Source: Acidimicrobiaceae bacterium
GTDB taxonomy: Bacteria; Actinomycetota; Acidimicrobiia; Acidimicrobiales; RAAP-2
Direction of reading: 5' to 3'
Length of the DNA stretch: 43,831 nucleotides
Assembly: GCA_027306755.1 (NCBI GenBank)
Contig: DAHUZE010000105.1
Span: forward strand, 1-43,831
Below, piece by piece: positions 1-43,831 of this stretch (within the stretch, counting starts at the first letter, position 1; every line of letters starts with the position of its first letter). Under the pieces are notes generated by a model that was not told the origin of the DNA, did not search any database, and was given only the letters and a program-made list of their open reading frames with translations. Position numbers and translations under genes: made by a program.

Positions 1-423
1 CACGGCCACTGGGACCATATCCAGGCCGTGCCGGCAATCCGGGACGCCGGGTACGAGGTGGCAGTCACCGCCGCCGACGCCGCCATGCTCCCCGCCTACG
101 ACCTCGTGCTCGAGGACGACGCCGTGCTCGAGGTGGGGCGGCTGCTGGTCCGTACGATCGCCACCCCCGGCCACACCCCGGGATCGATGTGCTTCGCCGT
201 GGAAGGGACCCCCCTGCTGCTGACGGGCGACACCCTGTTCCCCGGAGGGCCCGGCAACACGTCCATGGAGGGTGGGGACTTCCCCGCCATCATCCGCTCC
301 ATCGATCGGCGCCTGTTCGCCCGCTTCGACGGCTCGACCCTGGTCCTGCCGGGCCACGGCGCCTCCACCACCATCGGCAGCGAGCAGCCGCACCTCCAGG
401 AGTGGATCGACCGCGGGTGGTGA
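1..423 (+). CDS. MBL-fold hydrolase, glyoxalase II-like (5' end cut by window)
   Basis: The frame is open from the first base, so the start codon lies upstream of the window. The first six codons read HGHWDH, the HxHxDH metal site of metallo-beta-lactamase-fold hydrolases. Later ligand motifs follow in order: TPGHTPGS (His), TGDTLF (Asp) and LPGHG (His). Such proteins bind two metal ions and usually hydrolyse thioesters in the cytoplasm, as glyoxalase II does. The exact substrate cannot be read from the sequence. Only the N-terminal strands are missing and the C-terminus is complete. It ends 60 bases before sufC, and that gap holds a promoter-like hexamer for sufC, so the two genes need not share a transcript. 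Confidence 0.85.
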   Translation, partial: HGHWDHIQAVPAIRDAGYEVAVTAADAAMLPAYDLVLEDDAVLEVGRLLVRTIATPGHTPGSMCFAVEGTPLLLTGDTLFPGGPGNTSMEGGDFPAIIRSIDRRLFARFDGSTLVLPGHGASTTIGSEQPHLQEWIDRGW

Positions 424-470
424 CACCGGGGATTTCTCCTACGACGGTGGTGGAAATCCGACCCGACCGG

Positions 471-476
471 TAGACT
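471..476 (+). promoter_or_regulatory. Probable leaderless promoter -10 element of sufC
   Basis: The hexamer TAGACT fits the actinobacterial TANNNT -10 consensus and ends 7 bases before the GTG at 484. No Shine-Dalgarno sequence lies in between, so transcription probably starts at or next to the start codon. No convincing -35 is visible. Confidence 0.45.
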
Positions 477-483
477 TTGCACG

Positions 484-1230
484 GTGAGCGAGCCGTTGCT
501 GTCGATCGAGAACCTGCACGTGGAGGCGGACGGGGCCGAGATCCTCCGCGGCGTCACCCTGACGGTGGGAGCCGGCGAGGTGCACGCCCTGATGGGGCCC
601 AACGGCGCAGGGAAGTCGACCCTGGCCGGCACCCTGCTCGGCCACCCCTCGTACCAGGTGACCGACGGCACGGTCCGCTTCGCCGGGGAGGACGTGACCC
701 ACTGGGCCACCGACGCCCGGGGCAAGGCGGGGATGTTCCTGGCCTTCCAGTACCCCGAGTCCATCGAAGGGGTCTCCGTGATCCAGTTCCTTCGCCAGGC
801 CATCTCGGCCCGCCGGGGCGAGGACGTGTCGGTGCTGGAGGTGCGCCTGGCGATGGGCGAGTGGATGGAACGCCTCGGCATGGACCCCTCGTTCGGCGAG
901 CGCCACCTGAACCAGGGTTTCTCGGGCGGGGAGAAGAAGCGCAACGAGGTGCTGCAGATGGCGATGCTCGAGCCCGAGCTGGCCGTCCTGGACGAGACGG
1001 ACTCGGGGCTCGACATCGACGCGCTCGGTGTCGTCGGCCGCGGGGTCCGCACCGTCCGAGAGCAGCATCCTTCCCTCGGCGTCCTCGTCGTCACCCACTA
1101 CCAGCGCTTACTGGAGAACCTGGTCCCGGACCGGGTGTCGCTCCTGGTGGACGGGCGAATCGTGGACAGCGGCGGCCCGGAGCTGGCCAAGCGGATCGAA
1201 CGCTCGGGCTACGACGAGTGGCGGAGCTGA
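484..1230 (+). CDS. sufC: Fe-S cluster assembly ATPase SufC (copy 1)
   Basis: This is the cytoplasmic ABC-type ATPase that drives the SufBCD scaffold during iron-sulfur cluster assembly. The 248-residue length is normal. Visible motifs are Walker A GPNGAGKST (residues 38-46), Q-loop Gln89, the SufC-type signature SGGEKKR (147-153), Walker B with DETDSGLD (about 170-177) and the switch His205. It starts at GTG 484, just after a -10-like hexamer. sufS begins 2 bases after its stop, so sufC-sufS-sufU form an operon. A second SufC is encoded at 2987-3739 on the other strand next to sufD. This copy is therefore the one linked to the sulfur-donor pair rather than to the scaffold genes. Confidence 0.95.
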   Translation: MSEPLLSIENLHVEADGAEILRGVTLTVGAGEVHALMGPNGAGKSTLAGTLLGHPSYQVTDGTVRFAGEDVTHWATDARGKAGMFLAFQYPESIEGVSVIQFLRQAISARRGEDVSVLEVRLAMGEWMERLGMDPSFGERHLNQGFSGGEKKRNEVLQMAMLEPELAVLDETDSGLDIDALGVVGRGVRTVREQHPSLGVLVVTHYQRLLENLVPDRVSLLVDGRIVDSGGPELAKRIERSGYDEWRS

Positions 1231-1231
1231 G

Positions 1232-2464
1232 ATGGCCCTGGACGTCGAGACCATCCGCAAGGACTTCCCGCTCCTCGCCCGGGTGGTGAACGGTCGGCCC
1301 ATCGTCTACCTGGACTCTGCGGCCACCTCGCTCCAACCCCGGCCGGTGCTGGCGGCGATGGAGCAGTACTACGAGACCACGCATGCCAACGTGCACCGGG
1401 GCGTCTACGCCACGGCGGAGGAGGCCACCCAGCGCTACGAGTCGGCACGCGTTGCCGCGGGCAGGTTCGTCGGTGCGCCGGACCCGGCCCGGGAGATCGT
1501 CTTCACGAAGAACGCCACCGAGGCGATCAACCTCGTCGCAAACTCCTGGGGACGGGCCAACCTGCGGCGGGGCGACGTCGTGCTGCTCACCCAGATGGAG
1601 CACCACGCGAACCTCGTCCCCTGGCTCATGCTGTCCGAGCAGCTGGGGCTGGAGCTGCGTTACCTGGAGGTGGACGGGCAGGGGCGGCTGGACGTCTCAG
1701 CGTTGGACCGCAAGCTCGACGGAGCGCGCCTCGTGGCCGTCTCGGCCATGTCCAACGTGCTGGGAACGATCAACGACCTGCGGCCGATCGCCGACGCTGC
1801 CCATGCTGCAGGGGCCGTGGTCCTGGCCGACGGGGCGCAGGCGGTCCCCCACCTGCCCGTGGACGTCCGGGCGCTAGGGGTCGACTTCCTGGCCTACTCG
1901 GCCCACAAGATGCTCGGGCCGACCGGCATCGGCGCCCTCTGGGGAAGGGCAGATCTGCTGGACGCCATGCCGCCGTTCCTGGGTGGGGGCGGGATGATCC
2001 TGGACGTCCGCCTGGACCGGTTCCTGCCGGCCGAGAGCCCGCAGCGCTTCGAGGCCGGGACGCCCCCGATTGCCGAAGCCGTGGGCTTGGGTGCCGCTGT
2101 CCGCTACTTGGAGGCCGTGGGCATGGAGGCGGTCCGCGCCCACGAGCGCAGCTTGACCGACTATGCCCTGGGCGCCATCGCCGATCGCCTCGGTGACGAC
2201 TGCACCGTCTTCGGTCCGCCGGCCGGTGACGACCGGGGCGGGGTCCTCTCGCTCGCCTTCCGGGACGTCCATCCCCACGACCTTGCCCAGGTGCTGGACC
2301 AGTACGGGGTGTGCGTGCGCCCCGGGCACCACTGCGCCAAGCCGCTGATGCGGGTTCTGGGCGTGAGCGCCACCGCCCGGGCCTCGGTCGGCCTCTACAA
2401 CGACGAGCGGGACATCGACGTGCTGATCGAGGGCCTCGCCGAGGCCGGTAGGTTGTTCGGCTGA
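1232..2464 (+). CDS. sufS: Cysteine desulfurase SufS
   Basis: SufS is a PLP enzyme that removes sulfur from L-cysteine as a persulfide and passes it to SufU. The protein has 410 residues, normal for group II desulfurases. PLP-site residues are visible: His125 (MEHHAN), Asp200 (LADGAQ) and the Schiff-base Lys226 (SAHKMLGP). The persulfide cysteine is Cys368 in RPGHHCAKP. The frame is open further upstream into sufC, but ATG 1232 is chosen because it follows GGAG in the sufC tail and gives the standard N-terminus. It lies one base after the sufC stop, and its own TGA overlaps the ATG of sufU by one base, which suggests coupled translation. Confidence 0.95.
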   Translation: MALDVETIRKDFPLLARVVNGRPIVYLDSAATSLQPRPVLAAMEQYYETTHANVHRGVYATAEEATQRYESARVAAGRFVGAPDPAREIVFTKNATEAINLVANSWGRANLRRGDVVLLTQMEHHANLVPWLMLSEQLGLELRYLEVDGQGRLDVSALDRKLDGARLVAVSAMSNVLGTINDLRPIADAAHAAGAVVLADGAQAVPHLPVDVRALGVDFLAYSAHKMLGPTGIGALWGRADLLDAMPPFLGGGGMILDVRLDRFLPAESPQRFEAGTPPIAEAVGLGAAVRYLEAVGMEAVRAHERSLTDYALGAIADRLGDDCTVFGPPAGDDRGGVLSLAFRDVHPHDLAQVLDQYGVCVRPGHHCAKPLMRVLGVSATARASVGLYNDERDIDVLIEGLAEAGRLFG

Positions 2465-2955
2465 TGCCGGACTTGGAGGACCTTTACCGGGAGATCATCC
2501 TGGACCATTACCGCTCCCCCCGGCACCGTGGTGAGCTCGAGTCCCCGCCGGCCCACCGGGTCGAGGGGTTCAATCCCCTCTGCGGCGACGAGGTGGTCGT
2601 GACCATGGTGGTGGACGGCGGCACCCTGCAGGACATCAAATTCGCGGGCACGGGTTGCTCCATCAGCCAGTCGTCGGCTTCGCTCATGTCCTCGGCGGTG
2701 AAGGGCAAGTCGCTGGACGACGTGCGGCAGCTCATCCGGACGTTCAAGTCGATGATGTCGATCCACGAGGCGGCGCTCGGAGAGAGCGGCCCGGACGAGG
2801 CCCTCGAGGAGGCCGCCCCGGTGGACGTCCGGACGATCGGGGAGCTGGCCGCCCTGCAGGGCGTGGTCAAGTTCCCCGTCCGCATCAAGTGCGCCACCCT
2901 GAGCTGGAACGCCCTGGCGCAGGGGCTGGACGAGCTGGCCACCGCGGCAAGCTGA
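2464..2955 (+). CDS. sufU: Zinc-dependent sulfurtransferase SufU
   Basis: SufU accepts the persulfide sulfur from SufS through zinc-ligand exchange and delivers it to the SufBCD scaffold. This is the usual arrangement in Gram-positive bacteria. The 163-residue protein has the zinc ligands Cys40 and Asp42 (NPLCGD), Cys65 (GTGCSIS) and Cys143 (RIKCATLSW). It also has the extra segment between the second and third cysteines that distinguishes SufU from IscU. Its ATG overlaps the sufS stop (TGATG). It is the last gene of the sufC-sufS-sufU run and is followed by a hairpin facing the convergent sufC2. Confidence 0.93.
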   Translation: MPDLEDLYREIILDHYRSPRHRGELESPPAHRVEGFNPLCGDEVVVTMVVDGGTLQDIKFAGTGCSISQSSASLMSSAVKGKSLDDVRQLIRTFKSMMSIHEAALGESGPDEALEEAAPVDVRTIGELAALQGVVKFPVRIKCATLSWNALAQGLDELATAAS

Positions 2956-2959
2956 CCGT

Positions 2960-2979
2960 CCTGCGCTCGGACGCGCAGG
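2960..2979. terminator. Hairpin between convergent suf operons
   Basis: CCTGCGC (2960-2966), a 6-base loop and GCGCAGG (2973-2979) form a perfect 7-bp stem in the 31-base gap between the sufU and sufC2 stop codons. There is no U-tract on either strand. Its position between convergent genes suggests a shared bidirectional terminator, but this is inferred. Confidence 0.5.
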
Positions 2980-2986
2980 GGAGCCG

Positions 2987-3739
2987 TCAGTAGGCGGCGT
3001 AGCCGGTGTGCTCGAGCTCCTCTGCCAGCTCCGGGCCTCCGCTGGCCACGATCCTGCCCTCCACCAGCACGTGCACGCGATCCGCCCGCAGCACTCGGAG
3101 GAGCCGGTGGAAGTGGGTGACGGCCACTACACCCAGCCCCCATTCCTCCGTTGCCGACTCGATCCGGCGGGCCACGGCCCGCACCGCGTCCACGTCGAGT
3201 CCCGAGTCGATCTCGTCGAGCACGCAGAACGGTGGCCGAAGGACGCCCAGCTGCAGGACCTCGTTGCGCTTCCGCTCCCCACCCGAGAGGTCCACGTTCA
3301 GAGCACGTCGCAGGAAGCGCTCGTCGAACCCGATGGCGGCCGCTTCCCGGCGCAGGCGGTCCTCGATCCCAGCCGGTGTCCGCTCCGCCGTGGGTTCCTC
3401 GGACCCGTCGGGTGCGAGCGCTTCGGCCATGACGGCGTCGAGCAGGACGCCCGGCACCTCAATGGGCTGTTGCAGGGCCAGGAAGAGCCCTGCCCGGGCT
3501 CGCCGCCACGCGGGGATCCCGACCAGCTCCAGGCCGTCCAGGCGGATGGAGCCGCCGGTCACCGTGGTGCCCGGGCGCCCCATCAGCGCGTGGGCCAGCG
3601 TGCTCTTCCCTGAACCGTTGGGGCCCATGACGACGTGGACCTCTCCGCCCGAGACTGACAGGTCCACACCCTTCACGACCGCCTTGCCTCCGGCCGAGGC
3701 GTGGAGGCCCTCCACAACGAGGTGGTGGCCGGCCGTCAC
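2987..3739 (-). CDS. sufC: Fe-S cluster assembly ATPase SufC (copy 2)
   Basis: This is a second full-length SufC of 250 residues and forms the ATPase arm of the SufBCD scaffold. Walker A GPNGSGKST is at 39-47, the signature SGGERKR at 152-158, Walker B DEIDSGLD at about 175-182 and the switch His209. It is the third gene of the - strand run sufD-Rieske-sufC2, starting at GTG 3739, 13 bases after the Rieske stop. It is clearly diverged from copy 1: the central region is longer and Ala/Glu-rich, and the signature loop carries Arg for Lys. Both copies keep every catalytic motif, so neither looks decayed. It may be the partner of the adjacent SufD. Confidence 0.93.
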   Translation of the reverse strand: MTAGHHLVVEGLHASAGGKAVVKGVDLSVSGGEVHVVMGPNGSGKSTLAHALMGRPGTTVTGGSIRLDGLELVGIPAWRRARAGLFLALQQPIEVPGVLLDAVMAEALAPDGSEEPTAERTPAGIEDRLRREAAAIGFDERFLRRALNVDLSGGERKRNEVLQLGVLRPPFCVLDEIDSGLDVDAVRAVARRIESATEEWGLGVVAVTHFHRLLRVLRADRVHVLVEGRIVASGGPELAEELEHTGYAAY

Positions 3740-3774
3740 GGGAGCACCACCGTCACGGGAGCACCACCGTCACG
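3733..3774. repeat. 17-bp tandem duplication at the Rieske/sufC2 junction
   Basis: The 17-base unit CCGTCACGGGAGCACCA occurs twice in tandem (3733-3749 and 3750-3766), followed by 8 more matching bases. On the - strand each copy carries CCGTGACGG, in which a TGA stop and a GTG start overlap as GTGA. Confidence 0.85.
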
Positions 3775-4073
3775 TCGCCCGCGGCAGTGAGCGCGACGTC
3801 GTACACCGGCACCGGCTTGGTGGCCGGGAGGGAGCACGGCTCCCCCGACGTCAGGTCGAACGTGCTGCCGTGCCTCGGGCACTCGAGCTCGCGCTCGGCG
3901 GCCCAGACCTCCCCTTCGGCGAGCGAGTAGTCCTCATGGCTGCAGCGGTCGCCGATCGCGTAGAAGTCGTCTTCGATCCGGACCACGCACACGCGGTGCT
4001 CGCCGATGTCGAAGCGACGGGCCTCCCCGCTGGCCAGCTCGTCACGCCGGCAGACGACGACGGCCTCACCCAT
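3753..4073 (-). CDS. Rieske [2Fe-2S] ferredoxin of the suf operon
   Basis: This small cytoplasmic Rieske-type ferredoxin has 106 residues. Its [2Fe-2S] ligands are Cys44 and His46 in CSHEDYSL and Cys65 and His68 in CPRHGSTFDL, the Cys-X-His...Cys-X2-His pattern. It resembles ferredoxin subunits of non-haem iron oxygenases. Rieske proteins of this type commonly sit in actinobacterial suf operons, where they may carry electrons or receive clusters, though the role is not settled. The ATG overlaps the end of sufD by 8 bases, and sufC2 follows after 13 bases, so it is embedded in the operon. Confidence 0.88.
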   Translation of the reverse strand: MGEAVVVCRRDELASGEARRFDIGEHRVCVVRIEDDFYAIGDRCSHEDYSLAEGEVWAAERELECPRHGSTFDLTSGEPCSLPATKPVPVYDVALTAAGDVTVVLP

Positions 4074-5385
4074 CGCCGTCGCCCCCTCCGATGTGCAGCG
4101 CCTCGGTCAGTCGGATCCCGACCTCGCGGCGCAGCCGCTCGACCGAGCCCGGAACCGGTGATCGCTGGATGATGTCCTCGAAGAACCCGAGGACGATGAG
4201 CTGCTCCGCCCGCTCCGGCGGCACGCCGCGGGACTCGAGGTAGTAGCGCTGGTCCTCGTCCACCGGACCGACCGTGGACGCATGGCTGCACCGCACGTCG
4301 TTCTCCTCGATGTCCAGGTTGGGAACCGAGTCCGCGTGGGCGCCGGCGTCCAGCACCAAGTTGTTGTTGGTCTGGAACGCCTCGGTGCGCAGCGCCCCGC
4401 GCCGGACACGGATGAGCCCGCTGTAGATCGAGCGCGACGAGCCGGCGACGGCGCCCTTGCACAACAGGTCGCTCGTGGTGTGCGGAGCAGCGTGGTCCTG
4501 CAGGGTGCGAACGTCGTGGACCTGCTCGCCCGTGCCGAGGTAGGCGGACCGGAGCTGGGTCGTCGATCCGGCACCTGCGGCCACGGCGTCCGTGCGAGAC
4601 CGGTCGTAGGCGCCACCGAGCCCGACCGTGAAGGTCCGGAGGGAGGCATCGCGCTCACTTGCCGCCGCGATCCGGGCGATGTGCCACACGTTCGGTCCGA
4701 GCACCTGCAGGCCCACGTAGGAGAGCACGGCACCGTCCTCGGCGTGGAGCTCGGTCACGGGGACCACCAGGGCCCGACCCTGCGGAGGGCCGGCCACCAC
4801 CTCCACCACGCCCGCGCTGGCACCGCGGCCGATGCGCACCACGGTCCGGGGAAAGCTTGCCGGTGCTGCTCCCGAGCCGCCCGCAGTCGCCGCGTCGCAC
4901 CAATGGACCACCACGATCGGGTCCGCGACCACGGCGCCGTCCGGGACGTCGATCACGACGGCGTCCGGATGGAACCCGTCGTTCAGGCGCACCAAGGCGT
5001 CACCGCCGGCGAGCACACGTCCGAGCGTGCCCTCCCCCGCATCGGCCAGGGATCCGACGAGAACGCCCTCGTCCAGGCCGTGCCGTGCGACGCTCGTGAC
5101 CGCCCCGCCCGACGTCGTGACCGTGGCCGCCCGCTCCGGCAGGTCCCGAGCCACGCCTGCGACGAACGCCGCTGCGAGGGGGTCCGGCGAGGTCCCCGGT
5201 GGGACCGGACGGACCGGCGCGTACCCGTCCAGGTCCAGGGCGTCGATCGGCGAGTACCGCCAGACCTCCTCCTTGTCGGAGGGAAGCGCCATGGCCGAGA
5301 ACACGTCGAACGAGTCCGTGCGCCGGGCCCGCGCCCACGCCGGGCCGGGAAGGGATGCCGCTCGGTCCGCGGTGAAGGTGTTCAG
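4066..5385 (-). CDS. sufD: Fe-S cluster assembly scaffold protein SufD
   Basis: SufD partners SufB in the SufBC2D scaffold. Recognisable family blocks are KEEVWRYSPID near the N-terminus and, in the C-terminal half, QTNNNLVLDAGA, CSHASTVGPVDE and YLESRGV with FFEDII. The His in CSHASTVG is the conserved metal-site region. The family N-terminus begins around FTADRAASLPG, yet no ATG, GTG or TTG in frame lies just upstream. The best start is CTG at 5385, with AGAGGA five bases before it, giving 439 residues. The next standard codon, GTG 5304, would remove about 27 conserved residues. The frame also runs far upstream across the enoyl-CoA hydratase gene, which is chance. Rieske and sufC2 follow downstream. 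Confidence 0.9.
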   Translation of the reverse strand: MNTFTADRAASLPGPAWARARRTDSFDVFSAMALPSDKEEVWRYSPIDALDLDGYAPVRPVPPGTSPDPLAAAFVAGVARDLPERAATVTTSGGAVTSVARHGLDEGVLVGSLADAGEGTLGRVLAGGDALVRLNDGFHPDAVVIDVPDGAVVADPIVVVHWCDAATAGGSGAAPASFPRTVVRIGRGASAGVVEVVAGPPQGRALVVPVTELHAEDGAVLSYVGLQVLGPNVWHIARIAAASERDASLRTFTVGLGGAYDRSRTDAVAAGAGSTTQLRSAYLGTGEQVHDVRTLQDHAAPHTTSDLLCKGAVAGSSRSIYSGLIRVRRGALRTEAFQTNNNLVLDAGAHADSVPNLDIEENDVRCSHASTVGPVDEDQRYYLESRGVPPERAEQLIVLGFFEDIIQRSPVPGSVERLRREVGIRLTEALHIGGGDGDG

Positions 5386-5439
5386 GGTCGTCCTCTGCTC
5401 GTTCGCCCGTCCCTTGGCGGGATGCCCGCGGGCCGAGCC

Positions 5440-5445
5440 AGTGTA
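5440..5445 (-). promoter_or_regulatory. Putative -10 element of sufD
   Basis: On the - strand TACACT (TANNNT) lies about 55 bases upstream of the proposed CTG start. This leaves a short leader that contains the AGAGGA ribosome site. It is divergent to the promoter of the neighbouring hydratase gene. Confidence 0.35.
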
Positions 5446-5471
5446 GCGGTGGTCCGGGATGGATCCGGCAG

Positions 5472-5477
5472 TAACGT
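5472..5477 (+). promoter_or_regulatory. Putative leaderless -10 of the dienoyl-CoA isomerase-like gene
   Basis: TAACGT matches TANNNT and ends 8 bases before the ATG at 5486, slightly longer than the ideal 6-7. It favours ATG 5486 over the upstream ATG 5459, which has neither a ribosome site nor a better hexamer. Confidence 0.3.
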
Positions 5478-5485
5478 CGGGCCTG

Positions 5486-6361
5486 ATGACGGGCACGTTC
5501 TCCTCGAGCGTCCTCACGCTGGAGCACGACGAGCGCGGGTTCTCCACGCTGTGGCTCGACCGGCCCGAGGCTCGGAACGCCATGGGACTCGCCTTCTGGG
5601 CGGACCTGCCTCGGGCGATGGGCGCGCTCTCCTCGGACCCCCGGGTCCGGGCCGTGGTGCTGGCCGCCCGGGGCTCCCATTTCAGCGTGGGACTGGATCT
5701 CAAGGAGATGGCCGGGTTGTTGACCGGGGACGGCTTGGGCGCCTCCCCGTCCGCGCTGGACACCGACGCACCGGCGCCGCGCATGTCCACGGCGGCCAGA
5801 GCGTTCGCCACCCGGCAGGCGGTGGCCACCATGCAGCGGGCGGTGACGGCCGTGGCCGACTGCCCGAAGCCGGTGGTCGCCGCGGTGCAGGGTTACTGCC
5901 TCGGCGGCGGGATGGACCTGATCACGGCGTGCGACCTGCGGCTGGCTGCGGCCGATGCAACCTTCAGCGTGCGCGAGACGCGCATGGCCATCGTGGCCGA
6001 CCTCGGGACGCTGCAGCGGCTCCCCCGCATCGTGGGAGCCGGGCACGCGGCCGAGATGGCGCTCACCGGCCGGGACGTGGGCGCCGAGCGGGCTCTGGCG
6101 ATGGGCCTGGTCAACACGATCTTTGCGGACGCCGACGCGTTGCGCGACGGGGCGCGGGAGCTCGGGGCGGAGTTGGCGGCGCTTCCACCGCTCGCCGTGC
6201 AGGGCACCAAGGCGGTCCTGGAGGCGAACGACGGCCGTACCGTACGGGAAGGACTCGACTACGTGGCGACCTGGAACGCCGGCATGCTGGGCTCAGACGA
6301 CCTGGCCGAGGCGGTGACCGCCTTCATGGAGCGACGGCAGCCCCGGTTCAGCGGAAGCTGA
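5486..6361 (+). CDS. Enoyl-CoA hydratase/isomerase family, dienoyl-CoA isomerase (ECH1) type
   Basis: This is a crotonase-fold protein acting on acyl-CoA thioesters. The oxyanion-hole segments are SHFSVGLDL and GYCLGGGMDL. Three acidic residues, the Asp of GGMDL, the Glu of VRETR and the Asp of VADLGTLQRLP, are spaced 20 and 8 residues apart. That matches Asp176, Glu196 and Asp204 of rat delta3,5-delta2,4-dienoyl-CoA isomerase. The likely role is therefore isomerising dienoyl-CoAs with odd-numbered double bonds during unsaturated fatty-acid oxidation. Starting at ATG 5486 gives 291 residues; ATG 5459 would add nine. It sits on the + strand between sufB and sufD, which are both on the - strand, and has no evident link to Fe-S assembly. 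Confidence 0.85.
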   Translation: MTGTFSSSVLTLEHDERGFSTLWLDRPEARNAMGLAFWADLPRAMGALSSDPRVRAVVLAARGSHFSVGLDLKEMAGLLTGDGLGASPSALDTDAPAPRMSTAARAFATRQAVATMQRAVTAVADCPKPVVAAVQGYCLGGGMDLITACDLRLAAADATFSVRETRMAIVADLGTLQRLPRIVGAGHAAEMALTGRDVGAERALAMGLVNTIFADADALRDGARELGAELAALPPLAVQGTKAVLEANDGRTVREGLDYVATWNAGMLGSDDLAEAVTAFMERRQPRFSGS

Positions 6362-6364
6362 GCG

Positions 6365-6703
6365 CTACCTGCGCCGCCACCAGCGGCGCTCGGATCGAGC
6401 CGCCCGCCGGGCATCGGCAGCCCGGGCCTCCTGCAACGCCTCGGGTGCGATGGCGCTGACGATGGTCTCGGCGCTGTTCAACACGCTGGTCATGTCGCCC
6501 GTCGGGACGTCGGGTTCGTCCTCGATCGCGGGCTCCACCAGGCTGCCGTGCACCCAGCCGGCGTCCGCCAGCCTCCGCTCGTAGGACGCGCAATCGGCTG
6601 GGCACCGCCACGGAGCCTCAGGGGCGAGGTCGAGGATGCAGAACCGCGCCACCTCGCCCGAGGCGTAGGTACGGCTCTGGAAATGCTTGCACTCTTCACG
6701 CAT
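6365..6703 (-). CDS. Small four-cysteine protein downstream of sufB (unknown)
   Basis: I do not recognise a named family with certainty. The 112-residue product begins at ATG 6703, preceded at 8 bases by AAAGG; a GTG six bases earlier is the alternative. The first 40 residues hold four cysteines as C5-x16-C22-x11-C34-x3-C38, including CPADC, a spacing suited to a metal or Fe-S site. An acidic stretch follows, then an Arg-rich tail. It lies about 100 bases downstream of sufB on the same strand and probably shares its transcript. It ends 3 bases from the stop of the convergent isomerase gene. A role in cluster delivery, or as a cluster-binding regulator, would be inference only. Confidence 0.7.
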   Translation of the reverse strand: MREECKHFQSRTYASGEVARFCILDLAPEAPWRCPADCASYERRLADAGWVHGSLVEPAIEDEPDVPTGDMTSVLNSAETIVSAIAPEALQEARAADARRAARSERRWWRRR

Positions 6704-6805
6704 GGCCACGGCCTTTATGCTGGCACCCGCTCGATGCCGACCAGGGGTCGGCCGGGAATGGGCCGGGTTGCCGCCGGTAGCGGCTGGGCTCGCCCGGCCG
6801 CCGGC

Positions 6806-8206
<1,401 letters not shown>

Positions 8207-8427
8207 CTTCCTGTCTCCTTGCTCGCCCGTTGCCCGTGCCCGGCAGGCACCGGCGGTCCCAGCGGGATTCGCCACGACGGAATGGCCAGGCCAGGCCAGA
8301 CCCGGCCAAACGTCGCCCGGCCTGCCCAACGGTGGATTTTCCCTACGTAGATAGTAACAACTCAGGTGTGGTCGCGGCGCGGGTGGGCCAGAGGCCTATT
8401 ACTTTGATGCCCAAGTATCATGGTCCC
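8207..8427. promoter_or_regulatory. Divergent control region of sufB and the B12 mutase
   Basis: For the + strand, TATCAT (8416-8421) ends 6 bases before ATG 8428, a good leaderless -10. For the - strand there is an A+T-richer block around 8338-8365 with the palindrome CTACGTAG and the sequence TTGTTACTATCTACG, a likely promoter area for sufB, followed by a roughly 130-base leader. GGCCA is repeated three times near 8284-8298. No B12 riboswitch or SufR/Rrf2 regulator gene was recognised. Confidence 0.4.
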
Positions 8428-10056
8428 ATGGCCGACCGCAGGCGCTGGCAGGAGGACCTTGACGGCGCGCCCTCCCGGGACATCCCTTTCGAGACCATGT
8501 CGGGCATCCCGCTGCAACCGGTCTACGGGCCGGATGACGCGGAGCTCCCTGGCCAGTGGCCCTACACGCGGGGGCTGTTCGCCTCGATGTACCGGTCGCG
8601 CCTGTGGACGATGCGCCAGTTCGCAGGGTTCGGGACGGCGGAGGACACCAACGGACGGTTCAAGGAGCTCCTGCGCTCGGGCGGCACCGGCCTGTCCACC
8701 GCCTTCGACATGCCGACCCTGCTGGGAAGGGACTCCGACGACCCGCTGGCCCGCGGCGAGGTTGGACGGGCGGGCGTGGCTGTGGACAGCCTCGCGGACA
8801 TGGAGACGCTGTTCGCAGGAATCGATCTCGGCTCCGTCACGACGTCGATGACGATCAACTCTCCTGCCGCCACCGTCATGGCCATGTACGTGGCGGTGGG
8901 AGACAAGGCCGGCGTCGGCCGGGAGCGCCTCGGGGGCACGATCCAGAACGACATCCTAAAGGAGTACCAGGCCCAGAAGGAGTACGTCTTCCCGCCACGC
9001 CCATCGGTGCGCCTCGTCACGGACCTCGTCCGGTTCGCTACGGCCGAGCTGCCGCGATGGCACCCGGTGTCGATCTCCGGCTACCACATCCGGGAGGCCG
9101 GATCCACGGCGGCCCAGGAGCTGGCGTTCACCCTTGCCAACGGGTTCGCCTACGTGGAGGCTGGAATGGCGGCCGGCCTGGACGTAGACGAATTCGCCCC
9201 CCGCCTGAGCTTCTTCTTCAATGCCCACATCGACTTCTTCGAGGAGATCGCCAAGTACCGCGCCGCCCGGCGCCTCTACGCCCGTTGGATGCGTGACCGC
9301 TACGGGGCCGCCGATCCCCGCTCGTGCATGCTCCGGTTCCACACCCAGACGGCCGGCGTCTCCCTCACGGCCCAACAGCCTGAGCTGAACCTGGCCCGGG
9401 TGGCCATCGAGGCCCTGGCCGGCGTCCTCGGCGGCACGCAGAGCCTCCACACCGACTCCTACGACGAGGCGCTGGCACTCCCGACGGAGAAGGCAGCTCG
9501 GCTGGCGCTCCGGACCCAGCAGGTGATCGCCCAGGAGACGGGGGTCGTCCACGTCGCCGACCCGCTGGGCGGATCCTGGCTGGTGGAGGAGCTCACGGAC
9601 GAGCTCGAGCGCCAGGCCGAAGCCATCTTCGCCCACCTGCTCGAGTGCGGCAGGGGCTCGATGCTGGAAGGCGTCTTCGCATCCATCGAGGACGGCTGGT
9701 TCTGTGGCGAGATAGCGGACGCCTCCTACCGCTTCCAGTCCAAGCTGGCCGCCGGGGACTGGATCCAGGTTGGCGTCAACGGGTACACCGACGGGGAGGA
9801 CGGGCAGACGCCCATCTTGTCCATCGACCCCGCAGTCGAGAATCGGCAGCTGGACAAGCTGGCACGGGTCAAGCAGGCCCGCGATGACGATGCCGTGCGC
9901 CGCTGCCTTCAGCGGATCAGCACGGAGGCCGCCGACCCGACCGTCAACCTCATGCCCGCCCTGATCGAGGCGGCCAACGCCTACGTCACGGTTGGTGAGA
10001 CCACGGCCGCGATGGAGTCGGTCTTCGGCACCTGGGTCGAACGATCGGTGGCCTGA
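8428..10056 (+). CDS. icmA: Acyl-CoA mutase large subunit, isobutyryl-CoA mutase type
   Basis: This is the substrate-binding TIM-barrel subunit of a coenzyme-B12 acyl-CoA mutase, 542 residues without the B12 domain. Family blocks are [58 protein letters not shown] and [18 protein letters not shown]. The two residues that set substrate in methylmalonyl-CoA mutase (Tyr89, Arg207) are here Phe65 and Gln183, with the same 118-residue spacing. This is the Phe/Gln pair of isobutyryl-CoA mutase, so interconversion of isobutyryl-CoA and n-butyryl-CoA is predicted. ATG 8428 follows a leaderless -10; an in-frame ATG at 8407 is possible. The stop overlaps the small-subunit ATG by one base. Confidence 0.88.
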
Positions 10057-10484
10057 TGGCCATGCCCGCGGGCGGAACGACGCCGGCCCCCCTCCGCGTC
10101 CTGCTGGCCAAGGTGGGGCTGGACGGGCACGACCGTGGGCTGCGGGTCGTGGCCCGGATCCTCCGTGACAACGGGTTCGAGATCGTGTTCGCCGGATTGC
10201 GCCAGACGCCTGAAGCCATCGCCGCCGCGGTCATCCAAGAGGACGTGGACGTGGTTGGCGTCTCGATGCACAACGGTGCCCACCTGACGCTCGCTCCCCT
10301 GGTGGTGCGGGCCCTCCGCGCCACCGGGCTCGACACGCCCGTCGTTGTCGGAGGGATCGTCCCGGAGGTGGACGTCCCGAAGCTGCGGGCCCAGGGAATC
10401 GCCGCCGTGCTCGGTCCCGGGGCATCCAACGAGCAGGTTGTCGCCTCCGTACGGGGGGCGGCGGCGCAAGCACCCGGCCGGTAG
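10056..10484 (+). CDS. icmB: B12-binding small subunit of the acyl-CoA mutase
   Basis: This 142-residue cobalamin-binding domain protein completes the preceding mutase. The base-off/His-on motif DxHxxG is present as LDGHDRG near residue 25 and supplies the lower cobalt ligand. GVSMHNGAH and VVGGIVP line the nucleotide-tail pocket. A separate small subunit is the arrangement of isobutyryl-CoA and 2-hydroxyisobutyryl-CoA mutases, whereas methylmalonyl- and ethylmalonyl-CoA mutases usually carry this domain fused. The start overlaps the large-subunit stop (TGATG), so the two are coupled. No MeaB-type G-protein chaperone is adjacent. Confidence 0.9.
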
Positions 10485-10520
10485 CTGCCCGCACGCTGGC
10501 CCTTTCCGCCCTGCATCGGC

Positions 10521-10526
10521 TATGAT
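10521..10526 (+). promoter_or_regulatory. -10 element of the pilin-like operon
   Basis: TATGAT is one base from the ideal -10 and lies 24 bases before GTG 10551. The intervening leader contains GGGAGGA just before the start codon. No good -35 was found. Confidence 0.5.
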
Positions 10527-10550
10527 ACCGGCGGGGATGGGAGGAAACGA

Positions 10551-13445
10551 GTGGGTCGGCCTTCTCGGCTTTTCCTGGGGAATCGTTCTCGCCGCGTCGG
10601 CGGCCCCATGCCGCGCGCCCTTCGAGGGATGCCGGCTTCCGGCGGTGAGGGCGGGGGTGCCTCGCTAGGCGGCCGCCGCTGCCTCCAGTGTCGCCGCGAC
10701 CGGGGGGACGGCGGGATGACGATCATCGAGCTCGTCATCGCCTTCGCCATCTTGATGGTCGTGCTCATTCCCGTGGCGATGCTGCTCAGCAACACGATCG
10801 GGCAGGCAGCCAGCGCGCGGGAGCGCTTGACGGCGCTGTCGCTGGCCGAGCAGTACATCGAGAAGCTGAACAACACACCGGTCCTCGCGGCAACAGCGAC
10901 GGCCCACACCGCGCTCGAGACAACAGCGAACCACACACTGCCCAAGACGAACGTGACAGTGCACGTGGGCTCCACACGGCGCTCCACAGTGATGTACGCG
11001 ATCTACGCCCGGTTCACATGGGCGCTCCACGAGAACTCCACCCCCGACCTCTGCGCATCGGGAACGGCACCGACACTGCTCGATCTCAAGGTCACCGCCG
11101 AGTGGGGGCGCACACCCAAGAAGATCAGCGACACGACCCTCATCAATTTCCCTGCCACGGGGATCCTGACCGAGGGCTTCCTCGCCGTGAACGTCGCCGG
11201 CAACCCCGTGACCGGCCCGCCGTCCGATGCCGGCGGCCATGCGTGGTCCACACGGGTCCAAGCAGTCCCGGTCACCATCACGCCGGACGCCACAGTGACG
11301 ACAGGCTTCGCCGCCATCACCCGGTACCCCAACCAGTACGGGTGCGTGTTCCAGGAGGTGCCCCCCGGGAAGTACACAGTGAGTGTGGCCGACCCGTCCA
11401 CCGGGACGCCTGCCGGCACCAATTTCGGCACACCGCCCTGGATCGCCAGCTACGCCGAGCTACGCGGCGAGACCACCACGACGCCGGCGGGCGTGACAGT
11501 CGGCCAGGTGGCCACAGTCACCTTCCAGTACGACGAGGGATCGATGGTCAAGGTGACGTACCCCTCCACAACCCTCGTGGAAGGCGCCGTCTCGTGCCCC
11601 GGTGCCGGGAGCATCGAGTGCCTGGCCGCGGGGCAGGCGCCCTCCAGCTCGAGAACACCGGCCGCCACACCGGTCGCCGTGCTGTCGGTCCTCTCTGCCT
11701 CTGGGTGGAGCGAGTACAAGACGCCCGCGACGCGGGTGGTCGCGTCGGCATGCGCGGGGACCAAGCGGTGCATCAGCGTCGGGACCGCCCGCACAGGTTC
11801 AGCCTTCGTCGGCTCCTCGGTCTCCAGTGGCACCGGGACCGTCAACTTCACCGCTGACCCCGTGCCGGCCGGCGTGACGGCGCTCAACGCAATCGTCTGT
11901 CCCACCACATCGAAGTGCTACGCCTGGGGGACCGGCGGGTCCGGCGCCGTCATCCTCTCGGGAACAGTGGGCGCGGGCGGCGTGGCATGGCACAACGACA
12001 CGGGACTGGCCGGCGCCACGACGGTGCACGCATTGAGCTGCGTGAACGCCACATCGTGCCTTGCCGCCGCGGCCACGCCCAGCGGGCCGGCCCTGCTCTC
12101 GCTGCCGGGCGGCACCGCGTGGGTCCAGGACTCCCTGCCCGCCACGCCGGCCGCCGTCGTCAGCGTCACCCAGGTCGCCTGCCGGACAGCGACGTGCTTC
12201 GCCTTGGCTGCCAGCGCTACCAAGCCGCTGATCCTGTCCCAGAGCGCCACGTCTGCCACGAAGTGGATCGAGGACACAATCCCCGCGGTCACAGCCCTGT
12301 CGACCCTCGAGTGCGCCAGCACGTCGCATTGCTACGCCGCAGGCAAGAAGACCGGGGCAGCGGCCATCGTGTCGCTGCAGTCCATTACGAAGACAGCGAC
12401 GACGACAACAAACAAGGTCGTCTGGACTGCCGACCCGATCCAGGGCGCCGCGACGTCCCTGACCACGCTGCAGTGCCCGGGCACATCCTCGTGCTATGCG
12501 ACCGGAACCGCCTCCACAGGTCCGGCCATCGTCTCCCTCTACCGGTCCGCCTCCACATGGACGGTGGACGCCCTCCCCACCGGCCTCGCCGTCGTCACCG
12601 GGCTGACATGCCCAGCCGCCACACAGTGCATGGCGACCGTACTGAAACGAGTGGCGGGCACGGTCCTGCCCGCGGTGCTGTCGCTGGCAGGGTCACCGAC
12701 ATGGCAGGCGGTCTCCCTGCCCGCGGGCGCCCGGCCGCTCTACCTCGCCGGGGTGGCGTGCAGCTCGGCGGCTTCCCGCTGCATCGCCCCCGGAGCCACC
12801 GCCACCGGGCCGGCCCTTCTGTGGTCGACACTCTCGGGTACCCTGTGGCACCTCACATCCCCCAACGGAGTGACGGGCATGTACGTCAACGACGCGCCTG
12901 TAGCCGTCTACAACTCCGGCCTCGCACCGACGACCACCGTGGAGGTTGCATCGCCGGCTCCGACCTCGGGTGACGTGAGCTCCATCGGCCCGCTGTTCCC
13001 GTTCGCCAGCGGCTACGAGGTGGGCGCCTCCGCCTGCGTGGGCGGTGTCACGGCCACATCGCCCACCGTGACCAGCGTCCCGGGCACCACGTTCACATCC
13101 ACACCGGCAAAGACAAAGGTCCCGACGGCCGCCCTTTCCATGGGCGTCCTCCCCGTCCAAGTCGTGTCCGCGACCGGGTCCCCGGTGGCCGGCGCCACGG
13201 TCACGTTCACCCCCACATGCGCCCGGCTTGCGCCCCCTCCGGGACAGGCCAACCAGACAACGTTCACCCTCGGCACCACCGACGGGACCGGCGAGGTGGG
13301 ACTGGCCGTCATGTACGGCAAGTACAAGCTCACGGCCACGTCTGGTTCCTTGTCGGTGACCGACGTCGTCACCGTGTCCAAGTCGTCCATCACGGTGGGC
13401 AGCGTCACTACCGCCCTCCCGACACCGGCGGTGGTCCGGCTGTGA
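10551..13445 (+). CDS. Giant pseudopilin with nine cysteine-pair repeats
   Basis: This 964-residue exported protein has a type IV prepilin motif: GDGG followed by MTIIELVIAFAILMVV. Prepilin peptidase would cleave after Gly55, leaving Met at +1, Glu at +5 and a membrane helix. The 55-residue leader is long; ATGs at residues 20 and 27 could shorten it. After the pilin stalk and a domain with PPGKYTVSV (carboxypeptidase-regulatory-like) come nine units of 44-54 residues. Each has a close Cys pair (349/357, 401/407, 450/456, 497/503, 544/549, 588/594, 642/648, 687/693, 737/744), usually as CxxxxxCYAxG with a hydrophobic strand after it. This suggests a disulfide-braced beta-propeller or solenoid. 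An Ig-like segment ends the protein. Its stop overlaps the next GTG. The ligand is unknown. Confidence 0.8.
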   Translation: MGRPSRLFLGNRSRRVGGPMPRALRGMPASGGEGGGASLGGRRCLQCRRDRGDGGMTIIELVIAFAILMVVLIPVAMLLSNTIGQAASARERLTALSLAEQYIEKLNNTPVLAATATAHTALETTANHTLPKTNVTVHVGSTRRSTVMYAIYARFTWALHENSTPDLCASGTAPTLLDLKVTAEWGRTPKKISDTTLINFPATGILTEGFLAVNVAGNPVTGPPSDAGGHAWSTRVQAVPVTITPDATVTTGFAAITRYPNQYGCVFQEVPPGKYTVSVADPSTGTPAGTNFGTPPWIASYAELRGETTTTPAGVTVGQVATVTFQYDEGSMVKVTYPSTTLVEGAVSCPGAGSIECLAAGQAPSSSRTPAATPVAVLSVLSASGWSEYKTPATRVVASACAGTKRCISVGTARTGSAFVGSSVSSGTGTVNFTADPVPAGVTALNAIVCPTTSKCYAWGTGGSGAVILSGTVGAGGVAWHNDTGLAGATTVHALSCVNATSCLAAAATPSGPALLSLPGGTAWVQDSLPATPAAVVSVTQVACRTATCFALAASATKPLILSQSATSATKWIEDTIPAVTALSTLECASTSHCYAAGKKTGAAAIVSLQSITKTATTTTNKVVWTADPIQGAATSLTTLQCPGTSSCYATGTASTGPAIVSLYRSASTWTVDALPTGLAVVTGLTCPAATQCMATVLKRVAGTVLPAVLSLAGSPTWQAVSLPAGARPLYLAGVACSSAASRCIAPGATATGPALLWSTLSGTLWHLTSPNGVTGMYVNDAPVAVYNSGLAPTTTVEVASPAPTSGDVSSIGPLFPFASGYEVGASACVGGVTATSPTVTSVPGTTFTSTPAKTKVPTAALSMGVLPVQVVSATGSPVAGATVTFTPTCARLAPPPGQANQTTFTLGTTDGTGEVGLAVMYGKYKLTATSGSLSVTDVVTVSKSSITVGSVTTALPTPAVVRL

Positions 13446-14389
13446 TCCTCCGGCGACCATGGGGCGCTGGGGACGCGGCGGTGGCGGTGCAACCGGGGGG
13501 CACCAGGGGCCCGGGGGGCCACGGAGCGCGGTCGTCCCGCGCCAGGAAGGCGGACGAGGGCTTCTCCCTGCTCGAGATGGTCGTCATCCTCCTCGTCATG
13601 GGGATCCTCCTGGGCATCACCATCCCCATCGTGTCCACCGTGCTGCAGACCAGCAGCAAGGTGAACGTGACGTACAGCAACGTGGACGAGCAGCTGTGGC
13701 TCTCCACCACCCTCCAGCGCCTGGTGCGCGCCGCAGTCGCGCCCGGCCCCAGCGTCACAGGCTCCATCCCCGTGGCGGCGTTCGTGCCGGGCACAATCTC
13801 CCCCACCTCGATGGCGTTCTACACGGATGCCGGGACAGCCCGCGGCCCAGAGAAGGTGGTGGCGAAGTGCACGCCCACAGCGAGCACATCCCAGCTGTGC
13901 GCAAAGGGAAGCTCCACGTTCTCGGTGGTCATGTACCGGGCCGAGGTCACACCGTCCACGGGCGCCTCGTTCTGTCCCCGGATCTCGGGCACAACCGCCA
14001 AGAAGTGCCTGTACACGACAACCACGGCCAACGGCAAGTCGCTCACGATCACATCGCGCACGCTGGTCTCGATCCCAAACGTCCGCAACGGCACAAACGG
14101 CAAGGTCCTCTTCGTCTACACCTACGCCATCCCCGCCAGCACAACCTCTGCCAAGCCGACAGTCAGGCGCGTGCTGCCGGCACAGGACTCGATCTTCACG
14201 ACGTGCACTCCGGGCACGACGCTCGCCACGTTCAACAACTGCCCCGCCGGGGAGATCGAGAGCGTGACATACGACCTGCAGATCAACGGCAGGGTCACAT
14301 CCCTCTACGGGGGCGCTCAGGCCGAGGACGACACCGGCATCTTCGTGCTGTCGTCGACCTCCATGGGATACGAGCCTTCGGTGGGATGA
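13442..14389 (+). CDS. Pseudopilin (type IV pilin-like, GFSLLE motif)
   Basis: This is a 315-residue pilin-like protein. KADEG followed by FSLLEMVVILLVMGILLG is a classic class III prepilin site: cleavage after Gly40, Phe at +1, Glu at +5, then the hydrophobic stalk helix (about 41-65). The remainder is a Thr/Ser-rich extracellular domain with about eight cysteines that could form disulfides. The frame is open upstream inside the preceding gene, but GTG 13442 overlaps its stop as GTGA and gives a sensible basic leader, so coupling is likely. It probably assembles with its neighbours into a surface filament or secretion pseudopilus. No assembly ATPase or prepilin peptidase gene is in the window. 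Confidence 0.8.
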   Translation: MILRRPWGAGDAAVAVQPGGTRGPGGHGARSSRARKADEGFSLLEMVVILLVMGILLGITIPIVSTVLQTSSKVNVTYSNVDEQLWLSTTLQRLVRAAVAPGPSVTGSIPVAAFVPGTISPTSMAFYTDAGTARGPEKVVAKCTPTASTSQLCAKGSSTFSVVMYRAEVTPSTGASFCPRISGTTAKKCLYTTTTANGKSLTITSRTLVSIPNVRNGTNGKVLFVYTYAIPASTTSAKPTVRRVLPAQDSIFTTCTPGTTLATFNNCPAGEIESVTYDLQINGRVTSLYGGAQAEDDTGIFVLSSTSMGYEPSVG

Positions 14390-14390
14390 G

Positions 14391-16583
14391 ATGACACGAA
14401 CGCTTCGCCAGTGCAAGGAGACCGGGCAGGCAGCCCTCACCCTTGTCATCGCCATCGTCCTGCTGCTCGTCACCAGCGGCGGCATCCTGGCCGCCAACGC
14501 CATGGCCCACGATCCGCTCGTCCAGAGCGACGTCGTCCAGCACTACGCCTACCGGGCGCTGGAAGCGGGGATCAACAGCTACCTGCGCACCATCAACCAG
14601 AAGCCCAACCTCGTCAACTGCAACACCACATCGACCAGCTCCACATGCAAGACAGAGAAGTACGACCAGTGGTTCAAGGTGCCGGGGACCACAGTCTCCA
14701 CAAGCGCCCAGCCCGAGTACTACCTCTGGACCAACCCGCAGCTCTGCTTCAGCTCCACAACCGTCAAGGCGACGGCCTGCACGTCGTCGTCGAAGTCTGG
14801 AAACCTCGAGTACGTCCAGATCCAGGTGATCGGCGCGGCCGGCGTGCCCGGGCACTTCCAGTACCAGCAGTCGGTGGCGAACTTCGGCCCGCAGAACAGC
14901 TTCCTCACCCACCTGTGGTGGAGCAACTACGAGTCGTCGCCCAGCGCCAAGACACCGTCGCGCACCGCCTGCCAGTGGGACTGGAGGAACGGGTACAACG
15001 GGCCGGGCAACTCCTGCGCCCCGGGGGGCTCGTACACAGGTGCGGTGTTCTTCGGCCCGAACGACGTGATCGACGGACCGGTCTTCACCAACGACTCCAT
15101 CTACGTCAGCTCCCATCCGGCGTTCGCCACAGGATCGCCCACACACCCCAACCCCACCCCCGTCGACACCGCAGATCCCCACTGCATCCTGGTCACGGCG
15201 CCGGGGTCCGCGGGGAGCTCTCCGGCATCGGGGTGCAAGAGCACGCTCACGGCCAACACATCGGAGGCCACCTACACACCGGTCAACTCCCACTACGGCC
15301 TTCCCATCGAGACGCCTCCCTCCACCGATTCCAGCCTCCAGGTCCTGGCGGCCCTGGGCGGGTGCGTGTACTCGGGACCGACCACGATCTCCCTGATGGC
15401 CACACACACCCACCACACGGGCTATATGAACGTGCACAGCCCGCTCACGCCCAAGGGCACAAACGGCACACCCACACACGACGGGAACAATGCGCCCACC
15501 AACCACAACAGGTGCCTGGGCACAGACATCCGCCTCCCGGACGGCACACCGACCGGCGCCACGGGCAGCGGCAACGGGGTCATCTACGTCCAGACGGCCA
15601 CGGGGAGCTGCGCCACCAGCCACGCCAACCCCTACGACGCCTACGTCACCCGAACAGTTACGGTGAGAACCTGGACAAGCAAGAACAAGAAATACATTAC
15701 AACGAAGACGCGCAAGACCTTCCTCACATCGACACGGGCGCAGAGCTCCACACAGACCCTCACACCGGCGACAATGAACTGCGCCGGTGACGCCTTCGTG
15801 CACAACGCCAACGCCGCCCCCTCGGGCCAGATCCCCGGCATGGCCGGCAACCTGACGATCGCCACGGCCAACAACGTCGTCATCACCGGCAACATCACCT
15901 ACACGGACTGCCAGTCCACATTCAACAGCAAGAGCTCCTGCACATACAACGTCGGGGCCGGCGCGGTCAACGACTCGCTCGGCCTCATCGCCAACAACTC
16001 GGTGGTCGTCAACCGCCCGGTGTGCCCAAACGGCGGGTTCTTCTGGGGCGGATCGACAGATCCCTACTGCACATCCAACGGGCTGCTGGAGCGGTGCACA
16101 ACGGCCACGGCCACACCCACATGGAGCACATGGCAGGACGCGCTCTGCAACCCGTCCAACGGCACGCAGCTGGTGATCGACGCCGCGCTCCTGGCCCTCA
16201 ACCACTCGTTCACCGTCGAGAACTGGACAACCGGCGGCGCCACAACAAGGCTCGTGGTCTACGGCACCATGGACCAGTACTGGCGCGGGCCCGTGGGCGA
16301 CTTCTACGGCAGCTCGGTCCTGAACGGCTACTCCAAGTACTACACGTGGGACTCCCGGCTGCAGTACGTGTCGATCCCGAGCTACCTGTCCCCCAACCTT
16401 CCGTCATGGGGCCTGGTGTCGTCCTCGGTGGTCCTGGACAGCTCGTGCCCATCCTGGCCCAAGGCCTTCCCGGCCGGCTACAAGTACGTCAAGACACGGA
16501 TCGCCAACACAACAACCACGTTCCGGACATCGACGAGCCACGTGAGCAAGGCGACGAGCCCGACAGGCGCCCTGTGCACATGA
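14391..16583 (+). CDS. Large PilX-like surface protein of the pilin operon
   Basis: This 730-residue protein has one N-terminal membrane helix (about residues 13-36) after a short basic segment. This matches PilX-like minor pilin components that start with GQAALTLVIAIVLLLV-type sequence. It lacks the Gly/Glu+5 prepilin signature. The rest is extracellular, rich in Thr, Ser, Asn and Gly, with many cysteines. The region around residues 485-545 has parallel beta-helix-like NNVVITGNITY and NNSVVVNRP strings. ATG 14391 is one base after the previous stop, making it the third gene of the operon. Of its first 50 Thr codons 19 are ACA, whereas ACA is nearly absent in neighbouring genes. Its role, adhesin tip or filament component, is inferred. 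Confidence 0.72.
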   Translation: MTRTLRQCKETGQAALTLVIAIVLLLVTSGGILAANAMAHDPLVQSDVVQHYAYRALEAGINSYLRTINQKPNLVNCNTTSTSSTCKTEKYDQWFKVPGTTVSTSAQPEYYLWTNPQLCFSSTTVKATACTSSSKSGNLEYVQIQVIGAAGVPGHFQYQQSVANFGPQNSFLTHLWWSNYESSPSAKTPSRTACQWDWRNGYNGPGNSCAPGGSYTGAVFFGPNDVIDGPVFTNDSIYVSSHPAFATGSPTHPNPTPVDTADPHCILVTAPGSAGSSPASGCKSTLTANTSEATYTPVNSHYGLPIETPPSTDSSLQVLAALGGCVYSGPTTISLMATHTHHTGYMNVHSPLTPKGTNGTPTHDGNNAPTNHNRCLGTDIRLPDGTPTGATGSGNGVIYVQTATGSCATSHANPYDAYVTRTVTVRTWTSKNKKYITTKTRKTFLTSTRAQSSTQTLTPATMNCAGDAFVHNANAAPSGQIPGMAGNLTIATANNVVITGNITYTDCQSTFNSKSSCTYNVGAGAVNDSLGLIANNSVVVNRPVCPNGGFFWGGSTDPYCTSNGLLERCTTATATPTWSTWQDALCNPSNGTQLVIDAALLALNHSFTVENWTTGGATTRLVVYGTMDQYWRGPVGDFYGSSVLNGYSKYYTWDSRLQYVSIPSYLSPNLPSWGLVSSSVVLDSSCPSWPKAFPAGYKYVKTRIANTTTTFRTSTSHVSKATSPTGALCT

Positions 16584-16589
16584 GCTGAG

Positions 16590-16605
16590 GCACCTCTCTA
16601 GGTGC
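16590..16605 (+). terminator. Hairpin after the pilin-like operon
   Basis: GCACCT (16590-16595), loop CTCT and AGGTGC (16600-16605) form a perfect 6-bp stem 7 bases after the stop codon. There is no U-run, so termination is only suggested by position. Confidence 0.35.
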
Positions 16606-16626
16606 GGGCCATGGCAGGCTGAGCCC

Positions 16627-18780
16627 ATGGCCGACCCGATGGACCCTCCCCGCCCCGATCGGCGCCCGGCCGTCATCGAGGCGCACGGGGACGAGCGCAC
16701 CGACAACTGGTTCTGGCTGCATGACCGCAGCGATCCCCAGGTGCTGGCCCACCTGGAAGCCGAGCGGGCCCACGCCGACGCGGTGCTGGCCCGGCTGGAC
16801 CCGCTTCGAGACCAGCTCTACCGGGAGATCAAGGGCCGCGTTGCCGAGACCGACATGTCCACGCCGGTCAGGAACGGGGCGTGGTGGTACTACCGGCGAA
16901 CCCACGAGGGAGAGGCCTACCCCGTCCACTGCCGGCGCCCGGCGGATCGTGACGAGCCGCCCGTGGACGCCCCGGCGGGTGGAGGCGAGCAGGTCCTGCT
17001 GGACGAGAACCGCCTGGCTGACGGGCAGCGGTACCTGGAGGTCGCCAACCTGGTCGTGAGCCCCGACCACCGCTGGCTCGCCTTCGGCACCGACACCTCG
17101 GGGGCCGAGCTCTACGACCTCCGCTTCCGGTCGCTCGCACCGGGGGTGCCGGACCCCCCCGACGTGGTGGCCGCCACGTATTACGGCCTGGCCTGGGCCA
17201 ATGACAATGCCACCGTCTTCTACACGCGCGTGGACGACGCGATGCGCCCGCACCAGCTGTGGCGCCACCGGATGGGCGCACACCCCTCCGAGGACGTGCT
17301 GGTGCTCCAAGAGGACGACGAGCGCTTCACCCTGTCGGTAGGCAAGTCCAAGGACGACGCCCTGATCCTGGTCGTGCTGGAGAGCCATACCACGACGGAA
17401 TGGTGGACCATCCCAGCAGAGAGCCCCCAGGCGGCTCCGCGCGTGGTCCGTCCCCGATGTCAGGGCGTGGAGTACTCGGTAGAGCACCACCGGGGATGGC
17501 TCGTCGGGACCACCAACGACGGGGCTGAGGACTTCCGGGTGGTGGCCCGACGCCTCGACGGCTCCGACGAGGTGGAGCTGCTGGCCCACCGGCCCGGGAC
17601 GCGGGTGGAGGGCGTGGACGTCTTCGATCGCTGGCTGGTGGTGGACGAGCGCGTGGACGCAGAGCCCGGGCTGCGGATCGTGGAGATCCCCCGGGGCGGC
17701 CTGAGCGAGCTCGGCGGCGCCGACGTGATGGCCCGGAGCCGGGTGGTCCCGGTCGACCACCATCCAGCCGTCACCTGGGAGGGCTCCAACCCCGAGCCCG
17801 GCGCGGCTGCACTGCGGATCGGCCAGACCTCACTGGTGCTGCCGAGGACCACCTCGGACTACGACCTCGCCTCAGGCGCGGTGGCGGTCCGCAAGCGCCA
17901 GCCCGTCCTCGGCGGGTACGACCCGGACCGATATCGCACGTACCGCCTGTGGGTGCCGGCCGCCGACGGGGCCCGCATCCCCGTGTCGGTGGTCCACCGG
18001 GCCGACCTGCTCGCCGACGTCCACGCTGCACCCGGGACGCCCCCGCCCCGGCCCGCACCATGCCTCCTCTACGGCTACGGCTCCTACGAGGCATCGATCG
18101 ATCCGACGTTCTCGTCCATGCGCCTGTCCCTCCTGGACCGGGGCGTCATCTTCGCCATCGCCCACGTCCGGGGCGGCGGGGAGATGGGCCGGCGCTGGTC
18201 CCTGGACGGCAAGACGGCGCACAAGGAGCACACGGTCTCCGACTTCATCGCCTGCGCCCGCCACCTCGTGGACACCGGGTTCACCGCCCCCGACCGCCTG
18301 GCTGCCCGCGGCCGATCGGCCGGTGGCCTGCTCATGGGGGCAATCGTCAACCAGGCGCCGGAGCTCTTCACGGCCGTCGTCGCCGAGGTGCCGTTCGTGG
18401 ACTGCCTGACCACCATGCTGGACGAGACGCTGCCGCTCACCGTGGGCGAGTTCGAGGAGTGGGGCGACCCTGTCCGTGACGCCGCGGCCTACGCCACCAT
18501 CAAGGCCTACTCCCCCTACGACAACGTCCGGGGGCGAGACGACGACGGCCGCCGGATCCGACACCCGCGGATCTTCGCCACCGGAGCGCTCCACGACCCC
18601 CGGGTCGGCTTCTGGGAGCCGGCCAAGTGGGTAGCCAAGCTGCGGGACGAGGATCCGGACGTGGATGCCATCTTCCGCCCGGAGCTGTCCTCCGGCCACG
18701 GTGGGAAGTCCGGGCGCTACGACGCCTGGCAAGAGGAAGCACTCGTGTACGCCTTCGTCCTGGACGCGATCGGCGCCTGA
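16627..18780 (+). CDS. ptrB: Oligopeptidase B (prolyl oligopeptidase family S9A)
   Basis: This is a serine peptidase that cuts short peptides after Arg or Lys in the cytoplasm; no signal peptide is visible. The 717 residues comprise an N-terminal beta-propeller that gates access (about 70-420) and a C-terminal alpha/beta-hydrolase domain. The triad is Ser564 in GRSAGG, Asp657 in LHDPRVGFWEPAKW and His691 in SGHGGKSGR. The LHD..V.FWEPAKW block is diagnostic of oligopeptidase B rather than prolyl oligopeptidase. The gene starts 43 bases after the pilin operon and ends 7 bases from the stop of the convergent membrane protein. It appears to be a single transcription unit. Confidence 0.92.
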   Translation: MADPMDPPRPDRRPAVIEAHGDERTDNWFWLHDRSDPQVLAHLEAERAHADAVLARLDPLRDQLYREIKGRVAETDMSTPVRNGAWWYYRRTHEGEAYPVHCRRPADRDEPPVDAPAGGGEQVLLDENRLADGQRYLEVANLVVSPDHRWLAFGTDTSGAELYDLRFRSLAPGVPDPPDVVAATYYGLAWANDNATVFYTRVDDAMRPHQLWRHRMGAHPSEDVLVLQEDDERFTLSVGKSKDDALILVVLESHTTTEWWTIPAESPQAAPRVVRPRCQGVEYSVEHHRGWLVGTTNDGAEDFRVVARRLDGSDEVELLAHRPGTRVEGVDVFDRWLVVDERVDAEPGLRIVEIPRGGLSELGGADVMARSRVVPVDHHPAVTWEGSNPEPGAAALRIGQTSLVLPRTTSDYDLASGAVAVRKRQPVLGGYDPDRYRTYRLWVPAADGARIPVSVVHRADLLADVHAAPGTPPPRPAPCLLYGYGSYEASIDPTFSSMRLSLLDRGVIFAIAHVRGGGEMGRRWSLDGKTAHKEHTVSDFIACARHLVDTGFTAPDRLAARGRSAGGLLMGAIVNQAPELFTAVVAEVPFVDCLTTMLDETLPLTVGEFEEWGDPVRDAAAYATIKAYSPYDNVRGRDDDGRRIRHPRIFATGALHDPRVGFWEPAKWVAKLRDEDPDVDAIFRPELSSGHGGKSGRYDAWQEEALVYAFVLDAIGA

Positions 18781-18787
18781 CCGGCCC

Positions 18788-19573
18788 TCAGCCGGCGGGC
18801 GTCAGCGTCACCGTGAAGGGCGACTGCGCCCCGGAGGGGAGCCCGGCGGGGACGCCGTCGATCTTGAGCACGGCCACCGACGGGGCGCCGATCACCACCG
18901 TCGCCTGGCCGGAGAGCGTCAGCGGGCGTGTGGTCCCCGGTGTGATCGCCTGCGCGAGCACCGTCGTGCCCTTGGCGTTGGTGACGTCCATCCAGCAGGC
19001 ACCGGTGGTAGCTCCCAGGGACAGGGTGTACGACGTCGTTGCCGGCGCGTACGTGGCGGAGGACGTGGTGGCGTTGGACGCCGTGTAGCGGGCGGGAAGC
19101 GTGGTGGAGGTGGTGGACGTGGTGCCCGTAGGGCCATGGTGGTGCGACGCCGTGGCGGAGCCTGCGGGCCCGGACCGGGGGTGGTGGGCCCGCAGGCCCA
19201 CATAGAGGACAGCTCCCACGACCGCGGCCAGGATGGCGACCGCCAGGATCGGGGCACCCAACCGGCGGGGCTCGCGGTCCAGGGTCGCCATCAAGCGCCG
19301 GGACTGGCGTCCGGAGCGGGCGGGCGGGCCGGTGGAGGCCCGGCCCAGGGCCTCCAGACCCGAGTACCGTCCCATATCGGTGCGGGAACCGGCCTGCGGG
19401 CGGCTGCCCGTCCTCGGGGCCCGCTCCTGGCGCGGCTGCCCCTGGAGCTGCTCCAGGGTGCTCAGCGTGTCGCGGTAGCCCCGCACCGAGGTGGCGTCCC
19501 CGGGGCGCCGGCGACCCAGGAGCACCACGCAGGCAACGATGACGGCCACTCCTGCGACGACTTCGATCGCCAC
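18788..19573 (-). CDS. Two-TM membrane protein with RodZ-like C-terminal (DUF4115-type) domain
   Basis: This 261-residue membrane protein has a first membrane helix at about 3-20, a basic cytoplasmic linker of about 85 residues, a second helix at about 107-127, a Ser/Thr-rich extracellular linker, and a C-terminal beta domain. That domain (about 190-259) has CWMDVTNAKG, PGTTRPLTL and VAVLKIDG and resembles the outer domain of the cell-shape protein RodZ. The N-terminal helix-turn-helix of RodZ, which binds MreB, is absent. Start GTG 19573 is chosen because GGGGAGG lies 5 bases upstream; the frame is open 22 codons further. An envelope role is inferred; the exact function is unknown. Confidence 0.65.
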   Translation of the reverse strand: MAIEVVAGVAVIVACVVLLGRRRPGDATSVRGYRDTLSTLEQLQGQPRQERAPRTGSRPQAGSRTDMGRYSGLEALGRASTGPPARSGRQSRRLMATLDREPRRLGAPILAVAILAAVVGAVLYVGLRAHHPRSGPAGSATASHHHGPTGTTSTTSTTLPARYTASNATTSSATYAPATTSYTLSLGATTGACWMDVTNAKGTTVLAQAITPGTTRPLTLSGQATVVIGAPSVAVLKIDGVPAGLPSGAQSPFTVTLTPAG

Positions 19574-19712
19574 GCTCACCTCCCCATATAAACACCGAAG
19601 GTGTGGCAGTCCGTGCCGTACCGATGCTCGGTCCGTCATTCAGGCCCAGGATCGAACTTCATTTTCATCGAGAAGCACAAATGATCTTCCCCCCTAACCC
19701 CGGCAGACCGGG

Positions 19713-19718
19713 TACTAT
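19713..19718 (+). promoter_or_regulatory. -10 element of the TetR gene
   Basis: TACTAT lies in the 225-base divergent gap, 80 bases before GTG 19799, which leaves a transcribed leader ending in GGAGGAG. On the other strand, TTTATAT near 19585-19592 is a candidate -10 for the divergent membrane-protein gene. Confidence 0.4.
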
Positions 19719-19798
19719 TTGCAGCGTGGGTTCGCACGGCGGGAACCTTTCAGCAAGACTGGTGTTGTCCGTGCCGGCGGGAGCGGAGGAGAGATCCA

Positions 19799-20392
19799 GT
19801 GGTGGCGATCGGAATCGAAAAGGTCGACGGACGGCGCGCTCGGGGGCTGCGCACGAGGGACGCGATCATCAGCGCTCTCCTCGATCTGATTGCCGGAGGT
19901 GACATCGCACCCACGGCCCAGCGCATCGCCGATCGTGCCGGTGTTTCCGTTCGCTCCGTGTACCAGCACTTTGCCGATGTCGAAGGTCTCTATGCCGATG
20001 CAGCGGACCGGACGTACGAGTGGGTGCGGCAGACGGCCAAGGTCATCGACCCGTCGCTTCCCATCGCACGCCGGGTGGAGGCGTTCGTGGACGACCGGGC
20101 CGGCACGCTCGAGTCCCTGCTCCCCTTCCACCGGGCAGTGCGGCTGATGGAGCCCAGCTCCGACCGGGTCCGCAACTACCGCGTCAGTATGGAGAAGTGG
20201 GAGAAGGACCGCATCGCCAAGGTGTTCGCGGTCGAGCTCAAGGGGATCGAGACGTCGCGCCGCAGCGCCGTCCACGGGGCCATCGACGTCCTGTCCAGCA
20301 CCGATTCCTGGGACCACCTGCGCCGGGGCGGCCAGTCCGCCCGGGTGGGGCGTCAGGTGCTGCGAACGGGGATCCTCGCCCTGCTCTCGTAG
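19799..20392 (+). CDS. TetR/AcrR family transcriptional regulator
   Basis: This one-component repressor-type regulator has 197 residues. The N-terminal helix-turn-helix (about residues 20-65) contains TAQRIADRAGVSVRSVYQHF, the usual TetR recognition helix ending in Y.HF. The C-terminal ligand-binding domain is divergent, so the inducer cannot be predicted. Start GTG 19799 follows GGAGGAG at 7 bases; a second GTG follows immediately. It stands alone: the upstream gene is divergent and the downstream epimerase-like gene is convergent, with stop codons 4 bases apart. Autoregulation, or control of the divergent RodZ-tail gene, is possible but not shown. Confidence 0.9.
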   Translation: MVAIGIEKVDGRRARGLRTRDAIISALLDLIAGGDIAPTAQRIADRAGVSVRSVYQHFADVEGLYADAADRTYEWVRQTAKVIDPSLPIARRVEAFVDDRAGTLESLLPFHRAVRLMEPSSDRVRNYRVSMEKWEKDRIAKVFAVELKGIETSRRSAVHGAIDVLSSTDSWDHLRRGGQSARVGRQVLRTGILALLS

Positions 20393-20395
20393 GCG

Positions 20396-20938
20396 TCAGG
20401 TCCGGAGCCCGGCTCGGGGACGGACCGTGATGTCCCGCTTGCAGGGGTTCGACCGGTCCCGAGCCGAGAGCACCGGGTCGGTGATGCCCCAGTCCGCAGC
20501 TACGTCGGGGTCGTCCCAGGCCAAGCCGAGCTCGTCGGCGGGGTTGTAGTACCCGTCCACCAGGTACCACAGGAGCAGATCGGTCAGCGCGGCAAAGCCG
20601 TGCGCCACTCCTGGCGGGATGAACAGGCCCCGGTCCTCCGCCCCGTCGGCCTCGATGGTCTCCGTGGTCCCCTCGGTCGGCGAGCCCTCACGGAGGTCGT
20701 GCAGCACGATCCTCGCCCGACCCCGCAGCACGTACCAGTAGTCGGCCTGGTGCAGGTGGTAGTGGAGGCCCACCACCGCCCCCCCCTGCTTCTCGGACCG
20801 GTTGCCCTGGAGCATCTCCCGACCCAGAGGGAACCACTGGCGGCGGTAGGTCTCCACGAAGCGGCCCCGTTCGTCGCCGTGGGCCTCGGGCTCGACGACG
20901 AGGACGTCGGCAATGGTTGCAGGCTTGAGACTGGGCAC
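20396..20938 (-). CDS. dTDP-4-dehydrorhamnose 3,5-epimerase (RmlC)-like cupin
   Basis: This 180-residue cupin of the RmlC family epimerises nucleotide-linked keto-sugars. Recognisable blocks are GDERGRFVETYRRQW, the active-site GLHYH with His59, IPPGVAHGF, YLVDGYYNPADE and LAWDDPD. Two canonical features differ. The family's RGLHYQ has Val56 in place of the Arg that contacts the nucleotide phosphate, and the QGKL.RV segment reads ADYWYVLRG. This suggests a different sugar nucleotide or a divergent role. No other dTDP-rhamnose gene (rmlA, B, D) is in the window. It starts at GTG 20938, 18 bases after the flavin-reductase stop, and probably ends the - strand cluster. Confidence 0.8.
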   Translation of the reverse strand: MPSLKPATIADVLVVEPEAHGDERGRFVETYRRQWFPLGREMLQGNRSEKQGGAVVGLHYHLHQADYWYVLRGRARIVLHDLREGSPTEGTTETIEADGAEDRGLFIPPGVAHGFAALTDLLLWYLVDGYYNPADELGLAWDDPDVAADWGITDPVLSARDRSNPCKRDITVRPRAGLRT

Positions 20939-20956
20939 CGGGCGAGCGTAGTGGGA

Positions 20957-21502
20957 TCAGCCCGGCAGCGGAGGCGCCGGGGGAGGCGGCTCCGGGTTCA
21001 GGGGCGCGGGCTGGGGAGGCTGCGGAGGCAGGGGCATCAGCCGGCGGTACCGGCCACGGTAGAAGAGGAGCGGCTCCCCGGTCCCGACACCGAGCCGCTG
21101 CACCCGGCCGGTCACCAGCTCATGGTCGCCGGCATCGTGGACGGCCTCGAGCCGGCACTCCACCCAGGCCAGCGTCCCGTCCAGCACGGGGGTCCCGGCG
21201 TCTCCCAGCCGCCAGGCCACGCCGGCGAACTTGTCGCCGCCGGAGAGGGCGAAGGTGCGGCACAGCGCTTCCTGGTCTTCGGCCAGGACGTTGACGCAGA
21301 ACGCCCCCGCCTTCACCATCCTGGGCCAGCTGGTGGACGACTTGGATGGCGCCAGCGCCACCATCGGGGGGTCCAGCGACAACGCGGCGAACGCCTGACA
21401 GGTGAAGCCCACCGGAGCGCCGTCCTCCATCGCCGTCACGACCGTGATCCCGGTGGCGAACTGGCCCAGCACGTTCCGGAAGGCGGCGGGGTCGATCGTC
21501 AC
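20957..21502 (-). CDS. Flavin reductase-like domain protein
   Basis: This 181-residue protein has the FMN-binding split-barrel of NAD(P)H:flavin reductases such as HpaC. The blocks FATGITVVTA, GFTCQAFAALSLDPPMV, FCVNVL and the His of DAGDHELVTGRV fit the family. Such enzymes supply reduced flavin to a partner oxygenase or reduce flavin in other roles. No oxygenase partner is nearby. Its last 25 or so residues are extraordinarily Pro-rich and lie beyond the normal domain end. The start GTG 21502 overlaps the stop of the upstream MBL gene as GTGA, so translation is likely coupled. Confidence 0.85.
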   Translation of the reverse strand: MTIDPAAFRNVLGQFATGITVVTAMEDGAPVGFTCQAFAALSLDPPMVALAPSKSSTSWPRMVKAGAFCVNVLAEDQEALCRTFALSGGDKFAGVAWRLGDAGTPVLDGTLAWVECRLEAVHDAGDHELVTGRVQRLGVGTGEPLLFYRGRYRRLMPLPPQPPQPAPLNPEPPPPAPPLPG

Positions 21503-22344
21503 AGCGCCACGGTCATCCCCTCGACGGCCACGGACACATCGTCCACCCTGCGGGCGTCGGGCAGGCGGCGGGCACGCCGCAGCAGCACACCCATCTCGCG
21601 GTCACCGTGCGACGGGTCGTGGTGGAACAACAGGACGCGGCGGGCCGAGCATTCGGCGGCCACCCGCACCGCGTACGCGACAGTGGAGTGCCCCCAAGCG
21701 GACTTCGACGAGAACTCGTCGTCCGTGTACTGGGCATCGTGGAGGAGGACGTCCACGCCGTCGCAGAGCTCACGGACGCCCGGAGCCACCGTGCGCCGGT
21801 CGAGCGGGGCCTGGTGGTCCGGGAGGTATGCCAGACTGCTGCCGCCGGCGTCCACCCGGAACCCCAGCGTCCTGCCCGGATGCTGCACCCGGGCGGCCCG
21901 GACGGTGAACGCGCCCACCGTGAACTCCTGGTCGTCCACCTCGCGGATGTCGATCTCGCCGGCCGCGTCCGTCATCTGAACGGGGAAGAACGGCGGCTGG
22001 ACGGCGGACGCCAGCGTCTCACGGAGCGTCCCTTCCTCCTGGCTCGGACCGTAGATCGTCAGCACGGCACCCGGGTCCAGCAACGGAGAGAAGAACGGCA
22101 GCCCAAGGATGTGGTCGAAGTGCAGGTGCGTGAGCAGGGCACTGGCCCGGAGCGGGCTGCCCTCGCGGCGCGCGGACGCCCGCAGAACGTCACCCAGAGC
22201 CCGGAGCCCGGTTCCGAGGTCCAGGACGAGCGGTGCCTCCCCGTCGAGCCGGATGGCGGTGCACGACGTGTTTCCCCCAACCCGGCGGTAGCGGTCACCG
22301 GCGCAGGGGCAGGATCCTCGCACGCCGAAGAACGTCACCTCCAC
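21499..22344 (-). CDS. MBL-fold metallohydrolase, RNase Z/PhnP-like
   Basis: This 281-residue protein has the two-metal site THLHFDHILG (HxHxDH), then HDAQYTDDE (Asp/His), GHSTV and LFHHDPSHGD near the C-terminus. It also has an N-terminal FFGVRGSCPC strand and GGNTSC typical of the RNase Z/PhnP/cyclic phosphodiesterase branch. The likely reaction is phosphodiester hydrolysis, with the substrate unknown. The frame is open upstream through mutY. GTG 22344 is chosen because it gives the standard N-terminus 22 bases after the mutY stop; GTG 22338 is equally possible. Its stop overlaps the flavin-reductase start. Confidence 0.82.
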   Translation of the reverse strand: MEVTFFGVRGSCPCAGDRYRRVGGNTSCTAIRLDGEAPLVLDLGTGLRALGDVLRASARREGSPLRASALLTHLHFDHILGLPFFSPLLDPGAVLTIYGPSQEEGTLRETLASAVQPPFFPVQMTDAAGEIDIREVDDQEFTVGAFTVRAARVQHPGRTLGFRVDAGGSSLAYLPDHQAPLDRRTVAPGVRELCDGVDVLLHDAQYTDDEFSSKSAWGHSTVAYAVRVAAECSARRVLLFHHDPSHGDREMGVLLRRARRLPDARRVDDVSVAVEGMTVAL

Positions 22345-22366
22345 CGGGCCACCGTAACCGCCGCGC

Positions 22367-23266
22367 TCACGCCAACTGCAGCGATTCCCCCTCCCAACGG
22401 GCGATCCCGTCGGCGACAAGGCCGTCGGCCGCGGCCCGGGCGCGGTCAGCGTCGTCGGGCCATCCGGCAGTTCGGGCGAGCGTGGCGGCGGCGATCGGCG
22501 AGGCCCGGAGCGCCGCCACCAGGCGCCCGCGCCCCTGGCGGTCCGAGCCGGCGAACGCCGACTGCCTGCGGCCGGTGGCGGCGGGATCCAAGCCCGACCC
22601 GCCGGCCCGAAGCCAGCTGCAGCGCCGCCGCAGAGCGCAACGTGTGCATCCCGGACGGCGCGCCGTGCAGACCTGGGCACCGATGTCGAACAGCGCCTGG
22701 TTGAACCGCCACGAGCCGGTATCGGGCACCAGGAAGTCCGCCAGCTCCTGCGCTTCGCCCTTTCGCAGCGGCCTCCCGGTCACCGCCCGGGCCAGCACGC
22801 GAGCAACGTTGGTGTCGACGACGCCCACCTGCGAACCGAACGCGAAGGCCAGGACCGCCCGGGCCGTGTACTCCCCCACCCCCGGCAGCGCTCGGAGTGA
22901 CCGAAGGTCGCCCGGGACCCGCCCTCCGTGGCCGTGGACAATGATCTGCGCCGTCCGGTGAAGATTGACCGCACGGCGGTTGTAGCCGAGCCCCTCCCAC
23001 AGGCGGACCACGTCGGCGGTACCGGCCGCTGCGCACGTTCCGGGGTCAGGGAAGCGGTGGATGAACGCCTCGTACGGGGCCACCACCCGCGACGCCTGGG
23101 TCTGTTGCAGCATCACCTCGCTCACCAGGACCAGCCAGGGATCCCGCGTGCGGCGCCAGGGCAGGTCCCGCCACAGGTGGTCGCCGGCTCCGAGCACCGC
23201 TCGACGGAAGCCGTCCCGGCGAGCGACCGAGACGGCAACGGGATCGGTCGCCGCCGTCAGCTCCAC
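22367..23266 (-). CDS. mutY: A/G-specific adenine glycosylase MutY
   Basis: MutY removes adenine mispaired with 8-oxoguanine in base-excision repair. The 299 residues include PWRRTRDPW, the catalytic Glu50 in SEVMLQQTQ, the helix-hairpin-helix LPGVGEYTA, catalytic Asp151 in VVDTNVARV, and the [4Fe-4S] loop with Cys200, Cys207, Cys210 and Cys216 (C-x6-C-x2-C-x5-C). The C-terminal NUDIX-like 8-oxoG recognition domain of E. coli MutY is shortened to a small helical tail, as in other actinobacteria. GTG 23266 is the likely start; it lies inside the end of the hydratase gene with a 10-base overlap. The longer frame upstream is the hydratase read out of frame. Confidence 0.93.
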   Translation of the reverse strand: MELTAATDPVAVSVARRDGFRRAVLGAGDHLWRDLPWRRTRDPWLVLVSEVMLQQTQASRVVAPYEAFIHRFPDPGTCAAAGTADVVRLWEGLGYNRRAVNLHRTAQIIVHGHGGRVPGDLRSLRALPGVGEYTARAVLAFAFGSQVGVVDTNVARVLARAVTGRPLRKGEAQELADFLVPDTGSWRFNQALFDIGAQVCTARRPGCTRCALRRRCSWLRAGGSGLDPAATGRRQSAFAGSDRQGRGRLVAALRASPIAAATLARTAGWPDDADRARAAADGLVADGIARWEGESLQLA

Positions 23267-23769
23267 ACGTCGTCTTCGTAGGGGCGCCGCCGCGCCGGCA
23301 GTGAGTCTCGCATCCAGACCATCACCTTGCGCCGGAAGGAGCAGACCTCTTCGCCGCGCTGGTTGAACGCCCTGGTCTCCACCGTCACGATTCCCCGGTC
23401 CCCCTTGGACTTGGAGGGAACCTTCCCCAGCACCTTCGTCTCGGCGTAGATGGTGTCGCCATGGAAGGTCGGGGAGCGGTGGACGAGCGACTCCACCTCC
23501 AGGTTGGCGATGGCGGACCCGCTCACGTCCGGCACGCTCATGCCCAGGGCGACGGAGTACACGAGGTTGCCCACAACCACGTTGCGGCCGTGCACCGTCT
23601 CGTGCTCGGCAAACCAGGCATTGGTGTGCAGCGGATGGTGGTTCATCGTCTGCATGCAGAACTGGTGGTCGTCGTACTCGGTGATGGTCTTGCCCGGCCA
23701 ATGGCGGTAGACGTCCCCCGCCTCGAAGTCCTCGAAGCAGCGGCCGAACGGGCGGTCGTACGTGGTCAT
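23257..23769 (-). CDS. mch: Mesaconyl-CoA hydratase, short actinobacterial MaoC type (MeaC-like)
   Basis: This 170-residue hot-dog-fold (R)-hydratase has the hydratase-2 motif in EYDDHQFC...NHHPLHTN, with catalytic Asp and His. The segments HWPGKTITEYDDH, GMSVPDVSG.AIANLEVES and PTFHGDTIY match, from memory, the short MaoC-like protein of the Streptomyces ethylmalonyl-CoA pathway operon. The expected reaction is hydration of mesaconyl-C1-CoA to beta-methylmalyl-CoA. That fits the methylsuccinyl-CoA dehydrogenase (24953) and malyl-CoA lyase (26517) found nearby. Start ATG 23769 is the natural one. The gene overlaps mutY by 10 bases and is 58 bases from the small unknown gene upstream. Confidence 0.85.
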   Translation of the reverse strand: MTTYDRPFGRCFEDFEAGDVYRHWPGKTITEYDDHQFCMQTMNHHPLHTNAWFAEHETVHGRNVVVGNLVYSVALGMSVPDVSGSAIANLEVESLVHRSPTFHGDTIYAETKVLGKVPSKSKGDRGIVTVETRAFNQRGEEVCSFRRKVMVWMRDSLPARRRPYEDDVWS

Positions 23770-23827
23770 GGCGCTGGTGTAGTACGGAGTCTGCCCGGCC
23801 GTCCACCCGCCGAGAGCCGGCGCGGGA

Positions 23828-24259
23828 TCAGTCCGCCGGTGGGCGGGGCCTGGTCGTGAACCCCACCGACGCGCCTGGGAGCGACTCCCCGTCGATCATC
23901 AGCCGCCAGGTGTAGCGGGACCCGTCCGGGAGCGGGATGGGGCCCATGTTGACGGCGAGGGCGACATCGATGGGCGACCCTTCGGGAACCGAAGGCGGGT
24001 GGGTGACGGTGAACTCACCCCGGACCTCCACTGCCTGGGTTCCTTCGGGGGTCTGCACCAGCACCGGACGGCCGTCGGCGTCCTCCAGGAACAGCTCCCA
24101 GTGGTGGGTGCGGTCGGCTTCGTTCCAGTCCACCTCAACCTTGAGGGCCACGGCCGACGGGACGGGCTCCGGGCCCGTCATCGACCATCCGCCCCCGAGG
24201 ATGTAGAGCTTGCCGTCCGCCACCTGTGCGGCGTCGCACAACAGCATCGTCACGTTCAC
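23828..24259 (-). CDS. Conserved hypothetical protein, DUF6941-like
   Basis: This 143-residue protein begins NVTMLLCDAAQVADGKLYILGGGW, split here as the block LLCDAAQV and the block LYILGGGW. I associate that pattern with a small actinobacterial family of unknown function (DUF6941-like). The rest is predicted beta-rich, with VDWNEADR, WELFLEDADG and YTWRLMIDG, and no catalytic motif or signal peptide. Start GTG 24259 is supported by a TAGCCT hexamer 7 bases upstream and by the family N-terminus; the frame itself runs much further. It is the first gene of the - strand cluster containing the hydratase, mutY, the MBL hydrolase, flavin reductase and epimerase-like genes. Confidence 0.72.
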   Translation of the reverse strand: MNVTMLLCDAAQVADGKLYILGGGWSMTGPEPVPSAVALKVEVDWNEADRTHHWELFLEDADGRPVLVQTPEGTQAVEVRGEFTVTHPPSVPEGSPIDVALAVNMGPIPLPDGSRYTWRLMIDGESLPGASVGFTTRPRPPAD

Positions 24260-24266
24260 CGGGACG

Positions 24267-24272
24267 AGGCTA
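24267..24272 (-). promoter_or_regulatory. Probable leaderless -10 element of the - strand cluster
   Basis: On the - strand TAGCCT is followed by 7 bases and then GTG 24259, with no ribosome-binding sequence. The same hexamer with 6-base spacing precedes the MFS gene at 41307. Confidence 0.45.
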
Positions 24273-24310
24273 GCTGTCGCGTACGGCGGGGCGTGCCAGG
24301 ATGCGCCCCC

Positions 24311-24946
24311 ATGGACACCCTGCGCGACGACGTCTACCGCCGGCCTCTGGCGACGGCCCTGGACCGGCTCGGGGTGGCGCGGGGCTGGCGGGTCGTGGAC
24401 GTCGGAGCCGGACAGGGAGACGTGGCGGTAGCCCTGGCGGAGGTGGTCGGGCACGAGGGCCGGGTCTACGCCGTGGACAGCGACCCCCTGGCCCGCGACG
24501 AGACCGCCTCGGCAGCGGCGGCCCACAGCCAGGTGGTCACCATCACCCAGACGGCCGAGGACCTGCTGCTCCCCGAAGCGGTCGACCTCGCCTTCTGCCG
24601 GTTCCTGCTCCTCCACGTCGTCGACCCGTGCGCGGTGGTGGCCCGGATGGCTGCGGCTGTCCGGCCTGGGGGATGGATCGTGCTGCAGGAGCCCATCACC
24701 TCGGCCGGACGCGTCGGGGGCGCGCCGCTGTCGATGCCCGATGCCCGCCATGCCGACGTGGGCGCCCTGCTGCCCGCCCTGGTCCGCACGTGCGGCGTGG
24801 ACCTGGTGGATGCGTGGGCCGAGGCGCCCGCCGGAGCCGGCCCCGGTCCAGTCGCCAGCTACCTGACCTCGCTCACGGGCGTGGACCCCTGCGAGGACCC
24901 TGTCGTGCTCCCCCCGCTCGTGACGGTCCTCGGGCGGTGCCGGTAA
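24311..24946 (+). CDS. SAM-dependent methyltransferase (class I)
   Basis: This 211-residue Rossmann-fold methyltransferase has motif I VVDVGAGQGDVAVAL (about residues 29-43) and an acidic residue ending strand 2 (VYAVDSD). AEDLLLPEAVDLAFCRFLLLH fits motifs II-III, and VRPGGWIVLQEP is the usual motif after them. There are no membrane segments and the substrate is unknown. ATG 24311 is chosen because it gives the complete fold; the frame is open over 100 codons upstream, antisense to the previous gene. It is divergent from the DUF6941-like gene by 51 bases and ends 6 bases before the methylsuccinyl-CoA dehydrogenase start, so the two are probably cotranscribed. Confidence 0.82.
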   Translation: MDTLRDDVYRRPLATALDRLGVARGWRVVDVGAGQGDVAVALAEVVGHEGRVYAVDSDPLARDETASAAAAHSQVVTITQTAEDLLLPEAVDLAFCRFLLLHVVDPCAVVARMAAAVRPGGWIVLQEPITSAGRVGGAPLSMPDARHADVGALLPALVRTCGVDLVDAWAEAPAGAGPGPVASYLTSLTGVDPCEDPVVLPPLVTVLGRCR

Positions 24947-24952
24947 CGTGCC

Positions 24953-26533
24953 GTGAGCATGGCGCCCGTGGACCAGGCGGCCGAAGCCGTGGCATGTGCG
25001 GACACCGTGGTGCGGCGCGGCATCGCAACGCTCGCCGGTGCGGAAGGAGGGGCGGACCGCCACCAGGTCCTGGCGTACGACGTGGCCCACGCCGCGGCGG
25101 CGGCGGCAACGGCGCACGCCGCGCTCGCCTACGGGGAGCGCGGCGAGCTCGAGGCCCGCATCGCGTGCGCCTTCGTGGCCGACGTCGTGGCGGATCTCGC
25201 CGCACGGCTCGTGGGCCGCGACCGGCTTTGGGGTGCCGATCCCTCAGAGCTGTCGCCCGCCGCCGCCTTCGTCACCCGCCACCGAGATCCCCAGACGCTG
25301 GCCGACCTGTGCGGCAACGAGGGCCCGCGCCACCTCGCCGACGAGTTCGAGCTGGCCCGCGAGACCTTCCATCGGTTTGCCGAGAACGAGATCCGCCCCC
25401 ACGCCGAGCACGTCCACCGCAACAACTCGGACATCCCCGAGTCGATCATCGGAGGGCTGGCCGAGCTCGGCGGGTTCGGCATGTCGGTGCCCGAGGAGTA
25501 CGGGGGGTTCGCCACCGGAGGCGAGAGCGACTACCTGGGCATGGTGGTGGCGACCGAGGAGCTGTCGTGGGGCTCCCTGGGCATCGGCGGCTCCCTCATC
25601 ACCCGCCCGGAGATCCTCACCCGGGCGCTGGTGCACGGGGGCACCGAGGAGCAGAAGCAGCGCTGGCTGCCAGCGCTGGCCAGTGGGGACCTTCTGGCCG
25701 CGGTGGCCGTCACCGAGCCGGATTACGGCTCCGACGTTGCCGCCATCACGACGGCGGCGTCGCCCGCGCCGGGGGGCTGGCGAGTCAACGGCGTGAAGAC
25801 GTGGTGCACGTTTGCCGCACGGGCCGACGTGCTGATGCTGCTTGCTCGGACCGACCCGGACCGCAGCAAGGGCCATCGCGGCCTGTCGCTGTTCGTGGTG
25901 GACAAGGACGCGGCGAACGGCAAGGGCTTCGTGCTCGACCAGGACGGGGGCGGCCGGCTCGAGGGCCGGCCCGTCGACACGCTCGGCTACCGCGGGATGC
26001 ACTCGTACGAGCTGGCGTTCTCCGACTGGCTCGTGCCCTCGCAGAACCTGGTGGGCGGGGAGGAAGGAGCCGGCCGGGGCTTCTACCTCCAGATGCGGGG
26101 CTTCGAGAATGGGAGGCTGCAGACGGCAGCTCGAGCCCTCGGGGTGATGCAGGCCGCCTACGAGGCGGCCTATGCCTACGCCTCCGAGCGATCGGTCTTC
26201 GGCAAGCCCGTCCTCGAGTACCAGCTGACCCGAGCCAAGCTGGCCAGGATGGCGGTCGTCATCCAGGCCACCCGGCAGTTCGCCTATGACGTGGCTCGCA
26301 AGATGGCTGCGGGCCACGGCGCGCTCGAGGCGTCCATGGCCAAGGCCTACGTCTGCCGGGCCGCCGAGTGGGTGACCCGGGAGGCGATGCAGATCCACGG
26401 CGGCATGGGCTACGCCGAGGAGTTCGCGGTCAGCCGCTACTTCGTGGACGCCCGGGTGCTCTCCATCTTCGAGGGCGCCGACGAGACGCTGGCCATCAAG
26501 GTGATCGCCCGCCGGCTCACCGAGAGCGCCTGA
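24953..26533 (+). CDS. mcd: (2S)-Methylsuccinyl-CoA dehydrogenase (acyl-CoA dehydrogenase family)
   Basis: This FAD flavoprotein, about 525 residues, is longer than ordinary acyl-CoA dehydrogenases (about 380). It has an Ala-rich N-terminal extension of about 110 residues, as in methylsuccinyl-CoA dehydrogenase of the ethylmalonyl-CoA pathway. Other features shared with that enzyme from memory are VPEEYGGF, TEPDYGSD, GVKTWCTFAAR, LGYRGMHSYEL, the GRLQTAARALGV helix, RSVFGKPV and IHGGMGYAEEF. The reaction is oxidation of methylsuccinyl-CoA to mesaconyl-CoA, with electrons passed to ETF. Start is GTG 24953 or ATG 24959. It follows the methyltransferase by 6 bases, and its 3' end overlaps the convergent lyase gene by 17 bases. 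A generic acyl-CoA dehydrogenase is the alternative. Confidence 0.85.
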   Translation: MSMAPVDQAAEAVACADTVVRRGIATLAGAEGGADRHQVLAYDVAHAAAAAATAHAALAYGERGELEARIACAFVADVVADLAARLVGRDRLWGADPSELSPAAAFVTRHRDPQTLADLCGNEGPRHLADEFELARETFHRFAENEIRPHAEHVHRNNSDIPESIIGGLAELGGFGMSVPEEYGGFATGGESDYLGMVVATEELSWGSLGIGGSLITRPEILTRALVHGGTEEQKQRWLPALASGDLLAAVAVTEPDYGSDVAAITTAASPAPGGWRVNGVKTWCTFAARADVLMLLARTDPDRSKGHRGLSLFVVDKDAANGKGFVLDQDGGGRLEGRPVDTLGYRGMHSYELAFSDWLVPSQNLVGGEEGAGRGFYLQMRGFENGRLQTAARALGVMQAAYEAAYAYASERSVFGKPVLEYQLTRAKLARMAVVIQATRQFAYDVARKMAAGHGALEASMAKAYVCRAAEWVTREAMQIHGGMGYAEEFAVSRYFVDARVLSIFEGADETLAIKVIARRLTESA

Positions 26534-27452
26534 GGCCTGCACGCTCGCCACGGGTCACGAACTTCAGGGCCATCTTGCGACTGGCTTCGTCGATCATCTC
26601 GTCGCCGAACATCACCGCACCGCTCCCCCGCTCCTCGGTCGCGGCGCGGTACGCCTCCAGGATGTCCCAGGCCCGGTCGAATTGCTCCTGGGTGGGCGAG
26701 TACACCTCGTTCAGCACCTTGGCCTGGTCGGGCGTGAGAGCCCACTTGCCGTCATAGCCGAGCACGCGGGTCCGTTGAGCGAATTCCCTCAACCCGTCCA
26801 CGTCCCGCACGTAGAGGTACGGCCCGTCGATGACCTGCAGCCCGTTGGCCCGGCCGGCCATGAGGATGCGGGAGAAGACATAGTGAAAGTGGTCCCCTGG
26901 GTACTCGGGGACCGCCACGCCGCCGGTCAGCACCGGCATCTCGACGGAGGCCGCAAAGTCGGCAGGCCCGAAGATGACCGTCTCCAGCCGCGGGGAAGCG
27001 GCGCAGATCTCGTCCACGTTGACGAGCCCCCGCGCCGTCTCGATCTGGGCCTCTATGCCGATGTGGCCGGGGGGCAGGCTGCAGTTCCGCTCGACCTGGG
27101 TAAGCAACAGGTCCAGCGCCACCACCTCGGCCGCCGACTGCACCTTGGGCAGCATGACCTCATCCAGACGCTCGCCGGCGTGGCCTACCACGTCGATCAC
27201 GTCGCCGTAGGTCCATTGGGTGTCCCAGGCGTTGACCCGTACACAGAGCACCCGGTCGTCCCAGGGCAGGTTGCGGACCGCATCGACGACTTTCGCTCTC
27301 GCCCCTACCTTCTCCGACGGGGCGACCGAGTCCTCGAGGTCCAAGAACGTCATGTCGGCGGCAACGGTCGGTGCCTTCGCCAGGAACCGCTCGTTGGCTC
27401 CCGGCGTGGACAGGCAGGAACGCCGGGGAAGCTCTCGCGATCGCTCGGACAC
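26517..27452 (-). CDS. mcl1: L-malyl-CoA/beta-methylmalyl-CoA lyase (CitE/HpcH family)
   Basis: This 311-residue TIM-barrel lyase has the family signatures FLDLEDSVAP (38-45), CVRVN with Arg72, EAQIETA with the metal-binding Glu138 and GPADFAAS with Asp165. The loops YPGDHFHY and DGPYLYVRD and the C-terminal GKWALTP and NEVYSP match malyl-CoA lyases rather than citrate lyase CitE. It should cleave beta-methylmalyl-CoA to glyoxylate and propionyl-CoA, and may also act on malyl-CoA. GTG 27452 is chosen by homology; the frame runs 150 codons further upstream and a more distal start is not excluded. It is convergent to mcd with a 17-base overlap, so it has a separate promoter. Confidence 0.85.
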   Translation of the reverse strand: MSERSRELPRRSCLSTPGANERFLAKAPTVAADMTFLDLEDSVAPSEKVGARAKVVDAVRNLPWDDRVLCVRVNAWDTQWTYGDVIDVVGHAGERLDEVMLPKVQSAAEVVALDLLLTQVERNCSLPPGHIGIEAQIETARGLVNVDEICAASPRLETVIFGPADFAASVEMPVLTGGVAVPEYPGDHFHYVFSRILMAGRANGLQVIDGPYLYVRDVDGLREFAQRTRVLGYDGKWALTPDQAKVLNEVYSPTQEQFDRAWDILEAYRAATEERGSGAVMFGDEMIDEASRKMALKFVTRGERAGLRRSR

Positions 27453-27580
27453 CTCTCGATCGTGCCAGTTGGGGACCCAGGCCACAAGGTGACCGGCACG
27501 CCACGGGCCGCGTTCCCCGCGCTGATCGCGCGGCACAGCGGGTGTTCCACAAAGTGGCGCAAGATCCTGAAGACCCGAAA

Positions 27581-27658
27581 CTGTAACGTTCCCAGTGAGT
27601 TCCGTACCCCAAATAGTATCCCTACCTGGGCATACTGTCCGGGTATCAAATGTTACAG
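27581..27658. promoter_or_regulatory. A+T-rich control region with inverted CTGTAACGTT / AATGTTACAG
   Basis: This 80-base stretch between the lyase and the NlpC/P60 gene is markedly A+T-rich for the window. CTGTAACGTT (27581-27590) and AATGTTACAG (27649-27658) form an inverted repeat matching at 9 of 10 positions. Between them are -10-like TAGTAT (27614-27619, + strand), its overlapping TACTAT on the - strand, and CATACT (27631-27636). GTAAC/GTTAC half-sites resemble those bound by MtrA, a regulator of cell-wall hydrolases in other actinobacteria. The second half-sites are poor, so the factor is uncertain. I looked for a c-di-AMP (ydaO) riboswitch and could not recognise one. Confidence 0.4.
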
Positions 27659-27730
27659 CCAAGTTTGTGGAAAACATTTCCTGAAAGGTGGTTGCCACAG
27701 CCGGTCGATTGGGCAAATATCTCAGGCATT

Positions 27731-28843
27731 GTGTCTGACCTTGACAGGTGGCCACGCCTCCCGTCGGCACCGGCTCGGCGGGCAGTTCGCGTGGCGTTCG
27801 TCGCCGTCGCCGCAGCATCGGTGCCTCTGGCGGTGAGCACTGCGGGCGCCAGCCAGCTCCAGACAGAGCAGGCCAAGGCGACCCAGCTCGAAGCCCAGAT
27901 CCAGACACTCGGCAACCGGATCGGTGCGCTGGACCAGCAATACGAGGCGGCGCTGCAGAAGAAGGCCGCCCTGGACCAGCAGATCAACGTGACCCAGCAG
28001 CAGATCGCCACCTCCAAGGGGCGGATCACCAGGGACAAGGGGGTGCTCCACCAGGCGGCGATCCAGGCCTACGTCACGAGCGGCACCTCGTCGTCCGCGG
28101 ACTCAGCCCTGTTCGCCCAGAGCCAGACAACGGCCATGGACTCGACCGTGTACAACCAGGTGATCTCGGGGAGCCTGAACACCTCGGTGGACAACCTCAA
28201 CACCGCGGTCGCCCAGCTCGACAGCCAACGCCAGACGCTGCGCAGCGAGGATGCGGCCGCCGCGGGAGCGGTGGCGTCGGCCAAGAACGCGACTCAGCAG
28301 GCGCAATCGCTCGAGACACAGCAGCAGGCAGCGCTGGCGCAGGTGAAGGGACAGATCGCCACACTGATCGCCCAGCAGCAGGCAACCGCGGCAGCCGCGC
28401 AGCAGGCCAGCGCCCAGGCGACGCTGGCGTCGTACTCGTCGTCGCCGCGCTCGCCGTCGGCACCCCCGGCACCGCCCCCCGCCCCATCTGGCGGAGGTTC
28501 GGGCGCGGTCGCAGCGGCGGAGTCCCAGCTGGGCGTGCCCTACATCTGGGGAGGGGAGACGCCCGGCGTGGGCTTCGACTGCTCCGGACTGGTGGCATGG
28601 GCATGGGGGCGGGCAGGGGTGTCCTTGCCGCACTACTCGGGGGCGCAGATGGCCGACAGCACTCCGGTGCCGATCTCCGACCTCCAGCCCGGGGACCTGT
28701 TGTTCTACGGCCCCGGCGGGAGCGTGCACGTGGCGATGTACGTGGGCGGCGGCCAGATGATCGAAGCCACGTTCCCCGGGACAGTCGTCCGCATCGACCC
28801 GGTCCGCTTCGGGACAACATTCGCCGGCGCCGGGAGACCGTAG
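27731..28843 (+). CDS. Secreted NlpC/P60 peptidoglycan endopeptidase with coiled coil
   Basis: This RipA/CwlO-type cell-wall hydrolase has about 370 residues. From GTG 27731 the N-terminus is a signal peptide: a basic segment with RRAVRV, a hydrophobic core AFVAVAAASVPLAV and a cleavage region near STAGA. A long Gln/Ala-rich coiled coil (about 42-235) follows, then a Pro/Ser linker, then the NlpC/P60 domain with Cys284 (GFDCSGLVAWAW) and His333 (GSVHVAMYVGG). The family cuts peptide stems of peptidoglycan during division, and the coiled coil restrains activity. The frame begins further upstream, but those codons lie in the promoter region. About 8 of 26 Thr codons are ACA. The Lgt-like gene follows after 24 bases. 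Confidence 0.88.
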   Translation: MSDLDRWPRLPSAPARRAVRVAFVAVAAASVPLAVSTAGASQLQTEQAKATQLEAQIQTLGNRIGALDQQYEAALQKKAALDQQINVTQQQIATSKGRITRDKGVLHQAAIQAYVTSGTSSSADSALFAQSQTTAMDSTVYNQVISGSLNTSVDNLNTAVAQLDSQRQTLRSEDAAAAGAVASAKNATQQAQSLETQQQAALAQVKGQIATLIAQQQATAAAAQQASAQATLASYSSSPRSPSAPPAPPPAPSGGGSGAVAAAESQLGVPYIWGGETPGVGFDCSGLVAWAWGRAGVSLPHYSGAQMADSTPVPISDLQPGDLLFYGPGGSVHVAMYVGGGQMIEATFPGTVVRIDPVRFGTTFAGAGRP

Positions 28844-28867
28844 CCCCGGAGCGGCCATACTGGAGAG

Positions 28868-29746
28868 GTGAGGCCCGTCCCGGTCGCATTCCATATCGGT
28901 CCACTGGTGGTGCACACCTACGGGCTCGGTCTGGCAGTCACCTTCTGGTTCGCGTACCGCTACTTCGAACGGAGGCTCCGCGCCCAGGGCTACCCCACCG
29001 AGTGGGTGCTCGGCTTCTTCATCTGGGTCCTGGTGGCAGCCATCGTGGGGGCACGAGCGATGCACGTGCTGGCCACACTCCCTTCCTACCGCAGTGACCC
29101 GCTCCAGGTGTTCGCCGTGTGGCAGGGCGGCCTTTCCTCGTTCGGCGGCCTGATCCTGGCCATCCCGACGGGCGTCGTGGTCGCCCGCCGACGCTGCCCC
29201 CAGCTCGGGTTCGGACGGGCGATGGACCTCGTTGCCCCGGTCCTGGCCGCGGCCTGGTCGATGGGCCGGCTCCTTGGGCCCCAGCTCATGGTGGCGGGCG
29301 GGGGCCACCCGACCGGCCAGTGGTTCGGCATGTACTACGCGGACCAGGTCGGGCGGCGGCTCCCCGTGCCGATCTTCCAGGCGATCGAGGACGCCGCCAT
29401 CTTCTGCGTCCTGATCTATGTCGAACGGCGCACGATCCGCCGCGCCACGGCAACGGAGGGCCTGACCCCCATGGCGGACGCCCGCTACCCCGCCGGGACG
29501 GTGATCGGGACCGGGATGACCCTGTGGGGGATCGAACGCGTGGTCGACGAGAAGCTCTGGCTGGCCTACCCCGGGCAGCTCGGGGACGTGCTGGTGGAGG
29601 CTGCGGGGATCGCACTAGCCATCGCCGGCGTGATCGTGCTGCTACGCGCCCGGAGCCGCTGGCGCCACTGGGAGGACGGCGCCGGCTCCCGGGCCCCGGA
29701 CCACCGAACTCCCGAGCGGCCGTCCGCGCCCGCCGGGGTCGCCTGA
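28868..29746 (+). CDS. Lgt-family (prolipoprotein diacylglyceryl transferase-like) membrane protein, divergent
   Basis: This 292-residue protein has about seven hydrophobic helices and the Lgt layout: HTYGLGLAVTFWFAYRY at the N-terminus, WQGGLSSFGGLI in the middle and LWGIERVVDE near the end. Lgt transfers diacylglycerol to the cysteine of prolipoproteins. Key elements are altered. The usual GGMSFHGG has Phe where the His stands, and the Lgt signature GRxGNFxNGE reads GRLLGPQLMVAGGG, lacking its Asn and Glu. It may be an Lgt-fold enzyme with another substrate, or a divergent Lgt; a canonical copy may exist elsewhere. GTG 28868 is 24 bases after the NlpC/P60 gene, so they may be cotranscribed. 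Confidence 0.75.
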   Translation: MRPVPVAFHIGPLVVHTYGLGLAVTFWFAYRYFERRLRAQGYPTEWVLGFFIWVLVAAIVGARAMHVLATLPSYRSDPLQVFAVWQGGLSSFGGLILAIPTGVVVARRRCPQLGFGRAMDLVAPVLAAAWSMGRLLGPQLMVAGGGHPTGQWFGMYYADQVGRRLPVPIFQAIEDAAIFCVLIYVERRTIRRATATEGLTPMADARYPAGTVIGTGMTLWGIERVVDEKLWLAYPGQLGDVLVEAAGIALAIAGVIVLLRARSRWRHWEDGAGSRAPDHRTPERPSAPAGVA

Positions 29747-29813
29747 ACCCTCAACGTTCCGGCCGCGCCCCCGACAGCCGATCCGGTGCGGCGGCGGGCG
29801 GCGGCGGCCTCCA

Positions 29814-29864
29814 CCGGGCGGCTCAGCACCTCCATCAGCCGCCCGCCGGGCGGCTCAGCACCTC
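29814..29864. repeat. 19-bp direct repeat across the end of the SRPBCC gene
   Basis: CCGGGCGGCTCAGCACCTC occurs at 29814-29832 and again at 29846-29864, 32 bases apart. One copy encodes the last residues of the SRPBCC protein and the other lies just past its stop codon (29835-29837), consistent with a small tandem duplication. Confidence 0.8.
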
Positions 29865-30329
29865 GTCCAATGACGCGAACTGCTCGGCCATGGCCTCGCG
29901 TGCGGTCCCGTCGGCCAGTCGGGCGTCCCGGGCTGCACAAGAGCGGTGCAACGACACGATGCGGACGAGCGTCCCGCCCGACGCGTCCTCGAAGGTCGTC
30001 ACTTCCACCACCTCACTGGCGGGGTCCGAGCCCACGGAGTAGCTCGTCACGAGACGCGTCGGGATGTCCAGCTCCACGATCCGGCCGGTCAACTCGAAGC
30101 GGCTCCCGTCCGGGCAGTCCGCCTGGAAGCCGTAGGCGCCTCCGACGCGGAGGTCCACCTCGCAATGACGGACTGACATGCCCCGGGGGCCCCACAGGCG
30201 GCCCAGGTGCCCCTCTGAGGTCCAGACCTCGAACACGTCGCTCCGCGTTGCATCGAACCAGCGGGTCACTTCTACGGCCGGCTCATTGGGGAGTGCTTGC
30301 AGCCCATAGGGACGGCCCGCCACAGCCAT
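29835..30329 (-). CDS. SRPBCC/AHSA1-domain protein
   Basis: This 164-residue protein belongs to the START/AHSA1 (SRPBCC) superfamily, which forms a deep hydrophobic pocket for small ligands. Typical blocks are VTRWFDATRSDVFEVWT, LWGPRGMSV, DLRVGGAYGF, GRIVELDIPTRLV and TTFEDASGGTLVRI. Function cannot be predicted beyond ligand binding; some members accompany ArsR regulators, but none is nearby. Start ATG 30329 is chosen because it follows GAGGGGGG at the right distance; GTG 30353 is the longer option. The 3' end overlaps a small duplicated segment. The gene stands alone on the - strand, convergent to the Lgt-like gene. Confidence 0.82.
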   Translation of the reverse strand: MAVAGRPYGLQALPNEPAVEVTRWFDATRSDVFEVWTSEGHLGRLWGPRGMSVRHCEVDLRVGGAYGFQADCPDGSRFELTGRIVELDIPTRLVTSYSVGSDPASEVVEVTTFEDASGGTLVRIVSLHRSCAARDARLADGTAREAMAEQFASLDEVLSRPAGG

Positions 30330-30412
30330 CGCGCCCCCCTCGCGCTCACCCACGGCACTCAGGCTAGCTCGGCCACGTCAGATCGTCGCCGTTCCCTGCT
30401 TCTCCGCGCGGC

Positions 30413-30452
30413 ATACGCGACCGAAACACGTGCACACTGCAAATACGCGACC
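30413..30452. repeat. Direct repeat ATACGCGACC upstream of the SRPBCC gene
   Basis: ATACGCGACC is present at 30413-30422 and 30443-30452, 30 bases apart (about three helical turns), with the palindrome CACGTG between them. It lies in a 219-base gap with no gene, about 85 bases upstream of the SRPBCC start, so it could be a regulator site. No regulator is adjacent. Confidence 0.45.
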
Positions 30453-30511
30453 CTCAGGGACACGCACTGGCGCCTGCCGGCCCCATAGGGCGCAGGGCCG
30501 TCCGCCCGGTC

Positions 30512-30539
30512 CCCCTCCGGGGCGGGATCCCCCGAGGGG
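30512..30539 (-). terminator. Strong GC hairpin after the PDZ gene
   Basis: CCCCTCCGGGG (30512-30522), a 6-base loop and CCCCCGAGGGG (30529-30539) form an 11-bp stem with one mismatch, 9 bases beyond the PDZ-gene stop on the - strand. There is no U-tract, as is common for high-GC actinobacterial terminators. Confidence 0.55.
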
Positions 30540-30548
30540 CGTAGCCGA

Positions 30549-31490
30549 TCAGCCGACCGACGTGCCTCCAGACGGCCGCTTCACGAGCGTCACCTTCGCC
30601 GTGTCGTGCTTGCCTGTGGTGGCGGTCCAGGCCACCGACACCTTCGTCCCCGGCGGATCCCTCGTGGTGTCGACTTCGAGTGTCAGCGCCGTCACCACCT
30701 TGTGTGTGGCAAAGGCAGTGATGGTGTCCCCCGCCACGATTCCGGCCTTGGAAGCCGGCGAGTTCTTGACGACCGCCACGACGTGCGCTCCCGCCGTCCC
30801 CGACGATGCAGGGGGCGATACCGAAACCTCCACGCCGAGGAATCCCCGCGTTGACGAGGTTCCACTTGTCGCTGGCGAGCCGCTTGTCGCTGCCGAGCCC
30901 CTTGTCGCCGGCGAGCCACTTGTCGCCGGCGAGGAAGTGCCGCGTGTGAGAGGCAACGCCGACCGTGTCCCCGCGGCAGCCGTCGACGAGGAGCCCCAGA
31001 CGATGTAGCCGATACCGACCCCCAGCGCGATCATCGCCGCTGCGGCCAAGCCGGTGGCCAGGGCCAGCAACGGATGAGGGCGCTGGCGCCCCGGGGGGGG
31101 ACCCCCGAACGAGCTCGGCGCCCACTGCCCCGCACCGTAGGGGCTGGGGCCGTAGGGGCTGGGGCCGTACGCGGCGGGACCGTAGGGGCTGGGGCCGTAG
31201 GCGGCGGGGCCGTACGCGGCGGGACCGTAGGGGCTGGGGCCGTAGGGAACGCCCCCCGGGGGGACGGAGCCCGGGGCGGTCCACCCCGGCCAGGTGCCGC
31301 CCCAGCCTGGACCGGCGCCGGGTGGAACCTCAGCGCCAACCGTTGCCGGCCCGGCGGGCCCCTGCGCCGCCGACGGCTCGCCAGTGGCGCCTGCACCGGG
31401 ATCGACCCCCGGAACGGCGTGGCCCTCTGGTGCCACACCGGTGGGCTGCGTCGGGTCGTCGCCCGGCACGACGGGCGGTTGGTCCGACAT
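30549..31490 (-). CDS. Single-pass membrane protein: Pro/Tyr-rich repeat N-terminus, TM, extracellular PDZ domain
   Basis: This 313-residue protein has a cytoplasmic region of about 135 residues rich in Pro and Gly, including about eight YGP[SA][PA] units in tandem. One membrane helix follows (about 140-165, ALATGLAAAAMIALGVGIGYIV), then a linker of SPATSG-like repeats, then a PDZ domain (about 215-305). The PDZ carries GFLGVEVS and SPASKAGIVAGDTITA, as in DegP/HtrA proteins. The protease domain is absent, so it is not a protease; it may recruit exported proteins or wall enzymes. Start ATG 31490 is preceded by AGGAAGG. Both repeat tracts are also DNA tandem repeats and so prone to length change. 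Confidence 0.82.
   Translation of the reverse strand: MSDQPPVVPGDDPTQPTGVAPEGHAVPGVDPGAGATGEPSAAQGPAGPATVGAEVPPGAGPGWGGTWPGWTAPGSVPPGGVPYGPSPYGPAAYGPAAYGPSPYGPAAYGPSPYGPSPYGAGQWAPSSFGGPPPGRQRPHPLLALATGLAAAAMIALGVGIGYIVWGSSSTAAAGTRSALPLTRGTSSPATSGSPATRGSAATSGSPATSGTSSTRGFLGVEVSVSPPASSGTAGAHVVAVVKNSPASKAGIVAGDTITAFATHKVVTALTLEVDTTRDPPGTKVSVAWTATTGKHDTAKVTLVKRPSGGTSVG
30862..30933. repeat. Four 18-bp tandem repeats (SPATSG linker)
   Basis: Four 18-base units of the type CCACTTGTCGCCGGCGAG run without gaps at 30862, 30880, 30898 and 30916. They encode six-residue SPATSG-like units in the extracellular linker of the PDZ protein. Confidence 0.85.
31135..31247. repeat. 15-bp tandem repeats (YGPSP/YGPAA)
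   Basis: Two variants of a 15-base unit, GGGCTGGGGCCGTAG and GCGGCGGGACCGTAG, alternate in tandem and encode YGPSP and YGPAA in the cytoplasmic part of the PDZ protein. This is coding repeat DNA without spacers, not a CRISPR array. Confidence 0.85.
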
Positions 31491-31666
31491 GGCTGCCTTC
31501 CTTTCGTGCGCTCATAGGCCCGGACCGTCGGCGACGGCGAGCCCGCACCGCCATTCCACCGGGTCCCCATAAGAGGACGGCGAACGCCGACTAAGAATCC
31601 GGCAAGTGTTTGCTCCCCCAAACCGTCTCCCGGGGCGTGCGGCCGAGCGCGGCACAGGGCCATGGC

Positions 31667-31678
31667 TTTAGCACTAAA
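31667..31678. promoter_or_regulatory. Candidate operator TTTAGCACTAAA upstream of the SDR-photolyase operon
   Basis: TTTAG and CTAAA form a palindrome around a 2-base centre. The right arm runs into TAAAAC (31675-31680), a -10-like hexamer 6 bases before ATG 31687, so bound protein would block a leaderless promoter. An identical 12-mer lies at 34164. The nearby CarH-like gene (38557-39402) is the obvious candidate regulator; this link is inferred. Confidence 0.6.
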
Positions 31679-31686
31679 ACTGGGGT

Positions 31687-32736
31687 ATGGGGTCACGAAC
31701 TGCAGGACGCCGATTCCTGGCGGCCCTGACGGGCCCTCTGGAGCTGGCCCTGGACACCTCCCTCGAAGCAACGATCGCAGGAAGCTTCAGCCGCATCGGC
31801 TACCAGGTCAGGGCTCGGTCCCAGCACTGGAAGGACCCCCAACGGCTCGACGAGCATGTCGTGCTCGTTACCGGCGCGTCTTCGGGCATCGGCTTGGCGG
31901 CGGCCGCGACGCTCGGCCGCCTCGGGGCCACCTTGTGGATCGCCGGCCGTGACCCCGATCGGACGGATGCCGCAGCCCGGCAAGCCGCCGAAACCGGCGC
32001 CCCACGAGTGGAGACCGCGGTCGTAGACCTCGCCGACGGCAAGGCGGTGGACGAGCTCGCCAGCCGGATCATCCGAACGGAACGGCGCTTGGACTGCTTG
32101 GTCCACGGCGCCGGGGCGCTCGTCCGGGAGTACACCGAGTCTCCCGACGGCACCGAGCAGACCGTGGCGACGCACGTGCTGGCGCCGTTCCGGCTCACGT
32201 GGCGGCTCCGCACGCTCCTCCGCTCCAACCCGGCAGGTGCGACCATCGTCACGGTCACGTCCGGGGGAATGTACACCCAGCGCTTCGATCTCGACCGCCT
32301 CGCCTCCGGACGAGACGGGTACGACGGCGTGCGCGCCTACGCCCGGTCCAAGCGCGCCCAGGTGGTCCTCTCCCACGAATGGGCACACCGCTGGGGGGCC
32401 GATGGCGTGGCCAGCTACGCCGTCCATCCCGGATGGGTGGCCACTCCCGGCCTCATGGCCGGGCTTCCCGGGTTCGCGCGGCTCGGCCCGCTCCTGCGCC
32501 GCCCTGAGGAAGGTGCGGACACCTTGGTCTGGCTGGCCGCCGGGGCTGCACGATCGCCGGCCCACGGTACCGGGGAGCCCCTGGCCCGAGATGGCCTCTT
32601 CCTGGACCGCAGGCGGCGCAAAGAGCACTACCTGCCGTGGACGCGCGCCGCCGATCCACTCGAGGACCAGCGGCAACTGTGGGCATGGTGCGCCCGCCGG
32701 ACCGGGATCGCAACCGGCGAGGGACGCACCCGATGA
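31687..32736 (+). CDS. Short-chain dehydrogenase/reductase, DHRS12-like
   Basis: This 349-residue SDR has an N-terminal extension of about 55 residues before the cofactor motif VTGASSGIG. Family elements are the NAG-type HGAGA, the catalytic Ser in VTSGGMY and Tyr/Lys in AYARSK. The C-terminal DGLFLDRRRRKEHYLPWT is characteristic of the DHRS12-like branch found in light- and singlet-oxygen-response clusters. The substrate is unknown; a lipid or sterol-like ketone or alcohol is plausible. ATG 31687 lies 6 bases after a -10-like hexamer overlapping the operator. Its stop overlaps the photolyase start as ATGA, so the two genes form an operon. Confidence 0.85.
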   Translation: MGSRTAGRRFLAALTGPLELALDTSLEATIAGSFSRIGYQVRARSQHWKDPQRLDEHVVLVTGASSGIGLAAAATLGRLGATLWIAGRDPDRTDAAARQAAETGAPRVETAVVDLADGKAVDELASRIIRTERRLDCLVHGAGALVREYTESPDGTEQTVATHVLAPFRLTWRLRTLLRSNPAGATIVTVTSGGMYTQRFDLDRLASGRDGYDGVRAYARSKRAQVVLSHEWAHRWGADGVASYAVHPGWVATPGLMAGLPGFARLGPLLRRPEEGADTLVWLAAGAARSPAHGTGEPLARDGLFLDRRRRKEHYLPWTRAADPLEDQRQLWAWCARRTGIATGEGRTR

Positions 32737-34058
32737 CAGCCACGCACGACGCAAGCCCGCCCTGCGTGGCTGTGTTCACCCGGGACCTGCGGCTCCACGA
32801 GAACCCGATGCTCTCTGCGGCGGTGGACAGCGGCCGGCCCGTCGTCCCGGTGTTCGTGCACGACCAGGCCATCATCCGTGGCCTGCCCCGCCGCGCCGAG
32901 CGCGACGCCTACCTCGGGGACGCGCTCGCGGACCTGGACCGATCGCTGCGCGCCCGCGGGGCGGCCCTCGTGCAGCGCCGGGGAGACTGGTCGACTGAGG
33001 TCCTCCGGGTAGCCACCGCGTTCGGAGCTGACACGGTCCATGTCCTGGAGGACGTCACGCCCTACGCCCGTAGGCGGCTCGAGCTGTTGCGCCGGGGCGG
33101 AGGTCGGGTGGCGGTGCACGGGCACGAGGGAGTCACGGTGGTACCCGCCGGAGCGGTGAGGCCGGCGTCGAACGACCACTACTCGGTCTTCACCCCGTAC
33201 CACCACCGGTGGCTGGCGACGCCGTGGCGCTCGATCCGCTCCGGCCCGCGCCACGTTCCCGCCCCGACCGGACTCGGGTCCGCCGCGGATGCCAGGAGCG
33301 CCAGCGGACCCGCCCGCGCCGGCGGACCGTCCGGTGACGGCGGGGAGTCCGGTGCGCGCACGCGGCTGCGCCGTTGGCTCGCCGATGGTCTCGAGCAGTA
33401 CGTCGAGCGGCGCGAGCGCCTGGACGAGGCGGGGGGCTCCTCACGGCTGTCCGTGGACCTCCATTTCGGCTGCCTGTCGGCGCTGGAGGTCGCTGCACGA
33501 GCCCGCTCCCAGGTGGGCGGAGCGCCGTTCGTCCGCCAGCTGTGCTGGCGCGACTTCTACATGCAAGTCGTCACATCGCGCCCGGAGGCGCTGTGGGAGA
33601 ACTTCGCCCGGCGCCCGTGGACTGCCCGCTCCACATCCGGCCAGCTGGACGCCTGGCGTGAGGGACGGACGGGCTACCCGCTGGTGGACGCCGGGATGCG
33701 CCAGCTGTCGGTCGAGGGGTTCCTGCCGAATCGCGCCCGGATGGTGGTGGCCTCCTTCCTTACCAAGCACCTCGGGCTGGACTGGCGCTTAGGGGCGCGG
33801 CACTTCATGGAGCTCCTCGTTGACGCAGACGTAGTCGTCAACAACTTCAATTGGCAATGGACGGGCGGCACGGGGACGGGCAGCCACCCAGAGCGGGCCC
33901 TCAGTCCGGTCCGGCAGGGGAAGCGCTTCGACCCCTCCGGCAGCTACGTGCGGCGATTCGTGCCCGAGCTGGAGGGGCTGCCGGCAGCGCGCGTCCACGA
34001 CCCCACGAGCGAGGACCGACGGCGGGCGGGCTACCCCGCCCCCCTGCTGGCCCGATGA
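32733..34058 (+). CDS. phr: Deoxyribodipyrimidine photolyase-family protein (class I-like)
   Basis: Photolyases use FAD and blue light to repair UV dimers. The 441-residue protein has the N-terminal Rossmann domain (FTRDLRLHENPML) and FAD-domain blocks SVDLHFGCLS, QLCWRDFYMQV, GRTGYPLVDAGMRQL, RARMVVASFLTKHLGLDWR, VNNFNWQW and GKRFDPSGSYVRRFVPEL. It departs from E. coli PhrB just after NWQW. The expected TGTDAAPYFRIFNP reads TGTGSHPERALSP, losing the conserved Asp and the Asn-Pro pair. It may be a variant photolyase or a photolyase-like light sensor. ATG 32733 overlaps the SDR stop; a hairpin follows the gene. Confidence 0.9.
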   Translation: MTATHDASPPCVAVFTRDLRLHENPMLSAAVDSGRPVVPVFVHDQAIIRGLPRRAERDAYLGDALADLDRSLRARGAALVQRRGDWSTEVLRVATAFGADTVHVLEDVTPYARRRLELLRRGGGRVAVHGHEGVTVVPAGAVRPASNDHYSVFTPYHHRWLATPWRSIRSGPRHVPAPTGLGSAADARSASGPARAGGPSGDGGESGARTRLRRWLADGLEQYVERRERLDEAGGSSRLSVDLHFGCLSALEVAARARSQVGGAPFVRQLCWRDFYMQVVTSRPEALWENFARRPWTARSTSGQLDAWREGRTGYPLVDAGMRQLSVEGFLPNRARMVVASFLTKHLGLDWRLGARHFMELLVDADVVVNNFNWQWTGGTGTGSHPERALSPVRQGKRFDPSGSYVRRFVPELEGLPAARVHDPTSEDRRRAGYPAPLLAR

Positions 34059-34100
34059 CCTGTCCTGCCCCGGGCCGCACGGCTGCGCACGGCGGCTCGG

Positions 34101-34124
34101 GGGTGTCCCCAGCTGGAGACACCC
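34101..34124 (+). terminator. Hairpin after the SDR-photolyase operon
   Basis: GGGTGTC (34101-34107) pairs with GACACCC (34118-34124) around CCAGCTGG, itself a palindrome, giving a long stem with one mismatch 43 bases after the photolyase stop. There is no U-tract. Confidence 0.5.
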
Positions 34125-34163
34125 GCTCCGGACCGGGATTGCTCGGCTGCCGGGATGGGTACT

Positions 34164-34175
34164 TTTAGCACTAAA
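34164..34175. promoter_or_regulatory. Candidate operator TTTAGCACTAAA upstream of the lipid-modification operon
   Basis: This is the second exact copy of the 12-base palindrome, 55 bases before GTG 34231. Its right arm overlaps CTAAAT, a possible -10. It sits in the 171-base gap between the photolyase terminator and the FAD oxidoreductase gene. Confidence 0.6.
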
Positions 34176-34230
34176 TGGGCGCCCGGGCGGGAACATCGCT
34201 CCGGTCTTCCCCGTCCTTCCAGGAGCCCAC

Positions 34231-35496
34231 GTGCGGATCGCAGTCATCGGGAGCGGCATCGCTGGCCTCACGGCCTGCCACCTCCTCCACCGCCACCACG
34301 ACGTCCATCTTTTCGAGGCCGACACGCGGATCGGCGGACATGCTCATACCCACACGATCGACGTCGACGGCACCGAGATCGACGTGGACACGGGCTTTCT
34401 CGTCTACAACGACCGCACCTATCCCAGCTTCATCCGGCTCTTGGAACGCCTCGGCGTGGAGACCGAGCCGAGCGACATGAGCTTCAGCGTGAGCGATGCC
34501 CGTACCGGCCTGGAGTGGCGAGGGAGCTCACCGTCCACCGTGTTCGCCCAGCGCCGCAACCTGGCGCACCCTCGCTTCCTGGCCATGCTCGCGGACGTCG
34601 CCCGGTTCAACCACATCGCCCGGCAATTGCTCGACGGCACCGGCGATCCCGAGGACCAGACCGGGTCCCTGGAACGTCTGCTGGCAAGGCACCGCTGGTC
34701 ACCCGGCTTTCTGTCGTGGTACCTCGTCCCCCTGGGATCGGCGATCTGGTCTGCCGATCCGTCCACGTTCACCCAGATCCCCGCCAGGACGTTCGCCGAC
34801 TTCTTCAATCGCCACGGCTTGCTCCGGCTCGGCGATCAGCCGCAGTGGCGCACGCTCCGGGAGCGGTCCCGGAGGTACGTGGACACGATCGCCGCCCCCC
34901 TGGCCCGCGGCGGCCGCGTCCACCTTGGCACGCCGGTCGCCAAGATCGCGCGGGCGGGCCCCCACGGCCCGGTGGAGATCGTGACGCCCGAGGGGTGGGC
35001 CACGTTCGACCATGTGGTGGTGGCGGCGCACAGCGATCAGGCGCTCGCCCTGCTCGGAGACCCGACCCCTGCCGAGCGTGAGGTGCTGGGGCGCATCCGC
35101 TACCAGCCCAACCAGGCCACCTTGCACACCGACACCCGTATGCTGCCCCGCCAGCGCCGGGCGTGGGCGTCGTGGAACTACCACCGACCACGCGGCGAGT
35201 GCCGTCAGGCCACGCTCACCTACTACCTGAACCTGCTGCAACGGCTGCCGGTCTCGAGACCCGTGCTCGTCACGCTCAACCGCCACGACGAGATCGATCC
35301 CGGCAGGATCGTCGCCTCCATGGACTACTCCCACCCGGTTGTGGATGCCGCAGCGGTCGCCGCCCAGCCTCGCCAGCTGGAGCTCAGCGCCGGTACCGTG
35401 TCGTACTGCGGTGCATACTGGGGTTACGGCTTCCACGAAGACGGCGTGGTGAGCGCTGCACGCGTCTGCGCCCGTCTGGGCGGCGACTCGCTGTGA
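34231..35496 (+). CDS. FAD-dependent amine oxidase-like oxidoreductase (COG2907 type)
   Basis: This 421-residue flavoprotein has an N-terminal dinucleotide motif GSGIAGLTACHLL followed by the GG doublet RIGGHAHTH. GFLVYNDRTYPSF and YCGAYWGYGFHEDGV mark the predicted NAD/FAD-binding amine-oxidase-like family that accompanies DUF1365 and cyclopropane-synthase genes. In alpha-proteobacteria, proteins encoded in similar clusters modify membrane fatty acids under singlet-oxygen stress; a fatty-acyl desaturase-like role is possible here but inferred. GTG 34231 has AGGAG at 6 bases. Its stop overlaps the next start as GTGA. It is the first gene of a four-gene operon behind the palindromic operator. 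Confidence 0.87.
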   Translation: MRIAVIGSGIAGLTACHLLHRHHDVHLFEADTRIGGHAHTHTIDVDGTEIDVDTGFLVYNDRTYPSFIRLLERLGVETEPSDMSFSVSDARTGLEWRGSSPSTVFAQRRNLAHPRFLAMLADVARFNHIARQLLDGTGDPEDQTGSLERLLARHRWSPGFLSWYLVPLGSAIWSADPSTFTQIPARTFADFFNRHGLLRLGDQPQWRTLRERSRRYVDTIAAPLARGGRVHLGTPVAKIARAGPHGPVEIVTPEGWATFDHVVVAAHSDQALALLGDPTPAEREVLGRIRYQPNQATLHTDTRMLPRQRRAWASWNYHRPRGECRQATLTYYLNLLQRLPVSRPVLVTLNRHDEIDPGRIVASMDYSHPVVDAAAVAAQPRQLELSAGTVSYCGAYWGYGFHEDGVVSAARVCARLGGDSL

Positions 35497-36338
35497 TCGG
35501 CGAGGTGGCGGGTAAACCGGGGACAACCCGTGCCACGACCTGTGGATCCGGGCGCAGCGCGCTGTACGTCGGCCGAGTCGAGCATCACCGGCCGGACGGC
35601 CCCCGCCATGGCTTCCACTACACGCTGGCGATGCCGCTCCTGTTCGTAGACGAGCTGCCGGCCCTTTCGCGCCTCCACCCCCTGGCCGCCCTGGACCCCG
35701 AGGGCCGCGGCGGGGCGCCGCGACCGCTCCGGCTCCGGCGGGCGGACTTCCTGGCCCCCCACTCAGAGCCCCTCGACGCGGCCGTCCGCCGGGCAGTCGC
35801 TTCCGCCGACGGTCACCCGGAGGGCGCGCTCGGCGGTCCCGGCGACGTCGTCGCCCCCACGTCGGCCCCGGGACCTGTCGCCATGCTGGCCCACCTACGC
35901 ACGTGGGGCTGGCTGTTCAACCCCCTGACCCTCTACTACTGCTACGACCCCACCGGTCGGAGCGTGCAGAACCTGGTGCTGGAGGTGACCAACACCCCGT
36001 GGCACGAACGGGCCGTCTACGTGATCGGCGCGCCGGGCGAGCACCGGGTGCCCAAGGCGATGCACGTGTCCCCCTTCCTCCCGATGGAGCTCGACTACCG
36101 CGTCCGGTACGGCGCGCCGGGTGACCACGTGGAGGTCGGCATCGACGTGGTCGACCGGGCGTCGGGCGCACTCAGGCTGGCCACGGCGCTGCACCTGCAC
36201 CGGCGACCGCTCGACGGGGCAGCCGTGCTCCGGCTCCTCCGGGGGGACCCGGCACGGGTGTCGGCAGGGATCTACCACCAGGCGGTCCGGTTGGGGCGCC
36301 GGGGAGCACGGTTCCACCGCCACCCAGACCATGGCTGA
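35493..36338 (+). CDS. DUF1365 domain-containing protein
   Basis: This 281-residue protein belongs to DUF1365, which almost always neighbours the FAD oxidoreductase and the cyclopropane-synthase-like gene seen here. Hallmarks are VEHHRPDGPRHGFHY near the N-terminus, WGWLFNPLTLYYCYD, LEVTNTPWHER and KAMHVSPFLPMELDYR. It has no signal peptide. The biochemical activity is not known to me; context implies membrane-lipid modification. GTG 35493 overlaps the upstream stop as GTGA, and the gene overlaps the next by 8 bases, so the set is tightly coupled. Confidence 0.85.
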   Translation: MIGEVAGKPGTTRATTCGSGRSALYVGRVEHHRPDGPRHGFHYTLAMPLLFVDELPALSRLHPLAALDPEGRGGAPRPLRLRRADFLAPHSEPLDAAVRRAVASADGHPEGALGGPGDVVAPTSAPGPVAMLAHLRTWGWLFNPLTLYYCYDPTGRSVQNLVLEVTNTPWHERAVYVIGAPGEHRVPKAMHVSPFLPMELDYRVRYGAPGDHVEVGIDVVDRASGALRLATALHLHRRPLDGAAVLRLLRGDPARVSAGIYHQAVRLGRRGARFHRHPDHG

Positions 36339-37578
36339 GCCCGGCGCCATTGCCGATGCGGCCTCGCAGCTGGCGCTGCGCACCGTGGCCCGGTGGGCGG
36401 ACGGGACGAGCGGGGCGTCGTTGACCGTGGAGGGGCCGGGAAGCCGATCCGTCCGGCTCGGGGCCGAGCAGGGATCGCTCCAGGCCACAATCCGCCTCCG
36501 CGACCGGCGAGCCGTCGCGGCGGTCCTCGCCGGCGGCTCCGCCGGCCTGGCCGAGAGCTACGCCAGCGGGTGGTGGGACAGCAAAGACACGACCGCAGCG
36601 GTGCGGGCACTGCTGCGGCTCTCCACCCCCTTGCGGTCCGGCCTCGACCGCGTGGGGCGGAGCCGACCAGGGCGTGTGGTGGCCGCGGTGCGGGCGGGCC
36701 GGGGGCCGAGCGCCGCTGCAGACCGCGACCGTATCGCCGCCCACTACGACTTGTCGAACGACCTGTTCGCGCTCATGCTGGACCCGACGATGACGTACTC
36801 CTGCGCGGTGTTCGAACACCCGGATGCGACCCTCGAGGCGGCCCAGCTGGCCAAGGTGGACCGCCTGGCGGCCAAGCTGGAGCTGACCTCCTCGGACCAC
36901 GTGATCGAGATCGGCACGGGATGGGGCGGCCTGGCCATCCGCCTGGCGCAGACGGTCGGCTGCCGGGTCACCACGACCACCATCTCCGAGGCGCAGAGGT
37001 CCTACGCTCAAGACCGGGTTCGCCGGCTTGCCCTGGAAAAGCAGGTCACGGTCATCGGCGACCACTACCGCGAGCTCCGCGGGACGTTTGACGCCCTGGT
37101 GTCGGTGGAGATGATCGAGGCCGTCGACTGGCGCCATCACGACGAGTTCTTCTCCTGCTGCGCACGCCTGCTCGCGCCGTCGGGGCGGATGGCGCTGCAG
37201 GCCATCACCATGGCCGACCAGTCGTTCGACCGGGCGAAGCAGCACCAGGACTTCATCCGCCGTACCATCTTCCCCGGCGGATGCATCCCGTCGATGGCGT
37301 CCATGACGGCCAGCGTGGCCCGCACGGGTAACCTGCGGCTCGTGGACGTCGAGGACATCGGCCTCCATTACGCCGAGACGCTGCGCCGTTGGCAGGAGCG
37401 GTTCGGCGCCCAGGAGGCGGCGGCAGCCGCCCTCGGGTTCGACGAGCGGTTCCGTAGGCTCTGGCACCTTTACCTGGCTTACTGCCAAGCCGCCTTTCTC
37501 GAACGCCACATCTCAGACGTCCAAATGGTCCTGGCCCGCCCCGGCTGGGCTCCCCGGAGGAGAGTACGCCCGTGCTGA
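36331..37578 (+). CDS. cfa: Cyclopropane-fatty-acyl-phospholipid synthase-family methyltransferase
   Basis: This 415-residue SAM-dependent enzyme adds a methylene or methyl group to double bonds of phospholipid acyl chains at the membrane face. An N-terminal lipid-binding domain (about 1-110) with YASGWWDSKD precedes AHYDLSNDLFALMLDP and MTYSCAVF. The SAM motif EIGTGWGGLAIRLA, SVEMIEAVDWRHHDEFF, the segment IFPGGCIPS and LHYAETLRRWQERF follow. ATG 36331 lies inside the end of the DUF1365 gene, and the stop overlaps the desaturase start by 7 bases. In the photo-oxidative context it could make cyclopropane, methyl-branched or furan-precursor fatty acids; these cannot be told apart from sequence. 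Confidence 0.9.
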   Translation: MAEPGAIADAASQLALRTVARWADGTSGASLTVEGPGSRSVRLGAEQGSLQATIRLRDRRAVAAVLAGGSAGLAESYASGWWDSKDTTAAVRALLRLSTPLRSGLDRVGRSRPGRVVAAVRAGRGPSAAADRDRIAAHYDLSNDLFALMLDPTMTYSCAVFEHPDATLEAAQLAKVDRLAAKLELTSSDHVIEIGTGWGGLAIRLAQTVGCRVTTTTISEAQRSYAQDRVRRLALEKQVTVIGDHYRELRGTFDALVSVEMIEAVDWRHHDEFFSCCARLLAPSGRMALQAITMADQSFDRAKQHQDFIRRTIFPGGCIPSMASMTASVARTGNLRLVDVEDIGLHYAETLRRWQERFGAQEAAAAALGFDERFRRLWHLYLAYCQAAFLERHISDVQMVLARPGWAPRRRVRPC

Positions 37579-38567
37579 CAGTCAAACGACCCTCCGGCGC
37601 GCGGGCCACGTCCGGCGCCCGGGCCACGTCCGGCGCGCGGGCCTCGGCCGGTGCCCGGGCCTTGGAAGCCCGCAACCAGGCAGTCCGGCACCGGGGGATC
37701 AAGAGCATGCGCGTCGGAGTGCCGTTCGTCGCTGTGCACCTGGCCTGCCTGGCTGTGATCGCAGTCGGCTGGAGCCCGGTCGCCGTCGGAACCTGCGTGG
37801 CCCTCTACGTTGCACGGGAATTCGGGATCACGGTCTTCTACCACCGCAATCTCAGCCACAGGGCCTTCCGGCTCCCCCGCGTCGCGCAGGCCGCCGGTGC
37901 GGTGCTCGGAGCCTCGGCTGCCCAGCGCGGCCCGCTGTGGTGGGTTGCCCACCACAGGCGCCACCACCGCTTCACCGACCTCCCCGGGGACCCGCACTCG
38001 CCGGTCGTGGACGGCATGTGGCGTGCCCACCTGTTGTGGCTGTTCGACGCGGCCAACCAGCCGACGGCACGTGAAGAGGTCCCGGACCTCGCCCGGTTCC
38101 CCGAGTTGCGCATCCTGGACCGGTTCCACCACGTCGTCCCCGCCGCCACCGCCCTGGCCTGTTTCGGGCTGGGCACGCTGCTCGCCCGCGCCGGGGTGGA
38201 CACTTCGGGGCTGCAGCTCCTTGTCTGGGGCTTCTGCATCTCCACCGTTGCCCTCTACCATTCGACCTTCGCCGTGAACTCCATCGCCCACCACTTCGGG
38301 AAGCGCAGGTTCGCGACCGGGGACGAAAGCCGCAACAATTGGCTCGTCTCGGCGCTCACCCTCGGCGAGGGCTGGCACAACAACCACCACCGCTGCCCCG
38401 CCGTGGCCCGTCAGGGGTTCGGCCGGCTCGAGCTCGACCCCGGCTGGTGGGTCATCCGGGGCATGTCGCGCCTTGGCATCGCCTCCGCCGTCCGGCTGCC
38501 GGACGAGCGGGTCCTGGCCGAGGGCGGGATCCCCCCCGGGCAACGAGCCCGCCTGCTCAGGCGCTGA
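37572..38567 (+). CDS. Acyl-CoA delta-9-type fatty acid desaturase
   Basis: This 331-residue membrane di-iron desaturase has the three His boxes HRNLSH (91-96), HHRRHH (127-132) and GWHNNHH (267-273), plus NSIAHHFG, around two pairs of hydrophobic helices. It introduces a cis double bond into saturated acyl chains, supplying the olefin that the adjacent cyclopropane-synthase-like enzyme would use. GTG 37572 overlaps the previous stop. Residues 8-31 are a low-complexity SGARAT-like repeat encoded by four 18-bp units, unusual for this family; an internal start at Met46 would skip it. The 3' end overlaps the convergent CarH-like gene by 11 bases. Confidence 0.9.
   Translation: MLTVKRPSGARATSGARATSGARASAGARALEARNQAVRHRGIKSMRVGVPFVAVHLACLAVIAVGWSPVAVGTCVALYVAREFGITVFYHRNLSHRAFRLPRVAQAAGAVLGASAAQRGPLWWVAHHRRHHRFTDLPGDPHSPVVDGMWRAHLLWLFDAANQPTAREEVPDLARFPELRILDRFHHVVPAATALACFGLGTLLARAGVDTSGLQLLVWGFCISTVALYHSTFAVNSIAHHFGKRRFATGDESRNNWLVSALTLGEGWHNNHHRCPAVARQGFGRLELDPGWWVIRGMSRLGIASAVRLPDERVLAEGGIPPGQRARLLRR
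37593..37664. repeat. Four 18-bp tandem repeats at the desaturase N-terminus
   Basis: Four ungapped 18-base units (TCCGGCGCGCGGGCCACG and variants) begin at 37593, 37611, 37629 and 37647. They keep the reading frame and encode SGARAT, SGARAT, SGARAS and AGARAL. Confidence 0.85.
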
Positions 38568-39402
38568 CGTCCAGGACGGCCCGGGACAGTTGGTCGGCAT
38601 CGAGGCCGGACCAGAGCGCGCCCAGGGATGCGGCGTGGTCCGGGCCCTCCATTCCCGCCCCTCCAACCAACCGGGCCACGCCCGGAGCGCTCCTCGAGAC
38701 GGCCGCCATGACCGCTCGGACGGAGCGATCCTGACCGCTTCCGGTGACGCCCACTGCCACGGCCACCACCCGGGGCCTGCACGCGGGTCGGGCCCATGTG
38801 GCCGCCGGGACGTCACAGCCGAGATCCACGACGTCGAACCCCCTGGCCCGCAGGACGTCCGCGGCGATGGCCACCGGCAGCTGGTGCCGCTCCCCAGGGG
38901 GCGCGCCGACGACAACCACGCCCCGACCAACGCCCCGGTGCGCGGCGAGCGGACCCAGCCGGCCGACGATGCGCATGGCGACCGCCGTGGCGCGGTGCTC
39001 GTCCGCCACCGAGATGGAACCCGCCTCCCAACGTTCGCCCACCGTCACCATCGCCGGAGCCAGCATGCCAAGGAGAACCTCTACCAGGCCCGCACCCGAG
39101 ACCAGTGCCTCGTTGAGGAGACGCCACACGCCACCCTCGTCCCCGGCCACCAGGCGTCGTTCCAGTCGGCTGGCACGTTCGGTCCGGCCGGACGCCGGTC
39201 CGGATGCGGCGAGCGTCCAGGCGCGCCTGTCCTCCGTCCCCGTCCGGCGGCGGCCCAGCGCCTCCACCTCGGCCACCGGCACCCGCCACTGCGATCCGAC
39301 CTGCGTCGCCGGGAGGACGCCGGTCCGCACGTAGCGGTAGGCGGTCATGTAGTGGACACCGAGCCGCGCCGCGGCCTCGGGCAGGCTCACCGTGTCGCGC
39401 AC
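38557..39402 (-). CDS. CarH/LitR-like B12-dependent photoreceptor transcription regulator
   Basis: This 281-residue protein has an N-terminal helix-turn-helix (about 5-48, SLPEAAARLGVHYMTAYRYV) of the excisionase/BldC-like type. A four-helix cap (about 85-150) with Trp125, Glu135 and His136 in WEAGSISVADEHRA follows, matching Trp131, Glu141 and His142 of Thermus CarH in spacing. A B12-binding domain has His173 in GERHQLP as the likely lower cobalt ligand. Such proteins bind DNA as tetramers with adenosylcobalamin in the dark and release on light. The motif ends in Pro where the family has Gly (ExHxxG). GTG 39402 has GGGGAGG 4-5 bases upstream. It is convergent to the lipid operon it may control. 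Confidence 0.85.
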   Translation of the reverse strand: MRDTVSLPEAAARLGVHYMTAYRYVRTGVLPATQVGSQWRVPVAEVEALGRRRTGTEDRRAWTLAASGPASGRTERASRLERRLVAGDEGGVWRLLNEALVSGAGLVEVLLGMLAPAMVTVGERWEAGSISVADEHRATAVAMRIVGRLGPLAAHRGVGRGVVVVGAPPGERHQLPVAIAADVLRARGFDVVDLGCDVPAATWARPACRPRVVAVAVGVTGSGQDRSVRAVMAAVSRSAPGVARLVGGAGMEGPDHAASLGALWSGLDADQLSRAVLDVSA

Positions 39403-39440
39403 ACCACCTCCCCAGTCCGCTCTCGCGCCAAAGATAGGCG

Positions 39441-40496
39441 TCACCCTGAGCGGGCGGCGCCCGTCCCCAGATCCGCGTAGGCGGCCGAGAACCGGCCGAT
39501 GGTGGCGACGCACGCGGCCTGCGGCTGCAGCCGGCCGAACGACAGCGTGTGCAGCCAGGTGGCAAGGCCGAAGGCGGGCGTGGCCCGGTAGCGATCCCAC
39601 GCCTCGCTCCACGGCGGCGGTGCGCCCCCGTGGCGGCCGAGTGCGTCCAGGTAGCCAGCGAGCAGCTCCCGCTCGTGCGCCCGCCGGTCCTCCACCGCCA
39701 GGCTGCCGGCCAAGAAGTACCCGACGTCGTGCGACCAGTGCCCGATACGGGCCAGCTGCCAGTCCAAGAAGCCCGTCCGGACGCCGGCGGCGTAGGTGTT
39801 CCCCGGATGTGGGTCCCCGTGCAACATGACCTGCGGGCCGGTGGCGGCCAGGCGGGCACTGCCGGCGAACTGCGAGCCCAGTGCCCTCGCATCGACGCCC
39901 TGGGGGAGCCAGGCCGGAGCGCCGAGGTCCGCCATCCGCCGGACACCCCGGCCGAGGCTCGCCACCGAGACTGCCGCCCATCCCCGGCCCAGGCGCCAGG
40001 GCCGCAGGAAGCCAAGCGCCGGCGGAATCGCTTCGGCCGGGAAGCGAGCGTGCAGGCGCGCCAGCCCTTCCAGTCCCGACGCCACCGCGTCCACCGCCAG
40101 CGGCGATACGGCGTCGTGCGCGGCCCCTCCCAGCACCACGATGTCGTCCATGACCACGACGGTGCCCAGGCGCCCCGGAGCCAAGCCCCCGGCGAAAGGC
40201 CGGGGGTGCTCCAGTGGCAGCACCACGCCGCACGCCGCCAGCATGGCCTCGGTGCCGAGGGCTCCCAGGGCGGCAAGAGCCAGCCGCGGGACGAGGCGCC
40301 CGGAGCGCTTGACGAACACCGACGGCGGTCCGTGCCCCTGCCGGTAGGTCAGGTGGACGCGGGCCCGGGCGTTGGTGCCGTCGTCCACGGGTCCAAGGTT
40401 CACGGAACCGACCACCGCCCCCGGGAGGCGGCCCGCCAACACCGCCGTCATCCAAGGGGGCGTGACGTCGGACCAGCGACGGGGAACAGCGACCAC
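39441..40496 (-). CDS. Aminoglycoside phosphotransferase (APH)-family kinase
   Basis: This 351-residue protein has a kinase-like fold. The catalytic-loop motif is MLHGDPHPGNTY (about 222-233) with Asp and Asn, followed by the metal-binding GFLDWQ about ten residues on, then HDVGYFLAGSL. The N-terminal lobe is divergent (VFVKRSG carries the likely nucleotide Lys). It resembles the choline/ecdysteroid-kinase-like branch of the APH superfamily that phosphorylates small alcohols; antibiotic resistance should not be assumed. GTG 40496 is the start. It ends 38 bases before the CarH-like gene on the same strand, so the two could share a transcript. It is divergent from the hydrolase gene. Confidence 0.82.
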   Translation of the reverse strand: MVAVPRRWSDVTPPWMTAVLAGRLPGAVVGSVNLGPVDDGTNARARVHLTYRQGHGPPSVFVKRSGRLVPRLALAALGALGTEAMLAACGVVLPLEHPRPFAGGLAPGRLGTVVVMDDIVVLGGAAHDAVSPLAVDAVASGLEGLARLHARFPAEAIPPALGFLRPWRLGRGWAAVSVASLGRGVRRMADLGAPAWLPQGVDARALGSQFAGSARLAATGPQVMLHGDPHPGNTYAAGVRTGFLDWQLARIGHWSHDVGYFLAGSLAVEDRRAHERELLAGYLDALGRHGGAPPPWSEAWDRYRATPAFGLATWLHTLSFGRLQPQAACVATIGRFSAAYADLGTGAARSG

Positions 40497-40500
40497 GTCC

Positions 40501-40506
40501 TATGAT
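40501..40506 (+). promoter_or_regulatory. -10 element of the dienelactone hydrolase gene
   Basis: TATGAT lies 4 bases beyond the divergent kinase start. It implies a leader of about 150 bases before GTG 40662, ending in AAGGAG. I saw no clear riboswitch in that leader. Confidence 0.4.
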
Positions 40507-40661
40507 GCATGAAGCCTCAAGTTTCGCAACCGCTATTGCGGGTAGGGGAGGCTGACCGGCGGCGCAAGGCGGCGGCGCCGGCACGGGGCCAGGGATCTTG
40601 GAGCCGCATCGCGGACCCGACGCCGGCCACGCACCAGCGGAGCATCGGACAAGGAGCGAAC

Positions 40662-41243
40662 GTGACCGAGGTTGTCGTCTTCCACCACATCCAGGGCGTC
40701 ACGCCCGGCATCACCCGGTTCGCCGAGGCCCTGACTGTGGCCGGCCACCACGTGACGGTGCCGGACTTCTTCGAGGGCAAGACCTTCGGGTCGATCGAGG
40801 CCGGCCAGAGCTACCTGGGCGAGATCGGCGGCATCCCCTCGATCCTGGAGCGGGCCAGGCTGGCAGCGGACTCGCTCAACCCGGACGTGGTCTTTGCGGG
40901 GTTCTCCCTCGGAGTGGCGCCGGCGCAGATGCTGGCGCAGACGAGATCGGGTGCCCGCGGTGCGCTCCTCTACCACGCGTGCCTCCCGGTGTCGGAGTTC
41001 GGGGAGACGTGGCCCGCAGGCGTGCCCGTCCAGATCCACGGGGCGGAGGACGATCCGTACTTCGCCCACGAGGGCGACCTGGCCGCCGCTCGGGCGCTGG
41101 TGGAGGCAACGCCGGAAGCCGAGCTGTTCCTCTACTCCGGGAGCGCGCACCTGTTCGCCGACGACAGCCTGGCGAGCCACAACCAGGAATCAGCCAATCT
41201 GCTCATGGAGCGCACCTTGGAGTTCCTCGCCCGGGTTGGATAG
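40662..41243 (+). CDS. Dienelactone hydrolase-family protein
   Basis: This 193-residue alpha/beta hydrolase has the nucleophile Ser82 in AGFSLGVAPAQ, Asp131 in HGAEDDPYF and His163 in SGSAHLFAD. Classical dienelactone hydrolases use Cys at the nucleophile; this Ser variant is common among uncharacterised actinobacterial members, so the substrate is open. No signal peptide is present. GTG 40662 is chosen because AAGGAG lies 5 bases before it; the frame is open 51 codons further upstream without a ribosome site. It is alone, 60 bases before the MFS gene, which has its own promoter. Confidence 0.88.
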   Translation: MTEVVVFHHIQGVTPGITRFAEALTVAGHHVTVPDFFEGKTFGSIEAGQSYLGEIGGIPSILERARLAADSLNPDVVFAGFSLGVAPAQMLAQTRSGARGALLYHACLPVSEFGETWPAGVPVQIHGAEDDPYFAHEGDLAAARALVEATPEAELFLYSGSAHLFADDSLASHNQESANLLMERTLEFLARVG

Positions 41244-41294
41244 CCAGAGCCCATCTCGGCACCTGGGGTTGACCGGGGCCCGGGAGGGGGCCTC

Positions 41295-41300
41295 TAGCCT
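41295..41300 (+). promoter_or_regulatory. Leaderless -10 element of the MFS gene
   Basis: TAGCCT is followed by exactly 6 bases and ATG 41307, the ideal geometry for a leaderless transcript. It favours ATG 41307 over the adjacent GTG 41304. Confidence 0.5.
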
Positions 41301-41306
41301 GACGTG

Positions 41307-42824
41307 ATGGCTACGACCGGGGCACCGACGCACCAGCCGCATGCGGACCTGGACCCCAAGCGCTGGTGGATCCTGGCGCTGTGCGGCCTGGGCCAACTGA
41401 TGGTGGTGCTCGACCTGACCGTGGTCAACATCGCCCTGCCGAAGGCGCAGGCGGCCCTCGGCTTCTCCAACAACGACCGGCAATGGGTCGTGACCGCCTA
41501 CGCGCTGGCGTTCGGAGGCCTCCTGCTCGTGGGCGGCCGGCTGTCGGACCGGATCGGGCGGAAGTGGACCTTCATCGTCGGCATGGCCGGGTTCGCGATC
41601 GCCTCAGCCGTCGGCGGAGCCGCCCAGTCGTTCACCATGCTGGCGGCGGCACGGGCGGTGCAGGGCGTCTTCGCTGCGCTGCTGGCGCCGTCCACGCTGT
41701 CACTCCTGACCACCACGTTCGCTGAGCCGCAGGAGCGCGGGAAGGCCTTCGGCATCTTCTCCGCCATCGCCGGGTCGGGAAGCGCCGTCGGCCTCCTGCT
41801 GGGTGGGGTGCTCACCACCTATCTGAGCTGGCGCTGGTGCCTGTACGTCAACGACGTCATCGCCGGGTTCGGCCTGTTCGGTGCGGCCACGCTTCTCGAG
41901 AGTGGTACCGGGGACCCGCGGGTCCGCATCGACGATCCGGGGATCTTTGCCGGTGTGGCCGGGTTGGTGGCGCTCGTCTTCGGGTTCTCCGAGGCCTCAC
42001 TGTACGGCTGGAGCTCGGCCGATACCCTGGTGCCGCTGCTGCTGACCGTGGCCCTGTTGACCGGGTTCGTGCTGATGGAGCGGCGCGCCGCCCACCCCGT
42101 GCTGCCCCTGGACGTGCTCTTGGACCGTCGCCGCGGCGCCTCGTACCTGACGATCCTCCTCCTGGCCATCGGGATGTTCGGGGTCTTCCTCTTCCTGACC
42201 TACTACCTCGAGGCGATCGCCGGTTACACGGCCGTCCGAGCCGGTCTGGCCTTCATCCCCCTGACGGTGAGCGTGGTGGCGGCGTCGATCCTCACCAACA
42301 CGCGCCTGCTCCCCCGGTTCGGGGCGCGGGCGATCGTGCCCGTAGCGTCGATCTTCGGCGCGGTGGCCATGATCTACTTCGCCCAGCTAAGCCTGTCCAC
42401 GACCTACTGGAGCGGGATCTTCCCCCCCGACGTCGTCTTCGGCCTCGCCATGGGCGCCATCTTCGGCTGCTGCCTCAACATGGCGACCGCCGGCACGGGG
42501 CCGGACACCGCCGGCGTCGCCTCGGCTCTCGTGACGACCGGCCAGCAGGTAGGAGGCTCGATCGGCACCTCGCTGCTCAACACCATCGCCACCAGTGTCG
42601 CGGCCACGTTCCTGGCCACGCACGCCAGCAGGGCCTTCCTGGCCACGCACGCCCGGTCGATCGCCCGGACCGCGGTGTGGGCCGCTGCCCAGGTGCATTC
42701 CTACGACGTGTCGTTCTACGTGGCCGCCGGGTTCATCTTCGCAGCAGGGGTGAGTGCGGCCGTCATCTACCCGCCGGGGAGCCGGCGGCCTGCCGACAGC
42801 GAGCCGTCGGTTGTCCCGGCGTAG
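41307..42824 (+). CDS. MFS drug exporter, DHA2 (EmrB/QacA) family, 14 TM
   Basis: This proton-driven exporter has 505 residues. The hydrophobic profile suggests 14 helices. Characteristic motifs are WWILALCGLGQLMVVLDLTV with VVNIALPKAQAALG (motif D1), GRLSDRIGRKW (motif A) and GSAVGLLLGGVL (motif C). DHA2 members export drugs or hydrophobic compounds across the inner membrane; the substrate is unknown. No TetR or MarR gene flanks it. Two short repeats near residues 434-448 read ATHASRAFLATHARS, from a local duplication of FLATHA. The CMD-like gene follows after 25 bases. Confidence 0.9.
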   Translation: MATTGAPTHQPHADLDPKRWWILALCGLGQLMVVLDLTVVNIALPKAQAALGFSNNDRQWVVTAYALAFGGLLLVGGRLSDRIGRKWTFIVGMAGFAIASAVGGAAQSFTMLAAARAVQGVFAALLAPSTLSLLTTTFAEPQERGKAFGIFSAIAGSGSAVGLLLGGVLTTYLSWRWCLYVNDVIAGFGLFGAATLLESGTGDPRVRIDDPGIFAGVAGLVALVFGFSEASLYGWSSADTLVPLLLTVALLTGFVLMERRAAHPVLPLDVLLDRRRGASYLTILLLAIGMFGVFLFLTYYLEAIAGYTAVRAGLAFIPLTVSVVAASILTNTRLLPRFGARAIVPVASIFGAVAMIYFAQLSLSTTYWSGIFPPDVVFGLAMGAIFGCCLNMATAGTGPDTAGVASALVTTGQQVGGSIGTSLLNTIATSVAATFLATHASRAFLATHARSIARTAVWAAAQVHSYDVSFYVAAGFIFAAGVSAAVIYPPGSRRPADSEPSVVPA

Positions 42825-42835
42825 CCTCGGGCTGC

Positions 42836-42841
42836 TACCGT
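42836..42841 (+). promoter_or_regulatory. Putative leaderless -10 of the CMD-like gene
   Basis: TACCGT (TANNNT) ends 8 bases before GTG 42850, in the 25-base gap after the MFS stop. The spacing is one or two bases longer than ideal. Confidence 0.25.
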
Positions 42842-42849
42842 CGCCAAGC

Positions 42850-43401
42850 GTGCCGGAGCCCCTGGCAGCGGAAACACTTGACGACGAGCAGCGCCGGTTG
42901 CTGCTGGCGCTGACGGCAGGCCCACGGGCCGGCTTCCTCGCCAGCGAGCGCTCCCCCGGCGGCTGGCCCCTTCCCGGGCCTTTCGGCCCGATGCTCCTCG
43001 GGCCGGCGGTGAGCCATCCTCTGCAGGAGCTCGGGCTCGCCGTCCGCTACCGCGGACGCCTGAGCGACGCCCGCCGGGAGCTGGCGATCGTCGCCACCGC
43101 CGCAGCCTGCCACGCGCCCTACGAGCTCGACCACCATATGCCGCTGGCCCGAGCTGCGGGCGTACCCGAGGAACTACTCGCCGCCGCCATGGACCCGGAC
43201 GGCACCCGCCATGACGGATCGGGCATAGACGGGGCCATCGTCGAGGCCTGCCGCCGACTGGCCCGAGACGGGGAGTTGGGCGCGGCGCTGGTCGCCGAGC
43301 TCGAGGGTGAGCTCGGCCGGGCCGAGACCTTCGAGCTCCTGGTGCTAGCCGGCTACTACCGGCTCCTCGCCACTGTGCTCTCCGCCTACGGCATCGACTG
43401 A
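42850..43401 (+). CDS. Carboxymuconolactone decarboxylase (CMD/AhpD-like) family protein
   Basis: This 183-residue all-helical protein has the CMD core block RRELAIVATAAACHAPYELDHHMPLARAAG (split by RELAIVA, CHAPYELDHH and LARAAGV) around residues 75-105. The AhpD redox CxxC is missing, only one cysteine being present. This argues against peroxidase activity and for the CMD-type or an uncharacterised branch. The Glu and His of YELDHH are the conserved family residues. GTG 42850 is the likely start; the frame continues back into the MFS gene. The biological substrate is unknown. Confidence 0.82.
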   Translation: MPEPLAAETLDDEQRRLLLALTAGPRAGFLASERSPGGWPLPGPFGPMLLGPAVSHPLQELGLAVRYRGRLSDARRELAIVATAAACHAPYELDHHMPLARAAGVPEELLAAAMDPDGTRHDGSGIDGAIVEACRRLARDGELGAALVAELEGELGRAETFELLVLAGYYRLLATVLSAYGID

Positions 43402-43432
43402 CGGACGGCGGCCGGCAGGACTCGCACCCAAC

Positions 43433-43831
43433 TTGCCTTCACCCCCTCCCATTGAAGAGCCCGAGCCGCCCGAGCAAGCCCGGACACCTGACCAGTCACC
43501 GGTGGCCGCGCGCGCAACGAGCTGGCCACCCCGCTGGGCGTGGGGAGCGGCGGCCCGGGCGTGGCGGCCCGCGGCACGGGCCGAGGCGGCGGCCGTGGCG
43601 CTCATCGTGGCCGTGGTGGTGGCCGGCAACGCGCTCTACCTCTCCGGGCACTTCGACGCCAACCCGCTGAGCACGTACGCAGGGCTCGGCACCATCGTCC
43701 GCCCCGGCATCCTGACCGGCTCGTTCACCATCGATCCCAACGTCGGGTACACGTCGCAGGCACTCGGCCACCTGGCGGCCGTGGCCCTCCTGCACGGCAA
43801 GCTGCCCTGGTGGAACCCCTACGAAGGGGCG
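43433..43831 (+). CDS. Multi-pass membrane protein, YfhO/glycosyltransferase-like (3' end cut by window)
   Basis: An open frame runs from TTG 43433 (or GTG 43502) to the end of the window without a stop. It encodes a Pro/Glu-rich N-terminus, a Trp/Ala-rich amphipathic stretch, then a hydrophobic helix (AVALIVAVVVAGNALYL). An extracytoplasmic segment with GSFTIDPNVGYTSQALG, a hydrophobic LAAVALLHG and PWWNPYEG follow. The DPN..YT.QALG and P.WNPY pattern is typical of the first outer loop of large YfhO-like or GT-C membrane proteins involved in envelope glycan work. The assignment is tentative because only about 133 residues are visible. It begins 31 bases after the CMD-like gene. Confidence 0.55.
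   Translation, partial: MPSPPPIEEPEPPEQARTPDQSPVAARATSWPPRWAWGAAARAWRPAARAEAAAVALIVAVVVAGNALYLSGHFDANPLSTYAGLGTIVRPGILTGSFTIDPNVGYTSQALGHLAAVALLHGKLPWWNPYEGA

Follow-up and report, generated by a model that had tools for sequence, protein, structure and literature searches.

Two adjacent operons of an Acidimicrobiaceae bacterium, flanked by a gene for a CarH-like protein, are each preceded by the same 12-bp palindrome, TTTAGCACTAAA, which raises the question of whether this word is the operator by which a B12-dependent light sensor governs them. The window, i.e., the whole stretch of 43,831 nucleotides analyzed here, contains two exact copies, and a window scan allowing up to three mismatches returned the same two places alone, each on both strands. 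This loose count of four was matched by 9 out of 100 shuffles, so that the evidence lies in the exact copies alone, for which a first-order model built on the window predicts a number of about 7e-6 per strand. The pattern TTTAGNNCTAAA was found with at most one mismatch only at the same two places in the source genome (2,554,698 bases, 82% complete). These scans bore out an earlier note on this DNA, which had reported exactly two copies and no other, and its opinion that chance recurrence is very unlikely agreed with the expected number and with the mirror and permuted controls in relatives described below. That a palindrome recurs unchanged is no rarity in the window by itself; 4 of its 84 distinct palindromic 12-mers of the 5+2+5 type recur, the other three being G+C-rich. 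The promoter of the window regulator itself showed no copy at up to three mismatches.

Pfam analyses verified the gene order formerly proposed downstream of both copies and the location of the regulator at the end of the island (Table 1). The first palindrome ends 8 bases before the ATG of the SDR gene and the second 55 bases before the GTG of the FAD-oxidoreductase gene. The -10-like hexamers claimed to lie under the right arms were located as TAAAAC and TAAATG, and since 6 bases separate TAAAAC from the SDR ATG, the transcript is perhaps leaderless.

Table 1. Features of the island, in window coordinates.
Feature	Position	Strand	Evidence
Operator 1 (predicted), TTTAGCACTAAA, two abutting inverted TTTAGY half-sites	31667..31678	.	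Scans; conserved in related loci
-10-like hexamer TAAAAC (putative), under right arm of site 1	31675..31680	+	Sequence; gene-oriented logo of 51 sites; inference
SDR-family oxidoreductase, first gene of operon 1	31687..32736	+	Pfam adh_short 7.4e-26
DNA photolyase/cryptochrome family protein	32733..34058	+	Pfam FAD_binding_7 5.1e-62, DNA_photolyase 1e-32
Operator 2 (predicted), TTTAGCACTAAA	34164..34175	.	Scans; logo of 51 sites
-10-like hexamer TAAATG (putative), under right arm of site 2	34172..34177	+	Sequence, inference
FAD/NAD-binding oxidoreductase, UfaD-like by operon context	34231..35496	+	Pfam Amino_oxidase 2.3e-21; UfaD description in excerpts of PMC7380195
DUF1365 protein, UfaO-like, start codon uncertain	35493..36338	+	Pfam 6.8e-50; UfaO has DUF1365 (excerpts of PMC7380195)
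CFA/CMAS-type SAM methyltransferase, UfaM-like by context, start codon uncertain	36331..37578	+	Pfam CMAS 1.9e-81
Fatty-acid desaturase	37572..38567	+	Pfam FA_desaturase 1e-23
CarH-like regulator: HTH_17 (residues 6-49), B12-binding_2 (79-149), B12-binding (162-251)	38557..39402	-	Pfam; model; fold match

Conservation of the word was evaluated in the loci of 80 related regulators, which together span 1.22 Mb at 68% GC. With at most one mismatch it occurred at 60 places, compared with 1 for the mirror word and 0 to 2 for ten permuted palindromes. The palindrome is real, and the observation is stronger than first stated. Placement was then counted within 250 bp upstream of a gene at up to two mismatches: sites preceded 27 of 32 FAD-oxidoreductase genes, 37 of the 80 regulator genes, 6 of 34 SDR genes and 1 of 8 photolyase genes, so that orthologous promoters were found to keep the motif at this tolerance. 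Inner genes had no upstream site in the same count (DUF1365 0/28 and CFA 0/8, 0/36 together; desaturase 0/1), and the mirror word preceded no gene of any class. No site at up to two mismatches was detected anywhere in 23 of the 80 loci, some of them on short contigs. An Ilumatobacteraceae-like subclade carried a site in only 4 of 21 loci, and upstream of its 21 regulator genes no shared half-site arrangement was recognized by eye. Single sites also occur between divergent genes. Sites were further seen on contigs other than that of the regulator (L105, L106, L108) and before ECF sigma genes (L120, L127, L186, L147), an RskA-like anti-sigma gene following in L120. No -35 consensus emerged upstream of 51 gene-oriented sites, and paired sites at most 60 bp apart, present in 5 of 80 loci at 16, 18, 32, 33 and 34 bp, obeyed no single spacing rule. 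By comparison of the loci, conservation of the predicted site extends to both the SDR-photolyase operon and the FAD oxidoreductase-DUF1365-CFA operon, which it precedes, as it does the regulator in many relatives and an ECF sigma gene in a few. It overlaps a -10-like hexamer, which in several instances may serve a leaderless transcript.

Exact sites had a pyrimidine-purine centre in 30 of 30 cases among the 80 loci, and in 39 of 39 once L081-L110 were added, some of which had been picked for their site. Comparison resolved the putative site into two half-sites, TTTAGY, a pattern fixed after looking at the data, which abut in inverted orientation to give TTTAGY.RCTAAA. A DNA kink as the cause of the pyrimidine-purine centre was considered and dropped, because two abutting half-sites account for it more simply. 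The motif TTTAG-N2-CTAAA put forward in the earlier note was right as to conservation, but its unit is the half-site and not the 12-mer.

The distribution of the word was examined in 395 genomes of the same class. The exact word was present in 52 of 91 genomes with the CarH-like regulator, being absent from the other 39, versus 28 of 304 without (Fisher 1.9e-20), where "without" denotes no regulator orthologue above a score cut chosen after seeing the data. When two small-genome families were left out, the figures became 52/91 and 12/259, and those of the mirror word 7/91 and 33/259. The site in the FAD-oxidoreductase promoter was found in 14 of 16 relatives possessing the regulator versus 2 of 14 lacking it, and in both exceptions the contig ends within the operon, ahead of the usual place of the regulator. 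The suggested co-occurrence was thus recovered, as the word tracks the regulator across related genomes; the absence of the motif expected where the regulator is missing held for most promoters, but not for the word in those 28 genomes. Of the three refuting conditions named in the earlier note, the two that concern orthologous promoters and genomes without the regulator thus left its idea standing.

The model of the regulator showed a pLDDT of 91.8, and its best fold match was the CarH-DNA complex 5c8e (E 6.3e-14), with a whole-length TM of 0.60 and an rmsd of 12.8 indicating that the domains fit but their arrangement differs. Pfam detected B12-binding_2, B12-binding and HTH_17 in 18/18 family members and MerR in 1/18, while the NCBIfam CarH equivalog scored 66.3 bits, below its cut-off of 400, in a match covering residues 77-265 only. 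Residues W125, E135, H136 and H173 align with the Trp, Glu-His and GERH of TtCarH and are conserved, with a frequency of at least 0.9 both in the window's group and in a distant sister group (110 sequences); we take the aligned Trp, Glu-His and lower-ligand His to be cobalamin-site residues. L098 retains only the last His of this set. TtCarH H132, which adjoins the conserved Trp and has a role in the light state, is replaced by E126 in the window protein; at the equivalent position, the window's group has Ala at a frequency of 0.4 or Glu at 0.3, and the distant group has His at about 0.2. Because of this replacement, any light adduct that forms would be expected to be of another kind.

Taken together, these data suggest that TTTAGCACTAAA serves as operator for the CarH-like regulator, which would act as a dark, adenosylcobalamin-bound repressor of photolyase and furan-fatty-acid-type genes, a reading to which we assign a probability of roughly 75%. 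Two regulator subunits holding adenosylcobalamin in the dark would each occupy one half-site, with the recognition helix HYMTAYRYVR reading TYAGY, and would block RNA polymerase. Light would break the Co-C bond and free the protein from DNA, so that photolyase, SDR and the furan-fatty-acid-type lipid pathway would be expressed against photo-oxidative damage.

The regulator might also bind the site in response to B12 supply or redox, or work as an activator in the manner of Streptomyces LitR, which in the excerpts of PMC12705666 promotes litS transcription in the light; the unconserved H132 and the ECF sigma genes that a few loci seem to include as targets fit this interpretation. We consider it unlikely, since the positions that align with the cobalamin site of CarH are conserved, a site on -10-like hexamers suits repression better than activation, and in Pseudomonas light induces phrB and ufaM, both of them under class II LitR (PMC9758184, in excerpts). 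It is very improbable that the palindrome is recognized by another regulator or an ECF sigma factor, with the CarH-like gene as a mere neighbour. The sites before ECF sigma genes and the word in genomes with no scored orthologue speak for it, but the regulator gene itself is often preceded by a site, sites lie off its contig, and the same half-site precedes distant regulators whose recognition helix is almost the same. Moreover, sigma-factor promoters do not usually take the shape of an inverted repeat, and the sigma-factor reading was dropped because the core is such a repeat. A symmetric bidirectional -10 promoter element in place of an operator deserves hardly any credence: TAAANT does point outward on either strand, and some divergent genes do have a single site between them, but the fixed TTTAGY.RCTAAA core is more than a -10 element requires, 12 of the 14 FAD-oxidoreductase promoters from relatives without the regulator are also without this core, and the half-site recurs elsewhere as direct repeats. 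Chance recurrence of an A/T-rich word, despite the three other recurring palindromes, is practically negligible given the conservation, the placement and the mirror and permuted controls. CIRCE/HrcA was also rejected, as TTAGCACT is common to the word and the CIRCE half, TTAGCACTC, but no inverted partner was seen at 9 bases in the sequence inspected, and the neighbouring genes do not encode chaperones.

In the distant sister group, 10-bp direct repeats of the half-site were detected in 10 of 30 loci, the remaining 20 showing none. Upstream of the 30 genes, direct repeats at 10, 20 and 30 bp numbered 14, 9 and 3, respectively, in overlapping arrays (control for 10-bp repeats: mean 0.41, maximum 4 in 300 draws), and no abutting inverted pair was found. 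The 80 loci of the window's group contained 19 inverted pairs and one 10-bp direct repeat. As the recognition helix is almost identical between the two groups, one half-site appears in two geometries. We lean towards the view that certain B12 light regulators, forming an actinobacterial branch whose DNA-binding domain is of the excisionase type (HTH_17), read TYAGY either as 10-bp tandem direct repeats, in one branch, or as an abutting inverted pair on the -10, in the window's branch, the geometry having changed with a nearly constant helix. The change should then lie in subunit pairing, for which position 24 (Tyr versus Trp) and the wing Trp39 are candidates. The direct-repeat branch is represented in the order of the source bacterium and also in several further families of its phylum, and its tandem repeats run head to tail, as in CarH.

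With regard to known systems, Rv0449c-sigK is presumably a parallel. CarH and class I LitR of Thermus, Bacillus and myxobacteria share with the window protein an N-terminal winged-helix DNA-binding domain followed by B12-binding_2 and B12-binding. The CarH/LitR family has a MerR-type DNA-binding domain at the N-terminus; in the window's family Pfam assigns HTH_17 to every member and MerR to one, and the whole-length fold match is to a CarH-DNA complex. According to excerpts of PMC9304148, CarH sites overlap promoter elements, as the window sites do, and consist of 11-bp direct repeats nnnnTnnACAn, in contrast to the inverted TTTAGY pair. Class II LitR of Pseudomonas (PplR, PmlR) retains only a single B12-binding domain out of two, acts together with a short LOV protein in P. 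mendocina and shares the gene company of phrB, SDR, FAD oxidoreductase and ufaM, but its operator, T(G/A)TACA-N12-TGTACA, is a different word (excerpts of PMC9758184). The conserved motif matched neither published site, in agreement with its described unlikeness to TACA-type CarH repeats, and the proposed new operator class thus stands at sequence level. Streptomyces LitR-LitS is likewise a B12-based light regulator in Actinobacteria, but LitR acts on the ECF sigma gene litS, whereas the window's sites directly precede effector operons; no LitR operator was found in the excerpts of PMC12705666. In Rhodobacter, the furan fatty acid genes (RSP1091-1087 with ufaD and ufaO; ufaM) are raised by ChrR loss and encode NAD-FAD-binding UfaD, DUF1365 protein UfaO and methylase UfaM (PMC7380195, in excerpts), which three genes of operon 2 resemble by domains and order, as likened from descriptions. 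The Rhodobacter genes are tied to ChrR; those of the window, a putative furan fatty acid operon, come with the palindrome and the CarH-like protein. In the open-access literature (5.39 million papers), occurrences of TTTAGCACTAAA concern, by title, tick-borne pathogens and Enterococcus, and a search for Acidimicrobi, CarH and photolyase brought up an optogenetics review; no earlier description of a regulator branch with an excisionase-type DNA-binding domain was found in the literature searched.

A light regulon is thus predicted, from sequence alone, for an actinobacterial class known here mainly from metagenome-assembled genomes, and its 12-bp site is short enough to be placed in promoters meant to respond to light. 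Should both geometries hold true, the sister groups would constitute a natural experiment in direct- versus inverted-repeat binding with an unchanged reading helix. The photolyase and a Ufa-like lipid operon would be placed under a predicted B12 light sensor in Actinobacteria.

The 12-bp palindrome of the B12-photoreceptor island is, on comparative sequence data, very likely the operator of the neighbouring CarH-like regulator, and is treated here as a candidate. The earlier note had claimed two exact copies, with chance recurrence very unlikely; both were found in the window, with no third place at up to three mismatches, and the number expected per window strand under a first-order model is about 7e-6. 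Pfam domains matched the gene content described for the island. In the organism's own genome (82% complete), TTTAGNNCTAAA at up to one mismatch gave no place beyond these two.

Coordinates of features in the window and in fetched loci of related genomes
Feature	Sequence	Position	Strand	Description
Candidate operator 1	window	31667-31678		exact palindrome
Candidate operator 2	window	34164-34175		exact palindrome
Regulator	window	38557-39402	minus	HTH_17, B12-binding_2 and B12-binding domains
Repeat-rich coding stretch	window	31110-31290		low complexity, gccgtaggggctgggg-type units; N-terminal part of the PDZ-domain protein gene
PDZ-domain protein gene	window	30549-31490	minus	
Genes past the regulator	window	39441-42824		encode APH-family phosphotransferase-like, dienelactone hydrolase-like and MFS transporter proteins; no connection with the island was apparent
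Sites before ECF sigma gene	L120	11015-11059		paired motif; RskA-like anti-sigma gene after the sigma gene
Sites before ECF sigma gene	L127	10940-10983		paired motif
Sites before ECF sigma gene	L186	10898-10943		paired motif
Site before ECF sigma gene	L147	9866-9877		
Motif before putative ECF sigma gene	L165	310-321		Pfam check covers the four loci L120, L127, L186 and L147
Fasciclin/ECF sigma unit	L107 (G035)	8153-9477		exact motif, fasciclin-domain protein gene, ECF sigma gene
NAD(P)-binding/DUF2867 unit	L109 (G053)	7965-9527		TTTAGTACTAAA immediately 5' of the gene
SRPBCC unit	L102 (G065)	7752-9587		exact motif, SRPBCC (Polyketide_cyc2) gene, SDR
Regulator copy	L098 (G066)	8423-9181		lacks the Trp and Glu-His pair of the cobalamin site; preceded by near-motif TTTAGTGCTCAA

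A scan with an 18-row regulator alignment confirmed 281 stretches, of which the 80 best were kept, and motif placement was examined in these. Record titles assigned 38 of the 80 to Acidimicrobiia, Acidimicrobiales, Acidimicrobiaceae, Ilumatobacter/Ilumatobacteraceae or Microthrix; the others were mostly plain actinobacterium, with two Bifidobacterium, one Saccharibacteria and one Acidobacteria. The regulators of these last four (L125, L168, L150 and L155, with Bifidobacterium breve named) grouped in the tree with Acidimicrobiia-titled sequences, and the records are probably mislabelled metagenome assemblies. The 80 loci held 25 exact and 35 one-mismatch motif places, against one for the mirror word; ten permuted palindromes scored between 0 and 2 each. 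Counted by locus, 43/80 carried a site at up to one mismatch and 57/80 at up to two (mirror word, 1 and 7). Within 250 bp upstream of the gene, at up to two mismatches, sites preceded 37/80 regulators, 27/32 FAD oxidoreductases, 6/34 SDRs and 1/8 photolyases, and none of 28 DUF1365, 8 CFA and 1 desaturase genes; the mirror word gave zero for every class. A far control window (-1250 to -990) returned 1/72, 0/31, 3/34, 0/28 and 0/8 for regulator, FAD oxidoreductase, SDR, DUF1365 and CFA, and 3/8 for photolyase, as expected where an SDR leads the operon. We think that the low near-gene SDR and photolyase counts reflect genes lying mostly inside operons, or divergent promoters with the site closer to the other gene. 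An Ilumatobacteraceae-like subclade (21 loci among L113-L190, regulator present) had the site in 2/21 at up to one mismatch and 4/21 at up to two, and no half-site arrangement stood out in these 21.

Seventy-five non-redundant sites returned the consensus TTTAGCACTAAA with A/T flanks, each half being TTTAG followed by C or T, with the halves back to back. Exact-site centres in the best 80 loci were CA/TG 25 times, TA 4 and CG 1 (32, 6 and 1 with L081-L110 added). In 51 sites oriented by the downstream gene, a T two bases past the core (61%) forms the -10-like hexamer TAAANT, and the mirrored A is present in 53%, so that both directions are served. A possible start codon follows the site end by 8 bases at the window SDR and L104 and by 9 at L086; counting the farthest in-frame start, the gap is also 8 for the L082 photolyase and the L083 regulator. 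With start positions predicted, such gaps would fit leaderless transcripts at several sites.

Among the 395 genomes of the class, TTTAGYRCTAAA was present in 80 and regulator orthologues in 91, at E 1e-60 or better, a cut chosen after a gap in the scores was seen. The word occurred in 52/91 genomes with the regulator vs 28/304 without (Fisher 1.9e-20), G118, whose regulator is apparently split across two contigs, being scored as without. Exclusion of families f53 and f56 (42 and 3 small genomes, A/T-rich as mirror counts suggest) left 52/91 vs 12/259. The mirror word showed no such link, occurring in 7/91 vs 33/259 after this exclusion; overall it was more common without the regulator (7/91 vs 64/304). 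The motif was also expected at orthologous promoters, and this was borne out at the FAD oxidoreductase: with sites counted at up to two mismatches 5' of the gene or of its SDR-led operon, 14/16 relatives with the regulator had one vs 2/14 without (Fisher 1.3e-4; 31 relatives have the gene, and the G030 fragment, having no locus, was left out, leaving 30). The exceptions were G056 and G066, with the regulator and no site, and G012 and G019, with a site and no regulator found, whose contigs stop within the operon, before the usual regulator position.

A search of 100 relatives, own genome included, placed TTTAGNNCTAAA in 19 genomes, and 20 loci were drawn, 2 from the own genome and 18 from relatives. 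The CA/TG centre occurred in 11 genomes besides G095, and 11/11 loci (L001, L004, L005, L008, L010, L011, L014, L015, L017, L018, L019) adjoined SDR, FAD-oxidoreductase or photolyase relatives; where the centre was a different one (8 loci: L003, L006, L007, L009, L012, L013, L016, L020), no such neighbour was present. G095, an A/T-rich genome (locus L006, 34% GC), held 27 copies, and the two CA/TG places among those listed for it were left out of the count. A site at 1-2 mismatches precedes the regulator gene itself in L081, L083, L086, L087, L090-L092, L094, L095 and L098, and in L106 and L108 a site precedes a photolyase on a contig other than the regulator's. The L107 and L109 units are possible further regulon members. 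In G065, which carries the SRPBCC unit, the FAD oxidoreductase was absent at E 1e-60. The L098 regulator copy, still preceded by its near-motif, is perhaps a light-blind derivative.

As for the sensor part, the window regulator shares with TtCarH, in alignment, the Trp, both residues of the Glu-His pair and the histidine of GERH; in place of H132, named in PDB titles among the fold matches, it has E126. For the AlphaFold model (pLDDT 91.8), the best fold match was 5c8e, CarH with DNA, spanning the full length (TM 0.60, rmsd 12.8), and the NCBIfam CarH model matched the B12 part only (66.3 bits, cut-off 400).

More distant HTH_17-B12 regulators came from the class scan and from a scan of 396 genomes of the phylum, 30 of which gave a match; 200 bases upstream of the gene were examined in 30 fetched loci. 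With the half-site pattern TYAGY, picked after inspection of these sequences, direct repeats at 10, 20 and 30 bp numbered 14, 9 and 3 (overlapping arrays); other direct spacings never occurred more than once, and abutting inverted pairs were absent from these upstream stretches. The 10-bp control gave a mean of 0.41 and a maximum of 4 (300 draws, same loci). For the window's group (80 loci), the counts were 19 inverted pairs (control mean 0.84, maximum 4) and one 10-bp direct repeat. The repeats came from 10/30 distant loci (L222, L224, L227, L229, L231, L239, L241, L243, L244, L246), and the 12-mer at two mismatches from 2/30. In the phylum scan, sites at up to two mismatches occurred in 6/14 window-kind loci (L191-L204, about 1.5 kb each side) and 0/14 distant-kind loci (L205-L218). 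The recognition helices are nearly identical, HYMTAYRYVR in the window's group vs HY(Q/M)TAYRWVR, with position 24 Tyr vs Trp (frequency 1.0, rounded, in each), and wing W39 is mostly Leu or Tyr in the distant group. The tree separated 27/30 distant regulators (100/99 support); L235-L237 stood beside the window's group, with neither the half-site upstream nor the 12-mer at up to three mismatches. One half-site is probably used in two geometries, as judged from upstream sequences at 10/30 loci.

By domain, the FAD oxidoreductase, DUF1365 and CFA-type methylase of operon 2 resemble UfaD, UfaO and UfaM of the furan fatty acid pathway (PMC7380195). A Pseudomonas class II LitR cluster holds phrB, an SDR, a FAD oxidoreductase and ufaM (PMC9758184), so the gene company is already known; the novelty lies in the type of regulator and in the operator. 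The claim that the motif is unlike known CarH repeats held when it was compared with the operators described in the available parts of two papers, as it matches neither the tandem 11-bp nnnnTnnACAn of CarH (PMC9304148) nor T(G/A)TACA-N12-TGTACA of class II LitR (PMC9758184); for Streptomyces LitR, an operator was not found in the available part of PMC12705666. Where sites precede ECF sigma genes, they are 32-34 bp apart in the paired cases, in which an SDR or photolyase follows, and these loci perhaps carry the same circuit in a two-step form. The regulator itself is likely to act as a dark repressor that would be released by light through B12.
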